Shown: piece after piece, positions 1-64,000 of the stretch
Layout of the letters: the number at the start of each line of letters is the position of its first letter
Numbering within the stretch: position 1 is the first letter of the stretch
Assembly (NCBI GenBank): GCA_019090455.1
Contig: JAHRWA010000039.1
Span: forward strand, 62,001-126,000
DNA: 64,000 nt
Direction: 5' to 3'
Source of the DNA: Pseudomonadales bacterium
GTDB taxonomy: Bacteria; Pseudomonadota; Gammaproteobacteria; Pseudomonadales; DC-out160
Translations under genes and position numbers: made by a program
Notes under the pieces: model-generated
The model's input: only the letters and a program-made list of their open reading frames with translations
Told to the model about the DNA's origin: nothing
The model's database searches: none

Positions 1-130
1 TGGGAACAGTGCCAACGCACGCCGCTCTCGTGCTTTGATTGTCTACCCCACTGGCAGCTTTCGACCCAGTATTGATGTCGATAGAAACGGTGTTCCTGAA
101 GGATTGGGAGGAGTGGAATTAACATGTTAA
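1..130 (+). CDS. Type IV pilus minor pilin FimT/FimU-like, C-terminal fragment
   Basis: The frame beginning at base 2 is open to a TAA at 128-130 and encodes about 42 residues; the gene starts before the window. The tail (RALIVYPTGSFRP, then DVDRNG) resembles the C-terminus of GspH/FimT-type minor pseudopilins, where a strand-turn-strand precedes a short acidic end. It overlaps the pilV start by 7 bases, which suggests translational coupling, and minor-pilin operons normally begin with fimT/fimU. Identification rests on a short tail plus context, so the exact family member is uncertain. Confidence 0.6.
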   Translation, partial: GNSANARRSRALIVYPTGSFRPSIDVDRNGVPEGLGGVELTC

Positions 131-684
131 ATAAAAACAGTAAACGCAACCACTCGCTATTAAAACACTCTCTTTTACAAGAAGCTCGTCGTAATCAAAC
201 GGGGCTCATTCAAAAAGGATCTAGCTTAATCGAAGTTTTAGTCTCTACCTTAGTGATTAGCATTGGTCTACTAGGAACAATAGGATTACAAACACGCTCC
301 ATGCAAATTAACCAAGGGGCTATGTATCAAATACAGGCTTCCATCTTAGCAGAAGACTTCGCAGACAGAATGCGCAGCAATTCAGATTTTGTTCACCTGT
401 ATAGATTGGGTTTTTCAGATTCAACGCCGAGTTATAACAATTGCGAAGCCATTGATGCTGAATGTACTCCGGCCCAAATGGCCAGCTACGACATTGGTAC
501 CTGGAAGGAAAACCTTTCCAACATTTTGCCTAGCGGTAAAGCCCGTGTGGTCAATGTCCCCCCCGGAAACGAATATATCATCAGCATCGAATACGATGAT
601 AAGCGACTAGAGCTATCGTCAACCCACGGACAAACGCAAAATTCAGCCGCACTTAAAATGATAAATTTCAGGACAGTGATATGA
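124..684 (+). CDS. pilV: Type IV pilus minor pilin PilV
   Basis: Minor pilin thought to sit in the pilus-tip priming complex with FimU, PilW, PilX and PilE. A 32-residue basic leader ends in Lys-Gly, followed by SSLIEV, so prepilin peptidase should cut after Gly32; Glu37 is the conserved Glu at position +5. A single hydrophobic helix follows (about residues 35-55), then a globular part containing a DRMRSN motif typical of PilV, and two Cys pairs (near residues 108 and 113) that could form a disulfide. The leader is long for a minor pilin; no ATG lies closer to the cleavage site. The stop overlaps the pilW start. Confidence 0.9.
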   Translation: MLNKNSKRNHSLLKHSLLQEARRNQTGLIQKGSSLIEVLVSTLVISIGLLGTIGLQTRSMQINQGAMYQIQASILAEDFADRMRSNSDFVHLYRLGFSDSTPSYNNCEAIDAECTPAQMASYDIGTWKENLSNILPSGKARVVNVPPGNEYIISIEYDDKRLELSSTHGQTQNSAALKMINFRTVI

Positions 685-1781
685 AGCGTCATCCTCTTTC
701 AGGACAATCCACACCCAAGTCTAGCCTCGGCTTTACACTGCTAGAACTCATGATCTCAATGTCATTAGGTTTATTCCTAGTGGCGGGTGCCGTCCAAATG
801 TTGATGACTAGCGAACACACCTATCGCTTTAATCGAGATCTGGGTTGGATGCAAGAGAACGCTAAATATGCGCTGAGCTTAATGACCAAAGAAATCCGAA
901 TGGCCGGCTATTGGGGCTGTAACAGCGGACAGTCCGCATCGACATTCACCAACACACTCAATACCGGTACTGGTGATTGGTATTTAAATTTTGAGAATGC
1001 CATTAATGGCTACGATGGGGATGATGCCGCATTCCCAAATACCGTATTCCCTGTTGCAGACCAACCTATATTAGCCCTCGGTGCCGAATTACCCGACAGC
1101 GATGTTGTGATCATCTCTCGAGGAGACGGTGATAGCGAAGTTGAAGTAGCTAGTCATGACACCGGTATTGCTTCTTTTGATGTTGTTGGTAACCATGATC
1201 ACCCGGAGGGAAAAATCCTCAGCATTTCGAATTGTGCTAAAACGGCCATATTTCAAAAGACGGCTGGCGCCACACCAAGCGTAGTCTTCAGCGGCAACAC
1301 AGAAACACCTGGCAACTGCACTGAAATAATTCGCTTTCCTAACGTATGTTCAAATGCCGTTATTCCTGGCAACCCAGCCTATGATTTTGATTCCGCTGGA
1401 GAAGCTAAGTTAATGGCAGCTATGATCAGTGCTTATTACATAAGAACCTCAGATTCAGGACTGCCCGTTTTATTTAAGCAAACACTCGACGATTCAGCCG
1501 CCCTAGAGGAAAAACAAATGGCCCAAGGAATCGAGAACATTCAGATCCGGTATGGAGAAGATGTCAACGGTGACGACGTCGTCGACCGGTATGTCTCTGC
1601 AGATCAAGTGACTGACTGGGGTGAAATTCATGTGGTTAAGTTGTATTTGTTAATGCGATCGTTGACTGAAGTCACAGCGGAAGCACAAAATTTTCGCTTT
1701 GCGGGATCAGACTATACCTCCACAGACAAGTATTTCAGACAAGAATTTATGAGCACCACAACAATCCGTAATAGAGGGTGA
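681..1781 (+). CDS. pilW: Type IV pilus minor pilin PilW
   Basis: PilW-type minor pilin, 366 residues. The leader ends at Gly17 followed by FTLLELM, giving an N-methylphenylalanine-type mature end with Glu at +5, then a hydrophobic helix to about residue 45. The segment with ENAKYAL, EIRMAGYWGC is the characteristic PilW signature. An acidic stretch near residues 290-300 (EDVNGDDVVDRY) looks like a calcium-binding loop, as seen in other PilW proteins. It overlaps pilV by 4 bases (ATGA-type) and is followed 4 bases later by pilX, so the minor pilins are one transcript. Confidence 0.92.
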   Translation: MKRHPLSGQSTPKSSLGFTLLELMISMSLGLFLVAGAVQMLMTSEHTYRFNRDLGWMQENAKYALSLMTKEIRMAGYWGCNSGQSASTFTNTLNTGTGDWYLNFENAINGYDGDDAAFPNTVFPVADQPILALGAELPDSDVVIISRGDGDSEVEVASHDTGIASFDVVGNHDHPEGKILSISNCAKTAIFQKTAGATPSVVFSGNTETPGNCTEIIRFPNVCSNAVIPGNPAYDFDSAGEAKLMAAMISAYYIRTSDSGLPVLFKQTLDDSAALEEKQMAQGIENIQIRYGEDVNGDDVVDRYVSADQVTDWGEIHVVKLYLLMRSLTEVTAEAQNFRFAGSDYTSTDKYFRQEFMSTTTIRNRG

Positions 1782-1785
1782 TATT

Positions 1786-2388
1786 TTGAAAACTCGTTCT
1801 TGCCAGGGCCATGTACTCGTGGTCTCTCTAGTGCTACTACTCGCGATCACCACCATTGGCATTGCCTCCATTGGTGACGTCACCATCAATGAGCGCGTTG
1901 CAACGAATTATCGCGACAGCAATTTATCATTTCAAGCAGCAGAAGCGGCTTTACGTGAGGGAGAAATTAGAGCAGAAACATTAGCAGTCACTCATCTGTG
2001 GACAAACTTCATTAATACTTGCACCGGCAATGATTGCTTTACCGCCGATTGCAATAATGGGCTTTGTTTTAGCGGTAATTACACTAGCGCTAATAGCTGT
2101 ACCACTGTACCGCCAGCAACACCGATCTGGGAAATCCCATCTACCTGGTCTAGTAATGGTGTCGCGGCAACCGTTGCCACTAACTTTCCCAACCTAGTCG
2201 AAAGCCCTAAATATATCATTGAGTTCATGTGCTTTGTTCCGGTAGACCCGGATACAAATCCCAGCCCTACCTCCAACTACCCTGGTGTTGATTGGTCCTA
2301 TATGTACCGAGTCACGGGATATTCTTTGGGTGAAGGCGGCAGCTCCACTATCGCAGTTCAATCAACCTATAAGGTAGATCCAATATGA
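1786..2388 (+). CDS. pilX: Type IV pilus assembly protein PilX
   Basis: PilX-like minor pilin, 200 residues, with a TTG start. The start is supported by a ribosome-binding sequence GAGGGTGA directly upstream, overlapping the pilW stop. Residues 8-30 form the hydrophobic N-helix (QGHVLVVSLVLLLAIT), followed by the FQAAEAALREGE motif typical of PilX. The middle is Cys-rich (several Cys between residues 65 and 105), consistent with disulfide-stabilised loops. As in other PilX proteins the Glu at +5 is absent. It overlaps the next ORF by 4 bases. Confidence 0.88.
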   Translation: MKTRSCQGHVLVVSLVLLLAITTIGIASIGDVTINERVATNYRDSNLSFQAAEAALREGEIRAETLAVTHLWTNFINTCTGNDCFTADCNNGLCFSGNYTSANSCTTVPPATPIWEIPSTWSSNGVAATVATNFPNLVESPKYIIEFMCFVPVDPDTNPSPTSNYPGVDWSYMYRVTGYSLGEGGSSTIAVQSTYKVDPI

Positions 2389-2759
2389 ATTTCATGCACA
2401 TATTACGAGTTGTTCGCAAACGTTATCGCTACTCGCGCACATTGATTCTTACCCCCATGCTATTCACCGCGATGCTTTCTTTTAGTTCTGCTAGCAATGG
2501 GCTGACGATGGAAGGAAGCGCGACATCTCAACAAGGTTCGTCCCAACAAAATGAGAGCAGCACTCGTTTTCTTCGAGGGGATCTAACATTGCGTACACGG
2601 GAAGGGAAGATAGTGACTACAGTGGGTACTTATCAAATAACAGCGGGAGTCACAGTGAATGACCGCCGCCCCATGAGCGATTGGTTTACCTCTACTACCA
2701 ACGCAAAAATATCGCTTGAATTTAACAATGAAAAATTAGTCAGTATCACAATTTATTAG
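2385..2759 (+). CDS. Small secreted or membrane-anchored protein in the pilus operon
   Basis: 124-residue protein I do not recognise. It has a basic start, a hydrophobic segment at about residues 19-36 that reads as a signal peptide or anchor ending near SSAS, a Ser/Gln-rich linker (about 40-60), and a small beta-rich C-terminal part. The start overlaps the pilX stop (ATGA arrangement), so it is co-translated with the minor pilins; pilY1 follows after a 118-base AT-rich gap. Many pilus clusters carry a short ORF between pilX and pilY1. A pilus-assembly role is inferred from position only. Confidence 0.65.
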   Translation: MNFMHILRVVRKRYRYSRTLILTPMLFTAMLSFSSASNGLTMEGSATSQQGSSQQNESSTRFLRGDLTLRTREGKIVTTVGTYQITAGVTVNDRRPMSDWFTSTTNAKISLEFNNEKLVSITIY

Positions 2760-2877
2760 CGTTCAAAGCAATCTTATCAAAACCAAGATTCTATAACGTT
2801 GATTATAAAACGTAAATTATAAAAACATACGCAATAAAAAAATACGTTATCGGCAAGAATGAACACAGGTAATTAAA

Positions 2878-5800
2878 ATGAAAAATCAGACTACGATTGT
2901 CACAGTACTGCGCAGCATAATATTAACCGCGTCAGGATTAGCGTTACCTATCGCAGGCCACGCGGAATCAAATTCGGACTTTTATGCCGTACCGCCTTTG
3001 GTTGATATCGCAGGAACGAGTACTCCCAATATACTCATGATATTGGATAACTCCAACAGTATGGATGAAGCCGATACCGGTGTGGCAGTAGGTGGTGATA
3101 ATGCCGCGAGTAAGTCTGAAATCGCTAGAAACTCACTGAAAACCATGATCACCAATTATGGATCTAGCGCTCGAATGGGCTTGATGGCCTATAAACAAAC
3201 TAACGTCGGCCACCGACATCTTCACGATTCGCCTTTTGATGTTAGCTATGATTCCGCCAACTATGATCCTAGTTTTACCGGTAGTATCGCTTCAACCACC
3301 AAACGTTATCGCGTACCCAACAACTCAAATCCAGGCACCTATGTCTATTACAATATCGCGTTACCCTTTTATGCGGGTTCGAATTTTGGTGAGCGATATT
3401 GTTTTACTGAAGACACTATAGTATTCCCCGATCCTGGTATAGGCAACAGAGACACCAGCGAAAGTTATAAATGTTATGGCGAGAAGACAAACGAAGTCGA
3501 TGACATCACAGGATATTCAGACTACAAATTTCAGACCTCTTTTGTCCCCACTGATAGTGATATTGCACATGGCATTTATGATTTCGGTGAATTTATGACT
3601 TGGAGCTATGTGGGGGAAACATGGTTCTCTAATAGCTCTCCCGGAAAAGGGATGCTACACGTAGTGCTTGATGAAGTGGATGCCACACACCAGGCACTAC
3701 TGTTTGATAAACTGGCCACATCACAGTTTGCCACAGCAACTGATACGCCTCTACGAAATGCCGGATTAACGCCATTAGAGGGAACACTACAAAGTGCGAA
3801 ACACTATTATTTAGGAACCTTACCTGGCTCCGAGTCGATCACAGGTAATAGCCCAGCCCTACCAACGAAAGATGTATGCGGCGCCAATGACTACGTTGTT
3901 TTGGTCACTGATGGTTTACCCTCCACCTCCGCTAACGGTACTGTCACTTCCAATCCCACATTGGCCATCGCAGCTGTGGCAACCGCCGCTGCTGAACTCT
4001 ATGCCGAAGGCGTTAAAACTTACGTTGTCGGTTTTGCACTACCCACGGGAGTCGACTCTTCACTACTCGATCAAATTGCAACAGCAGGCGGTACCAATGG
4101 TGCTTATCTCGCTTCGGATTCCGCATCACTCAATTCGGCACTAAGCGATATTTTTAGCAATATAGTGAATCGCACCTCATCTTCTACGGGTGTCGCCGTA
4201 TTATCCAACAACTCCATTGGTGGAGGCGCTATATTCCAAGCCTTATATACTCCCTTATTGGAAGATAGTTTCGCCAATTCAGTGGAATGGACAGGATCTT
4301 TGAATGCACTATTTGTCGACGACAATGGGCACATCCGTGAAGACACCAATCAAAATGGAGAAATAGATGATTACCTAACGGATATGACAATCGTTTATTA
4401 CTATGATGATACTTACGGACGCACACGAGCCAAACTTTTCAAAAGCACGACTGCAGCCAATGCGCCCGATACCAGTGGTACAGAAACCAGTATCGGTGAG
4501 TTATCAGAATTAAAACTTATTTGGAAAGCACAAGATCAGCTATCCGCAATAACCGACGTCATCACTCAACGTCCCTACGCCAGTACTGCCGATACTGGCC
4601 GTCATATATTGACCTCCCTAGATGGGAGTACCACGATTGATTTCACCGCTACCGAAGTATCCACCAACACCTCCTTGAAGAGCCATATGATGTTGGGCGG
4701 TGCCTCCTCTGAAGATATGATTAATTATATTCGTGGAGAAGAAATAAGTGGGTATCGCTCGCGAACTGTCGATGCCGATAATGACGGTGACACCGAAATT
4801 CAGCGTTTGGGAGACATTGTCCATTCCACACCAGCGGTAGTCGGACATCCTTCAGCGCTGTACGATAGCGTCAATCGTGACAGCACCTACGCCGAATACC
4901 GTGAGCTTTACCAAGATCGTCGCCAAATGGTTTATGTGGGGGGTAACGATGGCATGGTTCACGCCTTTAATGCCGGATTTTGGGACGATAGTAATGATAA
5001 ATATACCACTTCTGAAAATGGTGCCACGGCTCACCCCTTAGGCTCAGAGTTATGGGCCTATATACCGAGATCAGCCTTGCCTCATTTACAGTGGTTAAAG
5101 GATACCAATTATCAACACGTATATTATGTCGATGGCGAACCCATTGTATTTGATGCCGCCATTTTTGCTAACGACGCTGATCATCCACATGGTTGGGGTA
5201 CCGTGTTAGCCATTGGTATGCGATTAGGCGGTGGTGCATTTGACGTTGACACTGATGATGATGGCTCCACTGATCAAACTTTGTATTCTAGTTACATACT
5301 ACTGGACATAACAAACCCCGAGTCACCCCCGAGTTTAATTGCTGAAATTAGTCATATTAATATGGGCTATACCACTAGTATTCCGGCGGTCATCAAGAAA
5401 AGAACTCCCTCCGTTGCAAACGATTATTCTGCCACTCTATCAACAAATGACTGGCAACTCATATTTGGCTCAGGACCCACTAGCCTAACGGATATCACGA
5501 GCACTCAAGACGCCAGAATATTCCAATATGATTTAGTGAATAAAGTGATGAAAGCCGAAACAACCATTGGCGTAGCCAGCAACGCATTCGTTGGAGACCT
5601 TGCGGCAAAAGATTGGGACTCCAATTATCATGATGACATTGCCTATTTCGGTATAGTCGGAGGATCCTCTGCTAGCCCTACTGGAGGTGTCATGAGAATG
5701 CGATTTGATCCCAGTGCCTCATCACTTTCGTCTCTTGGCGTCAGCACACTGCTCTATACCGGCTTACCAACTATAGCAAAACCTCTTGTCAGTAATGATG

Positions 5801-6471
5801 GAATGGGTAGAGCCTGGATTCACTTTGGTACCGGTAGAATGCTGACAGGTGGAGATAATTCCAACTCAGATCAACAAAAATACTTTGGTGTCATCGAAGA
5901 TGCTAGCTATGGCACGCTAGCGATGACAGATTTATTTAATTCTACAGACATCAATGTATTCAATAACAATAATATCGATGATAACGGCAGCGCATTTGAT
6001 TTGCCTTCAGGCACTCCTATCTCCAACTTCGATCAACTTGCTGCCGCTATACCGGCCAATACTTCAGGCTGGTTACGCGACCTAGAATATTCCGGTAGCG
6101 ACCCCAGTGGACGTAACATTACCCACTCTGCCAAGGTTCGAAATGTGCTATTTTTCACAGAATACACACCGGCGACTAGCACCTGCCAACCGGAAGGATC
6201 AAGTCGATTATTTGGTTTGGATTACCGCACAGGTACTGCACTTCCACACGTGGTCTTTGATACCGATACAACCGTCACTAACAATGGTGGTGAGCTATCC
6301 AATCCAGAGATTGATCTCGGTAGAGGCATGGCATCTGCTCCCGTTATTCGGGTCACCACGAATAAAGAAGCCGCCATCTTCACTCAGAAAGGGGCCGGCG
6401 TTCAATCCGATAAAGCCTCACTAGGAAGTACCGTTACCGGCAGGCAGACTTGGCGACAAATTAAATTCTAA
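2878..6471 (+). CDS. pilY1: Type IV pilus tip adhesin/assembly protein PilY1
   Basis: 1197-residue secreted protein with a signal peptide ending around GHA (residue 29). The N-terminal part has a von Willebrand A-like fold with a MIDAS-type DxSxS motif at D57, S59, S61. The C-terminal half matches the PilY1 beta-propeller (blades with GDIVHSTPAVVG, VYVGGNDGMVHAFNA, ELWAYIPRSALPHL). Calcium-loop-like acidic motifs lie near residues 490-500 (DTNQNGEIDD), 632-641 (DADNDGDTE) and 789-799 (DVDTDDDGSTD). PilY1 works with the minor pilins in pilus biogenesis, adhesion and surface sensing. A weak AGGT ribosome site precedes the ATG. The preceding 118 bases are AT-rich and could carry a separate promoter. 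Confidence 0.93.
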   Translation: MKNQTTIVTVLRSIILTASGLALPIAGHAESNSDFYAVPPLVDIAGTSTPNILMILDNSNSMDEADTGVAVGGDNAASKSEIARNSLKTMITNYGSSARMGLMAYKQTNVGHRHLHDSPFDVSYDSANYDPSFTGSIASTTKRYRVPNNSNPGTYVYYNIALPFYAGSNFGERYCFTEDTIVFPDPGIGNRDTSESYKCYGEKTNEVDDITGYSDYKFQTSFVPTDSDIAHGIYDFGEFMTWSYVGETWFSNSSPGKGMLHVVLDEVDATHQALLFDKLATSQFATATDTPLRNAGLTPLEGTLQSAKHYYLGTLPGSESITGNSPALPTKDVCGANDYVVLVTDGLPSTSANGTVTSNPTLAIAAVATAAAELYAEGVKTYVVGFALPTGVDSSLLDQIATAGGTNGAYLASDSASLNSALSDIFSNIVNRTSSSTGVAVLSNNSIGGGAIFQALYTPLLEDSFANSVEWTGSLNALFVDDNGHIREDTNQNGEIDDYLTDMTIVYYYDDTYGRTRAKLFKSTTAANAPDTSGTETSIGELSELKLIWKAQDQLSAITDVITQRPYASTADTGRHILTSLDGSTTIDFTATEVSTNTSLKSHMMLGGASSEDMINYIRGEEISGYRSRTVDADNDGDTEIQRLGDIVHSTPAVVGHPSALYDSVNRDSTYAEYRELYQDRRQMVYVGGNDGMVHAFNAGFWDDSNDKYTTSENGATAHPLGSELWAYIPRSALPHLQWLKDTNYQHVYYVDGEPIVFDAAIFANDADHPHGWGTVLAIGMRLGGGAFDVDTDDDGSTDQTLYSSYILLDITNPESPPSLIAEISHINMGYTTSIPAVIKKRTPSVANDYSATLSTNDWQLIFGSGPTSLTDITSTQDARIFQYDLVNKVMKAETTIGVASNAFVGDLAAKDWDSNYHDDIAYFGIVGGSSASPTGGVMRMRFDPSASSLSSLGVSTLLYTGLPTIAKPLVSNDGMGRAWIHFGTGRMLTGGDNSNSDQQKYFGVIEDASYGTLAMTDLFNSTDINVFNNNNIDDNGSAFDLPSGTPISNFDQLAAAIPANTSGWLRDLEYSGSDPSGRNITHSAKVRNVLFFTEYTPATSTCQPEGSSRLFGLDYRTGTALPHVVFDTDTTVTNNGGELSNPEIDLGRGMASAPVIRVTTNKEAAIFTQKGAGVQSDKASLGSTVTGRQTWRQIKF

Positions 6472-6498
6472 TTTCAATCAATTCAGGCTACATTAATA

Positions 6499-6942
6499 AT
6501 GAATAGAATGAATAAAATACAAGGCGTGAGCTTGATGGAATTGATGGTAGTCGTTGCTATCCTCGCTCTTATCGTATCAATAGGATATCCATCCTATACG
6601 AGCTTCATCCGCAAATCCCATCGGGCCGATGGCAGAAATGCGGTGCAAGAAGCCGTGGCGAGGCAGGAGCGAATATACAATGAAACCCTCAGTTACGTGG
6701 ACAATACAGGGCTATCAAAACTACTGGTTAATTCCGACGGTATCAGTTCGCAGCAAGGCTACTACCAACTCGCGGTGACCATTCCAGTCACCCCCACCAC
6801 TTGCACCGCCAACTCCCGCAACAGTTGCTTTTCTATCACAGCAACCGCCGTGGGTGGCCAAGCCGCTGATACGACTTGTGCTACCTTAACGATGGATTAC
6901 TTGGGCGCTCAAACGTCTACTGGTGGTGGGGATTGTTGGTAG
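6499..6942 (+). CDS. pilE: Type IV pilus minor pilin PilE
   Basis: 147-residue pilin with a very short leader (cleavage after Gly9) followed by VSLMELMVVVAILALI; Glu14 is the +5 Glu. The downstream motif YPSYTSFIRKSHRADGR and the paired C-terminal Cys residues are typical of PilE, the minor pilin that connects the tip complex to the major pilin. It starts 27 bases after pilY1, completing the fimT-pilV-pilW-pilX-pilY1-pilE order known from Pseudomonas and relatives. It is the last plus-strand gene of the pilus operon. Confidence 0.9.
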   Translation: MNRMNKIQGVSLMELMVVVAILALIVSIGYPSYTSFIRKSHRADGRNAVQEAVARQERIYNETLSYVDNTGLSKLLVNSDGISSQQGYYQLAVTIPVTPTTCTANSRNSCFSITATAVGGQAADTTCATLTMDYLGAQTSTGGGDCW

Positions 6943-6974
6943 GGACTGTGTTGGCAGGGTTGGGGTTACCTTCG

Positions 6975-7223
6975 TTATTGCGTAAAACTAAGAAGCAATA
7001 ACACAGCAATGATCACCGAGCCTAGGAGAAAAATACGAGCCAGCGATGCATTACCTTCGTGCTCTTCTTCCTTTCTTTCAAATAGTTTCTGCAACCCGTT
7101 CTCATCAAGATCGCCACAGTGACTACACTTCTCTAGTTTTTCTATGTGATAAAGACCACATCGAGCGCACTGCTTTCTTTTAGGCTGCATTCCTCTCCAC
7201 GCACCCAGCATTCCTAGTGACAC
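6975..7223 (-). CDS. Small zinc-ribbon, single-pass membrane protein
   Basis: 82 residues beginning at a GTG that is well supported by AAGGAG five bases upstream; an internal ATG at 7211 lacks such a site. The N-terminal half holds two CxxC knuckles (CARC and CSHC, about residues 19-37), a zinc-ribbon arrangement. A charged linker rich in Glu/Lys follows, then one transmembrane helix (about 62-80, RIFLLGSVIIAVLLLL). It lies tail-to-tail with pilE. The function is unknown; the architecture suggests a membrane-anchored zinc protein with its ribbon in the cytoplasm. Confidence 0.72.
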   Translation of the reverse strand: MSLGMLGAWRGMQPKRKQCARCGLYHIEKLEKCSHCGDLDENGLQKLFERKEEEHEGNASLARIFLLGSVIIAVLLLLSFTQ

Positions 7224-7264
7224 TCTGACTCCTTCTTACTCATTGTCCACTCGCGCGTTTCACC

Positions 7265-7780
7265 TTAAAGCAAAAATGTCACATTATCCTGCGGCTTATC
7301 TAGCTTCAGTAAGATCACTTTCTTCTTCTGAATAATAAAACTAGAATCAGCTTCACGAAGTTCATACTCGGATCTGCCTGCATGAATATTCTGCTGATTC
7401 CCTCTCACTTCAGCCAACATAAAATTTGAATACGCTTTTATATTGTCGCCTTCCTGGTAGGCTTCGATATTTGTCACTGTACGCAGTGTGCGAGATTTTG
7501 GTGATTGGGCAAAGGCGTTCCCCTCAATCAACCGAATGACATGATTCTCCAACATGCGTCGATCGCAATAGAGAATCGAAACGTGCATATTGGGATCGGT
7601 GTCCTCATCGTTACAAGGAATCCAATAGGTGCATTTCTCATCCCATAAATCGAGCCAAGCCTGGTAGCTATTGCTATCCATTAGGCGAGCTTCTTTGAAA
7701 AGAAAAAACTCGACACTTTCTCTAAACCCTTTCTGGTCAGCGTCTGCTTGATGAGTCTCTCGCGATTTAGTAGTCGACAT
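7265..7780 (-). CDS. Aromatic-ring-hydroxylating dioxygenase, beta subunit (pair 1)
   Basis: 171 residues of the NTF2-like small-subunit family of Rieske non-heme iron oxygenases: an acidic helix EARLMDSNSYQAWLDLW, then CTYWIPCNDED, and a C-terminal strand region. Beta subunits support the alpha-3-beta-3 hexamer and do not carry the metal centres. Its start lies 14 bases inside the end of the alpha-subunit gene, so the two are translationally coupled. It is the most downstream gene of the minus-strand aromatic island. The substrate cannot be read from the sequence. Confidence 0.88.
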   Translation of the reverse strand: MSTTKSRETHQADADQKGFRESVEFFLFKEARLMDSNSYQAWLDLWDEKCTYWIPCNDEDTDPNMHVSILYCDRRMLENHVIRLIEGNAFAQSPKSRTLRTVTNIEAYQEGDNIKAYSNFMLAEVRGNQQNIHAGRSEYELREADSSFIIQKKKVILLKLDKPQDNVTFLL

Positions 7781-9047
7781 TTTTTTCCATTACCTCCAAC
7801 CAATGTTTCCACATTGCACGCTGGGGAGTTTCGTCCGTAACCTGCCCTTTTATACTCCCATCCGGTAACGTGACTTCTCGATGTAACCCTCGTTGAAACA
7901 GTAGCCATGGCTCCATGGTGCAGGCTAAACCCTCTTGAACTCGATTGAACATTTCCACATCATCATGGATTCCACCACCTTGCGGTGAATAGAATTGCTC
8001 GAATTGACGTATTCTCATGGTGTTCAATTCATCCGGCACGCCTTTCAGCAAAGTCGGCGCGAGATCTACCTCAGTACGATCCACAGCAATGGGGCGTATC
8101 GTCCGTATCTGTTGCCCCAATGTGACAAGATTGGGAAATACATTCATGTGTGTGCCTCCCACAACGATGACATCCTCTGCACGCTCTACCCCATAGGCGT
8201 CAACCATATCATCGTAATATTTTTGACCCCACAGGGTTCTCTTCAACGCCTTTAATTTGTGAGCCTTGCGCTCTGGTACCGCATTGAAATCCGCACTATC
8301 GATCACGGAATTCCCTTGCCCTAAGTCTCGTACACAGACAATGGAACTACCGTTAAAGTTATCCATTCGCACACCGGTCATACGCTTGATCGTTTTGAAG
8401 AACGATTGGTGTGTAAAATTAGGATGGTAGCCATCGATGGAGTTTTCCATCTGCAACTTCCAGCTTCCCTGATATACCAGCTTTACGGTTCCTGCTTGAA
8501 CGAGTACTTCACCCTCTGGAGACAAATCACAAAAATAATCAATCTGCTCTCTTGTAGGACCACCCAAACTATCTAATAAATTAATTTTAGGTTTACGCAT
8601 ACAAGCGAAAACAAAACCACGATAGGTGTCGATAGCGGAGGGCTTGGTCAAAGACAATTGAGACTTATCTATATTCTCATAGCCGTCTTCATAGGGAATA
8701 CCCGTGAGATTTCCATTTAGCTCGTAAGTCCAACCATGATATTCACAACGAAATTTCTGGGCATTACCACAAGGTTCCTGGCATACCGTTGCCGCTCGAT
8801 GTCGACAACGGTTAAATAAAACTTGGACATCACCATCCGTATCTCGGCATAAAATAACGGGCTGTGTACCAATGGTAGAACGTTTATAATCCCCTTTTTT
8901 GGGGATTTCACTAGTGTGCCCAACGTAGATCCATTCCTGCGCATAAATGCGTTGCAATTCGTCCTGAAAAATACACGGATCAGTGTATACCGATCCGTGT
9001 ACTGCATCAGGGCGAACAAGATCACTATAATTCATCGGTTGTCGCAT
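7767..9047 (-). CDS. Rieske aromatic-ring-hydroxylating dioxygenase, alpha subunit (pair 1)
   Basis: 426-residue oxygenase large subunit. The Rieske [2Fe-2S] ligands are C81, H83, C101 and H104 (CRH, 17 residues, CEYH). The mononuclear iron site shows D205 (bridging), H208 and H213 in DGYHPNFTH, with a carboxylate ligand at D362 or D363. The enzyme would add O2 to an aromatic ring to give a cis-dihydrodiol or a hydroxylated product, with electrons from a ferredoxin/reductase. The first ATG is preferred: GGAT lies 6-8 bases upstream and the next ATG (9035) has none. A BphB-like dehydrogenase gene lies upstream in the same orientation, a natural partner. Pair 1 is clearly diverged from the other two alpha subunits. 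Confidence 0.93.
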   Translation of the reverse strand: MRQPMNYSDLVRPDAVHGSVYTDPCIFQDELQRIYAQEWIYVGHTSEIPKKGDYKRSTIGTQPVILCRDTDGDVQVLFNRCRHRAATVCQEPCGNAQKFRCEYHGWTYELNGNLTGIPYEDGYENIDKSQLSLTKPSAIDTYRGFVFACMRKPKINLLDSLGGPTREQIDYFCDLSPEGEVLVQAGTVKLVYQGSWKLQMENSIDGYHPNFTHQSFFKTIKRMTGVRMDNFNGSSIVCVRDLGQGNSVIDSADFNAVPERKAHKLKALKRTLWGQKYYDDMVDAYGVERAEDVIVVGGTHMNVFPNLVTLGQQIRTIRPIAVDRTEVDLAPTLLKGVPDELNTMRIRQFEQFYSPQGGGIHDDVEMFNRVQEGLACTMEPWLLFQRGLHREVTLPDGSIKGQVTDETPQRAMWKHWLEVMEKNVDY

Positions 9048-9060
9048 AGTTCATCCATTA

Positions 9061-9098
9061 CCTCAAAGTTTATCAATTGCCTCAAAGTTCGCCTAATA
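9061..9098. repeat. Two 19-bp imperfect tandem repeats between SDR and dioxygenase alpha
   Basis: CCTCAAAGTT begins each of two adjacent 19-base units (9061-9079 and 9080-9098) in the short gap between the dehydrogenase and the alpha-subunit gene. The second unit has drifted after its first 10 bases. One of several short tandem duplications at gene ends in this window. Confidence 0.6.
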
Positions 9099-9117
9099 GT
9101 TCACCTTATAGAAAATA

Positions 9118-9969
9118 CTAAACCTCAATATTCAACTGAGAGAGTAGTTTGTCTCCGCCTCGGTTCTTAGTAAAGCCTCGTGCGCTTAAACCACCATCAT
9201 GATTTAAAATAACACCCGTTGAAGGGATGTTGTCTTCTCGGCTAGCAAAAAAAACATAAGCACCGGCATAGTCTTTGGGTTTGGGCATCACACCCACCGG
9301 AACAAGGTTTGGAATTGCTTGCCCTAGCATTTTCCCAGGAATCACTTTTTCATCTTGCCCTAATGCCTCGGAGCCTCTTAAGTTTGTATCAATGGCACCC
9401 GGTGCAACACCATTCACTCGAATATGAGGCGCTAACTCAAAAGCAAATTGTCGGATCAAACCCACCACAGCATGTTTCGTCGCTGTGTAAAGCGGGCCTC
9501 CACCATCAGGATAAAACCCCGCATTTGAAACCGTGAAAATCATTGATCCGCCACTACGAGCGAGTGGCTCTAAGGCCGCTTTGGCCAGATACAAATAGCC
9601 TTTCACATTGATATGAAATAAATCATCAAAAGACTGGTCGAGTTGCTCGACAGGTAGGTCCACTAAACTCTTGGAAAAATCCCAGATGCCCGCATTACCT
9701 ATGATGCAATCTAATTTACCAAATTTAGCCACGCAACTCGCCACTGCATTTTCATTGTCTTGGTAATTTCGCACATCGCCGTTGACGGCTAGGAGTTTAT
9801 CGGCAAAACCCTTTTCCTTAATTTTTTGAGTCAGCGCACTCGTCGCCTTTTCCGATTTATCCATGACGGTCACGCTAGCCCCTTCATCGAGAAAGCGTTC
9901 AACTATCGCTAACCCCAGTCCTGAAGCACCACCGGTAATTAATACAGATTCATTTTTGAGGCGAGACAT
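9118..9969 (-). CDS. cis-dihydrodiol dehydrogenase (BphB/HcaB-like SDR)
   Basis: 283-residue short-chain dehydrogenase with nucleotide-binding GGASGLGL (residues 13-20), the intact catalytic set S148, Y161, K165 and the downstream VNGVAPGAI element. The segment IIGNAGIWDFS (about 89-99) is a hallmark of the BphB/HcaB/CmtB group, which oxidises cis-dihydrodiols made by Rieske dioxygenases to catechols with NAD+. It lies between dioxygenase pairs 2 and 1 on the same strand, so it could serve either. AAGGAAGA precedes the ATG at a good distance. Family assignment is firm; the diol substrate is unknown. Confidence 0.88.
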   Translation of the reverse strand: MSRLKNESVLITGGASGLGLAIVERFLDEGASVTVMDKSEKATSALTQKIKEKGFADKLLAVNGDVRNYQDNENAVASCVAKFGKLDCIIGNAGIWDFSKSLVDLPVEQLDQSFDDLFHINVKGYLYLAKAALEPLARSGGSMIFTVSNAGFYPDGGGPLYTATKHAVVGLIRQFAFELAPHIRVNGVAPGAIDTNLRGSEALGQDEKVIPGKMLGQAIPNLVPVGVMPKPKDYAGAYVFFASREDNIPSTGVILNHDGGLSARGFTKNRGGDKLLSQLNIEV

Positions 9970-10019
9970 ATTCTTCCTTTTTTAAACCACTAACTTAATG
10001 ACAAGTGACTATTCATGGA

Positions 10020-10541
10020 CTAAAACAGATTACTTAAGTTTTGCGAAAGTATAACTGTTTGATCCAAATAGATATGGCGCTGAGCTAGCTTCAATTGACC
10101 ATCAACACGCCGAATAACATCCTCTCTCCGACCTATCCAGCTGTCCTCGCTACTATTGTATCGAGTTCGATAAAGATGGAAGTTCAATCCCACTGTGATT
10201 TCATCGCCGGTATTATCAATGACTCGGACATTACTGACTGAGTGACGTGTACGAGAAGGAGGATCTTCGGACCACGCATACTTACCCGTCATTTTTCTCA
10301 CTCGAAGTTGAAGCATTGTTAAATCTTCGTCGAAAAAAGCCATGGCTCCGGGGGCGGTAAATTCTTTATCGACCTCGGCAGAAGTGGTCGTTCGACGAAT
10401 GGGCATCCAATAGTGAACATCCTCTGTGAGCAAAGCCAACCACTCATCAAATCGACGTTCGTCTAACAGGCTAGCTTCATCATAAAGAAACTGCTCCATT
10501 TCATACTGCAACAACATCTGCTCTATCGTAATCGTTGACAT
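10020..10541 (-). CDS. Aromatic-ring-hydroxylating dioxygenase, beta subunit (pair 2)
   Basis: 173-residue small subunit of a Rieske oxygenase: an N-terminal helix followed by FDEWLALLTEDVHYWMPIRR, the RTRHSVSNVRV strand motif, and a C-terminal region with RREDVIRR, all closely following the biphenyl/benzoate-dioxygenase beta family. Its ATG touches the TAA of the alpha gene (one shared base), implying coupled translation and a 1:1 complex. About 50 bases separate it from the BphB-like dehydrogenase downstream. Confidence 0.9.
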   Translation of the reverse strand: MSTITIEQMLLQYEMEQFLYDEASLLDERRFDEWLALLTEDVHYWMPIRRTTTSAEVDKEFTAPGAMAFFDEDLTMLQLRVRKMTGKYAWSEDPPSRTRHSVSNVRVIDNTGDEITVGLNFHLYRTRYNSSEDSWIGRREDVIRRVDGQLKLAQRHIYLDQTVILSQNLSNLF

Positions 10542-11896
10542 TAGAATGTCCCCCTAGGTTCGGGAGAATGACTCTTGATTAAGTCCTCCCAATTCTCCGC
10601 CTTCATCCACTCGGCCCATGATTGGTAGAGCCACCGCTGAGCGTGCTCAGTCAATACCGTTTCAATTCTCGCTTGTCCAGAATTAGGATCAATAAGAACT
10701 TCATCCATCCCCATTCCCATTTTAAAATTTAACGGTCGACTTCCGGTCACTAACCCCTTTGATCCTGTGGTGGCATGACTCCAGTTTTCACCATCATCTT
10801 GCTCCAGTAATCCCGATGGGCCAAAAAAATGTATCGCTCCCTGAATCACTCTTCGTTTGACTTCGGGAGCCATGCTTTTTTCAACAAACGTAAACCACCA
10901 TAATTCGGTTTCCATCGGACCTTTTGGGAGTCGTAAGCAGAGCTGAGTTCCGCCGGTTGAAACCCACAAATTGGGGAAAATATTAGGGTGTCCTTTTGAT
11001 CGAATTCCCACAGGACCTAGAGCGTCTTTCGCTGATTGCTCTCCTCTCCAAGAATTAGAATTTTTTGGATTTTTGCGATTCGATGCCGTATCAACATTCG
11101 CGTATTTTTTATCTAAACGCTGCTGAGCTTCTTCAGTAACGCCAGCCCCTCCAATCGCATGTCCGTATTCACCCATTATCACCATCTGATTCATGGGTGC
11201 CAAAAACTCTTCTGTTAACATACCCTGCTTGACGGCAGATCCATGGCTGATCTTGGGATGATACCAATCAAACAAATTATCAACGGCTAACTTCCAATTA
11301 CACTTTACAATATTTTTCTGTACACCATCGACAACTTCAACATCTCCTTGTTCAGCAATTTGGTCTATGCCCAGCCGACCTACCCAGCCCAGAAAATCGT
11401 CTAGTGGAATCGCATCAGGATCTAAAGTCGCAAAAACAAACCCTTTGTAGCTTTCTACTTTCGCGGCTTTCGTTAAACCCCAATCCTTTTTATCGATACC
11501 ACCACGATAAAATGTATCTTGTCCAGGCAACCCAATAAGATCGCCATTGAGTCCAAAATTCCAACCATGATAAGAACAAAAAAACGATCTCGCTTTACCC
11601 TGTTCTGCACGACAAACGGTATTTCCGCGGTGTGGGCAGGAGTTAATCAAGACCTGTACATTTAAGTCGTCATCTCTGACAGCGATAACCTCATCTTCAC
11701 CAATGTAATTGGTAAAGTAGCTACCCCGTTCTGGAAGCTGAGAATCGTGGCACATAAAATTCCAGCCACGAGCAAATATTTTTTTTAACTCAGCTTGATA
11801 GACGCCTTCATCCGAGAAGATTCTTCTATCCACTAGCCCATTTTCATTGTCGATCAAATTATCCTGATCCACCACATCTGTTTGAGCTTCAGTCAT
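10541..11896 (-). CDS. Rieske aromatic-ring-hydroxylating dioxygenase, alpha subunit (pair 2)
   Basis: 451-residue large subunit. The Rieske ligands are C87, H89, C107 and H110 (CPH, 17 residues, CSYH); mononuclear iron ligands are H213 and H218 with bridging D210 (DNLFDWYHPKISH). CGGAGA precedes the ATG. The region between the iron site and the C-terminus is long and charged (SNRKNPKNSNSW, about residues 270-282), unlike the compact naphthalene/biphenyl enzymes, so the substrate pocket is probably different. It is first in a minus-strand unit alpha2-beta2-SDR-alpha1-beta1, transcribed away from the divergent extradiol dioxygenase gene. Confidence 0.92.
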   Translation of the reverse strand: MTEAQTDVVDQDNLIDNENGLVDRRIFSDEGVYQAELKKIFARGWNFMCHDSQLPERGSYFTNYIGEDEVIAVRDDDLNVQVLINSCPHRGNTVCRAEQGKARSFFCSYHGWNFGLNGDLIGLPGQDTFYRGGIDKKDWGLTKAAKVESYKGFVFATLDPDAIPLDDFLGWVGRLGIDQIAEQGDVEVVDGVQKNIVKCNWKLAVDNLFDWYHPKISHGSAVKQGMLTEEFLAPMNQMVIMGEYGHAIGGAGVTEEAQQRLDKKYANVDTASNRKNPKNSNSWRGEQSAKDALGPVGIRSKGHPNIFPNLWVSTGGTQLCLRLPKGPMETELWWFTFVEKSMAPEVKRRVIQGAIHFFGPSGLLEQDDGENWSHATTGSKGLVTGSRPLNFKMGMGMDEVLIDPNSGQARIETVLTEHAQRWLYQSWAEWMKAENWEDLIKSHSPEPRGTF

Positions 11897-12265
11897 AATG
11901 TTCTCCGGTAGTAGAATGACTAAATTAGGATGACTAAATTAAGGTGACTCATTTTAGAATGACTAAATTTAGAATGACTGTGCCATGAGAGTTGATATTG
12001 CGCTCGTTAGAACAACGGTGGGCAAATCTTATTTCGGCACGCGCTAATAGTCGCACAAATAAAGTGGTAAAAACAATCCCAGCATTGGCCCCATTCATGC
12101 CTAAACACTTAATGGGTTTATCAGCCTTTCCGTGAAGTTGGCCAATAAAAATAATTCGCTTTTTTAAACATAATTATTCAGCAAGACTACTCTACCTGTG
12201 ATAAAAATACGGCACTTAAATTTTACATCACCGCGCTAACGCATCAACATTGAAATCAGGGTGAC
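11897..12265. promoter_or_regulatory. Divergent intergenic region between dioxygenase alpha 2 and extradiol dioxygenase
   Basis: 369 bases without a credible gene. It must hold the promoters for the minus-strand dioxygenase unit and the plus-strand ring-cleavage gene. The left end carries a tandem TGACTAAATT repeat array (described separately); the right half is AT-rich with several possible -10 elements but no pair I would assign. No regulator is encoded nearby to indicate an operator class. Confidence 0.5.
11917..11980. repeat. Four-unit 14/15-bp tandem repeat, TGACTAAATTAGGA type
   Basis: Units at 11917-11930, 11931-11944, 11945-11959 and 11960-11974, plus a partial TGACTG, each begin with TGACT and continue AAATT or CATTTT. 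The array starts 20 bases upstream of the dioxygenase alpha 2 ATG. It could be a multi-copy binding site for a regulator or simply slippage-derived sequence like other arrays in the window; base sequence alone cannot decide. Confidence 0.7.
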
Positions 12266-13180
12266 ATGATGAGCGAAACCACTTCAGTAACGTCAACGAG
12301 CAACATTACCAATACCGCAGCCACAGTCTCGAACCTAAGTTATTTAGGTGTTCATGGAAAGGACTTGGATGCATGGCAATCATTTCTTACCGGCGTACTC
12401 GGTGTCAGCTCCAAACAAAGCGACACCGATCTTCAAGTGCGGTTTGACGAACAAGAAACTCGACTCCGAGTGATCAAGGGCGACACCAATGATATTCAAT
12501 ATGCCGGCTACGAAGTGGATAATGAAGAAAATCTACTTGCGGTAAAAGCACGCTTAGATGAAATGGGGTACACCACAGAATTAGTCGACAAGGCGCAAGC
12601 AAAAGAGTACGGCGTGATCGGTCTTGTCAAAACTCATGATCCCGACGGTCTTGAAATACACTTAGTTTATGGCGCCGACATACGTCCCGACAAACCCTTC
12701 GTATCTCCAACAGGCGTCAGCGGATTTGTAACGGGCGACCAAGGGTTTGGCCATATTGTTTTGACTGTCAAATCAATGGATGCCGCGCGACAGTTTTATG
12801 AGCAGGGACTCGGGTTCAAAGTATCCGATTTCATCGCGATGCCCATGGGCAAACACAGCATGGAACTGGTTTTCTTACATTGTAATTCCCGCCACCATAC
12901 ATTGGCTCTCGCCCCCATTCCTATGCCAACTCGATTACTGCATTTTATGATGCAGGTGGAAAATGTCGATGACGTGGGTTTAGGCTTAGAGCGAGCCAAT
13001 GCGGCGGAATGCAAAATCACCAGTAGCTTAGGCCGTCATACCAATGACGAGATGTTCAGTTTCTACGTGAGATCACCCAGCGGCTTTGATGTGGAGTTTG
13101 GTTGTGGCGCGCGTACCGTGGACTCTGATTGGACCGTTAAACATTATAAATCCGGCAGCATTTGGGGACATAAACGCTAG
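12266..13180 (+). CDS. Type I (VOC-fold) extradiol ring-cleavage dioxygenase, BphC-like
   Basis: 304 residues in two vicinal-oxygen-chelate halves. The C-terminal half has the Fe(II) ligands H163 (GFGHIVL), H211 (RHHTLAL) and E277 (FDVEFG), with H197 at the position of the catalytic His of BphC. The family cleaves catechols next to the diol (2,3-dihydroxybiphenyl and related bulky catechols). It is one of only two plus-strand genes in the island and is divergent from the dioxygenase unit. The first 20 residues are a Ser/Thr/Asn-rich extension; a second ATG follows the first directly, and the AGGGTG upstream could serve either. The catechol substrate is not readable from the sequence. Confidence 0.9.
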   Translation: MMSETTSVTSTSNITNTAATVSNLSYLGVHGKDLDAWQSFLTGVLGVSSKQSDTDLQVRFDEQETRLRVIKGDTNDIQYAGYEVDNEENLLAVKARLDEMGYTTELVDKAQAKEYGVIGLVKTHDPDGLEIHLVYGADIRPDKPFVSPTGVSGFVTGDQGFGHIVLTVKSMDAARQFYEQGLGFKVSDFIAMPMGKHSMELVFLHCNSRHHTLALAPIPMPTRLLHFMMQVENVDDVGLGLERANAAECKITSSLGRHTNDEMFSFYVRSPSGFDVEFGCGARTVDSDWTVKHYKSGSIWGHKR

Positions 13181-13237
13181 TAGTAGTTTGCGCGGTCCAC
13201 CGGTCAAAAACTACCAAAAGAAAAGGTTACAAAAGGA

Positions 13238-13276
13238 AAACACCCAAAGTTAAGCTAGCTCTCACTTTGGGTGTTT
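13238..13276. terminator. Bidirectional rho-independent terminator after the extradiol dioxygenase
   Basis: 13-base perfect arms AAACACCCAAAGT (13238-13250) and ACTTTGGGTGTTT (13264-13276) with a 13-base loop, followed on the plus strand by an AT-rich T-run and flanked by an A-rich stretch on the other side. It sits between the converging extradiol dioxygenase and SDR genes, so it can stop transcripts from both directions. Confidence 0.82.
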
Positions 13277-13330
13277 CAATTTATTTTTTAAAAATGAAAA
13301 TACTGACCCTCATCTGTGATCTCTAATCAT

Positions 13331-14071
13331 TCACATTCCAGGATAGGCACCACCATCAACTAACATACTCGTCCCCGTAATAAATTTCGCAATATCCGAA
13401 CACAAGAACGCAGCGATTTGACCAAAATCACTCGCCTCCCCTAAGGTTTTCACTGGCAGCGCTTCGGCTATTTTATCCAAATCTACGCCGAGGTCGGTTA
13501 ATCGATCCGTTACGTGAGCACCAGGCTGTATGCAATTAGCCGTTATACCGTTAGCAGCCACTTCACTGCCCAACACTTTAATATAAGCACTAGCCCCCGC
13601 TCTTGCGGTGGCAGATGCCGCAATAAATGCCGAGGGCTCTCGTACCGCATGAGAAGTAATGGCAAGAATCCGTCCCCAACCACGCTCTTTCATACCGGGA
13701 ACTGCTGCAGCGCACATCGCGATCGTCGACATTAAGTTAAGGTCAACCGCATATTGAAAGCCTTCCAAGCTCGTAGCAGTAGGTCTGCCAGGGGGCGGTC
13801 CACCGGCATTGGTCACTAAAATATCAACCTGTCCCATAGCGGCAATCGCTTCATTAATAAATCCCGATGCGCCTTCTCCTGTAGAAACGTCAGCTGTGAT
13901 ACCGACAGTGTCACCGCCTAATTTTGCCACTGATTCGGCAACTCTATCGGCGTCCCTGCCGCAGATTGCCACTTGTGCCCCTTCATCAACTAACGATTTT
14001 GCCGTAGCGAAACCTAAGCCTTTGGTTGCCGCGGCGATAGCGGCTTTTTTTCCTTTAATTTTTAAATCCAT
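13331..14071 (-). CDS. Divergent SDR-family protein with altered catalytic residues
   Basis: 246 residues with a Rossmann-type start and the NAGG element, closing with TGTSMLVDGGAYPGM as in FabG-like SDRs. The cofactor loop reads AATKGLGFA rather than TGxxxGxG. S140 is present, but the positions 13 and 17 residues later, normally catalytic Tyr and Lys, are S153 and R157 (AASATARAG). This S/R pattern resembles a divergent SDR subgroup annotated as oxidoreductases, so it may be a functional variant chemistry rather than decay. GGGGAAA precedes the ATG. It is downstream of the amidohydrolase in the same direction. Confidence 0.8.
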   Translation of the reverse strand: MDLKIKGKKAAIAAATKGLGFATAKSLVDEGAQVAICGRDADRVAESVAKLGGDTVGITADVSTGEGASGFINEAIAAMGQVDILVTNAGGPPPGRPTATSLEGFQYAVDLNLMSTIAMCAAAVPGMKERGWGRILAITSHAVREPSAFIAASATARAGASAYIKVLGSEVAANGITANCIQPGAHVTDRLTDLGVDLDKIAEALPVKTLGEASDFGQIAAFLCSDIAKFITGTSMLVDGGAYPGM

Positions 14072-14199
14072 GCTATTTCCCCAGGCAATATAATTAACGC
14101 ATCAACAGATAGGCTGATCATTGTGATTTTTCAAAGTAGAACATACCCAACCACTATTGGCCACATTTCAAATGTAGTAGAAACCAAAGTCCAGTACGC

Positions 14200-15183
14200 T
14201 CACAAAGCAAGAAACCGTTCAGCCGCTTCATAGGAAAGGGAGTTGCTATTTTTTTCAGCCCCTTCCTTAATAAAACCTTCCAGATCTTTTTGCATAATGG
14301 CAAAGGGATAATCCGTGCCCGCAAAAACCTGACCAGGCGCAAACTCACTAGCGAGATAGTTGAGATAACCCGAATCATAAACAAGACTGTCGTAAAAAAA
14401 GCGAGCGGCATAATGCTGTGGCGACTCCGGTAACTCTCCAGCAAAAGACTTCGTTAATTTCCAGCCCTGAGTTAAGCGGTGGGTTAGCGAAACAATCGCA
14501 CCCCCCCCATGGCTAAAACCAATTCGCAATCGAGGATATCTAACCGGAATTCCTCCACGAATAATAGATATGGCAGAAAGTGCCGTATCTAATGGGAACG
14601 CAGCAAAAGGAATGAGATCTGGTGTTTTTGATAATCGATCAGAACCAATGGGACGAAGTGCATGGACAAATATACTAAGTTCTTGGCTCTCGGCTTCGGC
14701 AAAGAACTCTTCAAAGCGGGGATCACCCAACATCACTTCATTGATATTGCTACCGATCTGAACACCCGCAAACCCTTCCGCTTTTAATCGCGATAGTGAT
14801 TTTGCGGCCAGTGCCGGATCTTGCAATGGCACAATTCCCAAACCAGAAAAACGATTCGGCGCAACGGCAATCATCTCTGAAATAACGTGATTCATCCAAT
14901 GGCACATCTCCAATCCCACCAAGGGTTGGAACCAGTAGGACAACAGCTCAGGCATCGGCGACAAAACTTGCATATCCACATTGTCACGATCCATGTCTTC
15001 AATACGGCGCTGTGTATCCCAGGAGCGACTGTCTATTCGGCGAAAAGTTTTTCCATCAATAACAATTTTCGCCGAGTCCTCGCCACAAACCATGCACGGC
15101 CACTTTGTTTCGTTATTTCTATCCGGATTATCAGGAAAACCGCTTGGAACAATATGAGTATGTACATCAATCAAACGTGTCAA
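14200..15183 (-). CDS. ACMSD-type amidohydrolase (probable non-oxidative decarboxylase)
   Basis: 327-residue amidohydrolase-2 family protein. Metal ligands are visible as H8 and H10 (VHTH), H174 (FVHALRP), and D291 (AGTDYPF), with H225 in GFSHGGG. This set matches aminocarboxymuconate-semialdehyde decarboxylase and relatives that decarboxylate aromatic acids or ring-cleavage products, or hydrolyse related compounds. An insert with two Cys (MVCGE, about 30-34) follows the first strand, as in many ACMSD homologues. It lies 13 bases after the ferredoxin stop, in one operon. Family confident; substrate unknown. Confidence 0.85.
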   Translation of the reverse strand: MTRLIDVHTHIVPSGFPDNPDRNNETKWPCMVCGEDSAKIVIDGKTFRRIDSRSWDTQRRIEDMDRDNVDMQVLSPMPELLSYWFQPLVGLEMCHWMNHVISEMIAVAPNRFSGLGIVPLQDPALAAKSLSRLKAEGFAGVQIGSNINEVMLGDPRFEEFFAEAESQELSIFVHALRPIGSDRLSKTPDLIPFAAFPLDTALSAISIIRGGIPVRYPRLRIGFSHGGGAIVSLTHRLTQGWKLTKSFAGELPESPQHYAARFFYDSLVYDSGYLNYLASEFAPGQVFAGTDYPFAIMQKDLEGFIKEGAEKNSNSLSYEAAERFLAL

Positions 15184-15196
15184 AATTAGAACCCCG

Positions 15197-15547
15197 CTAT
15201 TGGCTATCCGGTATTAACACAGACAAACCATCCAGTGCTTCTGTTATTTTAATCTGGCACGACAATCGACCCCGTGGATGAGGCTCCGCGGCAAATTCCA
15301 ACATAGTCAATTCCGATTGTTTCGCGGCTGGCAATTTATCAAACCACTCTTCATCCACGTGGACATGACAAGTTGCACAACTCAATGCGCCACCACACTC
15401 TGCTACGATACCCGCTAGAGCCTGACTCGTCGCTGACTTCATTAAACTAAGCCCTACCGTGGCATCGATTTCGTAGCACTCACCTTGATAGGATTTAAAC
15501 TTAACTTTTACGCACTTTTCTGACAATGAACGACTCCTAACAGGCAT
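15197..15547 (-). CDS. [2Fe-2S] ferredoxin, adrenodoxin/putidaredoxin type
   Basis: 116 residues from an ATG at 15547. The open frame extends to 15667, but that upstream part is inside the SDR gene and the degenerate intergenic repeat, so I prefer the internal start. Cluster ligands are C51, C57, C60 and C97 (CGGALSCATC, then LSC), the C-x5-C-x2-C-n-C spacing of adrenodoxin-like ferredoxins that feed P450s and some oxygenases. It is the only electron carrier in the island and could supply one or more of the three Rieske oxygenases; no reductase gene is present. The ribosome site is weak, so the start is uncertain. Confidence 0.85.
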   Translation of the reverse strand: MPVRSRSLSEKCVKVKFKSYQGECYEIDATVGLSLMKSATSQALAGIVAECGGALSCATCHVHVDEEWFDKLPAAKQSELTMLEFAAEPHPRGRLSCQIKITEALDGLSVLIPDSQ

Positions 15548-15644
15548 TGACTTAAAAGAAGTTTCTAACGTCATTAATCCAACATCTAGTCTTCCAATAT
15601 CTAGTAATGACAAACCTAGCAATGAATATTCTAGCCATAAAAAA

Positions 15645-16400
15645 TTACAACATCGTCGAACCACCATTCACACTGATGACTTGACCCGTTACAAAACTGG
15701 ATTCCGCACTGGCAAGATACGCTACCATTGAAGCCACTTCTTCCATTTCCGCCCCACGCCCCATTGGGATGACGGAGGTAAACTTGTCCATGATGGGCAG
15801 ACCTTTCTTAACTGCCGCTTGTACCATCGGGGTTGCTACCATACAAGGTGCAACGGTATTAATCGTAATTCCAGACTTTGCGAATTCGCGAGCCAAGCCC
15901 GTGGTGAGCCCATGCACGCCTCCTTTAGCCGCATTGTATCCTGCATGATTCCACAATCCATTGCGTACAGAATCGGCTCCGACGTTAATGATTCGTCCGT
16001 ATATCTGCTCAACCATTATTGGCAACGCTGCGTGGCAACACCAGAGAGTCGGCCATAGATTACGGTTCATTGTCTCTTTTAAGGATTCGGCATCGTGCTC
16101 TAAAAAAGGCCTAATGACACCACCACCCGCATTATTCACCAGAACATCAACAGAGCCAAAAGACTCATGAGTTTTCGCGACCATTTCTCTAACCAGCGAC
16201 TCCTCACTTAAATCACCGACTACCACCTGAACCCTGTCCAACTCCTTACTCAAATCCTGCTTCAACTCAAGAAGCCCCTCCTCATTTATATCCGCCAACA
16301 TGAGGTTCAATCCTTCGTCGTGAAATCGCTTCGCAATAACACGACCAATGGGGCTCGCAGCCCCAGTGATAATAGCGGTTTTTCCGTCTAATCCATTCAT
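15645..16400 (-). CDS. SDR-family dehydrogenase
   Basis: 251 residues: cofactor loop TGAASPIGR (12-20), VNNAGGG (88-94), and catalytic Y155/K159 in YNAAK, ending TGQVISVNGGSTML. The position of the usual catalytic Ser (13 before Tyr) is A142, with a Ser two residues later, so the classical Ser-Tyr-Lys set is incomplete as written. Similar enzymes oxidise hydroxyacyl or alicyclic alcohols in aromatic degradation. It lies 20 bases downstream of the alpha/beta hydrolase gene and upstream of the ferredoxin, in one minus-strand unit. Confidence 0.85.
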   Translation of the reverse strand: MNGLDGKTAIITGAASPIGRVIAKRFHDEGLNLMLADINEEGLLELKQDLSKELDRVQVVVGDLSEESLVREMVAKTHESFGSVDVLVNNAGGGVIRPFLEHDAESLKETMNRNLWPTLWCCHAALPIMVEQIYGRIINVGADSVRNGLWNHAGYNAAKGGVHGLTTGLAREFAKSGITINTVAPCMVATPMVQAAVKKGLPIMDKFTSVIPMGRGAEMEEVASMVAYLASAESSFVTGQVISVNGGSTML

Positions 16401-16420
16401 GATTTGAAGTCATTCATAAT

Positions 16421-17203
16421 TTATACACTTAGTTGGCGAATAAATCGATCTGCGGCCTGCAATACGGGTTCTGGCGTATCGAGATGGGGGTAATGAGTTC
16501 CTCCCTCGATTTCAAGATTTTCATGTGGACTAGTCAAACAATCTTGAATCAGATTTAAATTGTGTAAATAGCCATAATTGTCCGCCGTACCATATATGTC
16601 CAACACGGGGCATTTTATCTGGCGGACATTGGGAGAATAATCCAGTTTCACATCCCCTAAAGTAGAGGACGGAGTGGACCAGCCCCGAAATAGAATATCG
16701 GTGTTATCACCATGAAATGGAATTAACTTATCGCGTAACTTACCACTATGAAAAGCCTCAATCGCTTTATCTAAACCTTTATTCGTATCACCTGCGCTGA
16801 TAAGTTGGGGCGCAATTGCAATCGTGCCACAAACAGTATCTTGGTGAAGGCTGGAAGCAATGAGTGCTATACCGCCACCAAAACTATGACCAACCAAAAT
16901 CACTTTTCCAACACCAAAATGTTGAAAAATATCAACCAAAGGTTGATCCGCTTCCACTAAGCGTGCATCACCTTCACGCGGAAGTTCCAAAATATCCGAC
17001 TTCCCGTGCCCCCAACGTTCATCCACTATCCCTGCAAGACCGACCTTTTCACACAATTGTTGAGGAAACTCTCGCCACATTTTAATGCAATCCAAACCAC
17101 CATGAAGAAAAACTAATGTGGGTTTGGTTGCATCAATATCACTGATCAATTGAGTATTGATACGATGACCATTGGCCTGAATAAATTGTTCTTTGGTTTT
17201 CAT
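16421..17203 (-). CDS. Alpha/beta-hydrolase (possible meta-cleavage-product hydrolase)
   Basis: 260 residues of the alpha/beta-hydrolase fold: HGG oxyanion region at 34-36, nucleophile S107 in GHSFGG, acid D208 (YGTADNYG) and H237 (GGTHYPH) make a complete triad. In ring-cleavage clusters such enzymes often split the C-C bond of the meta-cleavage product (BphD, MhpC type), but esterases and lactonases share this architecture and I see no motif that decides. It follows dioxygenase pair 3 after a 150-base gap containing a tandem repeat and precedes an SDR. Confidence 0.8.
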   Translation of the reverse strand: MKTKEQFIQANGHRINTQLISDIDATKPTLVFLHGGLDCIKMWREFPQQLCEKVGLAGIVDERWGHGKSDILELPREGDARLVEADQPLVDIFQHFGVGKVILVGHSFGGGIALIASSLHQDTVCGTIAIAPQLISAGDTNKGLDKAIEAFHSGKLRDKLIPFHGDNTDILFRGWSTPSSTLGDVKLDYSPNVRQIKCPVLDIYGTADNYGYLHNLNLIQDCLTSPHENLEIEGGTHYPHLDTPEPVLQAADRFIRQLSV

Positions 17204-17227
17204 TACTCTTTAATCCTCTACTCTATT

Positions 17228-17283
17228 TGTTTACTACTGCCTGCTTACTGCCATCTGTTTACTACTGTCTGTTTACTACAATG
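17228..17283. repeat. Four-unit 14-bp tandem repeat, TGTTTACTACTGCC type
   Basis: Units at 17228-17241, 17242-17255, 17256-17269 and 17270-17283, each of the form TGYTTACTRC plus four variable bases, lie in the gap between the hydrolase start and dioxygenase beta 3. The units differ at one to five positions. No gene is encoded here. Confidence 0.75.
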
Positions 17284-17352
17284 AATATCGATCTTCTACA
17301 AAACTAGGCTAAAATTCAATAAAGGATTTAAGCTATCATTTTATAATATCAT

Positions 17353-17865
17353 TTAAATAATAATACTCACTTTCCCCTGTTCATTAATATTATCCACATC
17401 GAGAAAAGAGACTTTCTTTCGAATTTTTATATCGCCATCGATCAGACGGAGATAATAAATATGATGCCCTAGATAAGTTTCAGTGCTCCCACCTTTACTT
17501 CGGTATGTCACAAAATTTGACGTCACGCTAAAGCTCTCATCCGTGCCCTCTAGAATTCGAACATTAGTGACTAAATGTCGACACTTCGATTTCGGCCATT
17601 CCACATGCGCTGTCTTTTTTCCTAATCGTTTAACCCGTTCAGTTAATCGAAAATAGTCGTCCGCCACATAAAATAAAGTGGCTTTGGGTTCTACATCATC
17701 ACTGGATCCCGCTGGCGGTACCCAGTATTGGGCGTCTTCGGTAAATAAAGCGATCCAATCATCCAGTTGCCAAGCATCTAGCAAGGCTGCTTCATAATAC
17801 AAAAAATCTTCCAAATCAGAACGCGTAACGGAGAGTGTTGTCAGTTGCGGTTTTTGCACTTTCAT
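17353..17865 (-). CDS. Aromatic-ring-hydroxylating dioxygenase, beta subunit (pair 3)
   Basis: 170-residue Rieske-oxygenase small subunit (DLEDFLYYEAALLDAWQLDDW, split here as helix and WIALFTEDAQYWVPP strand, then CRHLVTNVRI). I chose the ATG at 17865 because it forms an ATGA overlap with the alpha-subunit stop and is preceded by GGAGAATC; the upstream extension lies inside the alpha gene. It pairs with alpha 3 as a coupled unit. The C-terminal end is short and basic. Confidence 0.9.
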   Translation of the reverse strand: MKVQKPQLTTLSVTRSDLEDFLYYEAALLDAWQLDDWIALFTEDAQYWVPPAGSSDDVEPKATLFYVADDYFRLTERVKRLGKKTAHVEWPKSKCRHLVTNVRILEGTDESFSVTSNFVTYRSKGGSTETYLGHHIYYLRLIDGDIKIRKKVSFLDVDNINEQGKVSIII

Positions 17866-19157
17866 CGTGATTCTCCTTGCATATACCGACTCCATTCACG
17901 CCAAAAGACTCGCATTTGCTCCTCGTCTGTATTGACCTGAACCTCCTCTCCCATACCCTTAGAAATATCATTCCATCCCGCGTATGTCATATTCTGATAA
18001 CCGCGCTGACACATTTTCAACGCTTCACAATCGTCAGGTGTTGCAAAACCTCCCGGCCCTAAGAACTCCAGGTAGTTATACAATCGCCGCTCTCGCATTA
18101 CTTCATTTTCATCTGAAGGTGCCAGCGCCCAAGCCTTCACGTGCTGCTTTCCGGCAGATTGCGGAAAGAACGTGCGCAACGTCACAGCCATAATATTGTT
18201 GATTACTAAATTAGGGAAAATCAATAAATTGAAATTGTGATAAGCGATTCGATCAGCGCGAGTTTTACCAAAACGCTCTTCCAAACCAGCACGAATCGCA
18301 GCGGTATCCGCTTCCCCTTGTTCACCCCAGGCAGAAACCGATTTCGCAACCGGTCGTCCCCATGGCGCACCGTATTCAATCACGCCATGTCCGTTGCCCA
18401 GATCCCGAGCCACATTGACCTTGGTACCTGCATCGCCAAACTGCCCCCCCGCAGCGATAACATAGTCAAAATAAGTCGCATGAGTAGGCATACCATGATA
18501 ACCGTCAAAACTATTCTCAACTAACAACTTCCAGTTCGCTTCAAACCCGTATTCTTGAGTACCACCGACTATTTCCATACTTTCTGCAGATTGATCTATG
18601 GTGAGGTCAATGTATTCAATAGCACCACCCAAATACGTTTTAAGATCCACCGAGTCAGCATCGTAATTAATAAAATACAGCCCCCGATATTCTTCTAATC
18701 GAGCAACTGCGACCAAATCATGAATACCGTCAATATTCTCCGTATGATATCGCTCTTCTTCGGGCCGGCTTATCAACTTTCCACTTAAATCAAAAGACCA
18801 AGCGTGATACATACAGCGAAACATTTTTCCGTTGCCTTGCTTCTCACGACAGACCAGCGCCCCTCGATGAGGGCAGCTATTAAAAAAAGCACGTGCTACG
18901 CCATCACGTCCTCTTGCGAAAATCAACTCTCGACCGCCCACATCACGGGATAAGAAGTCCCCTTTATCCTTTATCTCACTAACGTGACCGATATAGAGCC
19001 AGCATTTATCAAAAATCATTGTCTCTTCGCGTGCCAGGATTGTTTCATCCACAAAAACACGACGATTCACTTGAAAGATGGATTCGCTGACATTCTCCTT
19101 GATATAGAATTCCGCTATATCCTTCGTTCCCTCAGCCTCAATGGGTATCCTACTCAT
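17862..19157 (-). CDS. Rieske aromatic-ring-hydroxylating dioxygenase, alpha subunit (pair 3)
   Basis: 431-residue large subunit with Rieske ligands C95, H97, C115 and H118 (CPH, 17 residues, CMYH) and an iron site of D218, H221 and H226 (DGYHGMPTH). The C-terminal part keeps the FPNLVINN element that follows the core strand in this family. It resembles alpha 1 more than alpha 2 in its iron-site spacing and sequence (ENS.DGYH in both). It follows the LigB-type dioxygenase by 26 bases, so hydroxylation and ring opening may be coupled in one transcript. The substrate is unknown. Confidence 0.92.
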   Translation of the reverse strand: MSRIPIEAEGTKDIAEFYIKENVSESIFQVNRRVFVDETILAREETMIFDKCWLYIGHVSEIKDKGDFLSRDVGGRELIFARGRDGVARAFFNSCPHRGALVCREKQGNGKMFRCMYHAWSFDLSGKLISRPEEERYHTENIDGIHDLVAVARLEEYRGLYFINYDADSVDLKTYLGGAIEYIDLTIDQSAESMEIVGGTQEYGFEANWKLLVENSFDGYHGMPTHATYFDYVIAAGGQFGDAGTKVNVARDLGNGHGVIEYGAPWGRPVAKSVSAWGEQGEADTAAIRAGLEERFGKTRADRIAYHNFNLLIFPNLVINNIMAVTLRTFFPQSAGKQHVKAWALAPSDENEVMRERRLYNYLEFLGPGGFATPDDCEALKMCQRGYQNMTYAGWNDISKGMGEEVQVNTDEEQMRVFWREWSRYMQGESR

Positions 19158-19183
19158 TCGATCCTCCCTTATGCTTTCGTTTT

Positions 19184-20248
19184 TTAAGCTCGAAATAAAC
19201 TAAAACACTTCTGCGAATTAAAAATCCAGGTCTCGAGATAATCAATCACTTCCACCTTGTGATCCGGCACCACACCCGACAAACATATCCAGTTCTTAAA
19301 TTCCTGACAGCCTGCATCATCAATCGCGTCATTTTCTAAGTTCGCCCAATTTCGATGATTGCCTTGCTCCAACTCTTCAAATCGATTGCGATCAAATTGA
19401 CGATCGGGATAAAGCCAATTATTTTTTTCAGTGAGAAATGCATGGGACCAACCTGACGAAGCCATTACGACAAATCGCTCTGGACGATTCTCAAGAACTT
19501 CTCGCAAAGTTTCACCCAATTGAAAACACGTTCTCGGCGTCGGGCCCGCTGGACCGGGGCTATCAAGATAGGGATCTTTTTCTGACTCCGGTCGTTTATC
19601 GAAAAGTTGTGCCGCACCACCGCGAGTGGAGATCACACCTTTGCCGTAACAATTCACTGAGATGGGTATAATGGGATATGGCCAACCTTTTTGTTCCCAA
19701 TCCAGAAAAACCATGGCGTTGGAAAAAGCATGCGATAAAGTTGGATAATTTAAATATCGGTAAGAATAAGCAATGGGAAAATGATGTGAAATAATCTGAT
19801 CTGCTAGCGTCCTAGCAAGCTGGCCTGCACCCGGTACAGTGAAGGTATGTTCTGGCTCAACTCCCCAAATATTTTTGTTACTGTTAACAAATGTGAATGG
19901 CTTTGCCGGGAATGCATCCATGCAATACATATTAAAAGGAGGAATAACATCTTCTTTGAAGTTCTCGTACTGATCATCTCCAAAGATGATGACGGCATCA
20001 GGCGAAAACTCATCGATAGTTTGTCGTACCGTCGCCAGTGCTTTTTTGTGCCTCTCTTGATGCAAGTGCGCTTGCGCACTCATATCTTGCCACTCCTGTT
20101 GCATTTCCTTCGGCCAGTTTGAAGGTTGCTTCATCTTTTCTGGCACTAAGCGGCTAGTCATAATCCCGCGTAGTAAATTTGCATAAGTATCCGGATACCC
20201 TAATAAGGGTGGATAATGTGTGATGCCAACACCGAGTATCTCTGCCAT
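19184..20248 (-). CDS. Class III (LigB-type) extradiol ring-cleavage dioxygenase
   Basis: 354 residues from the ATG at 20248, which has an ideal AGGAGG four bases upstream; the longer open frame to 20266 runs through this ribosome site and is rejected. GITHYPPLLG near the N-terminus supplies a likely Fe ligand (H11), and ERHKKAL, LSHAF and SSGWSHAF supply further His residues expected in the LigB superfamily; IIFGDDQYE is also typical. The family cleaves protocatechuate-, gallate- or catechol-type rings and is unrelated to the BphC-type enzyme at 12266. No LigA-like small subunit is present. It heads a unit with dioxygenase pair 3. Confidence 0.87.
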   Translation of the reverse strand: MAEILGVGITHYPPLLGYPDTYANLLRGIMTSRLVPEKMKQPSNWPKEMQQEWQDMSAQAHLHQERHKKALATVRQTIDEFSPDAVIIFGDDQYENFKEDVIPPFNMYCMDAFPAKPFTFVNSNKNIWGVEPEHTFTVPGAGQLARTLADQIISHHFPIAYSYRYLNYPTLSHAFSNAMVFLDWEQKGWPYPIIPISVNCYGKGVISTRGGAAQLFDKRPESEKDPYLDSPGPAGPTPRTCFQLGETLREVLENRPERFVVMASSGWSHAFLTEKNNWLYPDRQFDRNRFEELEQGNHRNWANLENDAIDDAGCQEFKNWICLSGVVPDHKVEVIDYLETWIFNSQKCFSLFRA

Positions 20249-20357
20249 CCTTCCTCCTGAATTCACGCTTCCTTAAAATCGGAATCAGTAGTCTGCCAGC
20301 TAAGGGTGTTGTAGGTAAAGGCCCGTTTTCAGGTTCCTATTGGGCTTATAGCTGACA

Positions 20358-21608
20358 TCACCTCTCAGGTTTCAACCACCAAACATAGGCGGTCAACGGC
20401 ACAAATAAAAGGGTGGTAAACCAGTAAGGAAGCGTTTCGCTATATTGATACAACGCCGTTCCGATTAATGGCCCGAGTATAAAACCCAATGCAGGTGATG
20501 CCGCAATAACCCCTGCTACCGCACCTTGTTCATTGGCTGTCACAGCGAGGGTGGCCGCTGACGTAAAACCTGGCATGGTCAATCCCATACCAAAACCCAC
20601 AACCCCCATACAACTCACTAGCCAAAAATACGCCTCGGCATTGGCAAGAATAAAAAAGCCAATTCCCATGATCGGAATCCCGATGCGTATCAAGGTCATT
20701 GCTGCAAAGTTAAAACGTTGCACAATAATACCCTGCGCTACTAAAGAGGACACCGCCGAGATAATCATCGCCACCCCCACCATCTGAGCCGTATGCTGCC
20801 CATCAAGTCCCATGCGATCCTGGTAGAAAAACCCCAAAGTCTGTTGCGCGACGGCAAAGGCGGTAAACATAGAAACACCAATAAATAGAAATGACGTATA
20901 TCGACGATCAAAGTACCCCTTAACCGCGATGACTATTTGCTGTGAGATGCCCAGACTGGGACTGCTGTTATCTTGTTTATGCGGTGACTCAGGTAAAAAC
21001 TTCCAGACCAGAAGAGTAGCAACAAGCGTAGTTGCCGCCGCCACGTATAGCGGCAACAACAAGCTAAAAATAGCGAGACCACCCCCCACAGCAGGGCCCG
21101 CGATAGTCCCCACACTTTGAGCCGCCCCCACTTTCCCCATTGCTGCCGTTCGGAATCTAAGTTGCGTAATATCCACTAAATAGGCGGTAGACGCGGGAGG
21201 AGACGCGGCCATCACCGAAGACTGCAACATTCGACTCACCGCCAAACAAAAAAACAGTAGCCAACCCGTGAGCCAGCCATTAAGGCCAAACCAAAATGTC
21301 GATGCAAATAAAAGCGTTCCCACCGTGTAGCCCGCTAAGCCAATAATAATAACTCGCTTACGTCCCCAGCGCTCACTTTGGTTACCCCAAATCACACTGG
21401 CTATGGCAAAGACGATAGAAGAGGCGGAGATGATGGCGCCAATCTGCATCTCCATTAATCCCACTTCGCGACCCAGAGAAGGCAAAATAGCAAACACCAA
21501 AGTTTGCCCCATGCCCACAGAAATAATACTTAAGAGAATTAAAGGCTGCGCCCACCGCAAAGATTCATCTTGCGGAGAAGTAGAGTTGGAATCAGAAATA
21601 AGACGCAC
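20358..21608 (-). CDS. Major facilitator superfamily transporter (DHA1/TetA-like)
   Basis: 416 residues with about twelve hydrophobic helices. The loop between helices 2 and 3 has the MFS motif GNQSERWGRKRVI, and helix 5 has a GPAVGGG antiporter-type motif, as in drug/proton antiporters of the DHA1 family. In this context it may import an aromatic substrate or export a toxic intermediate; the direction cannot be read from sequence, though DHA1 members are usually exporters. It lies between the PdxA-like gene and the LigB-type dioxygenase on the same strand. Confidence 0.87.
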   Translation of the reverse strand: MRLISDSNSTSPQDESLRWAQPLILLSIISVGMGQTLVFAILPSLGREVGLMEMQIGAIISASSIVFAIASVIWGNQSERWGRKRVIIIGLAGYTVGTLLFASTFWFGLNGWLTGWLLFFCLAVSRMLQSSVMAASPPASTAYLVDITQLRFRTAAMGKVGAAQSVGTIAGPAVGGGLAIFSLLLPLYVAAATTLVATLLVWKFLPESPHKQDNSSPSLGISQQIVIAVKGYFDRRYTSFLFIGVSMFTAFAVAQQTLGFFYQDRMGLDGQHTAQMVGVAMIISAVSSLVAQGIIVQRFNFAAMTLIRIGIPIMGIGFFILANAEAYFWLVSCMGVVGFGMGLTMPGFTSAATLAVTANEQGAVAGVIAASPALGFILGPLIGTALYQYSETLPYWFTTLLFVPLTAYVWWLKPER

Positions 21609-21678
21609 CTATAACCTGTTAATAAAGAGGTCGGAATTTTACGCCTTATACCCACCATTAGCGAGCCAACAAACGGCT

Positions 21679-22656
21679 CTACTCCTTTAAAAAGCCGCCT
21701 CCGGAAGCCAAGCTCGCGCCTTGTAAAATAGCGGCCAAGATCATCTCATGGCTAGCAACGCCCTTCCCTGCAATATCAAAAGCGGTGCCGTGACCGACGC
21801 TCATAAACAAATAAGGAGCACCCAGAAAGAGGGCGCAATTACCGACAAAGCCCCAGGTTTTAATCGCGATATGACCTTGGTCGTGACACATGGCCACAAC
21901 CACATCAAAACGATCCTCTATACAATGACGAAAAACGGTATCAGGCGGAATCGGACCAGAGATGTCCAGCCCCTCAGACTGAGCGATTTCAATCGCAGGA
22001 CCAATGGCCATTTTCTCCTGCGGTCCGTGAGCATGGGGGTTTAATCCCGCAACACCAATGCGCGGATTGTGAATTCCCCAAGCGGTTAAACACTCATGGG
22101 TTTTGCGGATGGCGCCCAACACCAGTTCCGTGGACATGCGTTTGCACACATCTTCAATTAACACGTGATCAAAAACATGGACCACTCTCAAAGGACCAGA
22201 GATAAGCGTGAGAAAACGCGAGGACTCATCTGTACTGACAACCTTATCGACGGACTTGCCTTTGATCAATGACTTGACGTTTACCGGGGCCATCACACTA
22301 GCAGCCACATCGCCTGAGGTTGCCAATTCAGCCGCTTCTTCAAGCCACGCTCCGTTAGCACGACCGCTTTCCGCTTTAGCGATACCCAGTTCTATATCTG
22401 CTGGATCGAGCGCACCACTGTCCAAGACATCGACATAGCCAGGTTCATCTCCGGCCGTTTTCGCATCGCTCACTGAACGTAGTTTTAAATCTACCCTTGC
22501 AATGGCAATACCCTGCTCCATCAATTCAAGACTACCTACGATAAGCGGGCGACAAGTTTGATGAGGCTGACCGGTTGCTAACGCCTTGGCCACCACCTCT
22601 GGACCGATACCTCCGGGATCTCCAGGAGTAATGGCGATTATGGGTTTGTCTGACAT
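21679..22656 (-). CDS. PdxA-family dehydrogenase, possibly a TphB-like dihydrodiol dehydrogenase
   Basis: 325 residues with the PdxA signatures ITPGDPGGIGPE (9-20), VMAPVNVKSLIKG, NPHAHG and AMCHDQGHI, which provide the three metal-binding His residues. PdxA itself oxidises and decarboxylates 4-phosphohydroxythreonine for vitamin B6, but PdxA paralogues such as TphB act as decarboxylating dehydrogenases on cis-dihydrodiols of carboxylated aromatics. Being first in an aromatic operon and lacking the usual pdxA neighbours (surA, ksgA), the catabolic role is favoured by inference. An AGGAGCTTCG-type site lies before the ATG. Confidence 0.85.
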   Translation of the reverse strand: MSDKPIIAITPGDPGGIGPEVVAKALATGQPHQTCRPLIVGSLELMEQGIAIARVDLKLRSVSDAKTAGDEPGYVDVLDSGALDPADIELGIAKAESGRANGAWLEEAAELATSGDVAASVMAPVNVKSLIKGKSVDKVVSTDESSRFLTLISGPLRVVHVFDHVLIEDVCKRMSTELVLGAIRKTHECLTAWGIHNPRIGVAGLNPHAHGPQEKMAIGPAIEIAQSEGLDISGPIPPDTVFRHCIEDRFDVVVAMCHDQGHIAIKTWGFVGNCALFLGAPYLFMSVGHGTAFDIAGKGVASHEMILAAILQGASLASGGGFLKE

Positions 22657-23023
22657 ACGAAGCTCCTAGAAATTTAATTGGGGAGAAATCTGAGTGATTA
22701 AAAGGAAATGCGACAAGTTAAAAACCATGACGAAGAACGATGACGATAACAACCTACTTAACTTAGAGCAATGGTACGTTAGAGAAATGGTAGATTAGAG
22801 AAATAGGGAAAAAACCGAGAACAAACTTGATAAAAATATCAGGAAAATAAATAAAGGAAAATAATTCTTGTACTTTATCACCTACGGACTTTAACTTTAG
22901 CCCCTGAATTCGATCCCCCCCCGCAGTGTACATACACGCGTAAAGGTAAGTGCAAAGGTAAGTGCAAAGGTAATTCAAGGTCGCCAAGCGATCGTCTCTG
23001 AAATGTTAAATTGAGAATCTCTT
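22657..23023. promoter_or_regulatory. Divergent intergenic region between PdxA-like gene and ThDP enzyme
   Basis: 367 bases with no convincing gene; one short minus-strand open frame here is low-complexity and lacks a ribosome site. It must carry promoters in both directions. A nine-C run lies near 22916-22924, and a 12-bp tandem repeat precedes the ThDP gene. Confidence 0.45.
22943..22978. repeat. Three-unit 12-bp tandem repeat, AAGGTAAGTGCA
   Basis: Two identical units (22943-22954, 22955-22966) and a third diverged unit (22967-22978, AAGGTAATTCAA) lie 45-80 bases upstream of the ThDP-enzyme ATG, so they are in its promoter or leader. Each unit also looks like a ribosome-binding AAGG element, but no start codon follows closely. 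Confidence 0.8.
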
Positions 23024-24664
23024 ATGACAACAAAAACCGGTGCAGAAATCGTAGCCGAAACGCTCAAGAATGCAGGTGTCCGACATGTATTTGGCATAGT
23101 CAGTATTCATAACATGCCCATAGTCGATGCCATCAGTAGACTGGATGGCATCGATATGCTGACGCCACGCAATGAACAAAGTGCAACGCATATGGCCGAT
23201 GGTTACGCGAGAGCAACAGGAAAATTGGGAGTTTCCTTAGCCAGCACCGGTCCCGGCACAACCAATACCGTCACTGGTTTGTACGAAGCAGCTTATGCCT
23301 CTTCTCGTGTATTGGTAGTGACGGGACAAGCTGACAGTGATTTCTATGGTAAAGGCAAAGGCTTTGTCCATGAAGCAGAAATGCAAGTTCCTATGCTAGA
23401 AACTGTTGCTAGAAAAGTCGCCTCGCCCCGCTACGTTGACAATATTGCAGGAGACTTAAAAGCGGTAATAGAAGATATCTGTAACGGTAGACCACAACCG
23501 GGTGCCATCGAAATCCCCATCGATCTACAGTATGCATACACTGAGGTACCCGCCGCTGAAATTGCAGATCCCTTCCCCGTCGCTCCCGATCCCACAACGC
23601 TAACGAAAGCTGAGAAATGTATTCGCGAAGCCAGAAAAATAGTTATTCTCGCTGGTGGTGGAATTGCACTTTCTGGCGCCTCTACCGCTCTGGTGAAATT
23701 TGCCGAAAAATTAAATGCAACCGTACTCACCACCACAAACGGAAAAGGGGCAATTAATAACGAGCATCCGCTGTTACTCGGTGCAGTATTGATGAGTGGG
23801 CCTGTCATCAAATTAGTGAATGAAGCGGACCTACTCATAGCGGTAGGTACACGATTTCAAGCAGGAGTGGGTGGTGCTCAAGTTAAAATTCCACTGCCAC
23901 CGATTTTGCATATCGATGTCGATCCCAGAAATATCAATCTCAATTACACTGCAAAAGTGGGCTTAATCGCTGATGCAAAACTCAGTTTAGAAAGTCTCAA
24001 CTCAAAACTGAATGATACGGCGGGTGATAATGAATATAACAACCAACTACTAGCCGCAGCCGCAGATACCCGAGAAAGAACGCTCAAGAGAGTGGGTCCT
24101 GACCACACGTCAGTACTCAACTCCTTATCCCAATACATGAACGAAGGTTCCTTCTTCGTCAGAGATTCAACCATTCCAGGCTATTACTGGGCAAACACGC
24201 TACTCCCTATCTCCACCCCCGGCGGTTATATCACTCCCACCTCCGGCGCAATTGGTCCTGGCTTACCCACGGGAATCGGTGTAGCTGTTGCCACTGGAAA
24301 AAAAACGATCATCATGCATGGCGATGGTGGCTTCATGTATCACGTGGGTGAGTTAACTTGTGCCGCCCAATATCAGATCCCCATTGTGGTGGTCATTTTC
24401 AATGATGGGGGCTATGGCGTACTGCGAGGATTGCAGTCGGAAAAATTTGATGGCCGATATCATCAAACGGAACTGTACACACCCGATTTCATAAAAATGG
24501 CTGAGAGTATGGGAGTGAGAGGATTAAAAGCAGAGAACGTAACTGAATTTAATTCGCGATTAGCAGAGGCGATGGAAATAAACGGTCCTGTCTTAATCGA
24601 GATTAACGTACACAACATGGAGCCAATGAAGGGTATTGTAACTGCACCAAAACAAGCAAGCTAA
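23024..24664 (+). CDS. ThDP-dependent enzyme (acetolactate synthase / 2-oxoacid decarboxylase superfamily)
   Basis: 546 residues with three domains: an N-terminal Pyr domain with the catalytic Glu E51 (RNEQSATHMADGYARATG), a central Rossmann-like domain (about 190-330), and a C-terminal PP domain with the ThDP motif GDGGFMYH to NDGGYG. The overall order fits acetolactate synthase large subunits and benzoylformate-type decarboxylases. No regulatory small subunit follows, so a catabolic role in decarboxylating or ligating a 2-oxo acid made by ring cleavage is more likely than branched-chain amino-acid synthesis. It is transcribed away from the minus-strand aromatic operon. Confidence 0.85.
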   Translation: MTTKTGAEIVAETLKNAGVRHVFGIVSIHNMPIVDAISRLDGIDMLTPRNEQSATHMADGYARATGKLGVSLASTGPGTTNTVTGLYEAAYASSRVLVVTGQADSDFYGKGKGFVHEAEMQVPMLETVARKVASPRYVDNIAGDLKAVIEDICNGRPQPGAIEIPIDLQYAYTEVPAAEIADPFPVAPDPTTLTKAEKCIREARKIVILAGGGIALSGASTALVKFAEKLNATVLTTTNGKGAINNEHPLLLGAVLMSGPVIKLVNEADLLIAVGTRFQAGVGGAQVKIPLPPILHIDVDPRNINLNYTAKVGLIADAKLSLESLNSKLNDTAGDNEYNNQLLAAAADTRERTLKRVGPDHTSVLNSLSQYMNEGSFFVRDSTIPGYYWANTLLPISTPGGYITPTSGAIGPGLPTGIGVAVATGKKTIIMHGDGGFMYHVGELTCAAQYQIPIVVVIFNDGGYGVLRGLQSEKFDGRYHQTELYTPDFIKMAESMGVRGLKAENVTEFNSRLAEAMEINGPVLIEINVHNMEPMKGIVTAPKQAS

Positions 24665-24718
24665 GGGACGTCTTTCTCACAAAAAATGTTTAAAAAAAAA
24701 GACATTATAAAAGGTACT

Positions 24719-25861
24719 TTAAAAAACCAGATCCAAAGCCACGCTAACAATACTTGCGCTGTCTTTCTCAGTTGGCGCCGACAAAAAGAACCCGGGGGTT
24801 TCCTTTAGCGAACCAATATGAAGATAATCTAATTTCAAAACAGCGCTATAAGACAGCTCGTACTTAACGCCAACAGTGACTGATTTCTGGTCGGCATTAA
24901 TGGAAGAAAAGCCGATACTATCCGCAATTGCATAGGTTATATGAGGGTGATACTTGCCCAAAGCGTACTGCAGCATGAGGTAGCTACCATATTGTTTTGC
25001 ATTAATAGGTTCTCCTACCTTTCGACGAACATGCTCCAACATGCCGCTAATATTTCCAAAACTGAAATCCATGCCCAATGTAATAAATTCAAACCTGAGT
25101 GCCTCAATCAATAATGGGGCAGTACCACTTAAATCACCCGCCGCAAACAAATTTTGCAATGTTGCTAGCGCTGTATCAAAAATATCTAACCGAGATATAA
25201 TGTAACCTATCCTAAAATTATGGTTATCGGTACTCCACAAGGCATTAACACCGAGAACCTTATTGGCCGATATTCTCGATTTCCCACTGATACTGACTAA
25301 GCTCGTATCTAATTCGGAATTACCCATTACACCCTGTAAATAAAGGTTAGAGTCTAAAACGGGGACGTTCATTCTAAACTCCACTCCATTTACCGAATTC
25401 AGAGGAAGCAAGCCATAAACTTCCGCTGGGGGACGCACCCAAGGATAGGTAATTCCAACTTCAATAAATTCAGAAACCATAAATACAGGGGATCTAATTC
25501 TCCCCGCTTTGATACTCGACACTTGATTAAAAGTATATTTTGCGAAAATCCAATCTGCTTGTAGGGAGTAATTATCAGGATCACGATCAGCTAATAATTG
25601 TGTTGTAAATATAAGCTTATCCATCAACTTGGCATCGATTTGTAACCCTAGCATCGTTTCTCGGCCAAAATCTATCTCATCATTGATTTGTGCTGTTCGA
25701 GAATACGAAGTTTCATTGTTACTAATTGATCCAACCGCAGACATAAATCCACTTATTTTCAATTCTGACAAGGCAAGCACTGAAGGACCACTAACAGAGG
25801 AAGCGCTTGCCAGCAATAAAAGCATCCCTCCAATCGCTGACCATAACTTTTTCATATCCAT
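24719..25861 (-). CDS. Porin-like outer-membrane beta-barrel protein (copy A)
   Basis: 380 residues: signal peptide to about SSVSG (residue 25), then alternating amphipathic strands and a C-terminal Phe (LDLVF), the usual outer-membrane insertion signal. Early elements (LKISGFMSAVGSI, EIDFGRETMLGLQIDAKL, IKAGRIRSPVFMVSEF) match the layout of the second porin at 50581 (ISLNGYLSAEYE, IRATDKLRIATDL, IRVGKMFTNFGIYNE). It lies downstream of a small PstS-like protein in the same orientation. The substrate is unknown. Confidence 0.75.
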   Translation of the reverse strand: MDMKKLWSAIGGMLLLLASASSVSGPSVLALSELKISGFMSAVGSISNNETSYSRTAQINDEIDFGRETMLGLQIDAKLMDKLIFTTQLLADRDPDNYSLQADWIFAKYTFNQVSSIKAGRIRSPVFMVSEFIEVGITYPWVRPPAEVYGLLPLNSVNGVEFRMNVPVLDSNLYLQGVMGNSELDTSLVSISGKSRISANKVLGVNALWSTDNHNFRIGYIISRLDIFDTALATLQNLFAAGDLSGTAPLLIEALRFEFITLGMDFSFGNISGMLEHVRRKVGEPINAKQYGSYLMLQYALGKYHPHITYAIADSIGFSSINADQKSVTVGVKYELSYSAVLKLDYLHIGSLKETPGFFLSAPTEKDSASIVSVALDLVF

Positions 25862-25992
25862 ATACTGATTCCTTTCAGCCTTTCTATACTAATCAATTCG
25901 GTTTAAACCTCTTACAATCAATTCATATTTATCTTTGATTATTATTCATCGACGGCTTGCACCTATCAATTTCGACCATTAATAAATTTTAA

Positions 25993-26436
25993 CTATTTAA
26001 CTACCAAAACCACTTTTACCGAATCATCTACTTCCCGGGTATCGATATAGCCAACTCCGAGAGGGGTTTTACTCACCCATTCCTTCATTTCAATAGCACC
26101 TTCCAAAGAGGTTGGCGGTGCACCTTTACCCGAAAACACCATCCGAGACCAATAAGCTTTCGCTTGCGCAAGGCTCTTATTTACCACCTTTTTATAAAAG
26201 TCCTCTCTAATGGGCTGATAGGCAGTTTGGTCTACGGGAATAAATTCAACGCCGGCTATTTGACTGCGCTTGCCCAAATAGAGCCGCATCAAATTTTCCG
26301 TGTCCACTTCATCGACGATATTATCGGGGTGGACGATAATTGCGATATCTGCGATGGCGGTATCTATACTAAAAAAAAGTACACCACACAGTAGGAACAA
26401 GACTAATGGCAGCTTATTCTTTTCTATATTGTTCAA
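25993..26436 (-). CDS. Small PstS-like periplasmic protein (copy A)
   Basis: 147 residues with a signal peptide (about 1-29, ending ...TAIA). It resembles one lobe of phosphate-type periplasmic binding proteins: NLMRLYLGKRSQ, then FYKKVV and AYWSRMVFSGKG, the last being where oxyanion-binding proteins contact ligand. At this size it cannot form a full two-lobe binding protein. The homologue at 51712 aligns across the same landmarks. No ABC permease or ATPase is nearby, so it is not part of a standard transporter here. A sensory or ligand-delivery role with the adjacent porin is inferred. Confidence 0.75.
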   Translation of the reverse strand: MNNIEKNKLPLVLFLLCGVLFFSIDTAIADIAIIVHPDNIVDEVDTENLMRLYLGKRSQIAGVEFIPVDQTAYQPIREDFYKKVVNKSLAQAKAYWSRMVFSGKGAPPTSLEGAIEMKEWVSKTPLGVGYIDTREVDDSVKVVLVVK

Positions 26437-26981
26437 AACACTCTATCTCCTTCCCGGACTCTTAGTTATTGAAGATATATCCAATTTAACTAGGGCGGCG
26501 CGTACCAACATCACTTGAAAACTGGCCCACGAAAAACTCGGGTCTAAGCGAAGTTTCGAAACAATTTGCAAACAAGTCTAGCTCTAAGAACCGGCATTGG
26601 GTAGGTGGTCATTAAGAACTGGTTATCAATCTCTTTAAGAAAAGGCAGGCAACCACAAAAATTGACGAAATTAGAAGCGATATTATGCGTAGAAACTTGA
26701 TCCATCTAGACAGAATAACCCCTATGTCTATCCACATTTAGGCTTGCCTTTTAATAGTCGACTTTTGACGTCTTGACGTTTATCCTCCGTAGCTCTGTAG
26801 CTAACAGATTATCCTTCGACCGATTCGTGCAATTATTATCCGGCCATATACGTTTATTAAGCTGAACCCAATACAATGGCCCCTTGCATTCGGCGTTATT
26901 CAGAAGCCCTTGATTTAACTACAAAATAATTATAACTCAATCAATTAACTCATTTTAACTACCCACACGAGGAGCAGCAGG
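26437..26981. other. 545-base gene-free region upstream of the acyl-CoA dehydrogenase
   Basis: No supported gene on either strand, no tRNA, and no clear terminator. It separates the PstS-like gene from the plus-strand acyl-CoA cluster and should carry promoters in both directions. The last 60 bases are AT-rich (AATTATAACTC near 26927-26937 is a possible -10) and end in a GAGGAG ribosome site before the ATG at 26982. Its length relative to its neighbours leaves room for a small RNA, but I see no specific structure. Confidence 0.4.
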
Positions 26982-28142
26982 ATGGATTTCCAACTAAGCC
27001 CTGAACAGCAAGCTATTTATGAATACGGCAATCAATTAAGTAAAAAGTACGATCGGAAATATTGGATGAAAAAAGCCGATGCCAAAGAGTTCCCTGCTGA
27101 AATGTACCAGCAAGTAGCGGAAGATGGTTTCCTCGGAATTATGGTTCCAGAAGCCTATGGTGGCGCAGGTTTAGGAATGACCGAGATGGCCCTCTTCATG
27201 GAAGGCTTATCTAACAATGGCATCCCTCTTCTTAGCCTCGTTATTTGCTCAACCATGTCCTTACCGTTGATCTCCATGCACGGTACCGAAGAGCAAAAAT
27301 CAAAATACCTACCTGAAGCTTGTGAAGGAAAGAAACGTTTTTGTTTCGCAATTACCGAATCAGAAGCCGGCAGTAATTCTATGAACATCGCTACTTTCGC
27401 CAAGCGCGATGGCGACAAGTTCATATTAAGCGGCTCCAAGACCTATATTACCGACGCAGACAATTCAGACTACGGATTGGTTGTCGCACGAACCACCCCG
27501 TTAAAAGATACCGATAAAAAGACCCAAGGATTCTCTCTATTCATCGTCGATATGAAAGATCCTAAAATTGAAATTCGCTCTATCCCTATGAGCCTGACTC
27601 TACCCGAGAATCAGTGCCAGGTTTTCTTTGATGGCGTGGAATTGAGTGAAAAAGATATCGTTGGCACCGTTGACCGTGGCTTCGACATTTTATTTGATAC
27701 GCTAAATCCAGAGCGTATTATCCTAGCTGCACTCTGCTCTGGACTAGGGACTTATGCCTTAAACCAAGCAGTAGAATATGCCAGTGAACGTGTGGTATTT
27801 AAAGGACCTATTGGCGCATACCAAGGTTTGCAGCATCCACTTGCCATGGCAAAAACCGAAATCGAAATGTCTCGTTTAATGACATACAAAGCAGCATGGG
27901 CTTTTGATAAGAAAAAACCCGCTGGCGAGTTTTCTAACATGGCGAAGTATTCTGCTGCAGAAGCGGCAATCCATGCATGCGATGCCTCGTTACAGTGTTT
28001 TGGTGGCAACGGGTTTACCAAAGAATACGGTATTTTTGATATTTATCCGTTGGCGCGATTGTTACGAACCGCACCATTAAATAGAGAAATAATCTTAAGC
28101 TACATTGGCGAGAAGGTAATGGGATTACCGCGCTCGTACTAA
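26982..28142 (+). CDS. Acyl-CoA dehydrogenase
   Basis: 386 residues in the three-part acyl-CoA dehydrogenase fold: N-terminal helices, central beta domain (CFAITESEAGSNS, about residues 127-139), and C-terminal helices. The C-terminal motif that usually holds the catalytic Glu is not recognisable, but LNPERIILA supplies a Glu at the isovaleryl/long-chain-type position. GAGGAGCAGCAGG precedes the ATG. It starts the plus-strand cluster with the carboxylase genes. It is clearly distinct from the tandem pair at 32124 and 33322. The substrate is probably a branched or medium-chain acyl-CoA (inference). Confidence 0.88.
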   Translation: MDFQLSPEQQAIYEYGNQLSKKYDRKYWMKKADAKEFPAEMYQQVAEDGFLGIMVPEAYGGAGLGMTEMALFMEGLSNNGIPLLSLVICSTMSLPLISMHGTEEQKSKYLPEACEGKKRFCFAITESEAGSNSMNIATFAKRDGDKFILSGSKTYITDADNSDYGLVVARTTPLKDTDKKTQGFSLFIVDMKDPKIEIRSIPMSLTLPENQCQVFFDGVELSEKDIVGTVDRGFDILFDTLNPERIILAALCSGLGTYALNQAVEYASERVVFKGPIGAYQGLQHPLAMAKTEIEMSRLMTYKAAWAFDKKKPAGEFSNMAKYSAAEAAIHACDASLQCFGGNGFTKEYGIFDIYPLARLLRTAPLNREIILSYIGEKVMGLPRSY

Positions 28143-28166
28143 TCACGCCAAGATATGATCTTTACA

Positions 28167-28239
28167 ACATGAGTCAAGTCGCTGTCTAAAAAAACTAGTC
28201 GAAAAGAACGATGTAAATAAACAGCGGCCTGACTCATGT
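28167..28239. repeat. 19-bp near-perfect inverted repeat between acyl-CoA dehydrogenase and biotin carboxylase
   Basis: Arms 28167-28185 and 28221-28239 pair at 17 of 19 positions, with one further G-U possible in RNA, around a 35-base A-rich loop. It starts 24 bases after the stop codon and is not followed by a T-run, so it is not a classical rho-independent terminator. It could stabilise or process the mRNA between the two genes. A similar element lies at 32025. Confidence 0.78.
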
Positions 28240-28325
28240 GTTACCCCTCTCTGAAAAACACCCAAATATCATTTGTTTTCCATCAAAACATCCCGCCATA
28301 GACTGTCATTGAATAGGTGAGTTAG

Positions 28326-29825
28326 ATGACCACTGAAACAACAATAGAGCAACCACTCTTTAAAAAGGTACTCATTGCAAATCGAGGTGAAATTGCCCTG
28401 CGCATACTTCGCTGTTTGCAAAGTTTGGAAATACCCTCTGTCGCTATTTACCACTACAGTGAAGAGCGTTCCCCTCTACTAACCCAAGCCGACGAAGCGA
28501 TTGAAATCATCGGAGACAGTCCTAGTGCTGCTTACTTGGATGTCGCACAGATTATTGAAATCTGTCAGAGGCTGGGTGTCGATGCCGTTCACCCCGGCTA
28601 CGGCTTTTTATCTGAAAACGCTAAATTCGCCGTCGCCTTAGCGGAAGCGGGTATTCAATTTATTGGGCCTACACACCAATCCATAGACCTAATGGGCGAT
28701 AAGATAAATTCCAGAAACTTTGTCGCCGAACGCGGTTTTCCTGTGCCTCCCTCAGTCACGATGGACGCTGATTCTCCTGAGTTCATTGATGCGATCAAGG
28801 AAATGACCTTTCCATTAGTGGTGAAAGCCTCAGCAGGCGGCGGTGGAAAAGGGATGAGTATCGTTAATTCGATTGATGAGTTAGAAGCGACGCTTCGTGT
28901 TGCTGCATCAGAAGCTGAAAAGTACTTTGGCGATAAGCGCGTTTATGTCGAACGGTATTTTGAAAGTGCTCGGCATATAGAAGTGCAAGTACTGGGAGAC
29001 GGTAAAACCGTTATCCATCTGGGCGAACGAGAATGTTCCATTCAACGTCGCTTTCAAAAAGTTATAGAAGAAGCGCCTTCACCAGCTCTGGACCAAACAA
29101 AACGCAAGGAACTCTGTGAAGCGGCTGTAGGAATTGCCCAGGCTGCCAACTACACCAGTGTTGGAACCGTGGAGTTTCTTTATACCCCGCAAGGCGAATT
29201 CTTTTTTCTAGAAATGAATACCCGGATTCAAGTCGAACACCCCGTCACTGAAATGGTGTACGGCGTTGATCTAATAGCAGCGCAAATCAAAGTGGCTGCG
29301 GGTCTTCCTCTGGATCTCGCTCAAGCAGATATTGTGATGAACGGACATGCAATTGAATGTCGCCTTTGCGCTGAGGATGCTTTTAATAATTTCATCCCCG
29401 AAACGGGTAAGGTCCTTTTTCTCAAAGAACCTGCAGGCGAAGGGATTCGCTTTGATAGCAGCCTTTACTCAGGACAAGACATCACTACCTCCTTCGATCC
29501 CATGTTGGCAAAATTAGTAGTACATGCCGCTACAAGAGAAGAGGCTATCGCAGGAGCTATCCAAGGCTTGAAAGATCTGGTGCTACTCGGCGTCAACAGC
29601 AATTGCGAATTCCTGATAAAAGTACTGGAACATCCTGCCTTTTTATCGGGCGACATCGACACTGGCTTTATCAACACTTACAGCGAAGACCTTACCGCGA
29701 ATGGTCCCGAGAAAGATCAGCTACAAGCCGTTCTTTCTGCAACATACCTATCCGATCGCGAGACCACATTGTTGAATGATGCCACTCCACAACCCTACAC
29801 CGCCATTGGTCACTGGAGAAATTAA
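28326..29825 (+). CDS. Acyl-CoA carboxylase, biotin carboxylase subunit
   Basis: 499 residues with the biotin-carboxylase core: FKKVLIANRGEIA at the start, HPGYGFLSEN (89-98), the ATP-grasp Gly loop KASAGGGGKGM (167-177), and EMNTRIQVEHP near 298-308. It carries out ATP- and bicarbonate-dependent carboxylation of biotin. About 50 residues follow the core and end at HWRN, exactly where the fused paralogue (35855) reads HWRLTA and continues into its BT and BCCP domains. The next ORF starts in the same reading frame right after the TAA, so one in-frame stop separates the two. Confidence 0.93.
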   Translation: MTTETTIEQPLFKKVLIANRGEIALRILRCLQSLEIPSVAIYHYSEERSPLLTQADEAIEIIGDSPSAAYLDVAQIIEICQRLGVDAVHPGYGFLSENAKFAVALAEAGIQFIGPTHQSIDLMGDKINSRNFVAERGFPVPPSVTMDADSPEFIDAIKEMTFPLVVKASAGGGGKGMSIVNSIDELEATLRVAASEAEKYFGDKRVYVERYFESARHIEVQVLGDGKTVIHLGERECSIQRRFQKVIEEAPSPALDQTKRKELCEAAVGIAQAANYTSVGTVEFLYTPQGEFFFLEMNTRIQVEHPVTEMVYGVDLIAAQIKVAAGLPLDLAQADIVMNGHAIECRLCAEDAFNNFIPETGKVLFLKEPAGEGIRFDSSLYSGQDITTSFDPMLAKLVVHAATREEAIAGAIQGLKDLVLLGVNSNCEFLIKVLEHPAFLSGDIDTGFINTYSEDLTANGPEKDQLQAVLSATYLSDRETTLLNDATPQPYTAIGHWRN

Positions 29826-30338
29826 ATGCAACCTAAATACTTACTGAATGACAACTCCCATACAGTGACGCCCGTACGTCGAAACGACACCGTGACGCTA
29901 TCAATAGACGACCAACTCGTAACCGTAGGCTACCGTCGTTTGAATAGCCACGAGGCTGAATTGACGCTAAAAGGGAAAGTGCGCACGGTGTATGTCGCGC
30001 AAGACGAATATAAACTTTATCTACACCTTGATGGCAAAGTCTGGCAATTGGATCGACTCAACGAGTTTAGCGAAGGTAGTGCAGGAGGCGCTTCTAGCGG
30101 CTCAATCAATGCACCCATGCCGGGAGTCGTAATTGAGATTTACAGTGAAGTGGGTCAAACCGTGACTCAAGGTGACACGGTAATGCTAATCGAGAGCATG
30201 AAATTACAAACTGAGATCAAGGCCTCGATATCAGGCGTTATTCAATCAATAGGGGTTGAGCCAGGCTCAAACTTTAACAAAGGCATTCTCTTAGCAGAAA
30301 TAGAAGCCGAAGAAACAAATACTGAGAGTGAGGAGTAA
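29826..30338 (+). CDS. Acyl-CoA carboxylase, BT-like plus biotin carboxyl carrier (BCCP) segment
   Basis: 170 residues: a beta-rich segment equivalent to the BT/linker part of fused carboxylase alpha subunits (about 1-80), a Gly/Ser/Ala hinge (83-94), and a biotinyl domain (95-165) with the biotin Lys K126 in ESMKLQ. It would carry carboxybiotin between the upstream biotin carboxylase and the downstream carboxyltransferase. Its ATG follows the previous TAA without any gap and in the same frame; GGAGAA at 29815-29820 gives a proper ribosome site, so independent initiation is plausible. Confidence 0.92.
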   Translation: MQPKYLLNDNSHTVTPVRRNDTVTLSIDDQLVTVGYRRLNSHEAELTLKGKVRTVYVAQDEYKLYLHLDGKVWQLDRLNEFSEGSAGGASSGSINAPMPGVVIEIYSEVGQTVTQGDTVMLIESMKLQTEIKASISGVIQSIGVEPGSNFNKGILLAEIEAEETNTESEE

Positions 30339-30343
30339 AGACC

Positions 30344-31951
30344 ATGCGACGTATTCAGTCTCAAATCAATACCAATTCAGCTGATTTCAAACAATTTAAA
30401 GAACACAATTTAAAAATAATCGCTGAGTTTAAGCAAAAGCAACATGATGCCCGCTATACCCGCCCCGACCGAGATCTTCAGCGCTTAAAAAAGCAAAACA
30501 AAATGATGCCTCGCGATCGGCTAGAATTATTATTAGATCCCGGCACACCCTTTTTAGAATTTTCATCTTTAGCCGCCAACATGGCCTATGACGGTAAAGT
30601 TCCTTCCGCTAGCTGTATCACAGGGATTGGAATTGTGGGTGGTAGAGAGGTGGTGATCAACGCCAGTGACAGCTCTGTCAAAGGCGGAGCTTGGTACCCT
30701 TTATCGGTCAAGAAAATTGTACGTGCATTGGATATTGCAATCGAAAACCGACTACCCGTAATCCATATGTGTGACAGCGCGGGCGGCTTTCTACCGATGC
30801 AATCGGATCTATTCGGCGATAAGTACATGGCCGGAAGAATGTTTCGCAATCAAACGCAATTATCCAAATTAGGTTGCAAGCAACTCTCCTTAGTTTTCGG
30901 TCACTGTACCGCCGGTGGCGCTTACATACCGGGTTTATCCGATTATTCCGTAATAGTAGAAGGCACCGGTGCCGTATTTTTAGGAGGCCCACCTCTCGTT
31001 AAAGCCGCTACCGGGGAAGACGTTAGCGTTGATGACCTAGGCGGAGCCAGAATGCACACCACCATCTCCGGCGTTTGCGATTACTACGCTAACAATGAAC
31101 CCGAAGCCATCGCTATCGGCCGTGAAATAGTCATGCAGTGGGAACAGCCTAAGAAATTTGATATTCAACGGGAGACACCGGAAGACCCCTATTACGACCC
31201 TACCGATCTCTACGGCATCGTTCCTGATGATATTAAGAAGCAATTCGATGTTCGCGAAGTGATTGCTCGTATCGTCGATGGCAGCCGTTTTTCTGAATAT
31301 CAACCCAACTATGGTGAAACCATGGTCTGTGGCTTCGCCAACATCTGGGGCTACAAGGTGGGAATTCTCGGCAACAATGGGGTGCTGTTTAACGACAGTT
31401 CACTCAAAGCCGCTCACTTCATGCAACTGTGTAATCAGAACCATGTGCCCTTAGTTTTCCTTCAAAACATTACCGGCTACATGATTGGTAAAGAATACGA
31501 ACAACGCGGCATTACCAAAGACGGCGCAAAAATGCTGATGGTACAAGCTTGCTCCGAAGTGCCCAAATTCACCATTATGACAAACGGTTCATTCGGCGCT
31601 GGCAACTACGGCATGTGTGGTCGCTCCTTCGATGCTCGCACACTCTTTAGCTGGCCCCAAAGTCAGATATCAGTAATGGGGTCTGATCAAGCCGCCAATA
31701 CATTGGTCACCATTAAAGTCGCGCAGCTTAAGCGCCAAGGCATGGACCCTGACGCACAACAGCTGGAGCAGGTCCGAGCTGAAGTATTAAGTAACTATGA
31801 AAACCAAACTAGCGCCTACTACACGAGTTCAGAGATTTGGGATGATGGTATTATTGATCCTGTGGATACCCGCAATGCGCTGGGGATATCATTAACGGCA
31901 TCCTTAAATGCGCCCTTTGGTGATCCGCGTTATGGGGTATTGAGATTGTAA
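30344..31951 (+). CDS. Acyl-CoA carboxylase, carboxyltransferase subunit (MCC-beta / geranyl-CoA type)
   Basis: 535 residues of the biotin-dependent carboxyltransferase family: N-terminal crotonase-like half with LLDPGTPFLEFSSLAA (63-78) and CTAGGAYIPGLSD (188-200), C-terminal half with QNITGYMIGKEYE and GSFGAGNYGMCGR. It aligns without gaps over its first 200 residues with the paralogue at 38856 but is clearly diverged, so the two carboxylases probably act on different acyl-CoAs (3-methylcrotonyl-, geranyl- or another branched enoyl-CoA). It starts 5 bases after the BCCP gene. Confidence 0.9.
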   Translation: MRRIQSQINTNSADFKQFKEHNLKIIAEFKQKQHDARYTRPDRDLQRLKKQNKMMPRDRLELLLDPGTPFLEFSSLAANMAYDGKVPSASCITGIGIVGGREVVINASDSSVKGGAWYPLSVKKIVRALDIAIENRLPVIHMCDSAGGFLPMQSDLFGDKYMAGRMFRNQTQLSKLGCKQLSLVFGHCTAGGAYIPGLSDYSVIVEGTGAVFLGGPPLVKAATGEDVSVDDLGGARMHTTISGVCDYYANNEPEAIAIGREIVMQWEQPKKFDIQRETPEDPYYDPTDLYGIVPDDIKKQFDVREVIARIVDGSRFSEYQPNYGETMVCGFANIWGYKVGILGNNGVLFNDSSLKAAHFMQLCNQNHVPLVFLQNITGYMIGKEYEQRGITKDGAKMLMVQACSEVPKFTIMTNGSFGAGNYGMCGRSFDARTLFSWPQSQISVMGSDQAANTLVTIKVAQLKRQGMDPDAQQLEQVRAEVLSNYENQTSAYYTSSEIWDDGIIDPVDTRNALGISLTASLNAPFGDPRYGVLRL

Positions 31952-32024
31952 ACATAGCCAATCGTATATTTGAATATTTCAGTTTTGAACATTTCGTTTT
32001 TACCATTAATTTATTGAACATACC

Positions 32025-32104
32025 GATTTTTAACACTATCGATTTCTAAAAGAATCGATATCTAAAAGAGCCGATTCCTAAAATAATCGATAGTGTTAAA
32101 AATC
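32025..32104. repeat. Perfect 20-bp inverted repeat upstream of the tandem acyl-CoA dehydrogenases
   Basis: GATTTTTAACACTATCGATT at 32025-32044 and its exact reverse complement at 32085-32104 enclose a 40-base loop that itself contains two CTAAAAGA.CGAT-type direct repeats. It ends 20 bases before the ATG at 32124, leaving just enough space for the AAGGAA ribosome site. There is no T-run. As mRNA this would be a very stable 20-bp stem in the leader. Confidence 0.88.
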
Positions 32105-32123
32105 AAGCTTAAGGAATTACACC

Positions 32124-33299
32124 ATGTCACTAGCCCATCAATTTTCACTCACTACTGAGCAGCAAAGTCTTCTCGATCATGCTGATAAATTTGCGAGAGA
32201 AAAACTCTATCCCTTAGCAGAGAAAATGGATAACGAAGAATCCTGGCCGAAGGAAATCATGCCTATGCTAGGCGACTTGGGTTTTCTGGGTGTTACCGTA
32301 CCCGAGCAATACGGCGGTAGCGGTATGGGTATGCTCGAAGCTGGACTTATCGGACAAGCCTTTGCTCGCTGGAATAACGCTGTGTCCTTAAGCTGGTTGG
32401 CTCACGACAATCTTTGCGTCAACAACATTTACAACAACGGCAGCGAGTTTATTCGCGACAAGTATCTTCCTAAGCTTTGCAGTGGTGAATGGACCGGTTG
32501 CTTAGGTCTGACTGAACCTGGCGCGGGTTCTGACGCACTCGGCTCCATGAGCACTAAAGCCGTTCGCGATGGCGATCACTACGTCATTAATGGTGCCAAG
32601 ATTTTTATCACTAACGGCCCTGTCGCTGACGTCTGCTTGCTCTATGCAAAAACGCAGCAGGGAGCCGGTTCTAAGGGAATTACCGCCTTTGTTGTTGAAA
32701 CTAACACACCGGGATTTAAGGTGGCGCAAAAGCTGATAAAGATGGGATTTCGCGGGAGTCAGACTGCTGAATTGGTATTTGAAGACATGCGTATACCGGT
32801 AGAGAATATCGTCGGTAAAGAACACGAAGGCCATCGCGTCGTGATGAGTGGACTGGATTTTGAACGTGCTATGGCAGCACCTCTTAGCGTTGGTATCGCT
32901 GAAAGAGCATTAGAATTGGCCGTAGAATATTCGAAAACACGTAAGCAGTTTGGCAAGACCATTGGCGAATTCCAAATGATACAAGCGCGCTTAGCGGACA
33001 TGTACGTTTGGGTAGAAACCATGAAGACGCTAAACTGGAAAGTACTCGCTGAAGTCTCTGGGCTAGATGAAACACAAGTGGGTCGTGGCGAAATTCACGC
33101 ACGCGCCGCTGCCTCCGTTATGTACTGTGCCGATATGTGTAACAAAGTTCTCGACAATTCCGTTCAAGTCCATGGTGGTAGTGGATACATTTGGGAAACG
33201 GAAATCAACCGACTCTTCAGAACCACAAAATTATTAGAAATCGGTGCGGGCACTACCGAAGTCAGAAAAATGATTATTGCCGGCGAACTGCTTAAATAA
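32124..33299 (+). CDS. Acyl-CoA dehydrogenase, isovaleryl-CoA type (tandem copy 1)
   Basis: 391 residues. The C-terminal EIGAGTTEVRKM replaces the usual catalytic Glu region by Gly-Ala-Gly, exactly as in isovaleryl-CoA dehydrogenases, where the base moves to an earlier helix; the expected Glu is E247 in GLDFERA. FAD-domain elements LGLTEPGAGSDA (127-138) and GSKGITAFVVET are present. It would oxidise a branched short-chain acyl-CoA with electrons passed to ETF. It is followed 22 bases later by a close paralogue that shares most of its sequence, so a recent tandem duplication is clear. Confidence 0.9.
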   Translation: MSLAHQFSLTTEQQSLLDHADKFAREKLYPLAEKMDNEESWPKEIMPMLGDLGFLGVTVPEQYGGSGMGMLEAGLIGQAFARWNNAVSLSWLAHDNLCVNNIYNNGSEFIRDKYLPKLCSGEWTGCLGLTEPGAGSDALGSMSTKAVRDGDHYVINGAKIFITNGPVADVCLLYAKTQQGAGSKGITAFVVETNTPGFKVAQKLIKMGFRGSQTAELVFEDMRIPVENIVGKEHEGHRVVMSGLDFERAMAAPLSVGIAERALELAVEYSKTRKQFGKTIGEFQMIQARLADMYVWVETMKTLNWKVLAEVSGLDETQVGRGEIHARAAASVMYCADMCNKVLDNSVQVHGGSGYIWETEINRLFRTTKLLEIGAGTTEVRKMIIAGELLK

Positions 33300-33321
33300 A
33301 AATTTACAAGAGGAATAAACC

Positions 33322-34494
33322 ATGGCAACGACCCAGTTCTCTTTAACACCAGAACAGCAAAACCTATTCGATCACGCCGATCGTTTTGCTCGTGAGCAAA
33401 TGTACCCCTTGTCGGCCAAAATGGATAACGAAGAATGGTGGCCCGCCGATTTTATGAAAAAATTTGGTGAGCTTGGATTCTTAGGCGTTACCATTCCCGA
33501 AGAGTTTGGTGGCTGCGGTATGAGTTTGTTAGATGCAGGCTTAATTTTACAAGCCTTTTCTCGCTGGAATCACGCTCTCGCTTTAAGCTGGATTACCCAC
33601 GAGAATTTGTGCACCAACAACATCTACAACAACGGCAATCAGTTTATTCGGGAAAAATATTTACCGAAACTCTGTAACGGCGAATGGACCGGATGTTTAG
33701 GATTAACCGAACCCGGTGCCGGATCAGATGCACTAGGCTCCATGAGCACCAAAGCGGTACTGGATGGCGATCATTACGTTATCAATGGCGGCAAGATGTT
33801 TATTACCAATGGCCCCGTCGCGGACATCTGTCTTCTCTACGCCAAAACGGAGCCAGATCGAGGCTCCAAAGGTATCACTGCATTTGTAGTAGAAACCAAC
33901 ACGCCTGGATTCAAGGTTGCGCAAAAGCTCATTAAAATGGGTTTTCGTGGTAGCCAGACAGGCGAATTTGTTTTTGAAGACATGCGAGTTCCGGTAGAAA
34001 ATGTTCTTGGAAAGGTGAACGAAGGTCATCGCGTCGTGATGAGTGGACTGGATTTCGAACGCGCAGTTATCGCACCTCTGGGTGTGGGCGTTGCAGAACG
34101 AACCCTACAACTCTCAATAGAATACGCCAAAACAAGAAAGCAATTCGGCAAGACCATCGGTGAGTTTCAGATGATACAAGCGCGCCTAGCGGATATGTAC
34201 GTCTGGGTAGAAACCATGAAAACATTCTGTTGGCAGGTACTAGCGGATGTATCCGAAGTGGATGAAACCCAAGCCGGTCGCGGTGAGATACATGCTCGCA
34301 CAGCGGCATCCATGATGTACTGCGCCGACATGTGTAATAAGGTATTAGACAATGGGGTCCAAATACACGGTGGCGGTGGCTATATTTGGGAATCTGAAAT
34401 CAATCGATTATTCCGTTCCATAAAGGTGATGGAAATTGGTGCCGGTACAACGGAAGTCAGGAAGATGATTATTGCTGGCGAGTTATTGAAGTAA
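33322..34494 (+). CDS. Acyl-CoA dehydrogenase, isovaleryl-CoA type (tandem copy 2)
   Basis: 390 residues, a near-duplicate of the preceding gene: identical blocks include LTEPGAGSDALGSMSTKAV, AQKLIKMGFRGSQT and KTRKQFGKTIGEFQMIQARL (shortened here). It keeps the IVD-type catalytic Glu (E246 in LDFERAV) and the EIGAGTTEVRKM end. Differences are concentrated around residues 60-95 and 255-275, near the acyl pocket in this family, so the copies may have split chain-length or branching preference. AGAGGAAT precedes the ATG. A strong terminator follows. Confidence 0.9.
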   Translation: MATTQFSLTPEQQNLFDHADRFAREQMYPLSAKMDNEEWWPADFMKKFGELGFLGVTIPEEFGGCGMSLLDAGLILQAFSRWNHALALSWITHENLCTNNIYNNGNQFIREKYLPKLCNGEWTGCLGLTEPGAGSDALGSMSTKAVLDGDHYVINGGKMFITNGPVADICLLYAKTEPDRGSKGITAFVVETNTPGFKVAQKLIKMGFRGSQTGEFVFEDMRVPVENVLGKVNEGHRVVMSGLDFERAVIAPLGVGVAERTLQLSIEYAKTRKQFGKTIGEFQMIQARLADMYVWVETMKTFCWQVLADVSEVDETQAGRGEIHARTAASMMYCADMCNKVLDNGVQIHGGGGYIWESEINRLFRSIKVMEIGAGTTEVRKMIIAGELLK

Positions 34495-34542
34495 AGAGGA
34501 CAGATAAACTGGTGGCAACAGTCGCCATTTATTTTTCTAAGT

Positions 34543-34575
34543 AAAAAAAGGCCGACATAAAGTCGGCCTTTTTTT
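34543..34575. terminator. Bidirectional rho-independent terminator
   Basis: 14-bp perfect stem: A7 plus GGCCGAC (34543-34556) with GTCGGCC plus T7 (34562-34575), 5-base loop ATAAA. The A-run and T-run give it a T-tract on either strand, so it can end both the plus-strand acyl-CoA cluster and the converging minus-strand liu/mcc operon. Confidence 0.93.
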
Positions 34576-34624
34576 ATCTCATGTCAGTCACATCAGATAA
34601 GTCGATCACATAGCAAGACGAGCA

Positions 34625-35767
34625 TTACATACGTTTTGCGACTTCTTCATACATAATCTCAGTAGCACCACCGCCTACGGGTAAGACTCTTGCATCACGA
34701 TACATTCTTTCAATGGGGCTCTCAGACATAAAGCCCATACCACCGTGGAACTGCATGCAGTCATACATGACTTCATTGGCAATATCACAGGCATATCCCT
34801 TAAGCATGGAAACCTCTTTAATACATTCGCTGCCTTGAGAATCTAACCAAGCAACATAATGCAGATAATTTCGCGCTACACTGACTTTGGTTTGCGCTCT
34901 GGCCATTTTTTCTCGAATTACGCCTTTGTTCCAAAGTGAACCACCAAATGCTTGTCGATTTTTAACATTTTCAATCGTTAAATCAATCGCCTTTTGTGCT
35001 TCACTCACACCCATCGCCGACAACACGATACGCTCGTGCTGGAAGTTTTTCATGATGGAATAAAAACCTTTATTCTCTTCACCCAGCAAATTATCAGCAG
35101 GAATTCTCACATCTTCAAAAAACAATTCAGCCGTATCAGAACATTTCCAACCGTGCTTCTTTAAAGAACGGCCCACGGTAAATCCAGGGGTTCCTTTTTC
35201 GACGATAAAGATGGAAATACCACGTGAGCCTTTGGCATTAAAGTCAGTCTTCGCTGCAACGAAATAAATATCGCCGTGAACGCCATTGGTAATAAACATT
35301 TTACTACCGTTGATGACCCACTCATCGCCATCTCGCACGGCTCGTGTTTTGATGCCAGCCACATCAGAACCCGCAGCAGGTTCTGTAACACAAACGGCAG
35401 TAATCTTGCTGCCATCTACGATACTGGGAATGTATTTTTCTTTTTGCGCTACTGTTCCCGCTAAAGCCAAGTGCGGCGATGCCATATTGGTATGGACCAA
35501 TGCCGTCACGGTAACTCCACCGAATGTGGATTGAGCCAATTCCTCACCCAACACTGTCGCCGCTCGAATATCCATACCACTACCACCGTAGCGCTCTTCG
35601 TGCATTAAACCGAATAGCCCCACTGCACCCATTTTTTTCAATAGCTCTCTGGGAACAAAGCCTTGCTCTTCCCAGGCCTCTCCGAAAGGCACTATTTCCT
35701 TTGCCACAAATTTTCTAATTTGGTCGCGTAGGATATTATGTTCTTCATCAAAATAAGGGTTAATCAT
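34625..35767 (-). CDS. Acyl-CoA dehydrogenase
   Basis: 380 residues with VCVTEPAAGSDVAGI (about 124-138), the GSRGISIFIVEKGTPGF strand, and HGGMGFMSES / PVGGGATEIM near the C-terminus. The GGGATEIM form lacks the C-terminal catalytic Glu; FQHERIVLS offers a Glu at the long-chain/isovaleryl position. It is the last gene of the minus-strand liu/mcc-type operon and could supply the unsaturated acyl-CoA for the carboxylase. It is not a close copy of the tandem pair across the terminator. Confidence 0.88.
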   Translation of the reverse strand: MINPYFDEEHNILRDQIRKFVAKEIVPFGEAWEEQGFVPRELLKKMGAVGLFGLMHEERYGGSGMDIRAATVLGEELAQSTFGGVTVTALVHTNMASPHLALAGTVAQKEKYIPSIVDGSKITAVCVTEPAAGSDVAGIKTRAVRDGDEWVINGSKMFITNGVHGDIYFVAAKTDFNAKGSRGISIFIVEKGTPGFTVGRSLKKHGWKCSDTAELFFEDVRIPADNLLGEENKGFYSIMKNFQHERIVLSAMGVSEAQKAIDLTIENVKNRQAFGGSLWNKGVIREKMARAQTKVSVARNYLHYVAWLDSQGSECIKEVSMLKGYACDIANEVMYDCMQFHGGMGFMSESPIERMYRDARVLPVGGGATEIMYEEVAKRM

Positions 35768-35792
35768 TCTTGGTCCTCAATCTTCGGTTAAT

Positions 35793-35900
35793 GGTTCTAT
35801 TTTTACTGATGGTTCTATTTCAACTATTTGTTCTATTTCAACTATTGGTTTTGTTTATACTGATGGTTCTATTTCTACCAATGGTTCAATTTCTACGAGA
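35793..35900. repeat. Six-unit 18-bp tandem repeat spanning the 3' end of the carboxylase alpha gene
   Basis: Units of 18 bases, consensus GGTTCTATTTCTACTGAT, at 35793, 35811, 35829, 35847, 35865 and 35883. The minus-strand stop codon (35857-35855) falls inside the fourth unit, so units 5-6 encode the doubled protein end LVEIEP-LVEIEP while units 1-3 lie outside the gene. Divergence between units is 2-6 bases. Confidence 0.9.
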
Positions 35901-37900
35901 AGCGTGCCACTTTCTACATTGTCGCCCGCTTCACAAAATACTTTAGACACGGTGCCTGAGCACGGTGCCACTACACTATTGATCAGTTTCATTGACTCGA
36001 TCGCCAGTGCATTATCGCCCTGCTGAACAATATCGCCTTCACTGATCAATACATCGGTAATAAGACCAGGCATCTGCGCGACGATGACATTGGAGCTATC
36101 GGCATCGGCAGAAGCTTCCTTCAGCAAGTCTTCTTCCAAACTAATAAATGGGTAGCTTCTATTGAGTTTTGACGAACTGAGATACACCTTTGCATCATCA
36201 ATAACGATGTCCAACACTCCACGACTACCGCTCACTTCCACCTCTGCTTGAGATGAGCCCTCTCCCCTTTTGAGGTTCAGTTGTATAGAAAACTCAGAGG
36301 TCTCTTGTTCCTTCATTAACGTGACACGGTACCGGCCCTTTCCTCCCACTAATTTGATCGTTAGCGTGGAGTCGTCTTCTTGTAAATAAAGCTGAGTCAC
36401 AGCGGGAACACCGGCGTCAGCAGTCAATCGCCAATGGCTTAAACTCTGCCAAGGCGTGCCACTGAAATCACCTGTGCTTTTTTCTTCCTGTTCGGTAGCC
36501 AACACAACTGCTGCAATGGCGGCATGCACGTCTTCCCCCCAAGGCTGCCAGCCATCGGGAAAGGCGTTTTCGATATATTGTGTGGTCAGTTCCTGATGAA
36601 ATGCCGGGCGCGACAATAAGCTCATTAGAAACTCGCGATTGGTATTAACACCTGCAATAGCGAAGTCTCCTAATCCTTGAACTAACTTCTGTGCCGCAAC
36701 ACCTCTTGCATCACCGCAAGCGATAACTTTGGCAACCATCGAGTCGTAAAAGGGAGTAATGCTGGAACCTTGTGCCACACCCGAGTCCACTCTCAAGCCT
36801 GCTACCTGTGGTTCTCGATAAAGATTGATACTGCCGATTTCAGGTAAGTAGTTATTGCTAGGGTCTTCGGCATTAACCCGTGCCTCGATCGCATGACCCT
36901 CTATTGTTACATCCGATTGTTCGAAAGGTAAGGACTCGCCTTGCGCAATCTGAATTTGCAAAACCACCAAATCAAGACCCGTCACCATCTCAGTGGTTGG
37001 GTGCTCCACTTGTAGACGCGTATTCATCTCAAGAAAATAATAGTCTTGAGTATCCGCATCGACAATAAATTCAACAGTACCTGCACCTTGGTAATTTAAG
37101 TGCTGCGCGAGCTTAACTGCACAATCAAAAAGACCCTGTCGTGTTTCCTGACTTAAGTGGCCAGCAGGTGCCTCTTCAATTACTTTTTGATAATTACGTT
37201 GTATAGAACATTCACGATCAAAAAGATGACACACGTTGCCCTGACTATCGCCCACTACCTGCACTTCGATATGTCGAGAACGCACAATGTATTTTTCTAG
37301 CAAGACTTTATCATCGCCAAAGGCATTCAATGCTTCTTGTTTCGCTTGAGTAAGGGCGGCTTCAAAGCCCTCCTTATCCATGACAATACGCATCCCCTTA
37401 CCACCGCCGCCAGCGCTGGCTTTAATCAGTAAAGGAAATCCCACGTTATCCGCTTCAGCTAACAGCTCGGGAACCGCTTGTGAGTCACCGTTATATCCGG
37501 GAACAGTTGCAATACCCAAGTCTATGGCGATGCTTTTGGCATTTATTTTCGAACCCATCTGAACGATAGATTCCAAAGAAGGACCGACAAAAGTAATATC
37601 GTTTTCTTCGCATCGTCGGATTAGCTCGGTACTTTCTGATAAAAAGCCATAACCAGGATGAATGGCATCAACCTTGATATTCAACGCCGCATTAACAATA
37701 ACTTCCGCATTCAAGTAGCTAGCAGTCGCCGCAGAAGCACCGATATGAACAGCTCGATCGGCTAAACGTACATGCTTTGCTTCACGATCGGCGTCGGAAA
37801 AAACAGCGACAGATTCGATTCCCAGAAGCCGGCAGCTACGCATAATGCGACAGGCTATCTCACCTCGGTTCGCGATCAGCAATCGTTTGATGGATTTCAT
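35855..37900 (-). CDS. liuD: Acyl-CoA carboxylase alpha subunit (biotin carboxylase-BCCP fusion, MCC-alpha type)
   Basis: 681 residues: biotin carboxylase core (KRLLIANRGEIA at 5-16; HPGYGFLSES; KASAGGGGKGM; EMNTRLQVEHP), a BT-like middle region (about 490-590) and a C-terminal biotinyl domain with ESMKL, biotin Lys near residue 637. Together with the carboxyltransferase at 38856 and the LiuC-like hydratase it fits methylcrotonyl-CoA carboxylase of leucine degradation. The protein ends in a duplicated VEIEP segment produced by an 18-bp tandem repeat that runs through the stop codon. It overlaps the hydratase stop by 4 bases. Confidence 0.9.
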   Translation of the reverse strand: MKSIKRLLIANRGEIACRIMRSCRLLGIESVAVFSDADREAKHVRLADRAVHIGASAATASYLNAEVIVNAALNIKVDAIHPGYGFLSESTELIRRCEENDITFVGPSLESIVQMGSKINAKSIAIDLGIATVPGYNGDSQAVPELLAEADNVGFPLLIKASAGGGGKGMRIVMDKEGFEAALTQAKQEALNAFGDDKVLLEKYIVRSRHIEVQVVGDSQGNVCHLFDRECSIQRNYQKVIEEAPAGHLSQETRQGLFDCAVKLAQHLNYQGAGTVEFIVDADTQDYYFLEMNTRLQVEHPTTEMVTGLDLVVLQIQIAQGESLPFEQSDVTIEGHAIEARVNAEDPSNNYLPEIGSINLYREPQVAGLRVDSGVAQGSSITPFYDSMVAKVIACGDARGVAAQKLVQGLGDFAIAGVNTNREFLMSLLSRPAFHQELTTQYIENAFPDGWQPWGEDVHAAIAAVVLATEQEEKSTGDFSGTPWQSLSHWRLTADAGVPAVTQLYLQEDDSTLTIKLVGGKGRYRVTLMKEQETSEFSIQLNLKRGEGSSQAEVEVSGSRGVLDIVIDDAKVYLSSSKLNRSYPFISLEEDLLKEASADADSSNVIVAQMPGLITDVLISEGDIVQQGDNALAIESMKLINSVVAPCSGTVSKVFCEAGDNVESGTLLVEIEPLVEIEPSV

Positions 37901-38688
37901 TTTTTGGTTTTCCAGCTGGGCGTTTCTTTGGCGAAAAAACAGCGAATACCCTCTCGCCCTTCATCAGAGTCCCAGGTATCCGCTAACAACTCAGCGGTAT
38001 ACGCTTGGCTAGTGGCAAGATCATGACTATCCACATAAAAAATTAACTTCTTCGTGGCTGCGATTGCACCGGGTCCGCATTGCAAAACGTATTTCAGTTC
38101 TTTTTCTACCGTTGCATCTAACTCATCGGCACTGACGACTTCATCAATTAGTCCCAGCTCTTTACCTTTTGCCGCAGAAAAAGGGCGGGCATTGAGAAAA
38201 GTACGACGAGCACTGGACTGTCCCATCTTAGCCACAACAAAGGGAGCGATGTTGGCAGGGGTCAAACCTAAACCCACTTCGGTTAAACAATACTTCCCGC
38301 TATCCACAGCAATAGCCACATCACAAACGGCAATCATGCCATTACCACCGCCATAGGCCTGGCCATTGATTCTGCCAATGAGCGGCTTGGATAATGAATT
38401 CAACTTGCGCAGCATCGTTGCTAATTTAGCGCTATCGATAATGCGTTCTTCGCGATTGAATTCGGCCATCGCCTTCATCCAAAGGAGGTCGCCCCCAGCG
38501 CAAAATGATTCCCCTGCACCGGTTAAAACCACCGCCCGCACTTTTTCATTCGTCTCTAAACTCTCAGCGGCTTCAGTGACTTCAGCGATAAGCTCAGCAT
38601 TCATGGAATTGTGCTTTTCAGGCCGATTCAACAACAGGGTTGCCACACCCCTTTCGTCAATGGTGACTTTTATGGTATTCCAGCTCAT
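37897..38688 (-). CDS. liuC: Enoyl-CoA hydratase, methylglutaconyl-CoA hydratase (LiuC) type
   Basis: 263 residues from the ATG at 38688; the open frame extends eight codons further to a TTG, but the ATG start matches family length. Crotonase signatures: LNRPEKHNSMN, CAGGDLLWMKAM (the LLWMK form is typical of AUH/LiuC) and the oxyanion region GQAYGGGNGM. It would hydrate 3-methylglutaconyl-CoA to HMG-CoA, the step after methylcrotonyl-CoA carboxylase. The ATGA overlap with the carboxylase alpha gene fits a liuBCD-like order. HMG-CoA lyase is not in the window. Confidence 0.87.
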   Translation of the reverse strand: MSWNTIKVTIDERGVATLLLNRPEKHNSMNAELIAEVTEAAESLETNEKVRAVVLTGAGESFCAGGDLLWMKAMAEFNREERIIDSAKLATMLRKLNSLSKPLIGRINGQAYGGGNGMIAVCDVAIAVDSGKYCLTEVGLGLTPANIAPFVVAKMGQSSARRTFLNARPFSAAKGKELGLIDEVVSADELDATVEKELKYVLQCGPGAIAATKKLIFYVDSHDLATSQAYTAELLADTWDSDEGREGIRCFFAKETPSWKTKK

Positions 38689-38744
38689 GGGATTATTCTC
38701 TATAGGTTGCAACTTTTAGTTTGTCACTTTTAGTTTTCAAAATT

Positions 38745-38816
38745 CAATTAGTTAATCGCTTTCAATTAATAAATAACTTTCAATTAATTTGTTACATTCG
38801 ACTAGTTAGCGACTTT
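38745..38816. repeat. Four-unit 18-bp tandem repeat between hydratase and carboxyltransferase genes
   Basis: Units at 38745, 38763, 38781 and 38799, each 18 bases of the form CAATTARTTAATNACTTT, with a fifth broken unit starting at 38817 and related CTTTTAGTTT repeats just before (38711-38740). It fills most of the 167-base gap between two genes that should be co-transcribed. The period is the same 18 bases as the array at 35793, but the sequence is unrelated. Confidence 0.8.
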
Positions 38817-38855
38817 CAATTTATCAATTCTCAATTCGCGATTAGGAAATAGATT

Positions 38856-40454
38856 TTACATTCGATAGACGTATGACCGTCCTTCCTCTGGCGGCTTAGT
38901 TGCCACACTGGCAAGACACAAGCCAAGAATATCTCGGGTTTGTCCTGGCTCTATAACGCCGTCATCCCAAATTCGAGAGGTTGCATAGTAGGCACCACTG
39001 GCTCTGTCGTATATTTCTCGGGTCTCCGCATCCAGGGCGGCCAAGGACTCTGCCGTTGCTTTACGATTGACACTCGTTCTGGCCAATTCGGTTACCACAT
39101 TACAAGCGATATCGGCGCTCATGGTAGCAACGACTGAATTGGGCCAAGCAAATAAAAAGTCTGGTCGGAAACCGCGCCCGCACATACCGTAATTTCCCGC
39201 GCCGTAAGACCCTCCGATCACCACCGAGAGCCGAGGTACTTTTGAACATGACATGGCATACACTAGTTTGGCGCTGTGCTTTGCGATCCCGCCACGTTCC
39301 GCTTCCTTGCCCACCATAAATCCAGGCACATTATGAAGAAACAAAATCGGAATATTTCGCTGCTCACACAATTCAATAAAGTGGGCGGCTTTGACAGAGG
39401 CATCGGAATAAAGCGGACCATTGTTGCCAATAATCCCAACAGGATAACCGTGTAAATGGGCCGTTGCACAAACAATACTAAGACCCCACTGTGGCTTAAA
39501 TTCCTTAAGATCACTGCTATCCACCAAACGCGCCATGACCTCACGCACATCATAAGGATGAGTCGGATCCTTGCTAACAACCCCGCTGATCTCCTCGGTG
39601 GAATAAAGCGGATCAGTGACTGGTTGGACTCGTTGATAATTTTTGGAAGATCGATTCAGTCCAGAGATGATACTGCGCAGACGCGCTAACGCTTCTTGCT
39701 CTGTCTCGGCGATATAATCCGACACTCCCGAGACGTTGGTGTGCATCTCCGCACCGCCCAACTCCTGCGCCGTGGCATCTTCGTTAATAGCCACTTTAAC
39801 AATCGAGGGTCCCCCTAAATGAATCGTCGCATTATTACGAACCATCACCACTTCATCAGACAATGCGGGTATATAGGCAGCACCCGCTGTACTCACACCA
39901 AATACCGCAGACAATTGCGGTAAACCCTTCGCCGACATATTGCATTGGCGAAAGAAAATATTACCGAAATGATCTCGATCCGGAAAAACGCGGTCCCACT
40001 CGGGCAGATAAGCGCCACCACAATCCACTAAATAAACGCAAGGGACCATTAAATTCTCAGCGATTTCCTGTGCCCGCACATGTTTCTTCACGGTCTCAGG
40101 ATAATAGGCACCGCCTTTGATGGTGGAATCATTGGCCACGATCACCACTTGCGTATCGTGAACAATCCCGATACCCGTCACCACGCCAGCACTGTGTACC
40201 CCCCCACCATATTGATCGTAAGCCGCCAAGGTTGAAAATTCGAGAAAGGGCGTGCAAGGGTCTACAAGCAAATCAATTCGCTCTCTAGGTAGCAATTTCT
40301 TACGCTCTCTCTGGCGTTTCATCACTTTGTCTCGGCCACCATCAATGGCCTCAGCAATACGCTCGCGTAATGTCGCTGCAAGGGAGCTATGGTATTCAAA
40401 ATTTTCGGCATAGACGTCAGTATTGGTATTGATTTTCGAGACGAATTTACTCAT
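38856..40454 (-). CDS. liuB: Acyl-CoA carboxylase beta (carboxyltransferase) subunit, MCC-beta type
   Basis: 532 residues of the carboxyltransferase family: LVDPCTPFLEFSTLAAY, STAGAAYIPALSDE (188-201), NVPGFMVGKEAERGGIAKH and GSYGAGNYGMCGR, a close fit to methylcrotonyl-CoA carboxylase beta. It transfers the carboxyl group from biotin on the alpha subunit to 3-methylcrotonyl-CoA. It is the first gene of the minus-strand operon carboxyltransferase-hydratase-carboxylase alpha-acyl-CoA dehydrogenase. The liu regulator LiuR is not next to it. Confidence 0.92.
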   Translation of the reverse strand: MSKFVSKINTNTDVYAENFEYHSSLAATLRERIAEAIDGGRDKVMKRQRERKKLLPRERIDLLVDPCTPFLEFSTLAAYDQYGGGVHSAGVVTGIGIVHDTQVVIVANDSTIKGGAYYPETVKKHVRAQEIAENLMVPCVYLVDCGGAYLPEWDRVFPDRDHFGNIFFRQCNMSAKGLPQLSAVFGVSTAGAAYIPALSDEVVMVRNNATIHLGGPSIVKVAINEDATAQELGGAEMHTNVSGVSDYIAETEQEALARLRSIISGLNRSSKNYQRVQPVTDPLYSTEEISGVVSKDPTHPYDVREVMARLVDSSDLKEFKPQWGLSIVCATAHLHGYPVGIIGNNGPLYSDASVKAAHFIELCEQRNIPILFLHNVPGFMVGKEAERGGIAKHSAKLVYAMSCSKVPRLSVVIGGSYGAGNYGMCGRGFRPDFLFAWPNSVVATMSADIACNVVTELARTSVNRKATAESLAALDAETREIYDRASGAYYATSRIWDDGVIEPGQTRDILGLCLASVATKPPEEGRSYVYRM

Positions 40455-40774
40455 ATATCAACCTGGCAAATAGGTGTTGGATTGGTACTAAGGAAGAGAG
40501 CGTAGGCCAGAATGTTCGAATACGAATCATGCGTTCAAATATAAGAATGTACTCAAATCGAGCATGTGTTCAGGCCAATCGCCCAAAATAATTTTCACAA
40601 TCAGGCAGCTGCTGATCAATAGAAGGGGATTTTAGGCGATGCATAATATATTACCAAAAGCATCAAAACTCAATAGAGGGATTGCTCGCAAATCATGCAG
40701 GAAGCATTCGATACTGACGGTATTTGTACGCAACACAAATACCGTCAAATCATAGCCACCCCAAATTGGTGCTA
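40455..40774. promoter_or_regulatory. Intergenic region upstream of the liu/mcc-type operon
   Basis: 320 gene-free bases between the serine hydrolase stop and the carboxyltransferase start. It should carry the promoter of the liu/mcc-type operon. Near the hydrolase end is a perfect 13-bp hairpin (listed separately). TTCGAAT and GTTCAAAT/ACTCAAAT motifs recur between 40515 and 40560, but I cannot assign them to a regulator. Confidence 0.45.
40715..40747. terminator. Perfect 13-bp hairpin after the serine hydrolase gene
   Basis: TGACGGTATTTGT (40715-40727) and its exact complement ACAAATACCGTCA (40735-40747) with a 7-base loop, 27 bases downstream of the minus-strand hydrolase stop. There is no T-run on either side, so it may be a factor-dependent terminator, an mRNA-stabilising end, or an operator for the downstream operon. 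Confidence 0.55.
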
Positions 40775-42175
40775 CTACAACGAATCTGGCAATGCAGCGA
40801 TGATACTTAATATTTCATCGACGTAATGGCCGGTTCCGTCTCGGCTTATATTCATCCCGGTCCAAACAACCACCAACTTTTGTGAAGGTATGATGATAAC
40901 CTGCTGCCCTTGAAAGCCTGAAAAATGATAGGCATCCTCTGGTAATTCTGGCCATTCCCCGCCATCGGTATTCAACCAAATCTGTGCACCATAAAAATCG
41001 GCAGCCGGCGACGGCGTCAATGCGAACTCCATCCATTCAGCAGAAATCACTTGCTCCCCAAACCAATCACCACCTTGAATATACAGCTGTCCCAATCGCG
41101 CCCAATCACGTGGAGTCATATGCCCAAACGCGCCACCCACAAAGCGCCCGCTGGCATCGAACTCTATAAACGCGGATCGAATATCAATTTTGTGAAAAAG
41201 TTGTGTCTGATAAAAATCATAGGCTTCTTGGAGACTACCACCCGCAGCATCCTGGACTATGCGCGCCAAAAGATTGGCTTCTCCCGTACTATAATTAAAA
41301 ACATCTCCGGGAATATTCACCAGAGGTCTAGCCGCAGCGTAAACAGCCTGATCGGATTCTGCAAAGAGCATTTGAGTCACGTCAGACCAACCCGCGTAAT
41401 CCTCAATAAAGTCCAAACCGGCAGCCATGTGTAAGATGTGTTTAGTCTGTATCATCTCTTTCGCAGTCCCTTGCCACTCAGTAATCGGAGCCGGGTCATT
41501 AATATCGATGAGATCTAAATCTTGTGCAATTCCAATGAGCGTACTGCTCACTGACTTCGTCATGGAAAAACCAATCATCGGCGTTTGCGCCGTTGCCCCT
41601 ATCCCGTATTGTTCCGCAATCAGTTTACCGTCGTACACCACGACCACTGATGTGGTATTTCGAGATTCATTCTCTCCGAGAAATGCATTCGCCACAGCCA
41701 TATCAACTGCAACCGTATCGAGACCCGGAATGACATCTGGATACAAGCCTCCTGATCCTTGCGGCCAAGGTTGGTCTGAAGGTAATGGAGGTGCATCTAG
41801 TGGCACAAACGCTTGTGCATCCACCTCTTCAATTGATCTTTTACCGAGTAATGTGCAGCCTATACCTTCTCGATAAATCGCTGTTGCCGCAGCGAATTGA
41901 GTACCAAAAAAAACATCGCCTACGGTCACCATTTTTTCTTCATAATTAACATCTGTTTGCCAAAACAACGGTAATGGCTGCATTGCCGGTGCGACAATTT
42001 CATCCCTGATAAACGCCTCATCAAAACCACTATTAAACACAGCAGAGCAGAGAAATTTCGCGGAATACCCTTTTGCCACGGGCAAATCAACGATTCGATT
42101 ACAACCACTGAGTGCAACGAGTAAACCGCACATTATTATTTTGAAATAACTTCGAGAAACAAATGGTTTGGACAT
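40775..42175 (-). CDS. Class C beta-lactamase-family serine hydrolase, predicted lipoprotein
   Basis: 466 residues from the ATG at 42175, which has AAGGATAA five bases upstream; a longer frame to 42217 lacks one. The N-terminus is a lipoprotein signal with lipobox LSGC (Cys near residue 25). The S12-family nucleophile motif SxxK is seen in FSMTKSVS, the second motif as YSTGEAN, and a C-terminal HFSGFQGQQ segment precedes VVVWTGMN. Members include esterases, D-aminopeptidases and beta-lactamases; an outer-membrane-anchored esterase-type role is a guess. It has no obvious partner among its neighbours. Confidence 0.85.
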   Translation of the reverse strand: MSKPFVSRSYFKIIMCGLLVALSGCNRIVDLPVAKGYSAKFLCSAVFNSGFDEAFIRDEIVAPAMQPLPLFWQTDVNYEEKMVTVGDVFFGTQFAAATAIYREGIGCTLLGKRSIEEVDAQAFVPLDAPPLPSDQPWPQGSGGLYPDVIPGLDTVAVDMAVANAFLGENESRNTTSVVVVYDGKLIAEQYGIGATAQTPMIGFSMTKSVSSTLIGIAQDLDLIDINDPAPITEWQGTAKEMIQTKHILHMAAGLDFIEDYAGWSDVTQMLFAESDQAVYAAARPLVNIPGDVFNYSTGEANLLARIVQDAAGGSLQEAYDFYQTQLFHKIDIRSAFIEFDASGRFVGGAFGHMTPRDWARLGQLYIQGGDWFGEQVISAEWMEFALTPSPAADFYGAQIWLNTDGGEWPELPEDAYHFSGFQGQQVIIIPSQKLVVVWTGMNISRDGTGHYVDEILSIIAALPDSL

Positions 42176-42304
42176 AGCGCTTATCCTTTTTATTATTAGA
42201 AGCAGAAATACTAACATATAGATTAGTGTGCGTAAGGCAGTCTACCCGCCTCCTAAAAACAAAACAAGGACAGTTTTCTATCAAAATATAACGTCGCTTT
42301 CAGT

Positions 42305-43126
42305 TCACTGAGACTTAGCGTTTAAACCCTGAAAAGGTAACAACAGCAGCCCAAACAAACGGTTCGTTTGTTTTTCATCACGGAAATCTGGCAGACCAAT
42401 AACCATGTCTTTGTGCCCTGCATTGGGTGACGGTATATAGGTCCCAAAAAACCGATCCCACCAAGGTAAATTAAAACCGAAATTACTGTTGGTCTCATTC
42501 ACCTCTACCGAATGATGTACGCGATGCATGTCCGGCGTAACGACAAATAGACGTAAAATACCATCCACCTTTTTTGGTAAATCAATATTGCCGTGATTAA
42601 ACATCGCAGTCGCATTGAGTAACATCTCAAAAAGAATCACCGCTGATGCTGACGGCCCCATTGAGAGTATAACGACGACTTTAATCAACATAGACAAAAT
42701 GATTTCGACAGGATGAAAGCGCGCCCCGGTTGTTACATCGTAATCCAAATCGGCATGATGAACACCGTGTACACGCCACAATAGGGGTACAAAGTGGAAC
42801 AGCACGTGCTGTAGATAAATCACAAAATCGAGAATAATGACTGCTAAGATTAATGCCCAAAGCGATTGAAACTGAAAATAATTAAATACACCCCAGCCGT
42901 TACTTTCAGCAAGCACTGCTACACCAACTGCCGTGGTTGGAAAAACCAATCGCATCATCACACTATTCAGCACTGTGACGCCCAGATTATTCAGCCAGCG
43001 CTTCCCCTTAGATACCGTCAACATACGCTTGGGGCGCTGTAATTCAACCAACGCAACAACACAAAATAGAGTTAAAAAAAAGCTTAACCTTATGGCTGTT
43101 TGATGACTCGTTAGAAATTCATCCAT
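42305..43126 (-). CDS. Sterol desaturase / fatty-acid hydroxylase family membrane protein
   Basis: 273 residues with four or so membrane segments and the family's His clusters: LQHVLFHFVPLLWRVH, GVHHADLDYD and MHRVHHSVEVNETN, plus H near FNHGN, which bind a di-iron centre. Such enzymes hydroxylate or desaturate lipids or sterol-like compounds. GGAGGCTAA lies upstream of the ATG at an acceptable distance. No dedicated electron donor is adjacent. Confidence 0.87.
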   Translation of the reverse strand: MDEFLTSHQTAIRLSFFLTLFCVVALVELQRPKRMLTVSKGKRWLNNLGVTVLNSVMMRLVFPTTAVGVAVLAESNGWGVFNYFQFQSLWALILAVIILDFVIYLQHVLFHFVPLLWRVHGVHHADLDYDVTTGARFHPVEIILSMLIKVVVILSMGPSASAVILFEMLLNATAMFNHGNIDLPKKVDGILRLFVVTPDMHRVHHSVEVNETNSNFGFNLPWWDRFFGTYIPSPNAGHKDMVIGLPDFRDEKQTNRLFGLLLLPFQGLNAKSQ

Positions 43127-43202
43127 GAATAAATTGTTAGCCTCCTTGATTGTCGAGCATCTGTATTAAATCAAGCTCCGATATTTGAATTAGAGTCGGA
43201 TA

Positions 43203-44006
43203 TTAAGACTTACTGAACTGATAGACTACCGCAAGCTGTGGTCCCGCTACTTTAATGTCCGTACTAATTTCGTCAAAATCTCTAATCTCTAATTTCAAAT
43301 AACGATAGCCCAATTTAAATCCCAAATTGAACTTCGTTTCATAGCCCAACATGACACTAAGGTCGATCATTTCATTTCCCTGCAATCGCCCGTAGTGTAA
43401 TTCAAGAGAATGGGAAAGGTTGAAGGCAGGAAGGCTTCCATCCAATCGACTATAGAACAATGGAACCTGCTCCCTAAAAATAGATTCAAGCGGATTCCCT
43501 GCCAAAAAGCCGTCTAATGTTTCAATTGCAATACGTCCATCAAATTTACGTATCGTCATCCCTACACCTACGCGAGGATTCGATTGCCCAATATTGTAAT
43601 AAAAGGAGATATCGCGATGATCGAAATGTATCGATGATTGAATACGGTCGCCCGACGAAAAAAGAAATGCAAACCCGCCGAAAGTAAAATCGCTGGGCAC
43701 CACATTAATTTCCTCCGCATCCACAGAAGAATCACGTATTTTTATTTGAGGTATGACGGGTAAATTATGAATCAAGGAAACAGACAAGGATCTATTGGAA
43801 TTAGCGCTATAATTCAAATCGTTCTCTACATCGATAGGCCGAATATCGATTTGTTTTATCTTGAAATCCCCAGAATAATGTTGCGCCCAAACAGTGGCAT
43901 CAATCTCCAAAGCAACCTGACTCTCAGCGGCAACACAGGTTTGAGTAACAAAAAAGCTCAGTAAAATAAGTACGATTCTTATCAAGATATGACTCCCCAA
44001 ATACAA
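43203..44006 (-). CDS. Outer-membrane beta-barrel protein
   Basis: 267 residues with a signal peptide ending near CVAAE (residue 28), then amphipathic beta strands to the end (LGFKLGYRYLKLEI, GPQLAVVYQFSKS). The layout fits the small outer-membrane barrel family often annotated TIGR04219, with an early VWAQHYSGDF element. No ligand or partner can be named. It lies between the desaturase-family gene and the diguanylate cyclase, in the same orientation but with separate gaps of 76 and 172 bases. Confidence 0.68.
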   Translation of the reverse strand: MYLGSHILIRIVLILLSFFVTQTCVAAESQVALEIDATVWAQHYSGDFKIKQIDIRPIDVENDLNYSANSNRSLSVSLIHNLPVIPQIKIRDSSVDAEEINVVPSDFTFGGFAFLFSSGDRIQSSIHFDHRDISFYYNIGQSNPRVGVGMTIRKFDGRIAIETLDGFLAGNPLESIFREQVPLFYSRLDGSLPAFNLSHSLELHYGRLQGNEMIDLSVMLGYETKFNLGFKLGYRYLKLEIRDFDEISTDIKVAGPQLAVVYQFSKS

Positions 44007-44178
44007 GTAAGGATTTATGATTTTCTATTGGATAGGGGGGGGATTAGAGCAAAAGCCGCCGCATAGCGCAATTTTCACGGCACACGCATTGAATTCAACG
44101 CACAACGGACTATTGAGAGACCTTAAAAAACAGCGTATATGCAAAAGAGGGTATATAAAAAACCACGGAGGTTACCGT

Positions 44179-45249
44179 TTAGACCAAACTCAAATCAGAG
44201 TCCGTACTCTCTTCCGTATCAGAAAGATTGTCACTTGAAAGCTGAGTATCATCAGCAAGAGGCTTGTCATTAGCAATATCTTGCCAATTAGTCACTCTAT
44301 TGCGACCGTGTTTCTTGGAAAAATAAAGCGCTTTATCCGCCTGTTCAATGACGGAAATAATGGGTAGCGTATTATCAACATAGGCGACGCCAATGCTAAC
44401 CGTAATTTGACCCACTTGCGGGAACAGGTAATTCGCAACCCGCTCCCTGAATCTATTCAGAATATTGATCGCAACAGTCAAACTCACACCTTTTAACATG
44501 GCAACAAACTCCTCGCCACCGTAGCGGTATTTGTCATCACTCTCTCGAAAAAACTCCGTCATTAGCTTCGAAAACTGTACGAGAACTTCATCCCCTTGAA
44601 GATGCCCGAACTCATCATTTACCCGTTTAAAATGGTCGATATCGAAAAAAGCAATACAGCACTCTTCCTCTTCATCCCTATCCCGTCGTTTTTTAGGGGT
44701 AGTGCTATCCATTTTTTGAATATTACGATCAAACATCTGGCGATTCAATAAACCGGTGAGGCAGTCTTGAATACTGTTTTTTAATAAAAGAAACAAATTG
44801 GAATAGACTTGAAGAACGGTATCGATAAAAATTTTTTCTTCTAACGGTAGATTACCTTCAATAATCAGCCCCCCTAACAAATTGTTGCCGGCGTAAATAG
44901 GGAAAATGGTTCGCGGACGGCCATCAAGCGTTTGATCAAATGCAACGACTTCTGGGCCAGACACATGATCTAACAACACTAAATCAGCGAGGCGCTGACC
45001 GTCAGTAAATAAATCATCTATCTTGCAATAATAGCCTTGAGGAATGAGTTTCTCTTTTGTCGCGATTTCATAAAATTCCACCACAGACCAAGGTAAGCTT
45101 TCCAGTGACCGTTCATAAAGTCGAGTAGGAAAATTCGTACCGATATCACCAATAATAGTGGCCACTAACCCTGTTCTCAGCGCGCGTAAATCCCTGAACT
45201 GAGTTAATCCAACAATAGCTTTAAATTTGGGGTTATTAGCGTAATTCAT
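44179..45249 (-). CDS. Diguanylate cyclase with N-terminal sensor domain
   Basis: 356 residues: a GAF-like N-terminal domain (about 20-150), then a GGDEF domain with FFDIDHFKRVND and the active site YGGEEF near residues 243-248. The I-site RxxD (RESD) lies five residues before GGEEF, so product inhibition by c-di-GMP is expected. It makes c-di-GMP from two GTP in the cytoplasm. The last 40 residues are an acidic Ser/Asp/Glu-rich tail. No transmembrane helix is visible, so the input is probably cytoplasmic. Confidence 0.9.
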   Translation of the reverse strand: MNYANNPKFKAIVGLTQFRDLRALRTGLVATIIGDIGTNFPTRLYERSLESLPWSVVEFYEIATKEKLIPQGYYCKIDDLFTDGQRLADLVLLDHVSGPEVVAFDQTLDGRPRTIFPIYAGNNLLGGLIIEGNLPLEEKIFIDTVLQVYSNLFLLLKNSIQDCLTGLLNRQMFDRNIQKMDSTTPKKRRDRDEEEECCIAFFDIDHFKRVNDEFGHLQGDEVLVQFSKLMTEFFRESDDKYRYGGEEFVAMLKGVSLTVAINILNRFRERVANYLFPQVGQITVSIGVAYVDNTLPIISVIEQADKALYFSKKHGRNRVTNWQDIANDKPLADDTQLSSDNLSDTEESTDSDLSLV

Positions 45250-45570
45250 TAATTCTCATACCGTGATCATTATTTTAATAATAGACAGAATTCACGAATT
45301 GCGAGCTTTCTCTTAAGAAATCATAGATTTGTCGAATATAACAATTAAAAACGATCAATATTCCACCGCAACTCGCAAAAACAACCCCTCTTACGAGCAA
45401 CACTCACTGACTCGTTGTAAATTGCTGCTACAAAAACTTGAATTCAACACCTCCTTTTTTAGGCAATAAACAGAGCCGGTAGCAGCATCTAAAAAAATTG
45501 ATCGCAAGGTTCAGACATGTTCCTATGCTAGTCCTTTTTTTCAAGATACTGATCCAAGTGAGAGCACAAT
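45250..45570. promoter_or_regulatory. Divergent intergenic region, diguanylate cyclase / CoA-transferase
   Basis: 321 bases without a gene. AT-rich, with T- and A-runs near 45482-45542 but no clear hairpin. It should hold promoters in both directions; ATTATTTTAATAAT near the cyclase start is an imperfect palindrome. The CoA-transferase ATG has a weak GTGAGAG site. Confidence 0.4.
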
Positions 45571-46794
45571 ATGCAAAAGAAACACATACTCGATGGTATT
45601 AGGGTCCTCGATTTTTCTCAGCATGTGGCTGGACCCACCACTAGTCGTTTGATGGCAGAAATGGGAGCCGAAATAATTAAAATCGAACTGGCTCCTTTTG
45701 GCGAACAAATCCGGTCCATCGGTATTCAGATCAATGATCGGGGGGTCTATTTTATTCAGCAGAATCGGGGCAAGAAAAGCGTCTGTGTTGATATGAAATC
45801 AGAACAAGGTCGCGACATTATTTATCAACTCGTCGAGCAAGTGGATATCGTGTTAGAAAACTTTGCTCCGGGCGCCATTGGGCGACTCGGATTAACTTGG
45901 GAAAAAGTACATTCACTCAACCCCAACTGTATTATGTGCTCCATCTCCACATTCGGGCAAGAGGGTCCACTTTCCACATTACCCGGATATGATTTTATCG
46001 GACAAGCTTACGCCGGAATTACCAGCATGATAGGTGACAAAGAAAACGGTCCTTATATCCCTATCGCCGCCATGGGCGATACCATGACCGGAGCCCATGC
46101 ACTAGCCGCCATCAATGGCGCGCTCTATCATCGAGCCACAGGAGGGACGGGACAGTTCCTCGATATCTCTTTGGTGGACTGCTACTTCCACTGTCATGAA
46201 ATGAATGTAGGATTAATTAGTGCCAGTAAAGATGGCTTTAGCCCCAATTTGCCTGGCCGCCATCACGGGACTGTGGGTCCCTTAGGCGTGTTTAAGAGCA
46301 AAGATGGCTACATTATATTGATCGCCATATTAAGGCGCTGGGAAGATTTATGCCGTCTTATGGGCCAACCCGAGTTAATCGATGACCCCCGCTTTATTGA
46401 TGATGCTACTCGTGCGCAGAACCAGGAAATACTGACACCTATCATTGAAGCTTGGTTACAAACCCAAGAAAGTGATGAATCGATTATTCAGCTACTAGGA
46501 GAAAAACATATACCAGTAGCCCCGATACTCTCCATTGAACAGGTGATGGAGCATCCTCACATGCGGCAACGCGGCACAGTCCGAACGGTAACCGACAGAG
46601 GAGCAGGCTCCTTCGAAATGCCAGGGACTCCGTTACGGTTTTCAGCCTTTGACAACGATCTAGATCTACAAGCGCCTTACCTTGGAGAACACAATCAGGT
46701 AGTACTGCGGGAATTACTCGGAATGGATTCTGACTCTATTGATGATCTCACTGAAAAAGGAGTCTTGCTCAACGAACCGCTGCCTGAAAATTGA
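45571..46794 (+). CDS. Family III CoA-transferase (CaiB/BaiF)
   Basis: 407 residues with the family III hallmarks: GIRVLDFSQHVAGP near the N-terminus, ENFAPGAIGRLGL (about 95-107), and MGDTMTGAHALAAINGAL, in which the Asp is the catalytic residue that forms the acyl-CoA anhydride. It moves CoA between carboxylic acids, such as activating a catabolic intermediate with succinyl- or acetyl-CoA. It stands alone between the cyclase and the kinase; a link to the acyl-CoA genes upstream is possible but unproven. Confidence 0.9.
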   Translation: MQKKHILDGIRVLDFSQHVAGPTTSRLMAEMGAEIIKIELAPFGEQIRSIGIQINDRGVYFIQQNRGKKSVCVDMKSEQGRDIIYQLVEQVDIVLENFAPGAIGRLGLTWEKVHSLNPNCIMCSISTFGQEGPLSTLPGYDFIGQAYAGITSMIGDKENGPYIPIAAMGDTMTGAHALAAINGALYHRATGGTGQFLDISLVDCYFHCHEMNVGLISASKDGFSPNLPGRHHGTVGPLGVFKSKDGYIILIAILRRWEDLCRLMGQPELIDDPRFIDDATRAQNQEILTPIIEAWLQTQESDESIIQLLGEKHIPVAPILSIEQVMEHPHMRQRGTVRTVTDRGAGSFEMPGTPLRFSAFDNDLDLQAPYLGEHNQVVLRELLGMDSDSIDDLTEKGVLLNEPLPEN

Positions 46795-46819
46795 CTGACT
46801 GTAGGTGACTGACTGTAGT
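46792..46819. repeat. Two-unit 14-bp tandem repeat at the CoA-transferase stop codon
   Basis: TGACTGACTGTAGG (46792-46805) and TGACTGACTGTAGT (46806-46819). The first three bases are the gene's stop codon, so the repeat lies exactly at the gene end, 12 bases before the converging kinase stop. Confidence 0.85.
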
Positions 46820-46830
46820 TGATACACCAG

Positions 46831-49800
46831 TTATCCCCTTAGCTGCTGATCATCTCCTTTCGCAGCTCCTACTTTCGCAGCTTCTAGGAGAGCATTATTC
46901 AGCTCAGACACTAGCATTTGATATTGTTCTTCGAATTCAGGCCACGTTAACTTTAGTTTTTGTATATCAGCCACATTACCTGCCTTTTCTAAAGTATGGG
47001 CCGTTTCCCTCACCTGAAAGGCACTCAGATTTGCCGCTGAGCCCTTAATACTGTGTGCTAACTCTTTCGCATCTTTCGAGTCTTCATTTTCAATGGCCAG
47101 TCTAAGTTTATCCATGCGCTGCGGCATATCATTTAAAAATAGATGGATTAGTTTGACCATTCTCTCAGGTTTTCTAACAAACTTTAATAACGCATCTTGG
47201 TCCCATACCAGAGGCTCTTCATATCTCTCATTTGCCGCTGTATTTGTGGCAATTTGAGCCTCTTTAAGCACCTCTTCTACACTCAATGTATCCGTATTTA
47301 TTGATTTGGTTTCTGATTTTTTTTCATTTTCCAATACGTCAGGTTTTTCAGCCGTTCTCGACAAGTTATTGGTCAGTTGGCTCTTACCACCCAGCCAAGT
47401 CTGCAGGTTCTCTATTAACAATTGAGAATCAATCGGCTTGGATAGGTAGCTATTCATTCCTGCTGCCAAACATTTATCCTTGTCGCCTTTCATCGCATTT
47501 GCCGTCATTGCAATAATTGGTATTTCTTGGTGATGTTCTCCTCCATTCCCCTGGCGGATATTCCGTGTCGTATCATAGCCATCCATCTCTGGCATCTGAC
47601 AATCCATCAGTATCAGATCATACTTTAAAGACGGGGAAACCGATGACAATTGCCTAATCGCTTCAACACCATTATTAGCAATATCGGCGTACAATCCAAA
47701 GTCCTCAAGAAGACCAAGGGCGACCTCCTGATTTACGCGATTATCTTCCACTAATAAAATTCGGGTATTGACGTCGACGGTTGGAGATGATGAAGTAGCG
47801 CTAGACCTAAACTGCTCTACGCCTGAACTCTCAATTTCATTCTTATGGGAATTCGTCACTGTTTCCAAAGCACAAACAAGATCGGCGACGGTAGCGGGTT
47901 TATGGAAAGTCGATGCAAACCCCAGTTGGGCGAAATACTCCGGATGCTCCTTTTCTTCCATGGGAGTCATCAACACCAATTTCACATTAGCATAGCGGGC
48001 ATCATTGCGAATAGTTTTAGCCAATTCGATACCATTCACATTCGGCATTTCCTTATCCAATATGACCAATGAAATACTACCGTCTTTTTTCTCAAAATTA
48101 GTATTTAATACCTCTAACGCGGCACTTCCATCTGAAGAGACGGACACGTTAATTCCCCATGTCTTAAGCTGACCACTTAATACTGAGTTATTTGTCGCGT
48201 TATCATCCACAACCAATATATCTAAATCATGACCATCAAAAATGGGTGCCACAAGGACTCCCATCTGATTATCACTCTTTGTTAACTCCACAGAAAATTC
48301 AAATTCCGCACCCTGCCGATACTCGTTGTTAAAAAAGACACTTCCACTCATTAGCTCACACAGTTGTTTGACAATAGCTAACCCCAAACCAGTACCTCCG
48401 TATTCTCTTGTTGTGGATGCATCCACCTGTGTAAACGAATTAAAGAGATCAGCTCCCTTATCTTGGGGTATGCCAATACCGGTATCTCTGACTTGGCACG
48501 ATAACGTAATTTTTGAATCTGCCCGCACTTTGGTAGCAGCTCGAACCACAATCTCTCCGGTACCGGTAAACTTAATGGCGTTGCCCACTAAGTTAATAAT
48601 CACTTGTCGTATCCGGCTGAAATCCCCCACTACAAATCGGTGCTGAACCTCTCGCAAATCGAGTATGAGTTCCAAATTTTTATCTTGTGCTGTTTTCGCC
48701 ATACTTTCGACAATACAACCCAGCTCAAATATAAGATCAAATTCACTCACATCTAATTCTAGCTTTCCCGCTTCAATCTTGGAAAAATCAAGAATATCAT
48801 TGATGAGACGAAGCAAAGAATCAGCACTTTGAGCCGCTAACTCGGCATAGTGTTTTTGCTTACTATTCAAGTCCCCCTTTTTTAATAGCCCTAGCATGCC
48901 GATCACACCGTTCATGGGTGTACGAATCTCGTGACTCATACAAGCAAGAAACTCTGATTTAGCTTGACTAATGAGAAGGTTTTCTTTGTTTAGAATCTCT
49001 AGATCTTGAGTGCGCTGCCGTAAGTGCACCACCAAATCCGTTTTATCTTTATCAAGATTATAAACATTCACCTTGACCGCCAACCTTTCCAAACACCGAT
49101 TTATTAAGTCCTCATCCGACTGACTAGGCTTTTTTATATGAGTAAGAACAACAACCCCAACACAGCTCTCTCCATAAATAATGGGATGCGCGTCAATTCG
49201 AAATAAATCTGCTTTACCTAAAACAAAATTAAATTGAATATTCTCGGTCATGTCAGAAATAAGAAGACTTATCGGACGTTCTTGTTCAAAACAATTTGTC
49301 GCGATATCCAGCCGATCGAATAGTTCATGATTTATCTCAGCATGATCAAGTGTATCGACATTAATGCACTGCAAACGGTCCTTCCAAGCAACATAGAGCC
49401 CCACGCAAGGAAGATTAAAACTTTCTCTAAAAACGATCGCAGCCAAGGAAAGCGCAAAATCAGCAGAATTACTATTCAATACCTCGGTAAATTTGGAGAT
49501 TATGAGGATCCCTCTTTGATACTCTTCTATATTATTCCGCATAATATCCAATGAATTCAGTAAATGGCCGGTATCATCATTAGGTATACGATATTCCTCT
49601 TTCTCAAGATTACCTTTAGCAATATTCCCAGCCACTTTTACTGCTATTTTGATAGAGTTTGCAATCGACCGCGACAATACTATTGTCGGTATGGTAATGA
49701 GAATAAACAACACTGTTCCTAATATGTAGCCTTTGGTGACGGTATCTTTTTCTTGCTGTGAAACCGCATTCAACTTCATTTTAAAAATCTTAAAAACAGA

Positions 49801-50286
49801 TTCCCTTAGTTGCCCATGCAGTTTGTCAAGACGGTTAATGCTACGGGCTAAGATCCGAACTGATTGCGCAAGTTCTACCTCGTCGCCATTATCTTGAATA
49901 GAAATATCAACGTAATGAATGACGTTTCGACGATAGGTATTAAATTCAGTGACAACATCTTCTGTCGCTATTGTTAAAGACGGTATGTGGATCGCCACCT
50001 CCCTATAGGCATCGACAATTCTATCTGACAATTGATCTGCATCCTCCACAATGCTCCAATCCTCAAAATCCGTAGCATCGAGCATCGCAGATTTGTAATT
50101 TTGCAGATCACTCTCCAGTTTATTGAAGGTCGAAATAGCAACTAACTCATTGACTGAAAGCGATTCAATAAGATCTACATTGATTTTTCCAGAATGTGTT
50201 GTTAAAAAAAAATGGAAGGAAAACCCAATCATACCCACTAGAGCTAGTGAAATAATTTTAAACTTTACGGAGAGCTTTATATTCAT
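46831..50286 (-). CDS. Hybrid sensor histidine kinase with two receiver domains and Hpt
   Basis: 1151 residues: transmembrane helix 1 (about 10-28), periplasmic helical sensor (30-185), helix 2 (about 187-208), HAMP (208-260), a GAF-like domain (270-410), coiled linker, HisKA with the phospho-His in SHEIRTPMNG near 452, HATPase with NLVGNAIKFTG and GGTGLGLAI, receiver 1 (Asp near 743 in ILDKEMPN), receiver 2 (Asp near 893 in LMDCQMPEMDG) and Hpt (His near 1078 in AHSIKGSAANL). This BarA/ArcB-like phosphorelay needs an external response regulator, which is not in the window. It is divergent from a porin and PstS-like pair, which may supply its periplasmic signal (inference). Confidence 0.93.
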   Translation of the reverse strand: MNIKLSVKFKIISLALVGMIGFSFHFFLTTHSGKINVDLIESLSVNELVAISTFNKLESDLQNYKSAMLDATDFEDWSIVEDADQLSDRIVDAYREVAIHIPSLTIATEDVVTEFNTYRRNVIHYVDISIQDNGDEVELAQSVRILARSINRLDKLHGQLRESVFKIFKMKLNAVSQQEKDTVTKGYILGTVLFILITIPTIVLSRSIANSIKIAVKVAGNIAKGNLEKEEYRIPNDDTGHLLNSLDIMRNNIEEYQRGILIISKFTEVLNSNSADFALSLAAIVFRESFNLPCVGLYVAWKDRLQCINVDTLDHAEINHELFDRLDIATNCFEQERPISLLISDMTENIQFNFVLGKADLFRIDAHPIIYGESCVGVVVLTHIKKPSQSDEDLINRCLERLAVKVNVYNLDKDKTDLVVHLRQRTQDLEILNKENLLISQAKSEFLACMSHEIRTPMNGVIGMLGLLKKGDLNSKQKHYAELAAQSADSLLRLINDILDFSKIEAGKLELDVSEFDLIFELGCIVESMAKTAQDKNLELILDLREVQHRFVVGDFSRIRQVIINLVGNAIKFTGTGEIVVRAATKVRADSKITLSCQVRDTGIGIPQDKGADLFNSFTQVDASTTREYGGTGLGLAIVKQLCELMSGSVFFNNEYRQGAEFEFSVELTKSDNQMGVLVAPIFDGHDLDILVVDDNATNNSVLSGQLKTWGINVSVSSDGSAALEVLNTNFEKKDGSISLVILDKEMPNVNGIELAKTIRNDARYANVKLVLMTPMEEKEHPEYFAQLGFASTFHKPATVADLVCALETVTNSHKNEIESSGVEQFRSSATSSSPTVDVNTRILLVEDNRVNQEVALGLLEDFGLYADIANNGVEAIRQLSSVSPSLKYDLILMDCQMPEMDGYDTTRNIRQGNGGEHHQEIPIIAMTANAMKGDKDKCLAAGMNSYLSKPIDSQLLIENLQTWLGGKSQLTNNLSRTAEKPDVLENEKKSETKSINTDTLSVEEVLKEAQIATNTAANERYEEPLVWDQDALLKFVRKPERMVKLIHLFLNDMPQRMDKLRLAIENEDSKDAKELAHSIKGSAANLSAFQVRETAHTLEKAGNVADIQKLKLTWPEFEEQYQMLVSELNNALLEAAKVGAAKGDDQQLRG

Positions 50287-50442
50287 TAATAACGTTGTAA
50301 TGCCAAGCTAAATTAGCTAATTCTAGCAGTTAAAAACACGCGTATCGCAGGAGCAATACTCCACTTAAAGTGTAGCAGTTTAATGTCGACACTCTACGGC
50401 CATCATTTGATGACATTGAACCCTCAAAGACATGACGACACT

Positions 50443-50456
50443 ATTGCAATTGCAAT
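50443..50456. promoter_or_regulatory. 14-bp perfect palindrome in the kinase/porin divergent region
   Basis: ATTGCAATTGCAAT reads the same on both strands and lies in the 294-base region between the divergent kinase and porin genes, 125 bases before the porin ATG. Its symmetry and position suit an operator for a dimeric regulator; AT-rich sequence with possible -10 elements follows (TGTATATCAG near 50496). The regulator is unknown. Confidence 0.5.
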
Positions 50457-50580
50457 AAATTATATTCACTTTGTTTCTATTGAGACTCTTCTACACTGTA
50501 TATCAGTACCGAGTTATTACTCTCTGATTTAGACAAATTGGCAAAACGCGCCACTTCACTTAACAGAATCAGCTCTGAAA

Positions 50581-51690
50581 ATGAAATTTTCTTCCCAAAC
50601 TCAGATTGACTTAAATGGTTATCGATATATAAAAGCTATCTTCGTGACCTTAGTGATATCAAGCGCCAGCCTACATAGCTATGCCGCATCATTGGATGAC
50701 ATTTCCTTAAATGGCTACCTTAGCGCAGAATACGAAAAGCACATTGGCGGCGACAATGAAGGTGATAAAAACGGATCCTTTGATATGGATCTCATTGATT
50801 TGGTATTCAATATTAGAGCGACCGACAAGCTAAGAATTGCGACAGACTTAACCTGGGAGCATGGTGCCGCTTCCGAAGAAAATCGCGGTAACGTGGCCGT
50901 TGAATATGCCTTCGCTGAATACCTTATATCGAACAATACGAAAATTCGAGTTGGCAAGATGTTCACTAATTTTGGCATCTATAATGAAATACATACCGCC
51001 AAACCCGCAACGTTAACGGTTAAAGAACCTCAGTCAACTAACAAAAACAACAAACTCGGCTCCGAAATTAGATTCTACCCAAGATGGCTTATGGGCGTTG
51101 CCGTGGTCGGAACTTATCAATTATCTAAAATGGGGGGAGACTACGTCTTACAATTATCCAATGGCGAATCAGAAGATGAAGACATTAATCCTTTTGAAGA
51201 AGACGACAATACTCATAAAGCTTTTAACGGACGTTTTCGACTTAGGTATACCGATGCGATTCAACTGGGATTTTCATTCTTTTTAGACTCTATGGAAGAC
51301 CCCAATTCTAGCGGTAGAATTGATCTCAGCAGTTACGGCCTTCAGGCCGATTGGGAAAACGAAAATGGTACAGGGTTGGAATTCGAATTTGTCCTTGGAG
51401 ATGAAGACTATAGCCAAGCACAAAAAATAAGCCGTTACGCTTATACCGCAATGCTATACCAACAACTGAATGAGAAATACACGCCCTACCTAAGATATGA
51501 ATACCTAGATCCCGACAAAAACACAAGTCGTGACACGGGTACGGTATCGATATTGGGTATAAATATTATGATTGATGAAAGCATGTTCCTAAAAATTGAA
51601 GCCGATCATTTTTCAACGAAAGAAAATAATGGCAAATTTAACGGGGCGAGTTTTACTGATTTAAAAGTATCACTCTCCATTGGTTTCTAA
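50581..51690 (+). CDS. Porin-like outer-membrane beta-barrel protein (copy B)
   Basis: 369 residues with a signal peptide ending around SYAAS (residue 36), then repeated amphipathic strands (LRIATDLTWEH, IRVGKMFTNFGIYNE, LGSEIRFYPRWLMGVAV) and a terminal Phe (LSIGF). A highly acidic loop (EDEDINPFEEDD, about 200-212) would face outward. It corresponds to the porin at 24719. It is followed 21 bases later by a PstS-like protein, the reverse of the order in the other pair, and is divergent from the hybrid kinase. Confidence 0.78.
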   Translation: MKFSSQTQIDLNGYRYIKAIFVTLVISSASLHSYAASLDDISLNGYLSAEYEKHIGGDNEGDKNGSFDMDLIDLVFNIRATDKLRIATDLTWEHGAASEENRGNVAVEYAFAEYLISNNTKIRVGKMFTNFGIYNEIHTAKPATLTVKEPQSTNKNNKLGSEIRFYPRWLMGVAVVGTYQLSKMGGDYVLQLSNGESEDEDINPFEEDDNTHKAFNGRFRLRYTDAIQLGFSFFLDSMEDPNSSGRIDLSSYGLQADWENENGTGLEFEFVLGDEDYSQAQKISRYAYTAMLYQQLNEKYTPYLRYEYLDPDKNTSRDTGTVSILGINIMIDESMFLKIEADHFSTKENNGKFNGASFTDLKVSLSIGF

Positions 51691-51711
51691 CGAGATAACC
51701 TTCTTTTAATT

Positions 51712-52146
51712 ATGCAAACACATGTAGTAAAATCTATCTTGCTAGCGCTGATATTAATATCATGTAGCGCCACATGTCTTGCGACAATAATCGCGAACAG
51801 TAACGTCGTTCAAAATACTATCTCACCATCCGAATTGAAATCAATATTTTTGGGTACCACTTCCCACTGGAATAATGATACCCCTATCACCCTCTGCATC
51901 GACAATAGTGACTCCGAAAAAGCCAACCAGTTTTACATAGGGATATTACGTAAAAACCCGAGATCTTATCAACGATTTTGGTCAAAGAAGTTATTCTCGG
52001 GTGATGCCGCTACGATGCCCAGAATACATAAAAGCCCTCAGAAAGCACTTTCTTTTGCAATCAATAAAGAAGGTGCCATTTGCTACACTAGCTCACTACC
52101 TGAAACGCTACCCTTTGGTATTAAGGTGATTGAAGTTTCAAATTAA
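51712..52146 (+). CDS. Small PstS-like periplasmic protein (copy B)
   Basis: 144 residues with a signal peptide ending near CLA (residue 24). Landmarks ELKSIFLGTTSHW, then FYIGIL and RFWSKKLFSGDAATMP correspond to NLMRLYLGKRSQ, FYKKVV and YWSRMVFSGKGAPP of the protein at 25993, so the two are homologues. It has one lobe's worth of sequence, too little for a complete periplasmic binding protein. The distance of 21 bases from the porin implies co-transcription; a sensory partner role for the nearby kinase is speculative. Confidence 0.75.
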   Translation: MQTHVVKSILLALILISCSATCLATIIANSNVVQNTISPSELKSIFLGTTSHWNNDTPITLCIDNSDSEKANQFYIGILRKNPRSYQRFWSKKLFSGDAATMPRIHKSPQKALSFAINKEGAICYTSSLPETLPFGIKVIEVSN

Positions 52147-52169
52147 ATACAATTCGAATTTCACACTAT

Positions 52170-52200
52170 AACTTCTAACTTCTAACTTCTAACTTCTAAC
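52170..52200. repeat. AACTTCT heptamer tandem repeat
   Basis: Four full copies and a partial copy of AACTTCT, exact, starting 24 bases after the PstS-like stop codon; another copy stands alone at 52211-52217. A seven-base exact array is prone to slippage, but it is outside any gene. Confidence 0.92.
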
Positions 52201-52316
52201 GTTTCAATATAACTTCTAATCAAAATTTCTACATTACAGATTCCTTCTTACTATAGGAACCGCATCTTCTTCTGTTTATTAATGATTTGTTAGGACCAAA
52301 ATGACGCTAGAATAAT

Positions 52317-55112
52317 TTACCTTTCCGCTGTTAGCGAAATCTTAGGTTTCCAGCGCAACCATTCTTTTTTAACTTCATCGTGTAAATCAAACCGCACGCC
52401 GCTTTCTACCGCACCGCCCATCTTGTTATTATTCGGCGTAGCGAAGGCTATTCCACCCTCAAGAATGGATTCGAATGAATCCGTTTCAATGCTTAAGCCC
52501 TCGAACAAACTGAAATCAACCCCGACTCCACTCGCATTCCAGAAGTGAGTATTCTCTCTAACCAACATTTTGTATGCCGGTAGTATGCTCAGATGTATCA
52601 GCACTTTATCCGCCGTTTCACTCAACTCATATCCCGTGACGCTACCCACTCGAATTTGACGATAATACACACCCACACCCTCTTTAACCGAACCGAGTCG
52701 CGGAGCATACAGACTGACTTGCAGTGCATTTTCATCCTGACTGATGACGTCATGGGGGGCAGAATTCAACCCTTTGAACTCATGCCTAGCCATGCCATCT
52801 CCCGCCATCACAGCGATATATTGGCCAGAAACCAGCGTGTCCAAGTCAGATGTTGCTGCCAACCCAAAACGAGGTTCAACAATCCAAAATCTTGCACTAT
52901 CATTAGCCAGTTGTTCCGCCTGCGGGTATATCAAAACCGTCACTTTGACTTGTTGTAATCCCTTTTCAAAAATCACTTTTTTCACTTTACCAACCGTGAC
53001 ACCCTTGTAACGAAGATCTGATCCCGAGTGCAAACCACCAGCCGATTTAAAACCAATTTCAATCTGTAAACCTTTCTCATGTGCCTCATCAAAACCATCA
53101 AATAAACGGTAGTTATCTCCATTGACTGCGGGTGTTGCCTCGTCGGAATCCGCATTATCAAATTCCGCATTATCAAAGGTGATGCCACCCGCCATAATCG
53201 ATAAAAGGGATTCCGCTCTGACTTTAATACCAGACAATCCACCTGTAACTGTCACACCGCTGGAATTCCAAAATTGCGTATTCTGTCTGACGAGATAAGC
53301 ATATTCCTCGTCAATCAGCGCGAAAATATCAACACCTTCCTCATAGTCTTCATCTTCAACACCATCACTTTGACCATGGCTAGAACGAAGCCGGAAATCC
53401 GTCACTTCACCCACGGGTACTTTCCGGTAAAACAGCTTGGTGCCGACATTGACAGATCCAAGCACCTTCGCGTTGAGCACAATATGCAAACCGGGGCTGG
53501 TCAGTTTCACCGGCGGTGGCGTATCGAGGGAATAAAAACTCCGCGTACTCTCGCCCCCACCGACTCTCATCGTAATATAACTACCCCCCACTATAGTATC
53601 CAGCCCCTTAATTTCAGTTAAAGCCACTCGGGGAGAGACTAACCAAAACTCAGTTTTCTTTTTTAGGCTTTTTTCTATCAGCGGATCAACAGCGACTGTT
53701 ACCTTGATGGGGTAGCTACCTTTGTCCAGCTCTACCTTTTGCACTTTGCCAACAACCATCCCTTTATGCTTAATTTCGGTCTGTCCCTCGATGATGCCAT
53801 CGGCTTTTTTAAAATAAATAATGGTCAGCAAACCCACATCGGCACTGTCAAAATCCTCATGTAATTGATAACCATGACCATCTTCAACAGAACCTCCGTC
53901 ACCCTGGAATCGAGCAGGCGTATGAAATGCAATCCCGCCTGAGACTATCGATGCGATAGACTCCGTTTGCACCTTCAGTCCAGACAATCCGCCCGAGACG
54001 CTAATGCCAGAGACATTCCAAAAGCGAGTTTCAGGTTTCACCAAATGAGCGAACTGTTTACGAATGCGCACATGAATATTAACGCCCGTCTCCTGCTCAT
54101 TGAGCTCATAGGCATAAACTTCGCCCACCGGTATTTTACGATAATAAATCTTACTGCCTTCTGAAATCGAAGATAAACTCTCACTCTGCAAAACCACATG
54201 CAAATGGTTCGGGTCATTCAATTGTGAGCTACTTTGCAGACCACTGGATTCATAATCGGCATACAAACGAAAAATATCACCGTTGCTGGATACAGCTGTT
54301 AGTTTGCCCGGTCCTGTTCCGCCATTAAGTGGAGTTTCAAAAGAAATTCCACCAGTAATAATGGACACCATAGATTCCGCTTGCACTTTAATCCCAGACA
54401 AATCGCCGGATACGGAAATACCACTACTGTTCCAAAAACGGGTATTTTGGTTAACCAACTTTGCGTACTGTTCTTTGATACGCAGATAGACTTGCACACC
54501 ATCGCCTTTTTCATTCAATTCAAAGTTCTTAACTTCGCCTACGGCAATTTTTCGGTAATAGACGTTAGTGCCTTCCGCGATTGAGTTTAAGCTATCCGCA
54601 TCTAAGCGAAGGTGTAAACCCGGCGAGGTGGCGTCTAGAGGTGGCGCGGTATTGAGGGCAACAAATTTAGAGGCGTTTTTACCCTCCCCCGGTTGCACCG
54701 CGATATAGTTACCTGACACAAGTGCATCCAGCCCAGACACACCCGACAGAGAAATCTGGGGCTGCACCAGCCAAAAAACAGAATCCCTTTTTAATAATGA
54801 GGTGGCATTTTTGTCAATGTTCGCTTTGACCGTAATACCTCTTAAATCTTCATTGACAGAGATTTCAGTGACCACTCCAACAGGCAAACCTTTGAACATG
54901 ACTTTGGTAGATCCTGCTTCTATTCCGTCACCACTTTCAAACTGTATGGTGATATCCACACCGGCATTGGTAACACTCTCATAAAGAATAAAAGCGCCAA
55001 TGAAAACCGCGATCAATGGAACAAACCATATTGGAGAAAAATAATCTCTCTTCACCAAGACCACATCGCCCAGGGCCTCTTCTTGTTCTTGAGTTAAGGG
55101 TTCTTTATGCAT
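52317..55112 (-). CDS. letB: Seven-MCE-domain intermembrane transport protein LetB/PqiB family
   Basis: 931 residues: short cytoplasmic start, one transmembrane helix (about 26-46), then seven MCE (MlaD-like) repeats, each opening with a strand such as LHLRLDADSL or LTIIYFKKADG and containing a YYRKIxVGEV- or KGxxVGKV-type core. Seven repeats equals E. coli LetB (YebT), which forms a hexameric tunnel across the periplasm for lipids. The alternation of YRK-type and KG-type repeats is clear. The ATG follows the letA second-half stop immediately. The region near 53149 has a short coding tandem duplication. Role: lipid movement between inner and outer membranes. Confidence 0.92.
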   Translation of the reverse strand: MHKEPLTQEQEEALGDVVLVKRDYFSPIWFVPLIAVFIGAFILYESVTNAGVDITIQFESGDGIEAGSTKVMFKGLPVGVVTEISVNEDLRGITVKANIDKNATSLLKRDSVFWLVQPQISLSGVSGLDALVSGNYIAVQPGEGKNASKFVALNTAPPLDATSPGLHLRLDADSLNSIAEGTNVYYRKIAVGEVKNFELNEKGDGVQVYLRIKEQYAKLVNQNTRFWNSSGISVSGDLSGIKVQAESMVSIITGGISFETPLNGGTGPGKLTAVSSNGDIFRLYADYESSGLQSSSQLNDPNHLHVVLQSESLSSISEGSKIYYRKIPVGEVYAYELNEQETGVNIHVRIRKQFAHLVKPETRFWNVSGISVSGGLSGLKVQTESIASIVSGGIAFHTPARFQGDGGSVEDGHGYQLHEDFDSADVGLLTIIYFKKADGIIEGQTEIKHKGMVVGKVQKVELDKGSYPIKVTVAVDPLIEKSLKKKTEFWLVSPRVALTEIKGLDTIVGGSYITMRVGGGESTRSFYSLDTPPPVKLTSPGLHIVLNAKVLGSVNVGTKLFYRKVPVGEVTDFRLRSSHGQSDGVEDEDYEEGVDIFALIDEEYAYLVRQNTQFWNSSGVTVTGGLSGIKVRAESLLSIMAGGITFDNAEFDNADSDEATPAVNGDNYRLFDGFDEAHEKGLQIEIGFKSAGGLHSGSDLRYKGVTVGKVKKVIFEKGLQQVKVTVLIYPQAEQLANDSARFWIVEPRFGLAATSDLDTLVSGQYIAVMAGDGMARHEFKGLNSAPHDVISQDENALQVSLYAPRLGSVKEGVGVYYRQIRVGSVTGYELSETADKVLIHLSILPAYKMLVRENTHFWNASGVGVDFSLFEGLSIETDSFESILEGGIAFATPNNNKMGGAVESGVRFDLHDEVKKEWLRWKPKISLTAER
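53149..53178. repeat. 15-bp in-frame tandem duplication inside letB
   Basis: TCCGCATTATCAAAT and TCCGCATTATCAAAG in tandem; on the minus strand this doubles the peptide FDNAE/FDNAD in a variable linker between two MCE domains. The length is a multiple of three, so the frame is kept. Confidence 0.9.
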
Positions 55113-55790
55113 TTACTTTCCTGTCACTTCAGCAGATTTCTCATCTTGCCAGATTAGTCGCGAATCAAAACTCTCCGCCGCCAACATCGTTAATATCACC
55201 ACAGCAGCGAAAAACGTAACACCGATTTCAGCCTCCACCAGCGCGATATTTCCCATATTAACCATTGCCAATAGCACTGCCATCACGAAGATGTCCAGCA
55301 TGGACCACCGCCCAATGAATTCGACAAAACGGAATAAAAAAAGCCGTTGCCTCTTTCCTTTTAACCATTGAAAGTGCACCGCCATCAGCAGATAGATCAT
55401 GGAGGTAATTTTAAACACAGGCACAATAATACTGGCAATAAAAATCAGAGTCGCAATAAAATAAAACTGGTGATCTATCAAGCGAACAATACCAGAATAA
55501 ATGGTATCAGCGTCTTTATCGCCCAACTCAGTAACGGAAGTAATGGGAAACAAATTAGCCGGAATAAGTAAGATGAAGCCGGCAATCAGGTACGCCCAGG
55601 TTTTTTGTAGACTGTATTTCTTTAAGTAATCGACTTCCTGCCCACAACGACTACAAATACTTTTATAGTCCTTCGGAATATCGTGATCCGTGTGATGATT
55701 GAGTTTATGACACAAATGACACACGGCTAACTGCTGATCTCGGGCGTTTGTGTTGGCGTTGACGTCAGTGTTCATGCCAAACGCGCCCAA
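55113..55790 (-). CDS. LetA/PqiA second half (zinc-ribbon plus four-helix membrane domain)
   Basis: 225 residues if it begins at the TTG at 55790, or 220 from the ATG at 55775. A zinc ribbon (CHLC and CSRCG) is followed by about four membrane helices with GFILLIPANLFPITS, the PqiA domain. In E. coli LetA two such units form one protein; here it is the second of two adjacent genes, 6 bases apart and in the same frame as the first. It would work with LetB in lipid transport. The start codon is uncertain because neither candidate has a strong ribosome site. Confidence 0.85.
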   Translation of the reverse strand: MGAFGMNTDVNANTNARDQQLAVCHLCHKLNHHTDHDIPKDYKSICSRCGQEVDYLKKYSLQKTWAYLIAGFILLIPANLFPITSVTELGDKDADTIYSGIVRLIDHQFYFIATLIFIASIIVPVFKITSMIYLLMAVHFQWLKGKRQRLFLFRFVEFIGRWSMLDIFVMAVLLAMVNMGNIALVEAEIGVTFFAAVVILTMLAAESFDSRLIWQDEKSAEVTGK

Positions 55791-55796
55791 CGTAGA

Positions 55797-56555
55797 TCAA
55801 TCATACAGATTCCTATCCAGCTTGCGCCAGACCTGGGATGTATCCAGTGATATCGCAGAAAGTAAGCTCATGAGCAATAAACCCACCAGAGCATAAAAAC
55901 CACTTCCAAAAGTCACTTCTGCATCATCCATTAATTTCAGGCAAGTCAGCAAAGTACCCAATAGATAGATTTCCACCATACTCCAAGGCCTTAGTTTAAC
56001 CTGGAGCTTAAATAAATTGATTGCGACAGATAAACCGGCATTCAATTTAATGCACAGCAACACCACCACAATTAGGAATAGCTGAATCGCGGGTATCATA
56101 ATCGCAAAAAGAAAGACCAGCGCACCGACACCCACAAAGCCTGTTTTCGCTAACTGCAATGCGCCAGAAAGAATAATCCCTTCCTGCTCTCTGCCTATCA
56201 TACTCATCGATAATATGGGTAAGGTGTTTGCAGGGACAAAGAAAACCAAACCTGTCAACGCGAGGGCCAAGGCACGATTAAGTGAGTCTTTTTTATTATG
56301 GTACAAAGAACTCGCACAACGCGGGCATTTAGCAACACCGCCCTGGGGGATGGCTGATTTTTTTAGCAGTAAATCACATTGGTGACAGGCGACTAATTGC
56401 GAGTCAATGTGCTGTACTGGGCTATCACTCGAGCTATCACTAATAGGAAGTATAGAAGTAGTAGAAGCGCCAGGATTAGAAGTGTGGGTGTCAGACGAAT
56501 TAATGTGAAACCACCCTTGATAAAATGCTGCGAACTGATTGCAAATAGATACCAT
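55797..56555 (-). CDS. LetA/PqiA first half (zinc-ribbon plus four-helix membrane domain)
   Basis: 252 residues: a low-complexity Ser/Thr-rich N-terminus (about 20-48), a zinc ribbon (CHQC and CPRCA, about 57-80), then a PqiA domain of four helices with GLVFFVPANTLPILSMS. Together with the next gene it equals a full LetA. It heads the minus-strand letA-letA-letB operon. The stop TGA (55799-55797) and the next gene lie in one frame with only two codons between. Confidence 0.85.
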   Translation of the reverse strand: MVSICNQFAAFYQGWFHINSSDTHTSNPGASTTSILPISDSSSDSPVQHIDSQLVACHQCDLLLKKSAIPQGGVAKCPRCASSLYHNKKDSLNRALALALTGLVFFVPANTLPILSMSMIGREQEGIILSGALQLAKTGFVGVGALVFLFAIMIPAIQLFLIVVVLLCIKLNAGLSVAINLFKLQVKLRPWSMVEIYLLGTLLTCLKLMDDAEVTFGSGFYALVGLLLMSLLSAISLDTSQVWRKLDRNLYD

Positions 56556-56725
56556 CCAATTAGTGATTAACTGATGACAGCAATTATCACAAGGCTATTG
56601 AATGCATTAAAATTAGACAGAATTATTATTAACTATTTAAACTCTAATATCTAGTTTCTAGCCCAGTTTCTCCGCTATCCTCGGCCCTGGATACGCACCC
56701 TATAATCTCCCCTTTTTCCTGACTA

Positions 56726-57430
56726 ATGAGCGCCCAGATTATGAAGCACAAACCTTTTTCCCAAGCCTGCGAGAATAACAAAGAACCTATTCTCAGGGTT
56801 TTAAAAAACCTCATTCAAAAGCAAACAGAGATATTAGAAATCGGTAGCGGTACCGGCCAGCACGCCGCGTATTTTTGCCAACAGCTACCCAACGTAATCT
56901 GGCAACCCACGGACCTGACCATTAATTTGGAAGGCATCCAAATGTGGCGTGAGGAGACCAACCTTGAGAACTTTAAAACTCCGATGAAGCTCAATGCCAC
57001 TGCCGCTGAGTGGCCTGTGGAATCTAGCGACTGTATATACACTGCCAACACTTGTCATATCATGGGCTGGGAAGAGGTTCGACTATTTATCGCCCGCGCA
57101 GGAGAGGTGATCAGGCCACAGGGATATCTTTGCATATACGGACCATTCAACTATCCCCGGAGTTCCTTTTCTAAGCTAAAACAGACAAACGTAACGGATA
57201 CACACTTATCCAGTACTGACGATAATCAGGCCTGTGAATTTACTAGCGCCTGTGAATTTACTAGTGCAAGTAATGCGCGTTTTGACCAATGGCTGAAAAA
57301 CCGTAACCCCCTCAGCGGTATTCGAGACATAACGGCAATGAACTGGGAGACCCGCCAAGCTGGCTTTGTACCATTGCAGGATAACGAAATGCCCGCCAAT
57401 AACCGATTTGTCATATGGCAAAAGAACTAG
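56726..57430 (+). CDS. DUF938 family SAM-dependent methyltransferase
   Basis: 234 residues with methyltransferase motif I ILEIGSGTGQHAAYF (about 36-50), a YTANTCHIMGW motif characteristic of the DUF938 family, and YGPFNYP. The substrate of the family is unknown to me. A TATAAT lies at 56701-56706, unusually close to the start, and the ribosome site is weak; an ATG five codons in (56741) is possible. It contains an 18-bp in-frame tandem duplication (ACEFTS twice). It is followed by a deaminase-like gene after 15 bases. Confidence 0.88.
   Translation: MSAQIMKHKPFSQACENNKEPILRVLKNLIQKQTEILEIGSGTGQHAAYFCQQLPNVIWQPTDLTINLEGIQMWREETNLENFKTPMKLNATAAEWPVESSDCIYTANTCHIMGWEEVRLFIARAGEVIRPQGYLCIYGPFNYPRSSFSKLKQTNVTDTHLSSTDDNQACEFTSACEFTSASNARFDQWLKNRNPLSGIRDITAMNWETRQAGFVPLQDNEMPANNRFVIWQKN
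57230..57265. repeat. 18-bp in-frame tandem duplication inside the DUF938 gene
   Basis: GCCTGTGAATTTACTAGC (57230-57247) and GCCTGTGAATTTACTAGT (57248-57265) differ at one base and double the peptide ACEFTS. One base of divergence suggests a recent event. Confidence 0.95.
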
Positions 57431-57445
57431 TCCAGCGGAGGCTCC

Positions 57446-58036
57446 ATGCTCACTGACAGCAGTGAACTATACTTACCCCTAACACTGTCTTGGTTTTTAG
57501 GGTCGACGATAAAAAGGGGACAACATATGTCACGGGCACACTCAAAAGGAGTTTCTACTGGCCCGTCGTCACCTAGCGGCCCCTATGATGCCGCGCTAAA
57601 AGCAATACGAAAGGGCTACCAAGCCTTTAATGCAGCCGAATCAATACCCCCATCGGGAATTCAAACCCTCAGTTGCACAGCCAAGCTTTATTACACGAAT
57701 AACAATATCACCAGTACTGTTGCGGGTGTATCCAACAATGGCGTACATGCTGAGATGGATGCATTAAAGCAATTTTATGTGGGCACCTGTCATTACAATG
57801 ACCACGCTTTTAGCAGCGTGACATTACAGATGGAATCAGGCCCTCTACCCTGCTGCATACGCTGTGCTGCCGTCTGTGGATTATTGGGGGTCTTCGCGAT
57901 GCCAAACACGCATAAAACACCCACCTCGATGGGGACAGCTCAATGGCAATTACCCGATGACTTGGCACAGTTGTTGGCAATAAAAACCGGCGAGAATAAG
58001 TTTCTGTACCAACAGTTTGGGTCCGTTATTATATAA
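57446..58036 (+). CDS. Deaminase-superfamily-like protein (HAE and PCCxxC motifs)
   Basis: 196 residues from the first ATG (GGAGG four bases upstream), or 169 from the ATG at 57527 (AGGGGA upstream); both are plausible. H101-A-E103 (GVHAEMDAL) and PCCIRC at 135-140 match the zinc-binding and proton-shuttle motifs of the cytidine-deaminase-like fold, with spacing (about 35 residues) typical for it. I cannot name the family. There is no signal peptide, immunity partner or toxin-delivery domain next to it, so a nucleotide- or metabolite-deaminase is at least as likely as a toxin. It is probably co-transcribed with the DUF938 gene. Confidence 0.65.
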   Translation: MLTDSSELYLPLTLSWFLGSTIKRGQHMSRAHSKGVSTGPSSPSGPYDAALKAIRKGYQAFNAAESIPPSGIQTLSCTAKLYYTNNNITSTVAGVSNNGVHAEMDALKQFYVGTCHYNDHAFSSVTLQMESGPLPCCIRCAAVCGLLGVFAMPNTHKTPTSMGTAQWQLPDDLAQLLAIKTGENKFLYQQFGSVII

Positions 58037-58180
58037 TATTCAATAATTTAACCTTTGAGCTCCGATAACCAGCCAACGGATAACTCCCTCAGAATCTACC
58101 ATCAAAGTCGTCTCATCAAATATTTAATCGCCACTTAAAGTTCCTTCATAACCCCATTTCTTTATTGATTAATGAAACGG

Positions 58181-58186
58181 TATAAT
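58181..58186 (+). promoter_or_regulatory. Possible -10 element of the heme A synthase operon
   Basis: A consensus TATAAT lies 114 bases before the ATG at 58300. The expected -35 position (around 58158-58163) reads TTTCTT, a poor match, so this is a weak to moderate promoter candidate only. It is the best -10 in the 263-base gap. Confidence 0.3.
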
Positions 58187-58299
58187 GCGCGTCGATTAAC
58201 ACCAGTGAAATGCTTTCAACGCCTCTAAATCCGCAGCTAAAGAACCGCACCTAAAGGTATGTGTTTGAGGATAGGCATTCACACTTAGAGAACAAAATA

Positions 58300-59346
58300 A
58301 TGAATCCAGCAATACCCCAGCAAAACCATGATAAGAAAATTGCAATATGGCTACTTATATGTGCGGCTGTGATTTTTTTCATGATAATACTGGGCGGTGC
58401 AACTCGACTCACCAATTCGGGCCTGTCCATGGTTGAATGGAAACCCATAGTCGGCGTCATTCCACCTCTCAGCGAATTGGCCTGGCAAGAGACTTTCGAT
58501 AAATACAAGAATTTTCCAGAATACCAACAGGTCAATATCGATATGTCACTTGATGCGTTCAAGGCCATATTCTATTACGAATATTTTCATCGCATATTGG
58601 GTCGTTTGATTGGATTGCTTTTTCTACTGCCATTTATGTACTTCTTTTTCCGAGGCATGATCAAAAAGCCGCTGGTTCCTCGCTTGCTTGTGATGTTTAT
58701 TTTGGGGGGCCTTCAAGGTCTGCTAGGCTGGTACATGGTCAAAAGCGGTCTAGTGAAAGACCCTCATGTGAGCCAATATCGATTGACGGCGCACCTCACT
58801 GCCGCTGTTGCGATCTATGTCTATATATTATGGGTGGCATTCGGCTTACTCATCATCAAAACAGACGCTACCTCCCATCGACGCCTATACCGATATGGAG
58901 TCGGTTTGATATCGCTAATTATCTTAATGATCATGTCCGGTGGCTTCGTGGCGGGCACACGCGCAGGGTTAGCTTACAATACTTTTCCGTTAATGAATGG
59001 CGCTTTCATTCCCCCTAACTTATACGCAATGGAACCTGTCTGGCTTAATTATTTTGAGAACATCACCACCATACAATTTAACCATCGAATGATCGCTTAT
59101 CTTTTGATACTGGTGATTCCGCCCTTCTGTGTCCTGATTCGGCAAGTGACCAAGACGAAACGTCTACAAAGAACTGCTGCGGTTTTCATGGCCATGCTAG
59201 CAATCCAAATTACCTTGGGCGTTAGTACACTGCTAGCATCAGTTCCTGTGACGCTCGGTGTATCTCACCAGGGCGGCGCTATTATCTTGTTAACCATTGC
59301 CGTTTTTATTACTCGTGATCTCAAACCATCGATTACTGCCCATTAA
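58300..59346 (+). CDS. ctaA: Heme A synthase (CtaA/COX15)
   Basis: 348 residues from the ATG at 58300 (the frame opens earlier with a GTG but that extension is not membrane-like). Eight hydrophobic helices; the signature GGATRLTNSGLSMVEWKP follows helix 1, and His residues in YEYFHRILGR, LTAHLTAA, FNHRMIAY and GVSHQGGA are the heme ligands of the family. It converts heme O to heme A for cytochrome oxidase. The gene overlaps nothing; SCO follows after 16 bases. The partner heme O synthase (ctaB) is not in the window. Confidence 0.92.
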   Translation: MNPAIPQQNHDKKIAIWLLICAAVIFFMIILGGATRLTNSGLSMVEWKPIVGVIPPLSELAWQETFDKYKNFPEYQQVNIDMSLDAFKAIFYYEYFHRILGRLIGLLFLLPFMYFFFRGMIKKPLVPRLLVMFILGGLQGLLGWYMVKSGLVKDPHVSQYRLTAHLTAAVAIYVYILWVAFGLLIIKTDATSHRRLYRYGVGLISLIILMIMSGGFVAGTRAGLAYNTFPLMNGAFIPPNLYAMEPVWLNYFENITTIQFNHRMIAYLLILVIPPFCVLIRQVTKTKRLQRTAAVFMAMLAIQITLGVSTLLASVPVTLGVSHQGGAIILLTIAVFITRDLKPSITAH

Positions 59347-59362
59347 AAACAGGACACTCCTC

Positions 59363-60094
59363 ATGGAACCCAGCGCGCAAACAGACAGACCTAGGAATAA
59401 CTCTGGTAGACTAAAGAACAATTCTGGCAAATTTGCTGTCATCGGCTTTGTGACCATGACGATAATATCGATAGGAGTATTGTTCTTATTTAAAAATGCG
59501 AGCCTGCCAAGAATCTCAGCTTTACCCGTTATGGATACCATTGGCGGTGAATTTGAACTACCAAGCTCTCTCGACAAGCCCGTCAAACTTTCCGATTTTA
59601 GCGGTACAGTACTCATGATCAATTTTGGTTTTACCAGCTGCCCAGATGTTTGCCCCACAATATTAAGTCGGTTAGCCAAAATCTCAAAAATTCTCAAGAA
59701 TCAACGCGGATTCGATAAAACGAAATTACAAACGCTTTTTATTACCACCGATCCTGAGCGTGATGATGCAAATCAATTAGCACAATATCTTACCCATTTT
59801 CATCCCGACTTTATCGGTCTTACCGGGAGCGCAGAAGCCATCAAACAAGTCGCCAAGCAATACGGCGTATATTATCAAAAAGACACCTCCATCCAAACTC
59901 CTGCTGAGAATGAAACTGCGGCCTATAACATGTCGCATACGGACAAAATTTACCTACTCGATAAGCTAGGCCGAATTCGAAAGCTCTACAGCACAGAGAA
60001 TTCTCTCGACGAAATCATTCTTGATATTCGGGGCCTCGTTGCAGAGATACACCCATCCTTAGATCAAGCACCCTTAAAATCAGAGGTTCAATAG
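59363..60094 (+). CDS. SCO1/SenC-family copper-insertion protein
   Basis: 243 residues from the ATG at 59363, with AGGA upstream; the longer frame overlaps the heme A synthase gene. One membrane anchor (about 26-44) precedes a thioredoxin-like periplasmic domain with the CxxxC copper site C93/C97 (SCPDVCP) and the third ligand His in MSHTDKIYLLD near residue 197. It delivers copper to, or reduces, the CuA centre of cytochrome oxidase. The stop shares one base with the next gene's GTG. A polar run of repeats (RNNSGRLKNNSGK) precedes the anchor. Confidence 0.93.
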   Translation: MEPSAQTDRPRNNSGRLKNNSGKFAVIGFVTMTIISIGVLFLFKNASLPRISALPVMDTIGGEFELPSSLDKPVKLSDFSGTVLMINFGFTSCPDVCPTILSRLAKISKILKNQRGFDKTKLQTLFITTDPERDDANQLAQYLTHFHPDFIGLTGSAEAIKQVAKQYGVYYQKDTSIQTPAENETAAYNMSHTDKIYLLDKLGRIRKLYSTENSLDEIILDIRGLVAEIHPSLDQAPLKSEVQ

Positions 60095-61461
60095 TGAACA
60101 CCACTCCTTCTTCTGCAAGCCTACAACTGAATTTACCCAACCCTCCCGCCCAACGCATAGCCTCCACGTGGCTCATGTTAGGCGTTGCCTCGCTGTTAGC
60201 GGCTGGCGTGTTTTCCATTTTGTTAGTGTTATCACGTACGCCGGCAATCCAAGAGGTCATCCCATTTATCGATTTCTTTCACGTTTCGTTGGTCGTGCAT
60301 GTTGATCTATCGGTGTTGATTTGGTTTATGTCTTTTGCCTGCGTGTTATGGAGCCTCATCGGTGATGGCAAGCAAGTTTTTTGGGATAAAGTCGCTCTCG
60401 GGCTAGCCATGGCAGGCACCGCGATCATAGTCACTGCTCCTTTTGTAGGGGTAGGGAATCCCCTGATGAATAATTATATCCCGGTTCTCGATCACCCTCT
60501 TTATCTCCATGGACTGGCCATTTTTATTCTCGGCCCAATTTTACTTGCCTTAAAAACCGTGTTCACCTCCCAGCCTAATTTTTTAGCGCAATCGGGATCT
60601 GACGCCTTAAAGGTGGGAATATATTTAGGTGCACTCGTATTTCTAGTATCCATCCTTTCTTTAGCCGTATCTTATTCTGACATTCCTGCCAATTTAACGG
60701 GACGAGCCTACTACGAAGTCTTGTTCTGGGGTGGTGGCCATGTTTTACAATTTACCCACACCGTTCTCATGTTAGTAGCTTGGATTTGGATCGCCAATGC
60801 GACCGGAGCAAACATCAATTTGCCCCCTAAACTAGCGGTCACATTATTCATTTTAGTTATCGCACCGGTGGCAGCCACACCCTGGATATACAGTCAATTT
60901 TCAGTGAACGCGGTTGAACACCGCTTGGCATTTACGGATTTTATGAAGTTTGGTGGCTTAACCTCCCTCCCTTTAGGATTAATTACCGTCATAGCAATAC
61001 TACGCTCCGAACGAGCACCAGCTGATAAACGGGCAGTGAAGGCCGCAATATATTGCTCGATAATACTGTTTGCTGCGGGTGGCATCATTGGATTTTTGAT
61101 AGAAGGCGTCAACGTGGTCATCCCTGCTCACTATCACGGCTCCATTGTCGGCGTAACATTGGCCTTTATGGGGCTCACCTATCACTTATTTCCTCAATTA
61201 GGCTTTGGCAGTCCGAATACCAAAATGGCTCACATCCAACCTTACGTATATGGCAGTGGACAACTCTTACATATTCTGGGACTGGCCTGGTCAGGCGGTT
61301 ACGGAGTACAACGCAAAACCGCCGGTGCCGCTCAAGGCTTAGATCAACTACCTCAAGTGGCGGGCATGGCCATGATGGGACTCGGCGGATTAATCTCTAT
61401 TATTGGTGGATTGCTCTTTTTTATCGTGGCACTCAAGTGTTTGAAGCAGAGAAGAAATTAA
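60094..61461 (+). CDS. Heme-copper-oxidase subunit I superfamily protein, atypical
   Basis: 455 residues with about twelve helices; GTG start preceded by AGAGG. Heme His candidates: H69 (VVHVDLSV, helix II) and H346/H348 in PAHYHGSIVGVTLAFMGLTYHLFP, matching the helix X HxH of oxidases and NO reductases. H216 in WGGGHVLQFTHT may be the helix VI CuB His. The helix VII His-His pair expected for CuB is not seen; APVAATPWIYS stands in its place. It may be a variant with altered or no CuB centre. It is coupled to SCO and heme A synthase; no subunit II follows in the window. Confidence 0.8.
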   Translation: MNTTPSSASLQLNLPNPPAQRIASTWLMLGVASLLAAGVFSILLVLSRTPAIQEVIPFIDFFHVSLVVHVDLSVLIWFMSFACVLWSLIGDGKQVFWDKVALGLAMAGTAIIVTAPFVGVGNPLMNNYIPVLDHPLYLHGLAIFILGPILLALKTVFTSQPNFLAQSGSDALKVGIYLGALVFLVSILSLAVSYSDIPANLTGRAYYEVLFWGGGHVLQFTHTVLMLVAWIWIANATGANINLPPKLAVTLFILVIAPVAATPWIYSQFSVNAVEHRLAFTDFMKFGGLTSLPLGLITVIAILRSERAPADKRAVKAAIYCSIILFAAGGIIGFLIEGVNVVIPAHYHGSIVGVTLAFMGLTYHLFPQLGFGSPNTKMAHIQPYVYGSGQLLHILGLAWSGGYGVQRKTAGAAQGLDQLPQVAGMAMMGLGGLISIIGGLLFFIVALKCLKQRRN

Positions 61462-61756
61462 TAGAGCAAAAAAACCAGCGGACACAAAACTATCTGACAA
61501 TCAACTGATAGGGTTGAGAGGGCTCAATATGACTCAAATCTGCCGCGGATGGCTGCCCGACAATTCGGTTTTCCCAAGGATTTTGACATCAGTAAATAGT
61601 TTGTTTAGTCTCCCCGAATTCAAAAAACATAAAGCTTAATAATAAAAACTACGCCGATAATTTGGTGCTCTAGCTACAACTCAATACTCTAAATAGGGTT
61701 TACTAGTGAGTATGGCTAGGTCCATTAAAATCGGCTTATTCGCGGGAACAATTACT

Positions 61757-62746
61757 ATGAATCATGCAATAAAGAATGGCCTACTGTACCGAATCTGCCT
61801 AATTTCTCTCTCTTTCCTTCTGCTTAGCGCATGTCAAAAACTCGATTTTGGACAATCTCCTCAATATTCCGGAGAAGAGAGCCAAGCCACATCCGACCTC
61901 AATAATGCACATGCGTATACCGTAGCGACATCTAACGTCCTGGCATTTATTCGCAAAGACCTGCCTTCCTCCTTAAAGGTCGCTTCCGGAGTTATTACGA
62001 TCACTCTAGACACCTTACCGCCAACGCCTGTAGGTACAGTGATAGACACAGTGATAGGTACAGCGGCAATGGAAGTTGATACCCCCAATGATGACTTTAT
62101 TTTCATTTCCACTCTCAGAAAATTCTGTGACACCAGCGGTGAAGTCACCGTAACCGCAGCACATAATGCGACGACGGGGCTCACAACTCTAATACTTGAC
62201 TACTTAACCTGTGTCGAAGATGAAATCACTTATAGTGGGGGGCTTTTAGTCACAACTGTTCCGTCAACCGAATCAGCCCCTAGCGCCGTCGCATTCGAAC
62301 CCAAAAACCTAGTCGTTATGAGAGGCGAAGAACACACCTCAACCTTCGGTAAAGTTGAAATGCGTATAGAAGGAGGAGGCCTGCTCGGACTACCTGTCTT
62401 TTTTAAATCTGATCTGATTCAAGAAGATATTGCTCGTAGCAAAACTTACTTAGTTGAAAATTTTCTCTATGAAAATGACTTATTAACAGGCACCATTTTC
62501 CATTCAGATTGGGGTTACTTGGACATAATTAACGGCAGCTTTTCTGATGATTTTGACATTTTATTGAGTGAAAACGTTGTTTTTCAGGGCCAAAACAATT
62601 CAGAACTCAAATATTCCATTACTCACAAACCCAATAAAAACCGTCTAAGTTGGAGCTACCTTATTGAAGTCGATGCTGACGGCGATAGCATCTACGAAAG
62701 TACAGAAACCATTCTCGGTTCAGTGCTCTTTAATTTGGGCGGATAG
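61757..62746 (+). CDS. Predicted lipoprotein of unknown function
   Basis: 329 residues from the ATG at 61757 (GGGAA upstream); the frame opens at 61706. The signal peptide ends in the lipobox LLSAC, followed by a polar linker, so it should be a lipoprotein. The rest is beta-rich, with paired Cys near residues 120 and 155, and no motif I recognise. A 12-bp in-frame tandem repeat (GTVIDTVIGTA) lies near residue 95. It stands alone between gene-free stretches of about 290 bases. Confidence 0.7.
   Translation: MNHAIKNGLLYRICLISLSFLLLSACQKLDFGQSPQYSGEESQATSDLNNAHAYTVATSNVLAFIRKDLPSSLKVASGVITITLDTLPPTPVGTVIDTVIGTAAMEVDTPNDDFIFISTLRKFCDTSGEVTVTAAHNATTGLTTLILDYLTCVEDEITYSGGLLVTTVPSTESAPSAVAFEPKNLVVMRGEEHTSTFGKVEMRIEGGGLLGLPVFFKSDLIQEDIARSKTYLVENFLYENDLLTGTIFHSDWGYLDIINGSFSDDFDILLSENVVFQGQNNSELKYSITHKPNKNRLSWSYLIEVDADGDSIYESTETILGSVLFNLGG
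62033..62068. repeat. Three-unit 12-bp in-frame tandem repeat inside the lipoprotein gene
   Basis: GGTACAGTGATA, GACACAGTGATA and GGTACAGCGGCA in tandem encode a Val-Ile-Asp/Gly-Thr repeat. Units differ at two to four bases. Confidence 0.8.
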
Positions 62747-62924
62747 CAGCAACAAATTCAAATTAACCAGGACCGATCATAATTACATATAGGTATACGG
62801 ACCTAGGCTTAGTTTGTTAGTTAGCTAACCAATCAGATCGCATTAGCTGTCGTTTTTCTTAGCTCCCCTTTCCAAACTCCCCTCTAAAACATCACTTATT
62901 TATTATTTCCTGTTTTCCACTGTA

Positions 62925-62930
62925 TAATCT
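62925..62930 (+). promoter_or_regulatory. Possible -10 element of the aminotransferase gene
   Basis: A consensus TATAAT lies 113 bases before the ATG at 63038, in the gene-free stretch 62747-63037. The -35 position near 62902-62907 (TTATTA) is weak. The leader contains AATCGCT and AGCGATA arms around 62976-62997 that could form a small hairpin. Confidence 0.3.
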
Positions 62931-63037
62931 CCTCCAATAAGTCAATCTTAAGTTGCTACGCCTAGGTAACTATCGAATCGCTAAACCCTAAGCGATAGAA
63001 TTCAGTCAACAAACCATTTATTCGCGAGATCACAGCT

Positions 63038-64000
63038 ATGACAACCTCCTTCCACCCTCCAGTAAGAACCTTGATGGGTCCTGGACCTTCGGACGTTAAT
63101 CCACGCATTTTAGAAGCGATGTCTCGTCCCACTATCGGACATTTAGACCCCTCCTTTATCGCTCTCATGGACGAGATAAAGTCACTGACTCAATATGCAT
63201 TTCAAACCAAAAATAAGTTAACCCTCCCCATATCAGCACCCGGATCAGCTGGAATGGAAGCCTGTGTTGTCAATTTAGTGGAGCCCGGCGATAAGGTCGT
63301 GATATGCCAGAACGGGGTATTTGGCGGCCGCATGAAAGAGAATGTGGAGCGCTGTGGTGGTATCGCCGTTATGGTGGAAAATGATTGGGGGACGGCTATC
63401 GATTTGCGACAAACGGAAGAGGCACTAAAAGCAAATTCCGACGCTAAGTTTTTAGCATTCGTCCATGCTGAAACATCCACAGGTGTTTTAAGTGATGCAA
63501 AGGGACTTTGCGCTCTAGCCAAGAAATATAACTGCCTCAGCATTGTCGATGCGGTGACCTCACTAGGAGGAAGTGAAGTAGACGTAGACGGATGGGGAAT
63601 TGATGCTATTTATTCTGGCACACAAAAATGCCTATCCTGTACTCCTGGAATCTCCCCAGTAAGCTTTAGTGATAAGGCCGTCGACATTATTGTTAATCGA
63701 AAAACAAAGGTACAAAGCTGGTTCCTCGACATGAATTTAGTGATGGGATATTGGGGAGAAGGGGCAAAACGGGCGTATCACCATACGGCTCCCATCAATG
63801 CGCTATATGCTTTGCATGAAGCCTTGGTCATTCTTAAAGAAGAGGGGCTCGAAAATTCATGGGCTCGACATCAGTATCACCACAAAGCCTTGGCAACTGG
63901 ACTAGAAGCAATGGGACTCGCTTTTATCGTCCCTGAAGCCGACCGTCTACCACAACTAAACGCGGCCACGATCCCTGAAGGTATTGACGAAGCCGCAGTG
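63038..64000 (+). CDS. Class V aminotransferase (alanine/serine--glyoxylate type), truncated by window end
   Basis: The frame from the ATG at 63038 is open for 321 codons to the last base. The start is MTTSFHPPVRTLMGPGPSDVNPR in outline (GPGPS is the family's N-terminal element), with SAPGSAGMEA, VDAVTSLGG and SGTQKCLSCTPG, whose Lys binds PLP. These fit alanine--glyoxylate or serine--glyoxylate aminotransferases, typically about 380-410 residues, so roughly 60-90 residues lie beyond the window. It converts glyoxylate to glycine with an amino donor. No neighbour in the window suggests a pathway. Confidence 0.88.
   Translation, partial: MTTSFHPPVRTLMGPGPSDVNPRILEAMSRPTIGHLDPSFIALMDEIKSLTQYAFQTKNKLTLPISAPGSAGMEACVVNLVEPGDKVVICQNGVFGGRMKENVERCGGIAVMVENDWGTAIDLRQTEEALKANSDAKFLAFVHAETSTGVLSDAKGLCALAKKYNCLSIVDAVTSLGGSEVDVDGWGIDAIYSGTQKCLSCTPGISPVSFSDKAVDIIVNRKTKVQSWFLDMNLVMGYWGEGAKRAYHHTAPINALYALHEALVILKEEGLENSWARHQYHHKALATGLEAMGLAFIVPEADRLPQLNAATIPEGIDEAAV

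What the first reader, a model, noticed from the sequence alone, without database searches (positions are those of the whole stretch)
28326..30338. Acyl-CoA carboxylase alpha subunit split by a single in-frame stop
The biotin carboxylase ORF ends with TAA at 29823-29825 and the BT/BCCP ORF starts with ATG at the very next base in the same frame. The join (HWRN-stop-MQPK) aligns with an uninterrupted HWRLTA in the fused paralogue at 35855, and the summed lengths (499 + 170) approach its 681 residues. GGAGAA before the ATG suggests real re-initiation. It is either a very clean gene fission, a nonsense change tolerated through re-initiation, a readthrough site making two forms, or a sequencing error.
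Basis: seen in the sequence. Interest (0 to 1): 0.6.

Follow-up and report, generated by a model that had tools for sequence, protein, structure and literature searches.

The report
Carboxylase subunit encoded by two genes
What looked like one biotin-enzyme gene broken by a stop codon is an old, conserved pair of separate neighbouring genes, cut at the same protein position in many bacteria and probably translated one right after the other.

Summary
The biotin carboxylase (BC) ORF ends ...HWRN-TAA at 29825, and the biotin-carrier (BCCP) ORF starts with ATG at 29826. The same cut, at W-R-N, occurs in 27 further distinct loci from Gamma-, Beta- and Alphaproteobacteria. Their spacers run from -4 to 163 nt, in all three relative frames and with all three stop codons. 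Readthrough, a fresh nonsense mutation and a sequencing error are therefore excluded as general explanations. Annotated plasmid records already list the pair as two genes.

The BC halves of the split genes form one well-supported clade. The cut divides the BT domain: helix and hook stay on the BC chain, the eight-stranded barrel is on the BCCP chain. When the BCCP start lies within about 5 nt of the stop, the codon after the hook Trp is AGA/AGG/AGT (20/22), giving a Shine-Dalgarno GGAG. When the start is farther away it is always CGN (6/6). This supports termination-reinitiation coupling. The partner carboxyltransferase has Ala/Ser/Gly where MCC has Phe191, which suggests a substrate larger than 3-methylcrotonyl-CoA. 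A conserved variant of a known enzyme kind, of moderate interest.

The parts
28326..29825 (+). Biotin carboxylase (BC) subunit gene, 499 aa; Pfam Biotin_carb_N / CPSase_L_D2 / Biotin_carb_C, aa 12-450
   Evidence: orthologues
29712..29783 (+). Helix corresponding to alpha-V of the BT domain, at the C-terminal end of the BC chain (aa 463-486)
   Evidence: AlphaFold2 model of the read-through polypeptide, DSSP helices 463-476 and 478-486; role inferred from the BT description in PMC4673880
29814..29822 (+). Codons TGG AGA AAT = W497-R498-N499, last residues of the BC chain; the Trp corresponds to the conserved hook Trp of GCC/MCC (by alignment to the paralogue's HWR, inferred)
   Evidence: PMC4673880
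29815..29818 (+). GGAG, putative Shine-Dalgarno inside the W-R codons, 7 nt before the BCCP ATG
   Evidence: codon pattern across 28 split loci
29823..29825 (+). TAA, authentic stop of the BC gene
29826..30338 (+). BT-barrel/biotin-carrier (BCCP) subunit gene, 170 aa
29835..30059 (+). Eight-stranded barrel part of the BT domain (BCCP aa about 4-78)
   Evidence: DSSP strands 504-578 in the read-through model; Pfam BT_MCC_alpha aa 10-78, below its cut-off
30105..30302 (+). Biotinyl domain (PF00364, aa 94-159)
30201..30203 (+). Lys126 codon of ESMK, predicted biotinylation site; invariant in ten orthologues
30344..31951 (+). Carboxyltransferase (beta) subunit gene, 535 aa, MCC/GCC lineage; 5 nt after the BCCP stop
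30830..30832 (+). Ala163 codon, at the position of MCC Phe191 / GCC Gly162
   Evidence: PMC4673880
26982..28142 (+). Acyl-CoA dehydrogenase gene just upstream, probable same pathway
32124..34494 (+). Two tandem acyl-CoA dehydrogenase-like genes just downstream (32124-33299, 33322-34494)
   Evidence: judged from the translation; no family search was run on these two

Best explanation
This is a three-gene acyl-CoA carboxylase operon of the MCC/GCC lineage (BC - BCCP - CT). Its alpha subunit is made as two chains from two genuine genes. Shown from sequence: two genes under purifying selection, with the cut conserved in position and not in frame or spacing. Inferred: ribosomes finishing BC at W-R-N-stop are re-engaged through the GGAG embedded in the Trp-Arg codons and restart at once on BCCP, giving matched amounts of both chains. 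The BCCP chain's barrel closes non-covalently around the helix at the end of the BC chain. The hook, ending in the conserved Trp, packs on the carboxyltransferase, so the parts rebuild the BT domain and a normal alpha-beta assembly in which a swinging biotin carrier serves both active sites. The likely substrate is a branched or unsaturated acyl-CoA larger than 3-methylcrotonyl-CoA (weakest step).
For: All 11 order-level and 6 class-level genomes with an orthologue at E<=1e-140 (window included in each) have a stop before the BCCP part; the L068 orthologue, with a 649-aa frame, also stops at WRN. Junctions: the BC chain ends W-R-N in 24 of 28 loci (WSN in 1, WRNA in 2, WRNG in 1), spacers -4 to 163 nt, stops TAA/TAG/TGA, three relative frames. 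Annotated as two genes in Roseovarius, Rhizobium, Sphingopyxis and Sinorhizobium plasmid records. BC tree: 29 split sequences in one clade at 100/96. Codon after the hook Trp: AGA/AGG/AGT in 20 of 22 loci with the BCCP start within 5 nt, CGN in 6 of 6 with farther starts, against 8.5% AGA/AGG among Arg codons in these genes, and CGN in 6 of 6 fused homologues with a Trp-Arg there (L066 start corrected). In L010 Arg became Ser (AGT) yet GGAG is kept. Read-through model, pLDDT 81: helix 463-486 before the cut, eight strands 504-578 after it, low confidence at 495-500; best PDB matches are MCC and PCC alpha chains. Termination-reinitiation needs overlaps or very short gaps and such pairs often encode complex subunits (PMC10666635); SD removal lowered reinitiation in 4 of 5 E. 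coli pairs (PMC6728339). Partner CT has Ala/Ser/Gly at the Phe191 position in every split system examined, Phe in the fused-MCC partners examined.
Against: No expression, biotinylation or complex data. Two close-spaced loci (L057, L072) use CGG, and L056 has a 163-nt spacer, so tight coupling is not universal. Loci are phylogenetically related, so the codon association is weaker than its raw counts suggest. The model is a single covalent read-through chain standing in for two chains, with only 16 alignment rows. Ala at the Phe191 position indicates pocket size, not the actual substrate.
Confidence: 0.88

Rival explanations
1. Stop-codon readthrough at TAA makes a minor fused alpha subunit in addition to the two chains.
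For: In the window and its congener the two ORFs are in the same frame with nothing between them, so readthrough would give an intact fused chain; that chain models well.
Against: TAA is generally the least leaky stop (own knowledge). In most orthologues BCCP is in another frame or overlaps BC. No unusual RNA structure around the stop (z = -0.79).
Confidence: 0.03
2. Recent nonsense mutation or sequencing/assembly error in an otherwise fused gene.
For: Only the in-frame, zero-gap geometry.
Against: The same TAA|ATG in an independent congener assembly at saturated dS; the same cut residue in Alpha-, Beta- and Gammaproteobacteria.
Confidence: 0.01
3. The split is ancestral to this lineage rather than a fission: BC and BCCP were never fused here. 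(A rival about history only; the present-day two-gene reading is unchanged.)
For: Three-chain acyl-CoA carboxylases are inferred as ancestral and separate BC/BCCP occur widely (PMC3199775). The AccC outgroup is itself unfused.
Against: In the tree the split clade lies among fused MCC/PCC/GCC-type sequences, though its sister placement has only 94/78 support. The two chains share one BT domain, easier to explain by cutting than by independent origin.
Confidence: 0.25
4. The two genes are expressed independently; the GGAG in the W-R codons is incidental.
For: L056, L068 and L012 have spacers of 163, 41 and 25 nt; coupling is reported to fade by about 20 nt (PMC10666635).
Against: The codon-spacing association: AGN 20/22 when close, CGN 6/6 when far, and CGN in 6 of 6 fused homologues.
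Confidence: 0.12

Closest known systems
3-Methylcrotonyl-CoA carboxylase (MCC; P. aeruginosa 3u9s, L. pneumophila 9tps/9tqc, human 8j4z)
   Same: CT subunit closest by sequence to MCC beta chains; BC + BT + biotinyl parts; predicted fold of the joined chain best matches MCC and PCC alpha.
   Different: Alpha is two polypeptides; Phe191 of MCC is replaced by Ala.
Geranyl-CoA carboxylase (GCC, AtuC/AtuF; 5ikl)
   Same: Small residue at the Phe191/Gly162 position; BT with a long helix and an eight-stranded barrel (PMC4673880); the Roseovarius homologue operon has an AtuA-family gene.
   Different: GCC alpha is one chain; the window CT is closer to MCC than to GCC by score, and it does not show the three-residue gap relative to MCC that is described for GCC.
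Three-chain acyl-CoA carboxylases (archaeal ACC/PCC; E. coli AccB/AccC)
   Same: BC and BCCP on separate chains.
   Different: CT and BC belong to the MCC/GCC lineage here; whether archaeal enzymes are cut at the same BT position was not tested. E. coli also has a divided CT.
Overlapping or abutting gene pairs with termination-reinitiation (PMC6728339, PMC10666635)
   Same: -4, -1, 0 and +1 nt spacings, internal SD in the upstream gene, products of one complex.
   Different: Coupling has not been measured here.

Membership tests
MCC/GCC-lineage biotin-dependent acyl-CoA carboxylase | Biotin carboxylase domains | tested here: met
   PF00289, PF02786, PF02785 well above cut-off
MCC/GCC-lineage biotin-dependent acyl-CoA carboxylase | Biotinyl domain with the MK lysine motif | tested here: met
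   PF00364 above cut-off; ESMK, invariant Lys126
MCC/GCC-lineage biotin-dependent acyl-CoA carboxylase | CT subunit of the MCC/GCC type | tested here: met
   Full-length match to L. pneumophila MCC beta, 597 bits, against 260 bits or less for PCC-type CT
MCC/GCC-lineage biotin-dependent acyl-CoA carboxylase | BT domain (helix, hook, beta-barrel) between BC and BCCP | tested here: met
   Predicted helix plus eight strands, but spread over two chains; Pfam BT match below its cut-off
MCC proper | Alpha subunit is one polypeptide | tested here: not met
   Two genes in the window and in all close orthologues found
MCC proper | Phe at CT position 191 (human numbering) | tested here: not met
   Ala163 in the window; Ala/Ser/Gly in all split systems examined
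GCC proper | Gly at the equivalent CT position (162) | tested here: not met
   Ala in the window; Gly only in some relatives (L053, L054, L070, L073)
GCC proper | Activity on geranyl-CoA | not testable with these tools
   Needs an enzyme assay
Translationally coupled gene pair | Overlap or very short spacing plus SD in the upstream gene | tested here: met
   0 nt; GGAG 7 nt before the ATG
Translationally coupled gene pair | Downstream translation depends on upstream translation | not testable with these tools
   Needs reporter constructs

The most novel reading that the evidence does not exclude
A widespread, undescribed subclass of MCC/GCC-lineage carboxylases in Proteobacteria in which the holoenzyme is built from three chains, with the BT domain reassembled from a helix-hook on one chain and a barrel-biotin carrier on another; the last codons of the first gene are kept as AGA/AGG because they are also the ribosome-binding site of the second; and all members act on acyl-CoAs larger than 3-methylcrotonyl-CoA.
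Probability: 0.45. Interest if true: 0.5.

Novelty: new variant of a known kind. Interest (0 to 1): 0.36.

Why it matters
Such pairs can be misread as pseudogenes or sequencing errors; here the comparison shows a stable design. If the model holds, it is a naturally split domain within a large enzyme complex, useful for asking how closely the biotin carboxylase and the biotin carrier must be tied together. It also gives a compact case where the last residues of one protein and the ribosome-binding site of the next share the same bases, testable by synonymous codon changes. The shared small residue in the CT pocket points to an unassigned group of branched-chain or terpenoid acyl-CoA carboxylases.

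Tried and rejected
Readthrough, sequencing error and recent nonsense change: rejected from orthologue junctions. RNA structure at the stop: nothing unusual (z -0.79). Promoter/terminator scan over the operon: no more hits than shuffles, none informative. An early junction script used the wrong frame and was redone. In one search the L066 start was mis-picked; one search shows GTG at +1 nt, and the counts given use that correction. The family searches TIGR00514, TIGR00531 and TIGR00513 found no match over cut-off to canonical accC, accB or accA in the window's genome, so I considered whether this pair replaces the housekeeping enzyme; a separate 1660-aa CT-BC protein makes that unnecessary. Literature searches in the held library found no description of this split MCC/GCC-type alpha; most subscription papers are not held, so that absence is weak evidence.

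Full report
Observation. The BC ORF runs 28326-29825 and ends ...GHWRN-TAA; the next base starts ATG of a 170-aa ORF in the same frame. Pfam gives the three biotin carboxylase domains on the first ORF and a biotinyl domain, plus a sub-threshold BT match, on the second. A carboxyltransferase gene follows 5 nt after the second ORF. The description is therefore correct. The fused gene at 35855-37900 is a paralogue, about 42% identical over BC, with about 19 extra residues between HWR and the barrel, so the split pair is not that gene interrupted by one stop.

Orthologues. A genome-collection search with the second ORF found eight gammaproteobacterial loci, seven of them at 41-72% identity over most of the query and one partial, and weaker matches in other phyla. 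Searches of 392 order-level and 369 class-level genomes with the BC ORF at E<=1e-140 found 11 and 6 genomes, the window's own included; all have an open frame of 493-564 aa, too short to include BCCP. The phylum search added two. One (L068, open frame 649 aa because of an upstream extension) also ends at WRN before a separate 163-aa BCCP ORF; the other (L069) is fused. Plasmid records of Roseovarius, Rhizobium, Sinorhizobium and Sphingopyxis already annotate two genes followed by a carboxyltransferase gene. Cupriavidus necator pBB1 has the same layout without annotation.

Junction. Across 28 loci the BC chain ends W-R-N (24), W-S-N (1), W-R-N-A (2) or W-R-N-G (1). The spacer from BC stop to BCCP start runs from -4 to +163 nt, in all three relative frames, with TAA, TAG and TGA. 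What is conserved is the residue at which the first chain ends, not the stop codon, the frame or the spacing. Readthrough could produce a fused chain only in the few loci that happen to be in frame. The zero-gap geometry is shared by the window and its congener, which differ by 15% and 28% at protein level with saturated synonymous change, so an error or fresh mutation is ruled out. Both halves are under purifying selection.

Tree. In a tree of 57 BC sequences (IQ-TREE, LG+C20), 29 split BCs form one clade at 100/96; only a Planctomycetota split (L019), with a different C-terminus, falls elsewhere. The split clade sits among fused sequences, but its sister relation has only 94/78 support, so fission is the likelier history and is not proven. 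The published scheme derives bacterial fused forms from an older three-chain enzyme (PMC3199775).

Where the cut falls. The GCC structure paper describes BT as a long helix, a hook, then an eight-stranded barrel, with a conserved Trp at the start of the hook's last strand buried in the carboxyltransferase interface (PMC4673880). The BC chain here carries a predicted helix at 463-486 and ends two residues after a Trp that aligns with the paralogue's HWR. The BCCP chain begins the barrel: eight predicted strands at read-through positions 504-578. The joined polypeptide, read with TAA=Q only for modelling, gave pLDDT 81 and pTM 0.79 with low confidence at the join, and its best PDB matches are MCC and PCC alpha chains. 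That the chains reassemble non-covalently is inference.

Coupling. In the window GGAG inside TGG-AGA lies 7 nt before the BCCP ATG. In 22 loci with a start within 5 nt of the stop, the codon after the Trp is AGA/AGG (19) or AGT (1, as Ser), and CGG in two. In six loci with spacers of 8 nt or more it is CGN in all six. AGA/AGG make up only 8.5% of Arg codons in these genes (L066 corrected). Among fused homologues with a Trp-Arg there, 6 of 6 use CGN. Fisher's test before the L066 correction gave p = 0.0005 for all loci and 0.004 for a thinned set; with the correction, by hand, about 7e-5 and 7e-4. The loci are related, so these are indications, not probabilities of chance. Published work shows strong dependence of reinitiation on short distance and frequent dependence on SD.

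Function. The CT is of the MCC/GCC type. At the residue that makes MCC small-pocketed (Phe191) the window has Ala163, and all split systems examined have Ala, Ser or Gly, whereas fused-MCC partners examined have Phe. The neighbours encode an upstream acyl-CoA dehydrogenase and two downstream acyl-CoA dehydrogenase-like proteins, and one relative carries an AtuA-family gene. A substrate larger than 3-methylcrotonyl-CoA is suggested; which one is unknown.

Verdict. Two genuine genes, an ancient conserved split of the alpha subunit, very probably translationally coupled. The split as such is already visible in public annotation; the cut through BT, the dual-use codons and the pocket residue are the parts that I did not find described.

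Noticed in passing
G000:C61:60300-66500 (L114), outside the window: The window's genome and its congener show no accA match over the family cut-off and no accB or accC match over theirs. The window's genome has one 1660-aa protein with an AccA-like CT near the N-terminus, BC near the C-terminus and a BCCP-like match after BC: a probable single-chain acetyl-CoA carboxylase, comparable to the multidomain ACC described in Saccharopolyspora (PMC6491548). accD was not searched, and the congener is only 87% complete.
   Followed up: partly
G000:C35:392000-398000 (L115), outside the window: A further carboxylase pair: a 977-aa protein with divergent BC domains and a C-terminal biotinyl domain, next to a 571-aa carboxyltransferase.
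   Followed up: partly
window 13331-22656 (-): Rieske dioxygenase alpha subunit, LigB-type ring-opening dioxygenase, amidohydrolase, PdxA-like protein and an MFS transporter: looks like an aromatic-compound degradation cluster beside the carboxylase genes.
   Followed up: partly
window 32124-33299 and 33322-34494 (+): Two tandem, clearly similar acyl-CoA dehydrogenase-like genes, probably a duplication.
   Followed up: no
L056 (G127), between BC stop and BCCP start: A 163-nt spacer separates the two genes, by far the longest among the loci in the main split clade; it may be an inserted element.
   Followed up: no
L087 (G538:C2:2165376-2166476): The canonical AccC reading in this otherwise good genome contains two TGA codons inside the match; error or real not checked.
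   Followed up: no
L019 (Planctomycetota), BC end near 3567: A BC/BCCP pair with a TGATG overlap but a different, longer BC C-terminus, outside the main split clade: possibly an independent split.
   Followed up: partly
plasmid hits H18-H20 (Pseudosulfitobacter): BC matches broken into two or three pieces in plasmids otherwise much like ones with intact matches, probably frameshift errors in those records.
   Followed up: no

What the first reader, a model, noticed from the sequence alone, without database searches (positions are those of the whole stretch)
60094..61461. Oxidase subunit I homologue apparently without the CuB His-His pair
The helix X HxH (H346, H348) and a helix II His are present, as is a helix VI His (H216), but the stretch where helix VII should show His-His reads PVAATPWIYS. 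The gene is coupled to SCO and near heme A synthase, and no subunit II follows. It may be a heme-binding sensor, assembly factor or novel oxidoreductase derived from the oxidase core.
Basis: partly seen in the sequence, partly recalled or inferred. Interest (0 to 1): 0.55.

Follow-up and report, generated by a model that had tools for sequence, protein, structure and literature searches.

The report
Oxidase-like protein beside heme A synthase
The gene encodes a widespread protein that looks like the core of a respiratory oxidase but has lost its copper site while keeping its heme-holding residues, and it often sits next to genes that make or insert heme, so it probably helps build respiratory enzymes rather than consuming oxygen itself.

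Summary
The 455-aa protein is a 12-helix heme-copper oxidase (HCO) subunit I by sequence and predicted fold. It keeps one of the three CuB histidines (H216), and helix VII has no His. This is a family trait: 0 of 117 full-length homologues have the His-His pair, while H69, H216, Q219, H346, H348 and R407-K408 are 117 of 117. By the CuB criterion it is not an HCO enzyme. The closest relatives tested are catalytic subunits of sNOR-like (B-type) clusters. Context points to heme and oxidase biogenesis: heme A synthase (CtaA) lies within 200 bp in 28 of 56 sampled type-1 loci, in two orientations; CtaB, SCO, DUF420, cox or norS genes lie near others. A second clade sits behind CcsA/ResB beside multiheme cytochrome c genes. 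Among 276 CtaA-bearing genomes, 51 of the 58 lacking SURF1 carry the gene, against 3 of the 218 with SURF1; this is strongly clumped by lineage and not seen within the window's own order. Best reading: a CuB-less, two-heme subunit-I paralogue that partners CtaA and oxidase assembly, most likely as a heme acceptor or carrier. A redox partner of the same enzymes is the main rival. No biochemistry is available.

The parts
60094..61461 (+). CuB-less HCO subunit I-like protein (called ORFQ here), 455 aa, 12 TM helices
60298..60300 (+). codon of H69, helix II, predicted low-spin heme ligand (117 of 117)
60739..60741 (+). codon of H216, helix VI, the one CuB-type His kept (117 of 117); Q219 also 117 of 117
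60826..60897 (+). helix VII (residues 245-268): no His where other HCOs have the CuB His-His pair
61129..61137 (+). H346-Y347-H348, helix X, predicted high-spin and low-spin heme ligands (117 of 117)
61312..61317 (+). codons of R407-K408 (117 of 117), equivalent of the Arg pair that holds heme propionates in oxidases (that role recalled)
59363..60094 (+). SCO1/SenC copper/thiol chaperone gene, overlapping the ORFQ start by 1 base
   Evidence: PF02630 136.6 bits
58261..59346 (+). CtaA/COX15 heme A synthase gene
   Evidence: PF02628 366.6 bits

Best explanation
The protein is a member of a distinct, widespread family of heme-copper oxidase subunit I paralogues that have lost the CuB site but kept both heme sites. 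It does not reduce O2 or NO. It works in the biogenesis of heme A-type (and sNOR-like) oxidases together with heme A synthase, CtaB and SCO. Most likely mechanism: by imitating subunit I without its copper site, it accepts heme from CtaA on the periplasmic side, holds it on H69/H348 and H346, and passes it on to the apo-oxidase, a role like that proposed for SURF1. A sister clade does an analogous job beside the cytochrome c synthase pair CcsA/ResB. Shown: fold, ligand conservation, loss of the pair, linkage, co-occurrence. Inferred: heme binding, the identity of the heme, and the direction of transfer.
For: (1) Full-length HCO fold, VIA-align Z 28-30 to oxidases and NOR over about 400-420 residues, with the heme ligand set and R407-K408 117 of 117. 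(2) CuB pair absent (0 of 117 have it), and the helix VI active-site position is F in 98 of 117. (3) CtaA within 200 bp in 28 of 56 type-1 loci (16 downstream on the same strand, 12 divergent) and within 5 kb in 31 of 56; any of CtaA, CtaB, SCO, CoxA, NorS or DUF420 within 5 kb in 38 of 56. Window: CtaA-SCO-ORFQ. A-type cox operons end CtaA-CtaB against a convergent ORFQ. (4) By my tally, 54 of the 58 positive genomes carry a type-1 gene and 53 of these have CtaA, against 276 of 398 in the whole sample. (5) CtaA-bearing genomes: 51 of 58 without SURF1 carry the gene, 3 of 218 with SURF1 do. (6) Type 2: CcsA within 200 bp in 14 of 16 sampled loci, and CtaA, CtaB or SCO within 5 kb in 0 of all 19. 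(7) Strong constraint: dN 0.138, dS 2.7 (near saturation) against the congener. (8) How heme A reaches subunit I is stated to be unknown (PMC9145763 section 6, read), and a SURF1-independent route is inferred (PMC5249081, passages).
Against: No measurement shows heme binding or an assembly defect. 18 of 56 type-1 loci have none of the marker genes within 5 kb. The SURF1 pattern is clumped: 51 genomes in 11 family codes, at least two of them Magnetococcales. It disappears within the window's own order, where 12 of 15 tested carriers have SURF1, as do 17 of 19 non-carriers. Most CtaA-bearing genomes (222 of 276) lack the gene, so it is dispensable in general. Early branches sit next to NorS, so an origin as part of the sNOR machinery is possible.
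Confidence: 0.45

Rival explanations
1. Redox partner: a two-heme b-type cytochrome that supplies electrons to CtaA (heme O hydroxylation needs reductant) and, as type 2, keeps heme reduced for CcsA/ResB.
For: Both heme sites kept; neighbours CtaA and CcsA/ResB both need reductant (recalled); type 2 lies with multiheme cytochromes and sNOR-like clusters carry a cytochrome b-FeS-FlpD protein.
Against: A quinol site was neither looked for nor found; a high-spin heme site with a kept distal His-Gln is not needed for plain electron transfer; CtaA is present without it in 222 of 276 CtaA-bearing genomes.
Confidence: 0.22
2. Extra (non-catalytic) subunit or electron-transfer subunit of the neighbouring oxidase or sNOR complex.
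For: Early branches lie directly beside CuA-NorS (L042, L043, L046; also L047).
Against: In A-type contexts it is convergent to the cox operon, or paired with CtaA with no CoxA in the fetched stretch (L104, L124). The window genome has no NorS.
Confidence: 0.15
3. Heme-based gas or redox sensor in the membrane.
For: An open heme site with a distal His and Gln would suit NO, O2 or CO binding (inference).
Against: No signalling domain seen; the extra domain of type 2 is TPR; neighbours are biosynthetic genes.
Confidence: 0.06
4. Catalytically active O2/NO reductase with a rebuilt metal site (e.g. H216 with Tyr/His at 266).
For: Residue 266 is Tyr in 41 and His in 28 of 117.
Against: Residue 266 is variable (F, L, V, A, Q, P in others), no His-His in any of 117, and the helix VI polar active-site residue is F in 98 of 117.
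Confidence: 0.04

Closest known systems
sNOR / B-type HCO subunit I (NorS; called norY in PMC6967387) and ba3 oxidase
   Same: fold, heme ligands, Y128, Q219 (NorS has Q there in 6 of 6), W230; only B-type PDB entries match the family profile at E<=1
   Different: no CuB His-His, F instead of the polar helix VI residue, K408 instead of the second Arg, invariant Y347 and near-invariant M284; about 120 residues shorter; no CuA subunit gene follows in the window
SURF1
   Same: proposed role (holds heme A, works with CtaA); near-exclusive distribution across the phylum sample
   Different: unrelated family; the window protein matches only PF00115 in Pfam
Deranged COX1-like protein of Acetobacter beside CtaB (PMC10715153, passage read)
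   Same: a subunit I relative without a working metal site kept next to a heme-synthesis gene
   Different: that protein is said to lack all metal-cofactor residues; this family keeps every heme ligand. Not compared by sequence
norSY-senC-orf1 cluster of Nitrosomonas (PMC4940428, PMC3764937; passages)
   Same: gene set oxidase-senC-further ORF resembles context A here
   Different: whether orf1 is this family was not tested; no named Nitrosomonas sequence was compared

Membership tests
Heme-copper oxidase superfamily, subunit I fold (PF00115) | 12-helix subunit I fold and curated Pfam score | tested here: met
   PF00115 43.4 bits vs cut-off 34.8; 12 helices, pLDDT 89.9; Z 28-30; 42 of 42 members of A1 match at E<=0.001
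Heme-copper oxidase superfamily, subunit I fold (PF00115) | His ligands of the low-spin heme (helices II and X) and of the high-spin heme (helix X) | tested here: met
   H69, H348, H346 in 117 of 117
HCO enzymes (O2 reductases and NORs) | second metal (CuB/FeB) bound by three His: one in helix VI, a pair in helix VII | tested here: not met
   H216 kept 117 of 117; His-His 0 of 117, controls 6 of 6
HCO enzymes (O2 reductases and NORs) | polar active-site residue on helix VI, four after the His (Y, E, N, Q or D by type; table in PMC8756737 seen, the position is recalled) | tested here: not met
   F220 in the window, F in 98 of 117
B-type / sNOR clade | nearest relationship to B-type subunit I | tested here: inconclusive
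   profile hits only B-type PDB chains at E<=1, hhalign to NorS E 3.7e-34; no tree with A-, C-type and NOR rows was built; VIA Z values tie across types
B-type / sNOR clade | CuA subunit II encoded next door | tested here: not met
   window: none; present in context A relatives
SURF1 | PF02104 match | tested here: not met
   only PF00115 found at E<=1
SURF1-like function | binds heme A and is needed for heme insertion into subunit I | not testable with these tools
   needs protein and mutants

The most novel reading that the evidence does not exclude
An oxidase core has been turned into a general periplasm-side heme-relay protein: type 1 takes heme A from CtaA to apo-oxidases and stands in for SURF1 in whole lineages, and type 2, in part with a TPR domain, works with CcsA/ResB in loading multiheme cytochromes c.
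Probability: 0.3. Interest if true: 0.85.

Novelty: new variant of a known kind. Interest (0 to 1): 0.66.

Why it matters
How heme A gets from its synthase into cytochrome oxidase is a long-standing gap, stated as unknown in PMC9145763, and SURF1-independent routes are inferred (PMC5249081). A conserved, co-localised, copper-less copy of the acceptor subunit, in lineages where SURF1 was not found, makes that question directly testable. It also shows that PF00115 hits should not be counted as terminal oxidases or NO reductases without checking the CuB ligands.

Tried and rejected
Pfam/NCBIfam naming: only PF00115 and no NCBIfam family for the window protein. A single-sequence PDB search gave only chance hits (Ninjurin and a leucine-rich protein); the profile search gave B-type oxidases. 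A frameshift or pseudogene was rejected: an intact frame in both members of the genus, dN far below dS. Tblastn against plasmids: no match. An oxidase or sNOR subunit role was considered and kept as a rival. Strict replacement of SURF1 was rejected for the window's order.

No paper describing this family was seen in searches. Parts of eleven papers were seen and none whole: PMC9145763 (abstract, outline and section 6), and passages of PMC4940428, PMC6967387, PMC3764937, PMC8756737, PMC8239418, PMC8528912, PMC10715153, PMC4013037, PMC3179512 and PMC5249081. Other papers only as search listings. The library holds open-licence PMC papers only.

Rows dropped: of 128 unique homologues 11 partial ones were left out of residue counts; the tree used 78 of 117 after a 72% identity cut, with SH-aLRT support only, and its backbone is partly open. 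G387 was dropped from the positives because its only hit is NorS-like. G413, a non-carrier without SURF1, is 57% complete. The CtaA hit of G373 has E 1.2e-4 and its carrier hit is partial. One of the 56 type-1 loci (L173) comes from the order sample, not the phylum sample. Type 2 was assigned by me from the tree and context. L047 falls in the type-2 clade on a very long branch but was counted as type 1 because of its NorS context.

Full report
What is there. The ORF at 60094-61461 (+) starts with GTG and overlaps the TAG of a SCO gene by one base; a CtaA gene lies just upstream of SCO. The product (455 aa) matches PF00115 with 43.4 bits over the 34.8 cut-off and matches no NCBIfam family. A model built on 42 homologues has mean pLDDT 89.9 and 12 long helices. 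It aligns over about 400-420 residues to A-type, ba3 and cbb3 oxidases and an NO reductase at Z 28-30. The window's genome holds two other subunit I genes of about 530 bits, A-type by my reading, and this one.

The missing pair. Helix VII (residues 245-268 of the model) has no His in the window. In an alignment of 117 full-length homologues with 6 NorS sequences, the His-His pair is present in 6 of 6 NorS and 0 of 117 homologues. The three alignments made place the lost pair at residues 261-262, 266-267 or 265-266, so the register is uncertain but the loss is not. Residue 266 is Tyr in 41, His in 28 and Phe in 18 of 117, so a part of the family keeps one helix VII His and none keeps the pair.

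What is kept. H69, Y128, G215, H216, Q219, S322, H346, Y347, H348, R407 and K408 are identical in 117 of 117, and M284 in 116. These include the ligands of both hemes by homology and the pair equivalent to the propionate arginines (that function is recalled). The helix VI position that carries the active-site Tyr, Glu or other polar residue in HCO enzymes is Phe in 98 of 117. Substitutions against the congener's copy give dN 0.138 and dS 2.7, the latter near saturation. So this is a constrained, probably heme-bearing, copper-less protein, not a decayed oxidase.

Relatives. The family profile finds only B-type oxidases (Thermus ba3, and 7deg, B-type by recall) in the PDB by sequence at E<=1. 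It aligns to the NorS profile with hhalign E 3.7e-34 and shares Q219 with it. In a tree the homologues and NorS separate with full SH-aLRT support; the first branches are a Nitrospirae sequence without seen context (L044) and a Nitrospirae sequence whose gene is next to CuA and NorS (L046). The NorS name is by resemblance to the published sNOR clusters, not by a named reference sequence.

Context. (A) CuA-NorS-(CtaB)-SCO-cytochrome b/FeS/FlpD-p180-ORFQ in beta/gammaproteobacterial and other genomes. (B) A-type cox operons that end CtaA-CtaB, with ORFQ convergent and abutting (L068, L071, L074, L077), or cox operons close by (L037, L011). (C) ORFQ directly upstream of CtaA on one strand, gap -34 to +14 bases, or divergent from it (gaps are between stop-to-stop frames). 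(D) The window: CtaA-SCO-ORFQ. (E) L110, L143 and L144: ORFQ followed by an ABC transporter pair and DUF420. Over the 56 type-1 loci of the sample, CtaA lies within 200 bp in 28 (16 same strand, 12 divergent), within 5 kb in 31, and at least one marker of oxidase biogenesis lies within 5 kb in 38; 18 have none. Over all 109 type-1 loci held, the last figure is 79, but those include the biased set and short flanks. Carriers are many sequences from few families, so these are not 56 independent events, but the different orientations in separate clades suggest that the CtaA link arose or was rearranged more than once.

Type 2. A clade of 18 rows in the tree (SH-aLRT 99) sits mostly directly after CcsA in a cluster of ResB, CcsA, paired-CXXCH and C7 cytochromes and an NHL-repeat lipoprotein; a TPR domain follows the oxidase-like part in the L111 frame, and a separate TPR gene lies next to it in L109. 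CcsA lies within 200 bp in 14 of 16 sampled type-2 loci and CtaA, CtaB or SCO within 5 kb in 0 of all 19. Three of the four CtaA-less positive genomes (G356, G391, G410) gave type-2 genes only (the split is my tally).

SURF1. In the same sample of 398 genomes of the phylum, 276 have CtaA. Carriers without SURF1 51, carriers with SURF1 3, non-carriers without SURF1 7, non-carriers with SURF1 215. The Fisher p of 5e-44 ignores kinship: the 51 fall in 11 family codes, and two large ones (f82, f86) are Magnetococcales, because contigs of G271 and G282 have the lengths and sequences of the named loci L032 and L029. Divergent SURF1 could also be missed by the model. Within the window's order, 12 of 15 tested carriers and 17 of 19 tested non-carriers have SURF1, so there it is an addition, not a replacement.

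Mechanism. The simplest reading that covers the heme sites, the lost copper and the neighbours is a protein that handles heme for oxidase assembly. Bound heme, the kind of heme and its transfer are inferred. Supplying electrons to CtaA (type 1) and CcsA/ResB (type 2) fits almost as well. An assembly or heme-handling role of either kind I hold at about two in three; the carrier version at 0.45.

Prior work. [quoted passage not shown] PMC5249081 (passages) infers a SURF1-independent route. PMC10715153 (passage) reports a COX1-like Acetobacter protein lacking all metal-binding residues, kept beside CtaB. No paper on this family turned up in the ten searches named under Tried and rejected.

Noticed in passing
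L111:4814-11384, L118:119-8253 and relatives: Conserved cluster of C7 and paired-CXXCH multiheme cytochromes, NHL-repeat lipoprotein, ResB, CcsA and a CuB-less HCO-like protein, in L111 fused to a TPR domain.
   Followed up: partly
L041:3933-5480: sNOR-like clusters carry a fused cytochrome b, ferredoxin and FlpD-type protein followed by a roughly 180-aa protein without a Pfam match; a possible unusual electron input.
   Followed up: no
L041:462-2198 and L042:4154-5671 (NorS): NorS helix VI reads GH(S/T)SQQIN, with Gln where other HCO enzymes have Tyr or Glu.
   Followed up: no
window:57446-58036: 196-aa ORF with no Pfam match, conserved in the congener (L004, L083) just upstream of CtaA.
   Followed up: no
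G000:C29:9944-10252 (outside the window): Weak CtaA-like fragment with two stop codons, below the curated cut-off, possibly chance.
   Followed up: no
window:52317-56555: MCE-type large protein and two PqiA-like membrane proteins on the minus strand; naming from recall, no family search run.
   Followed up: no
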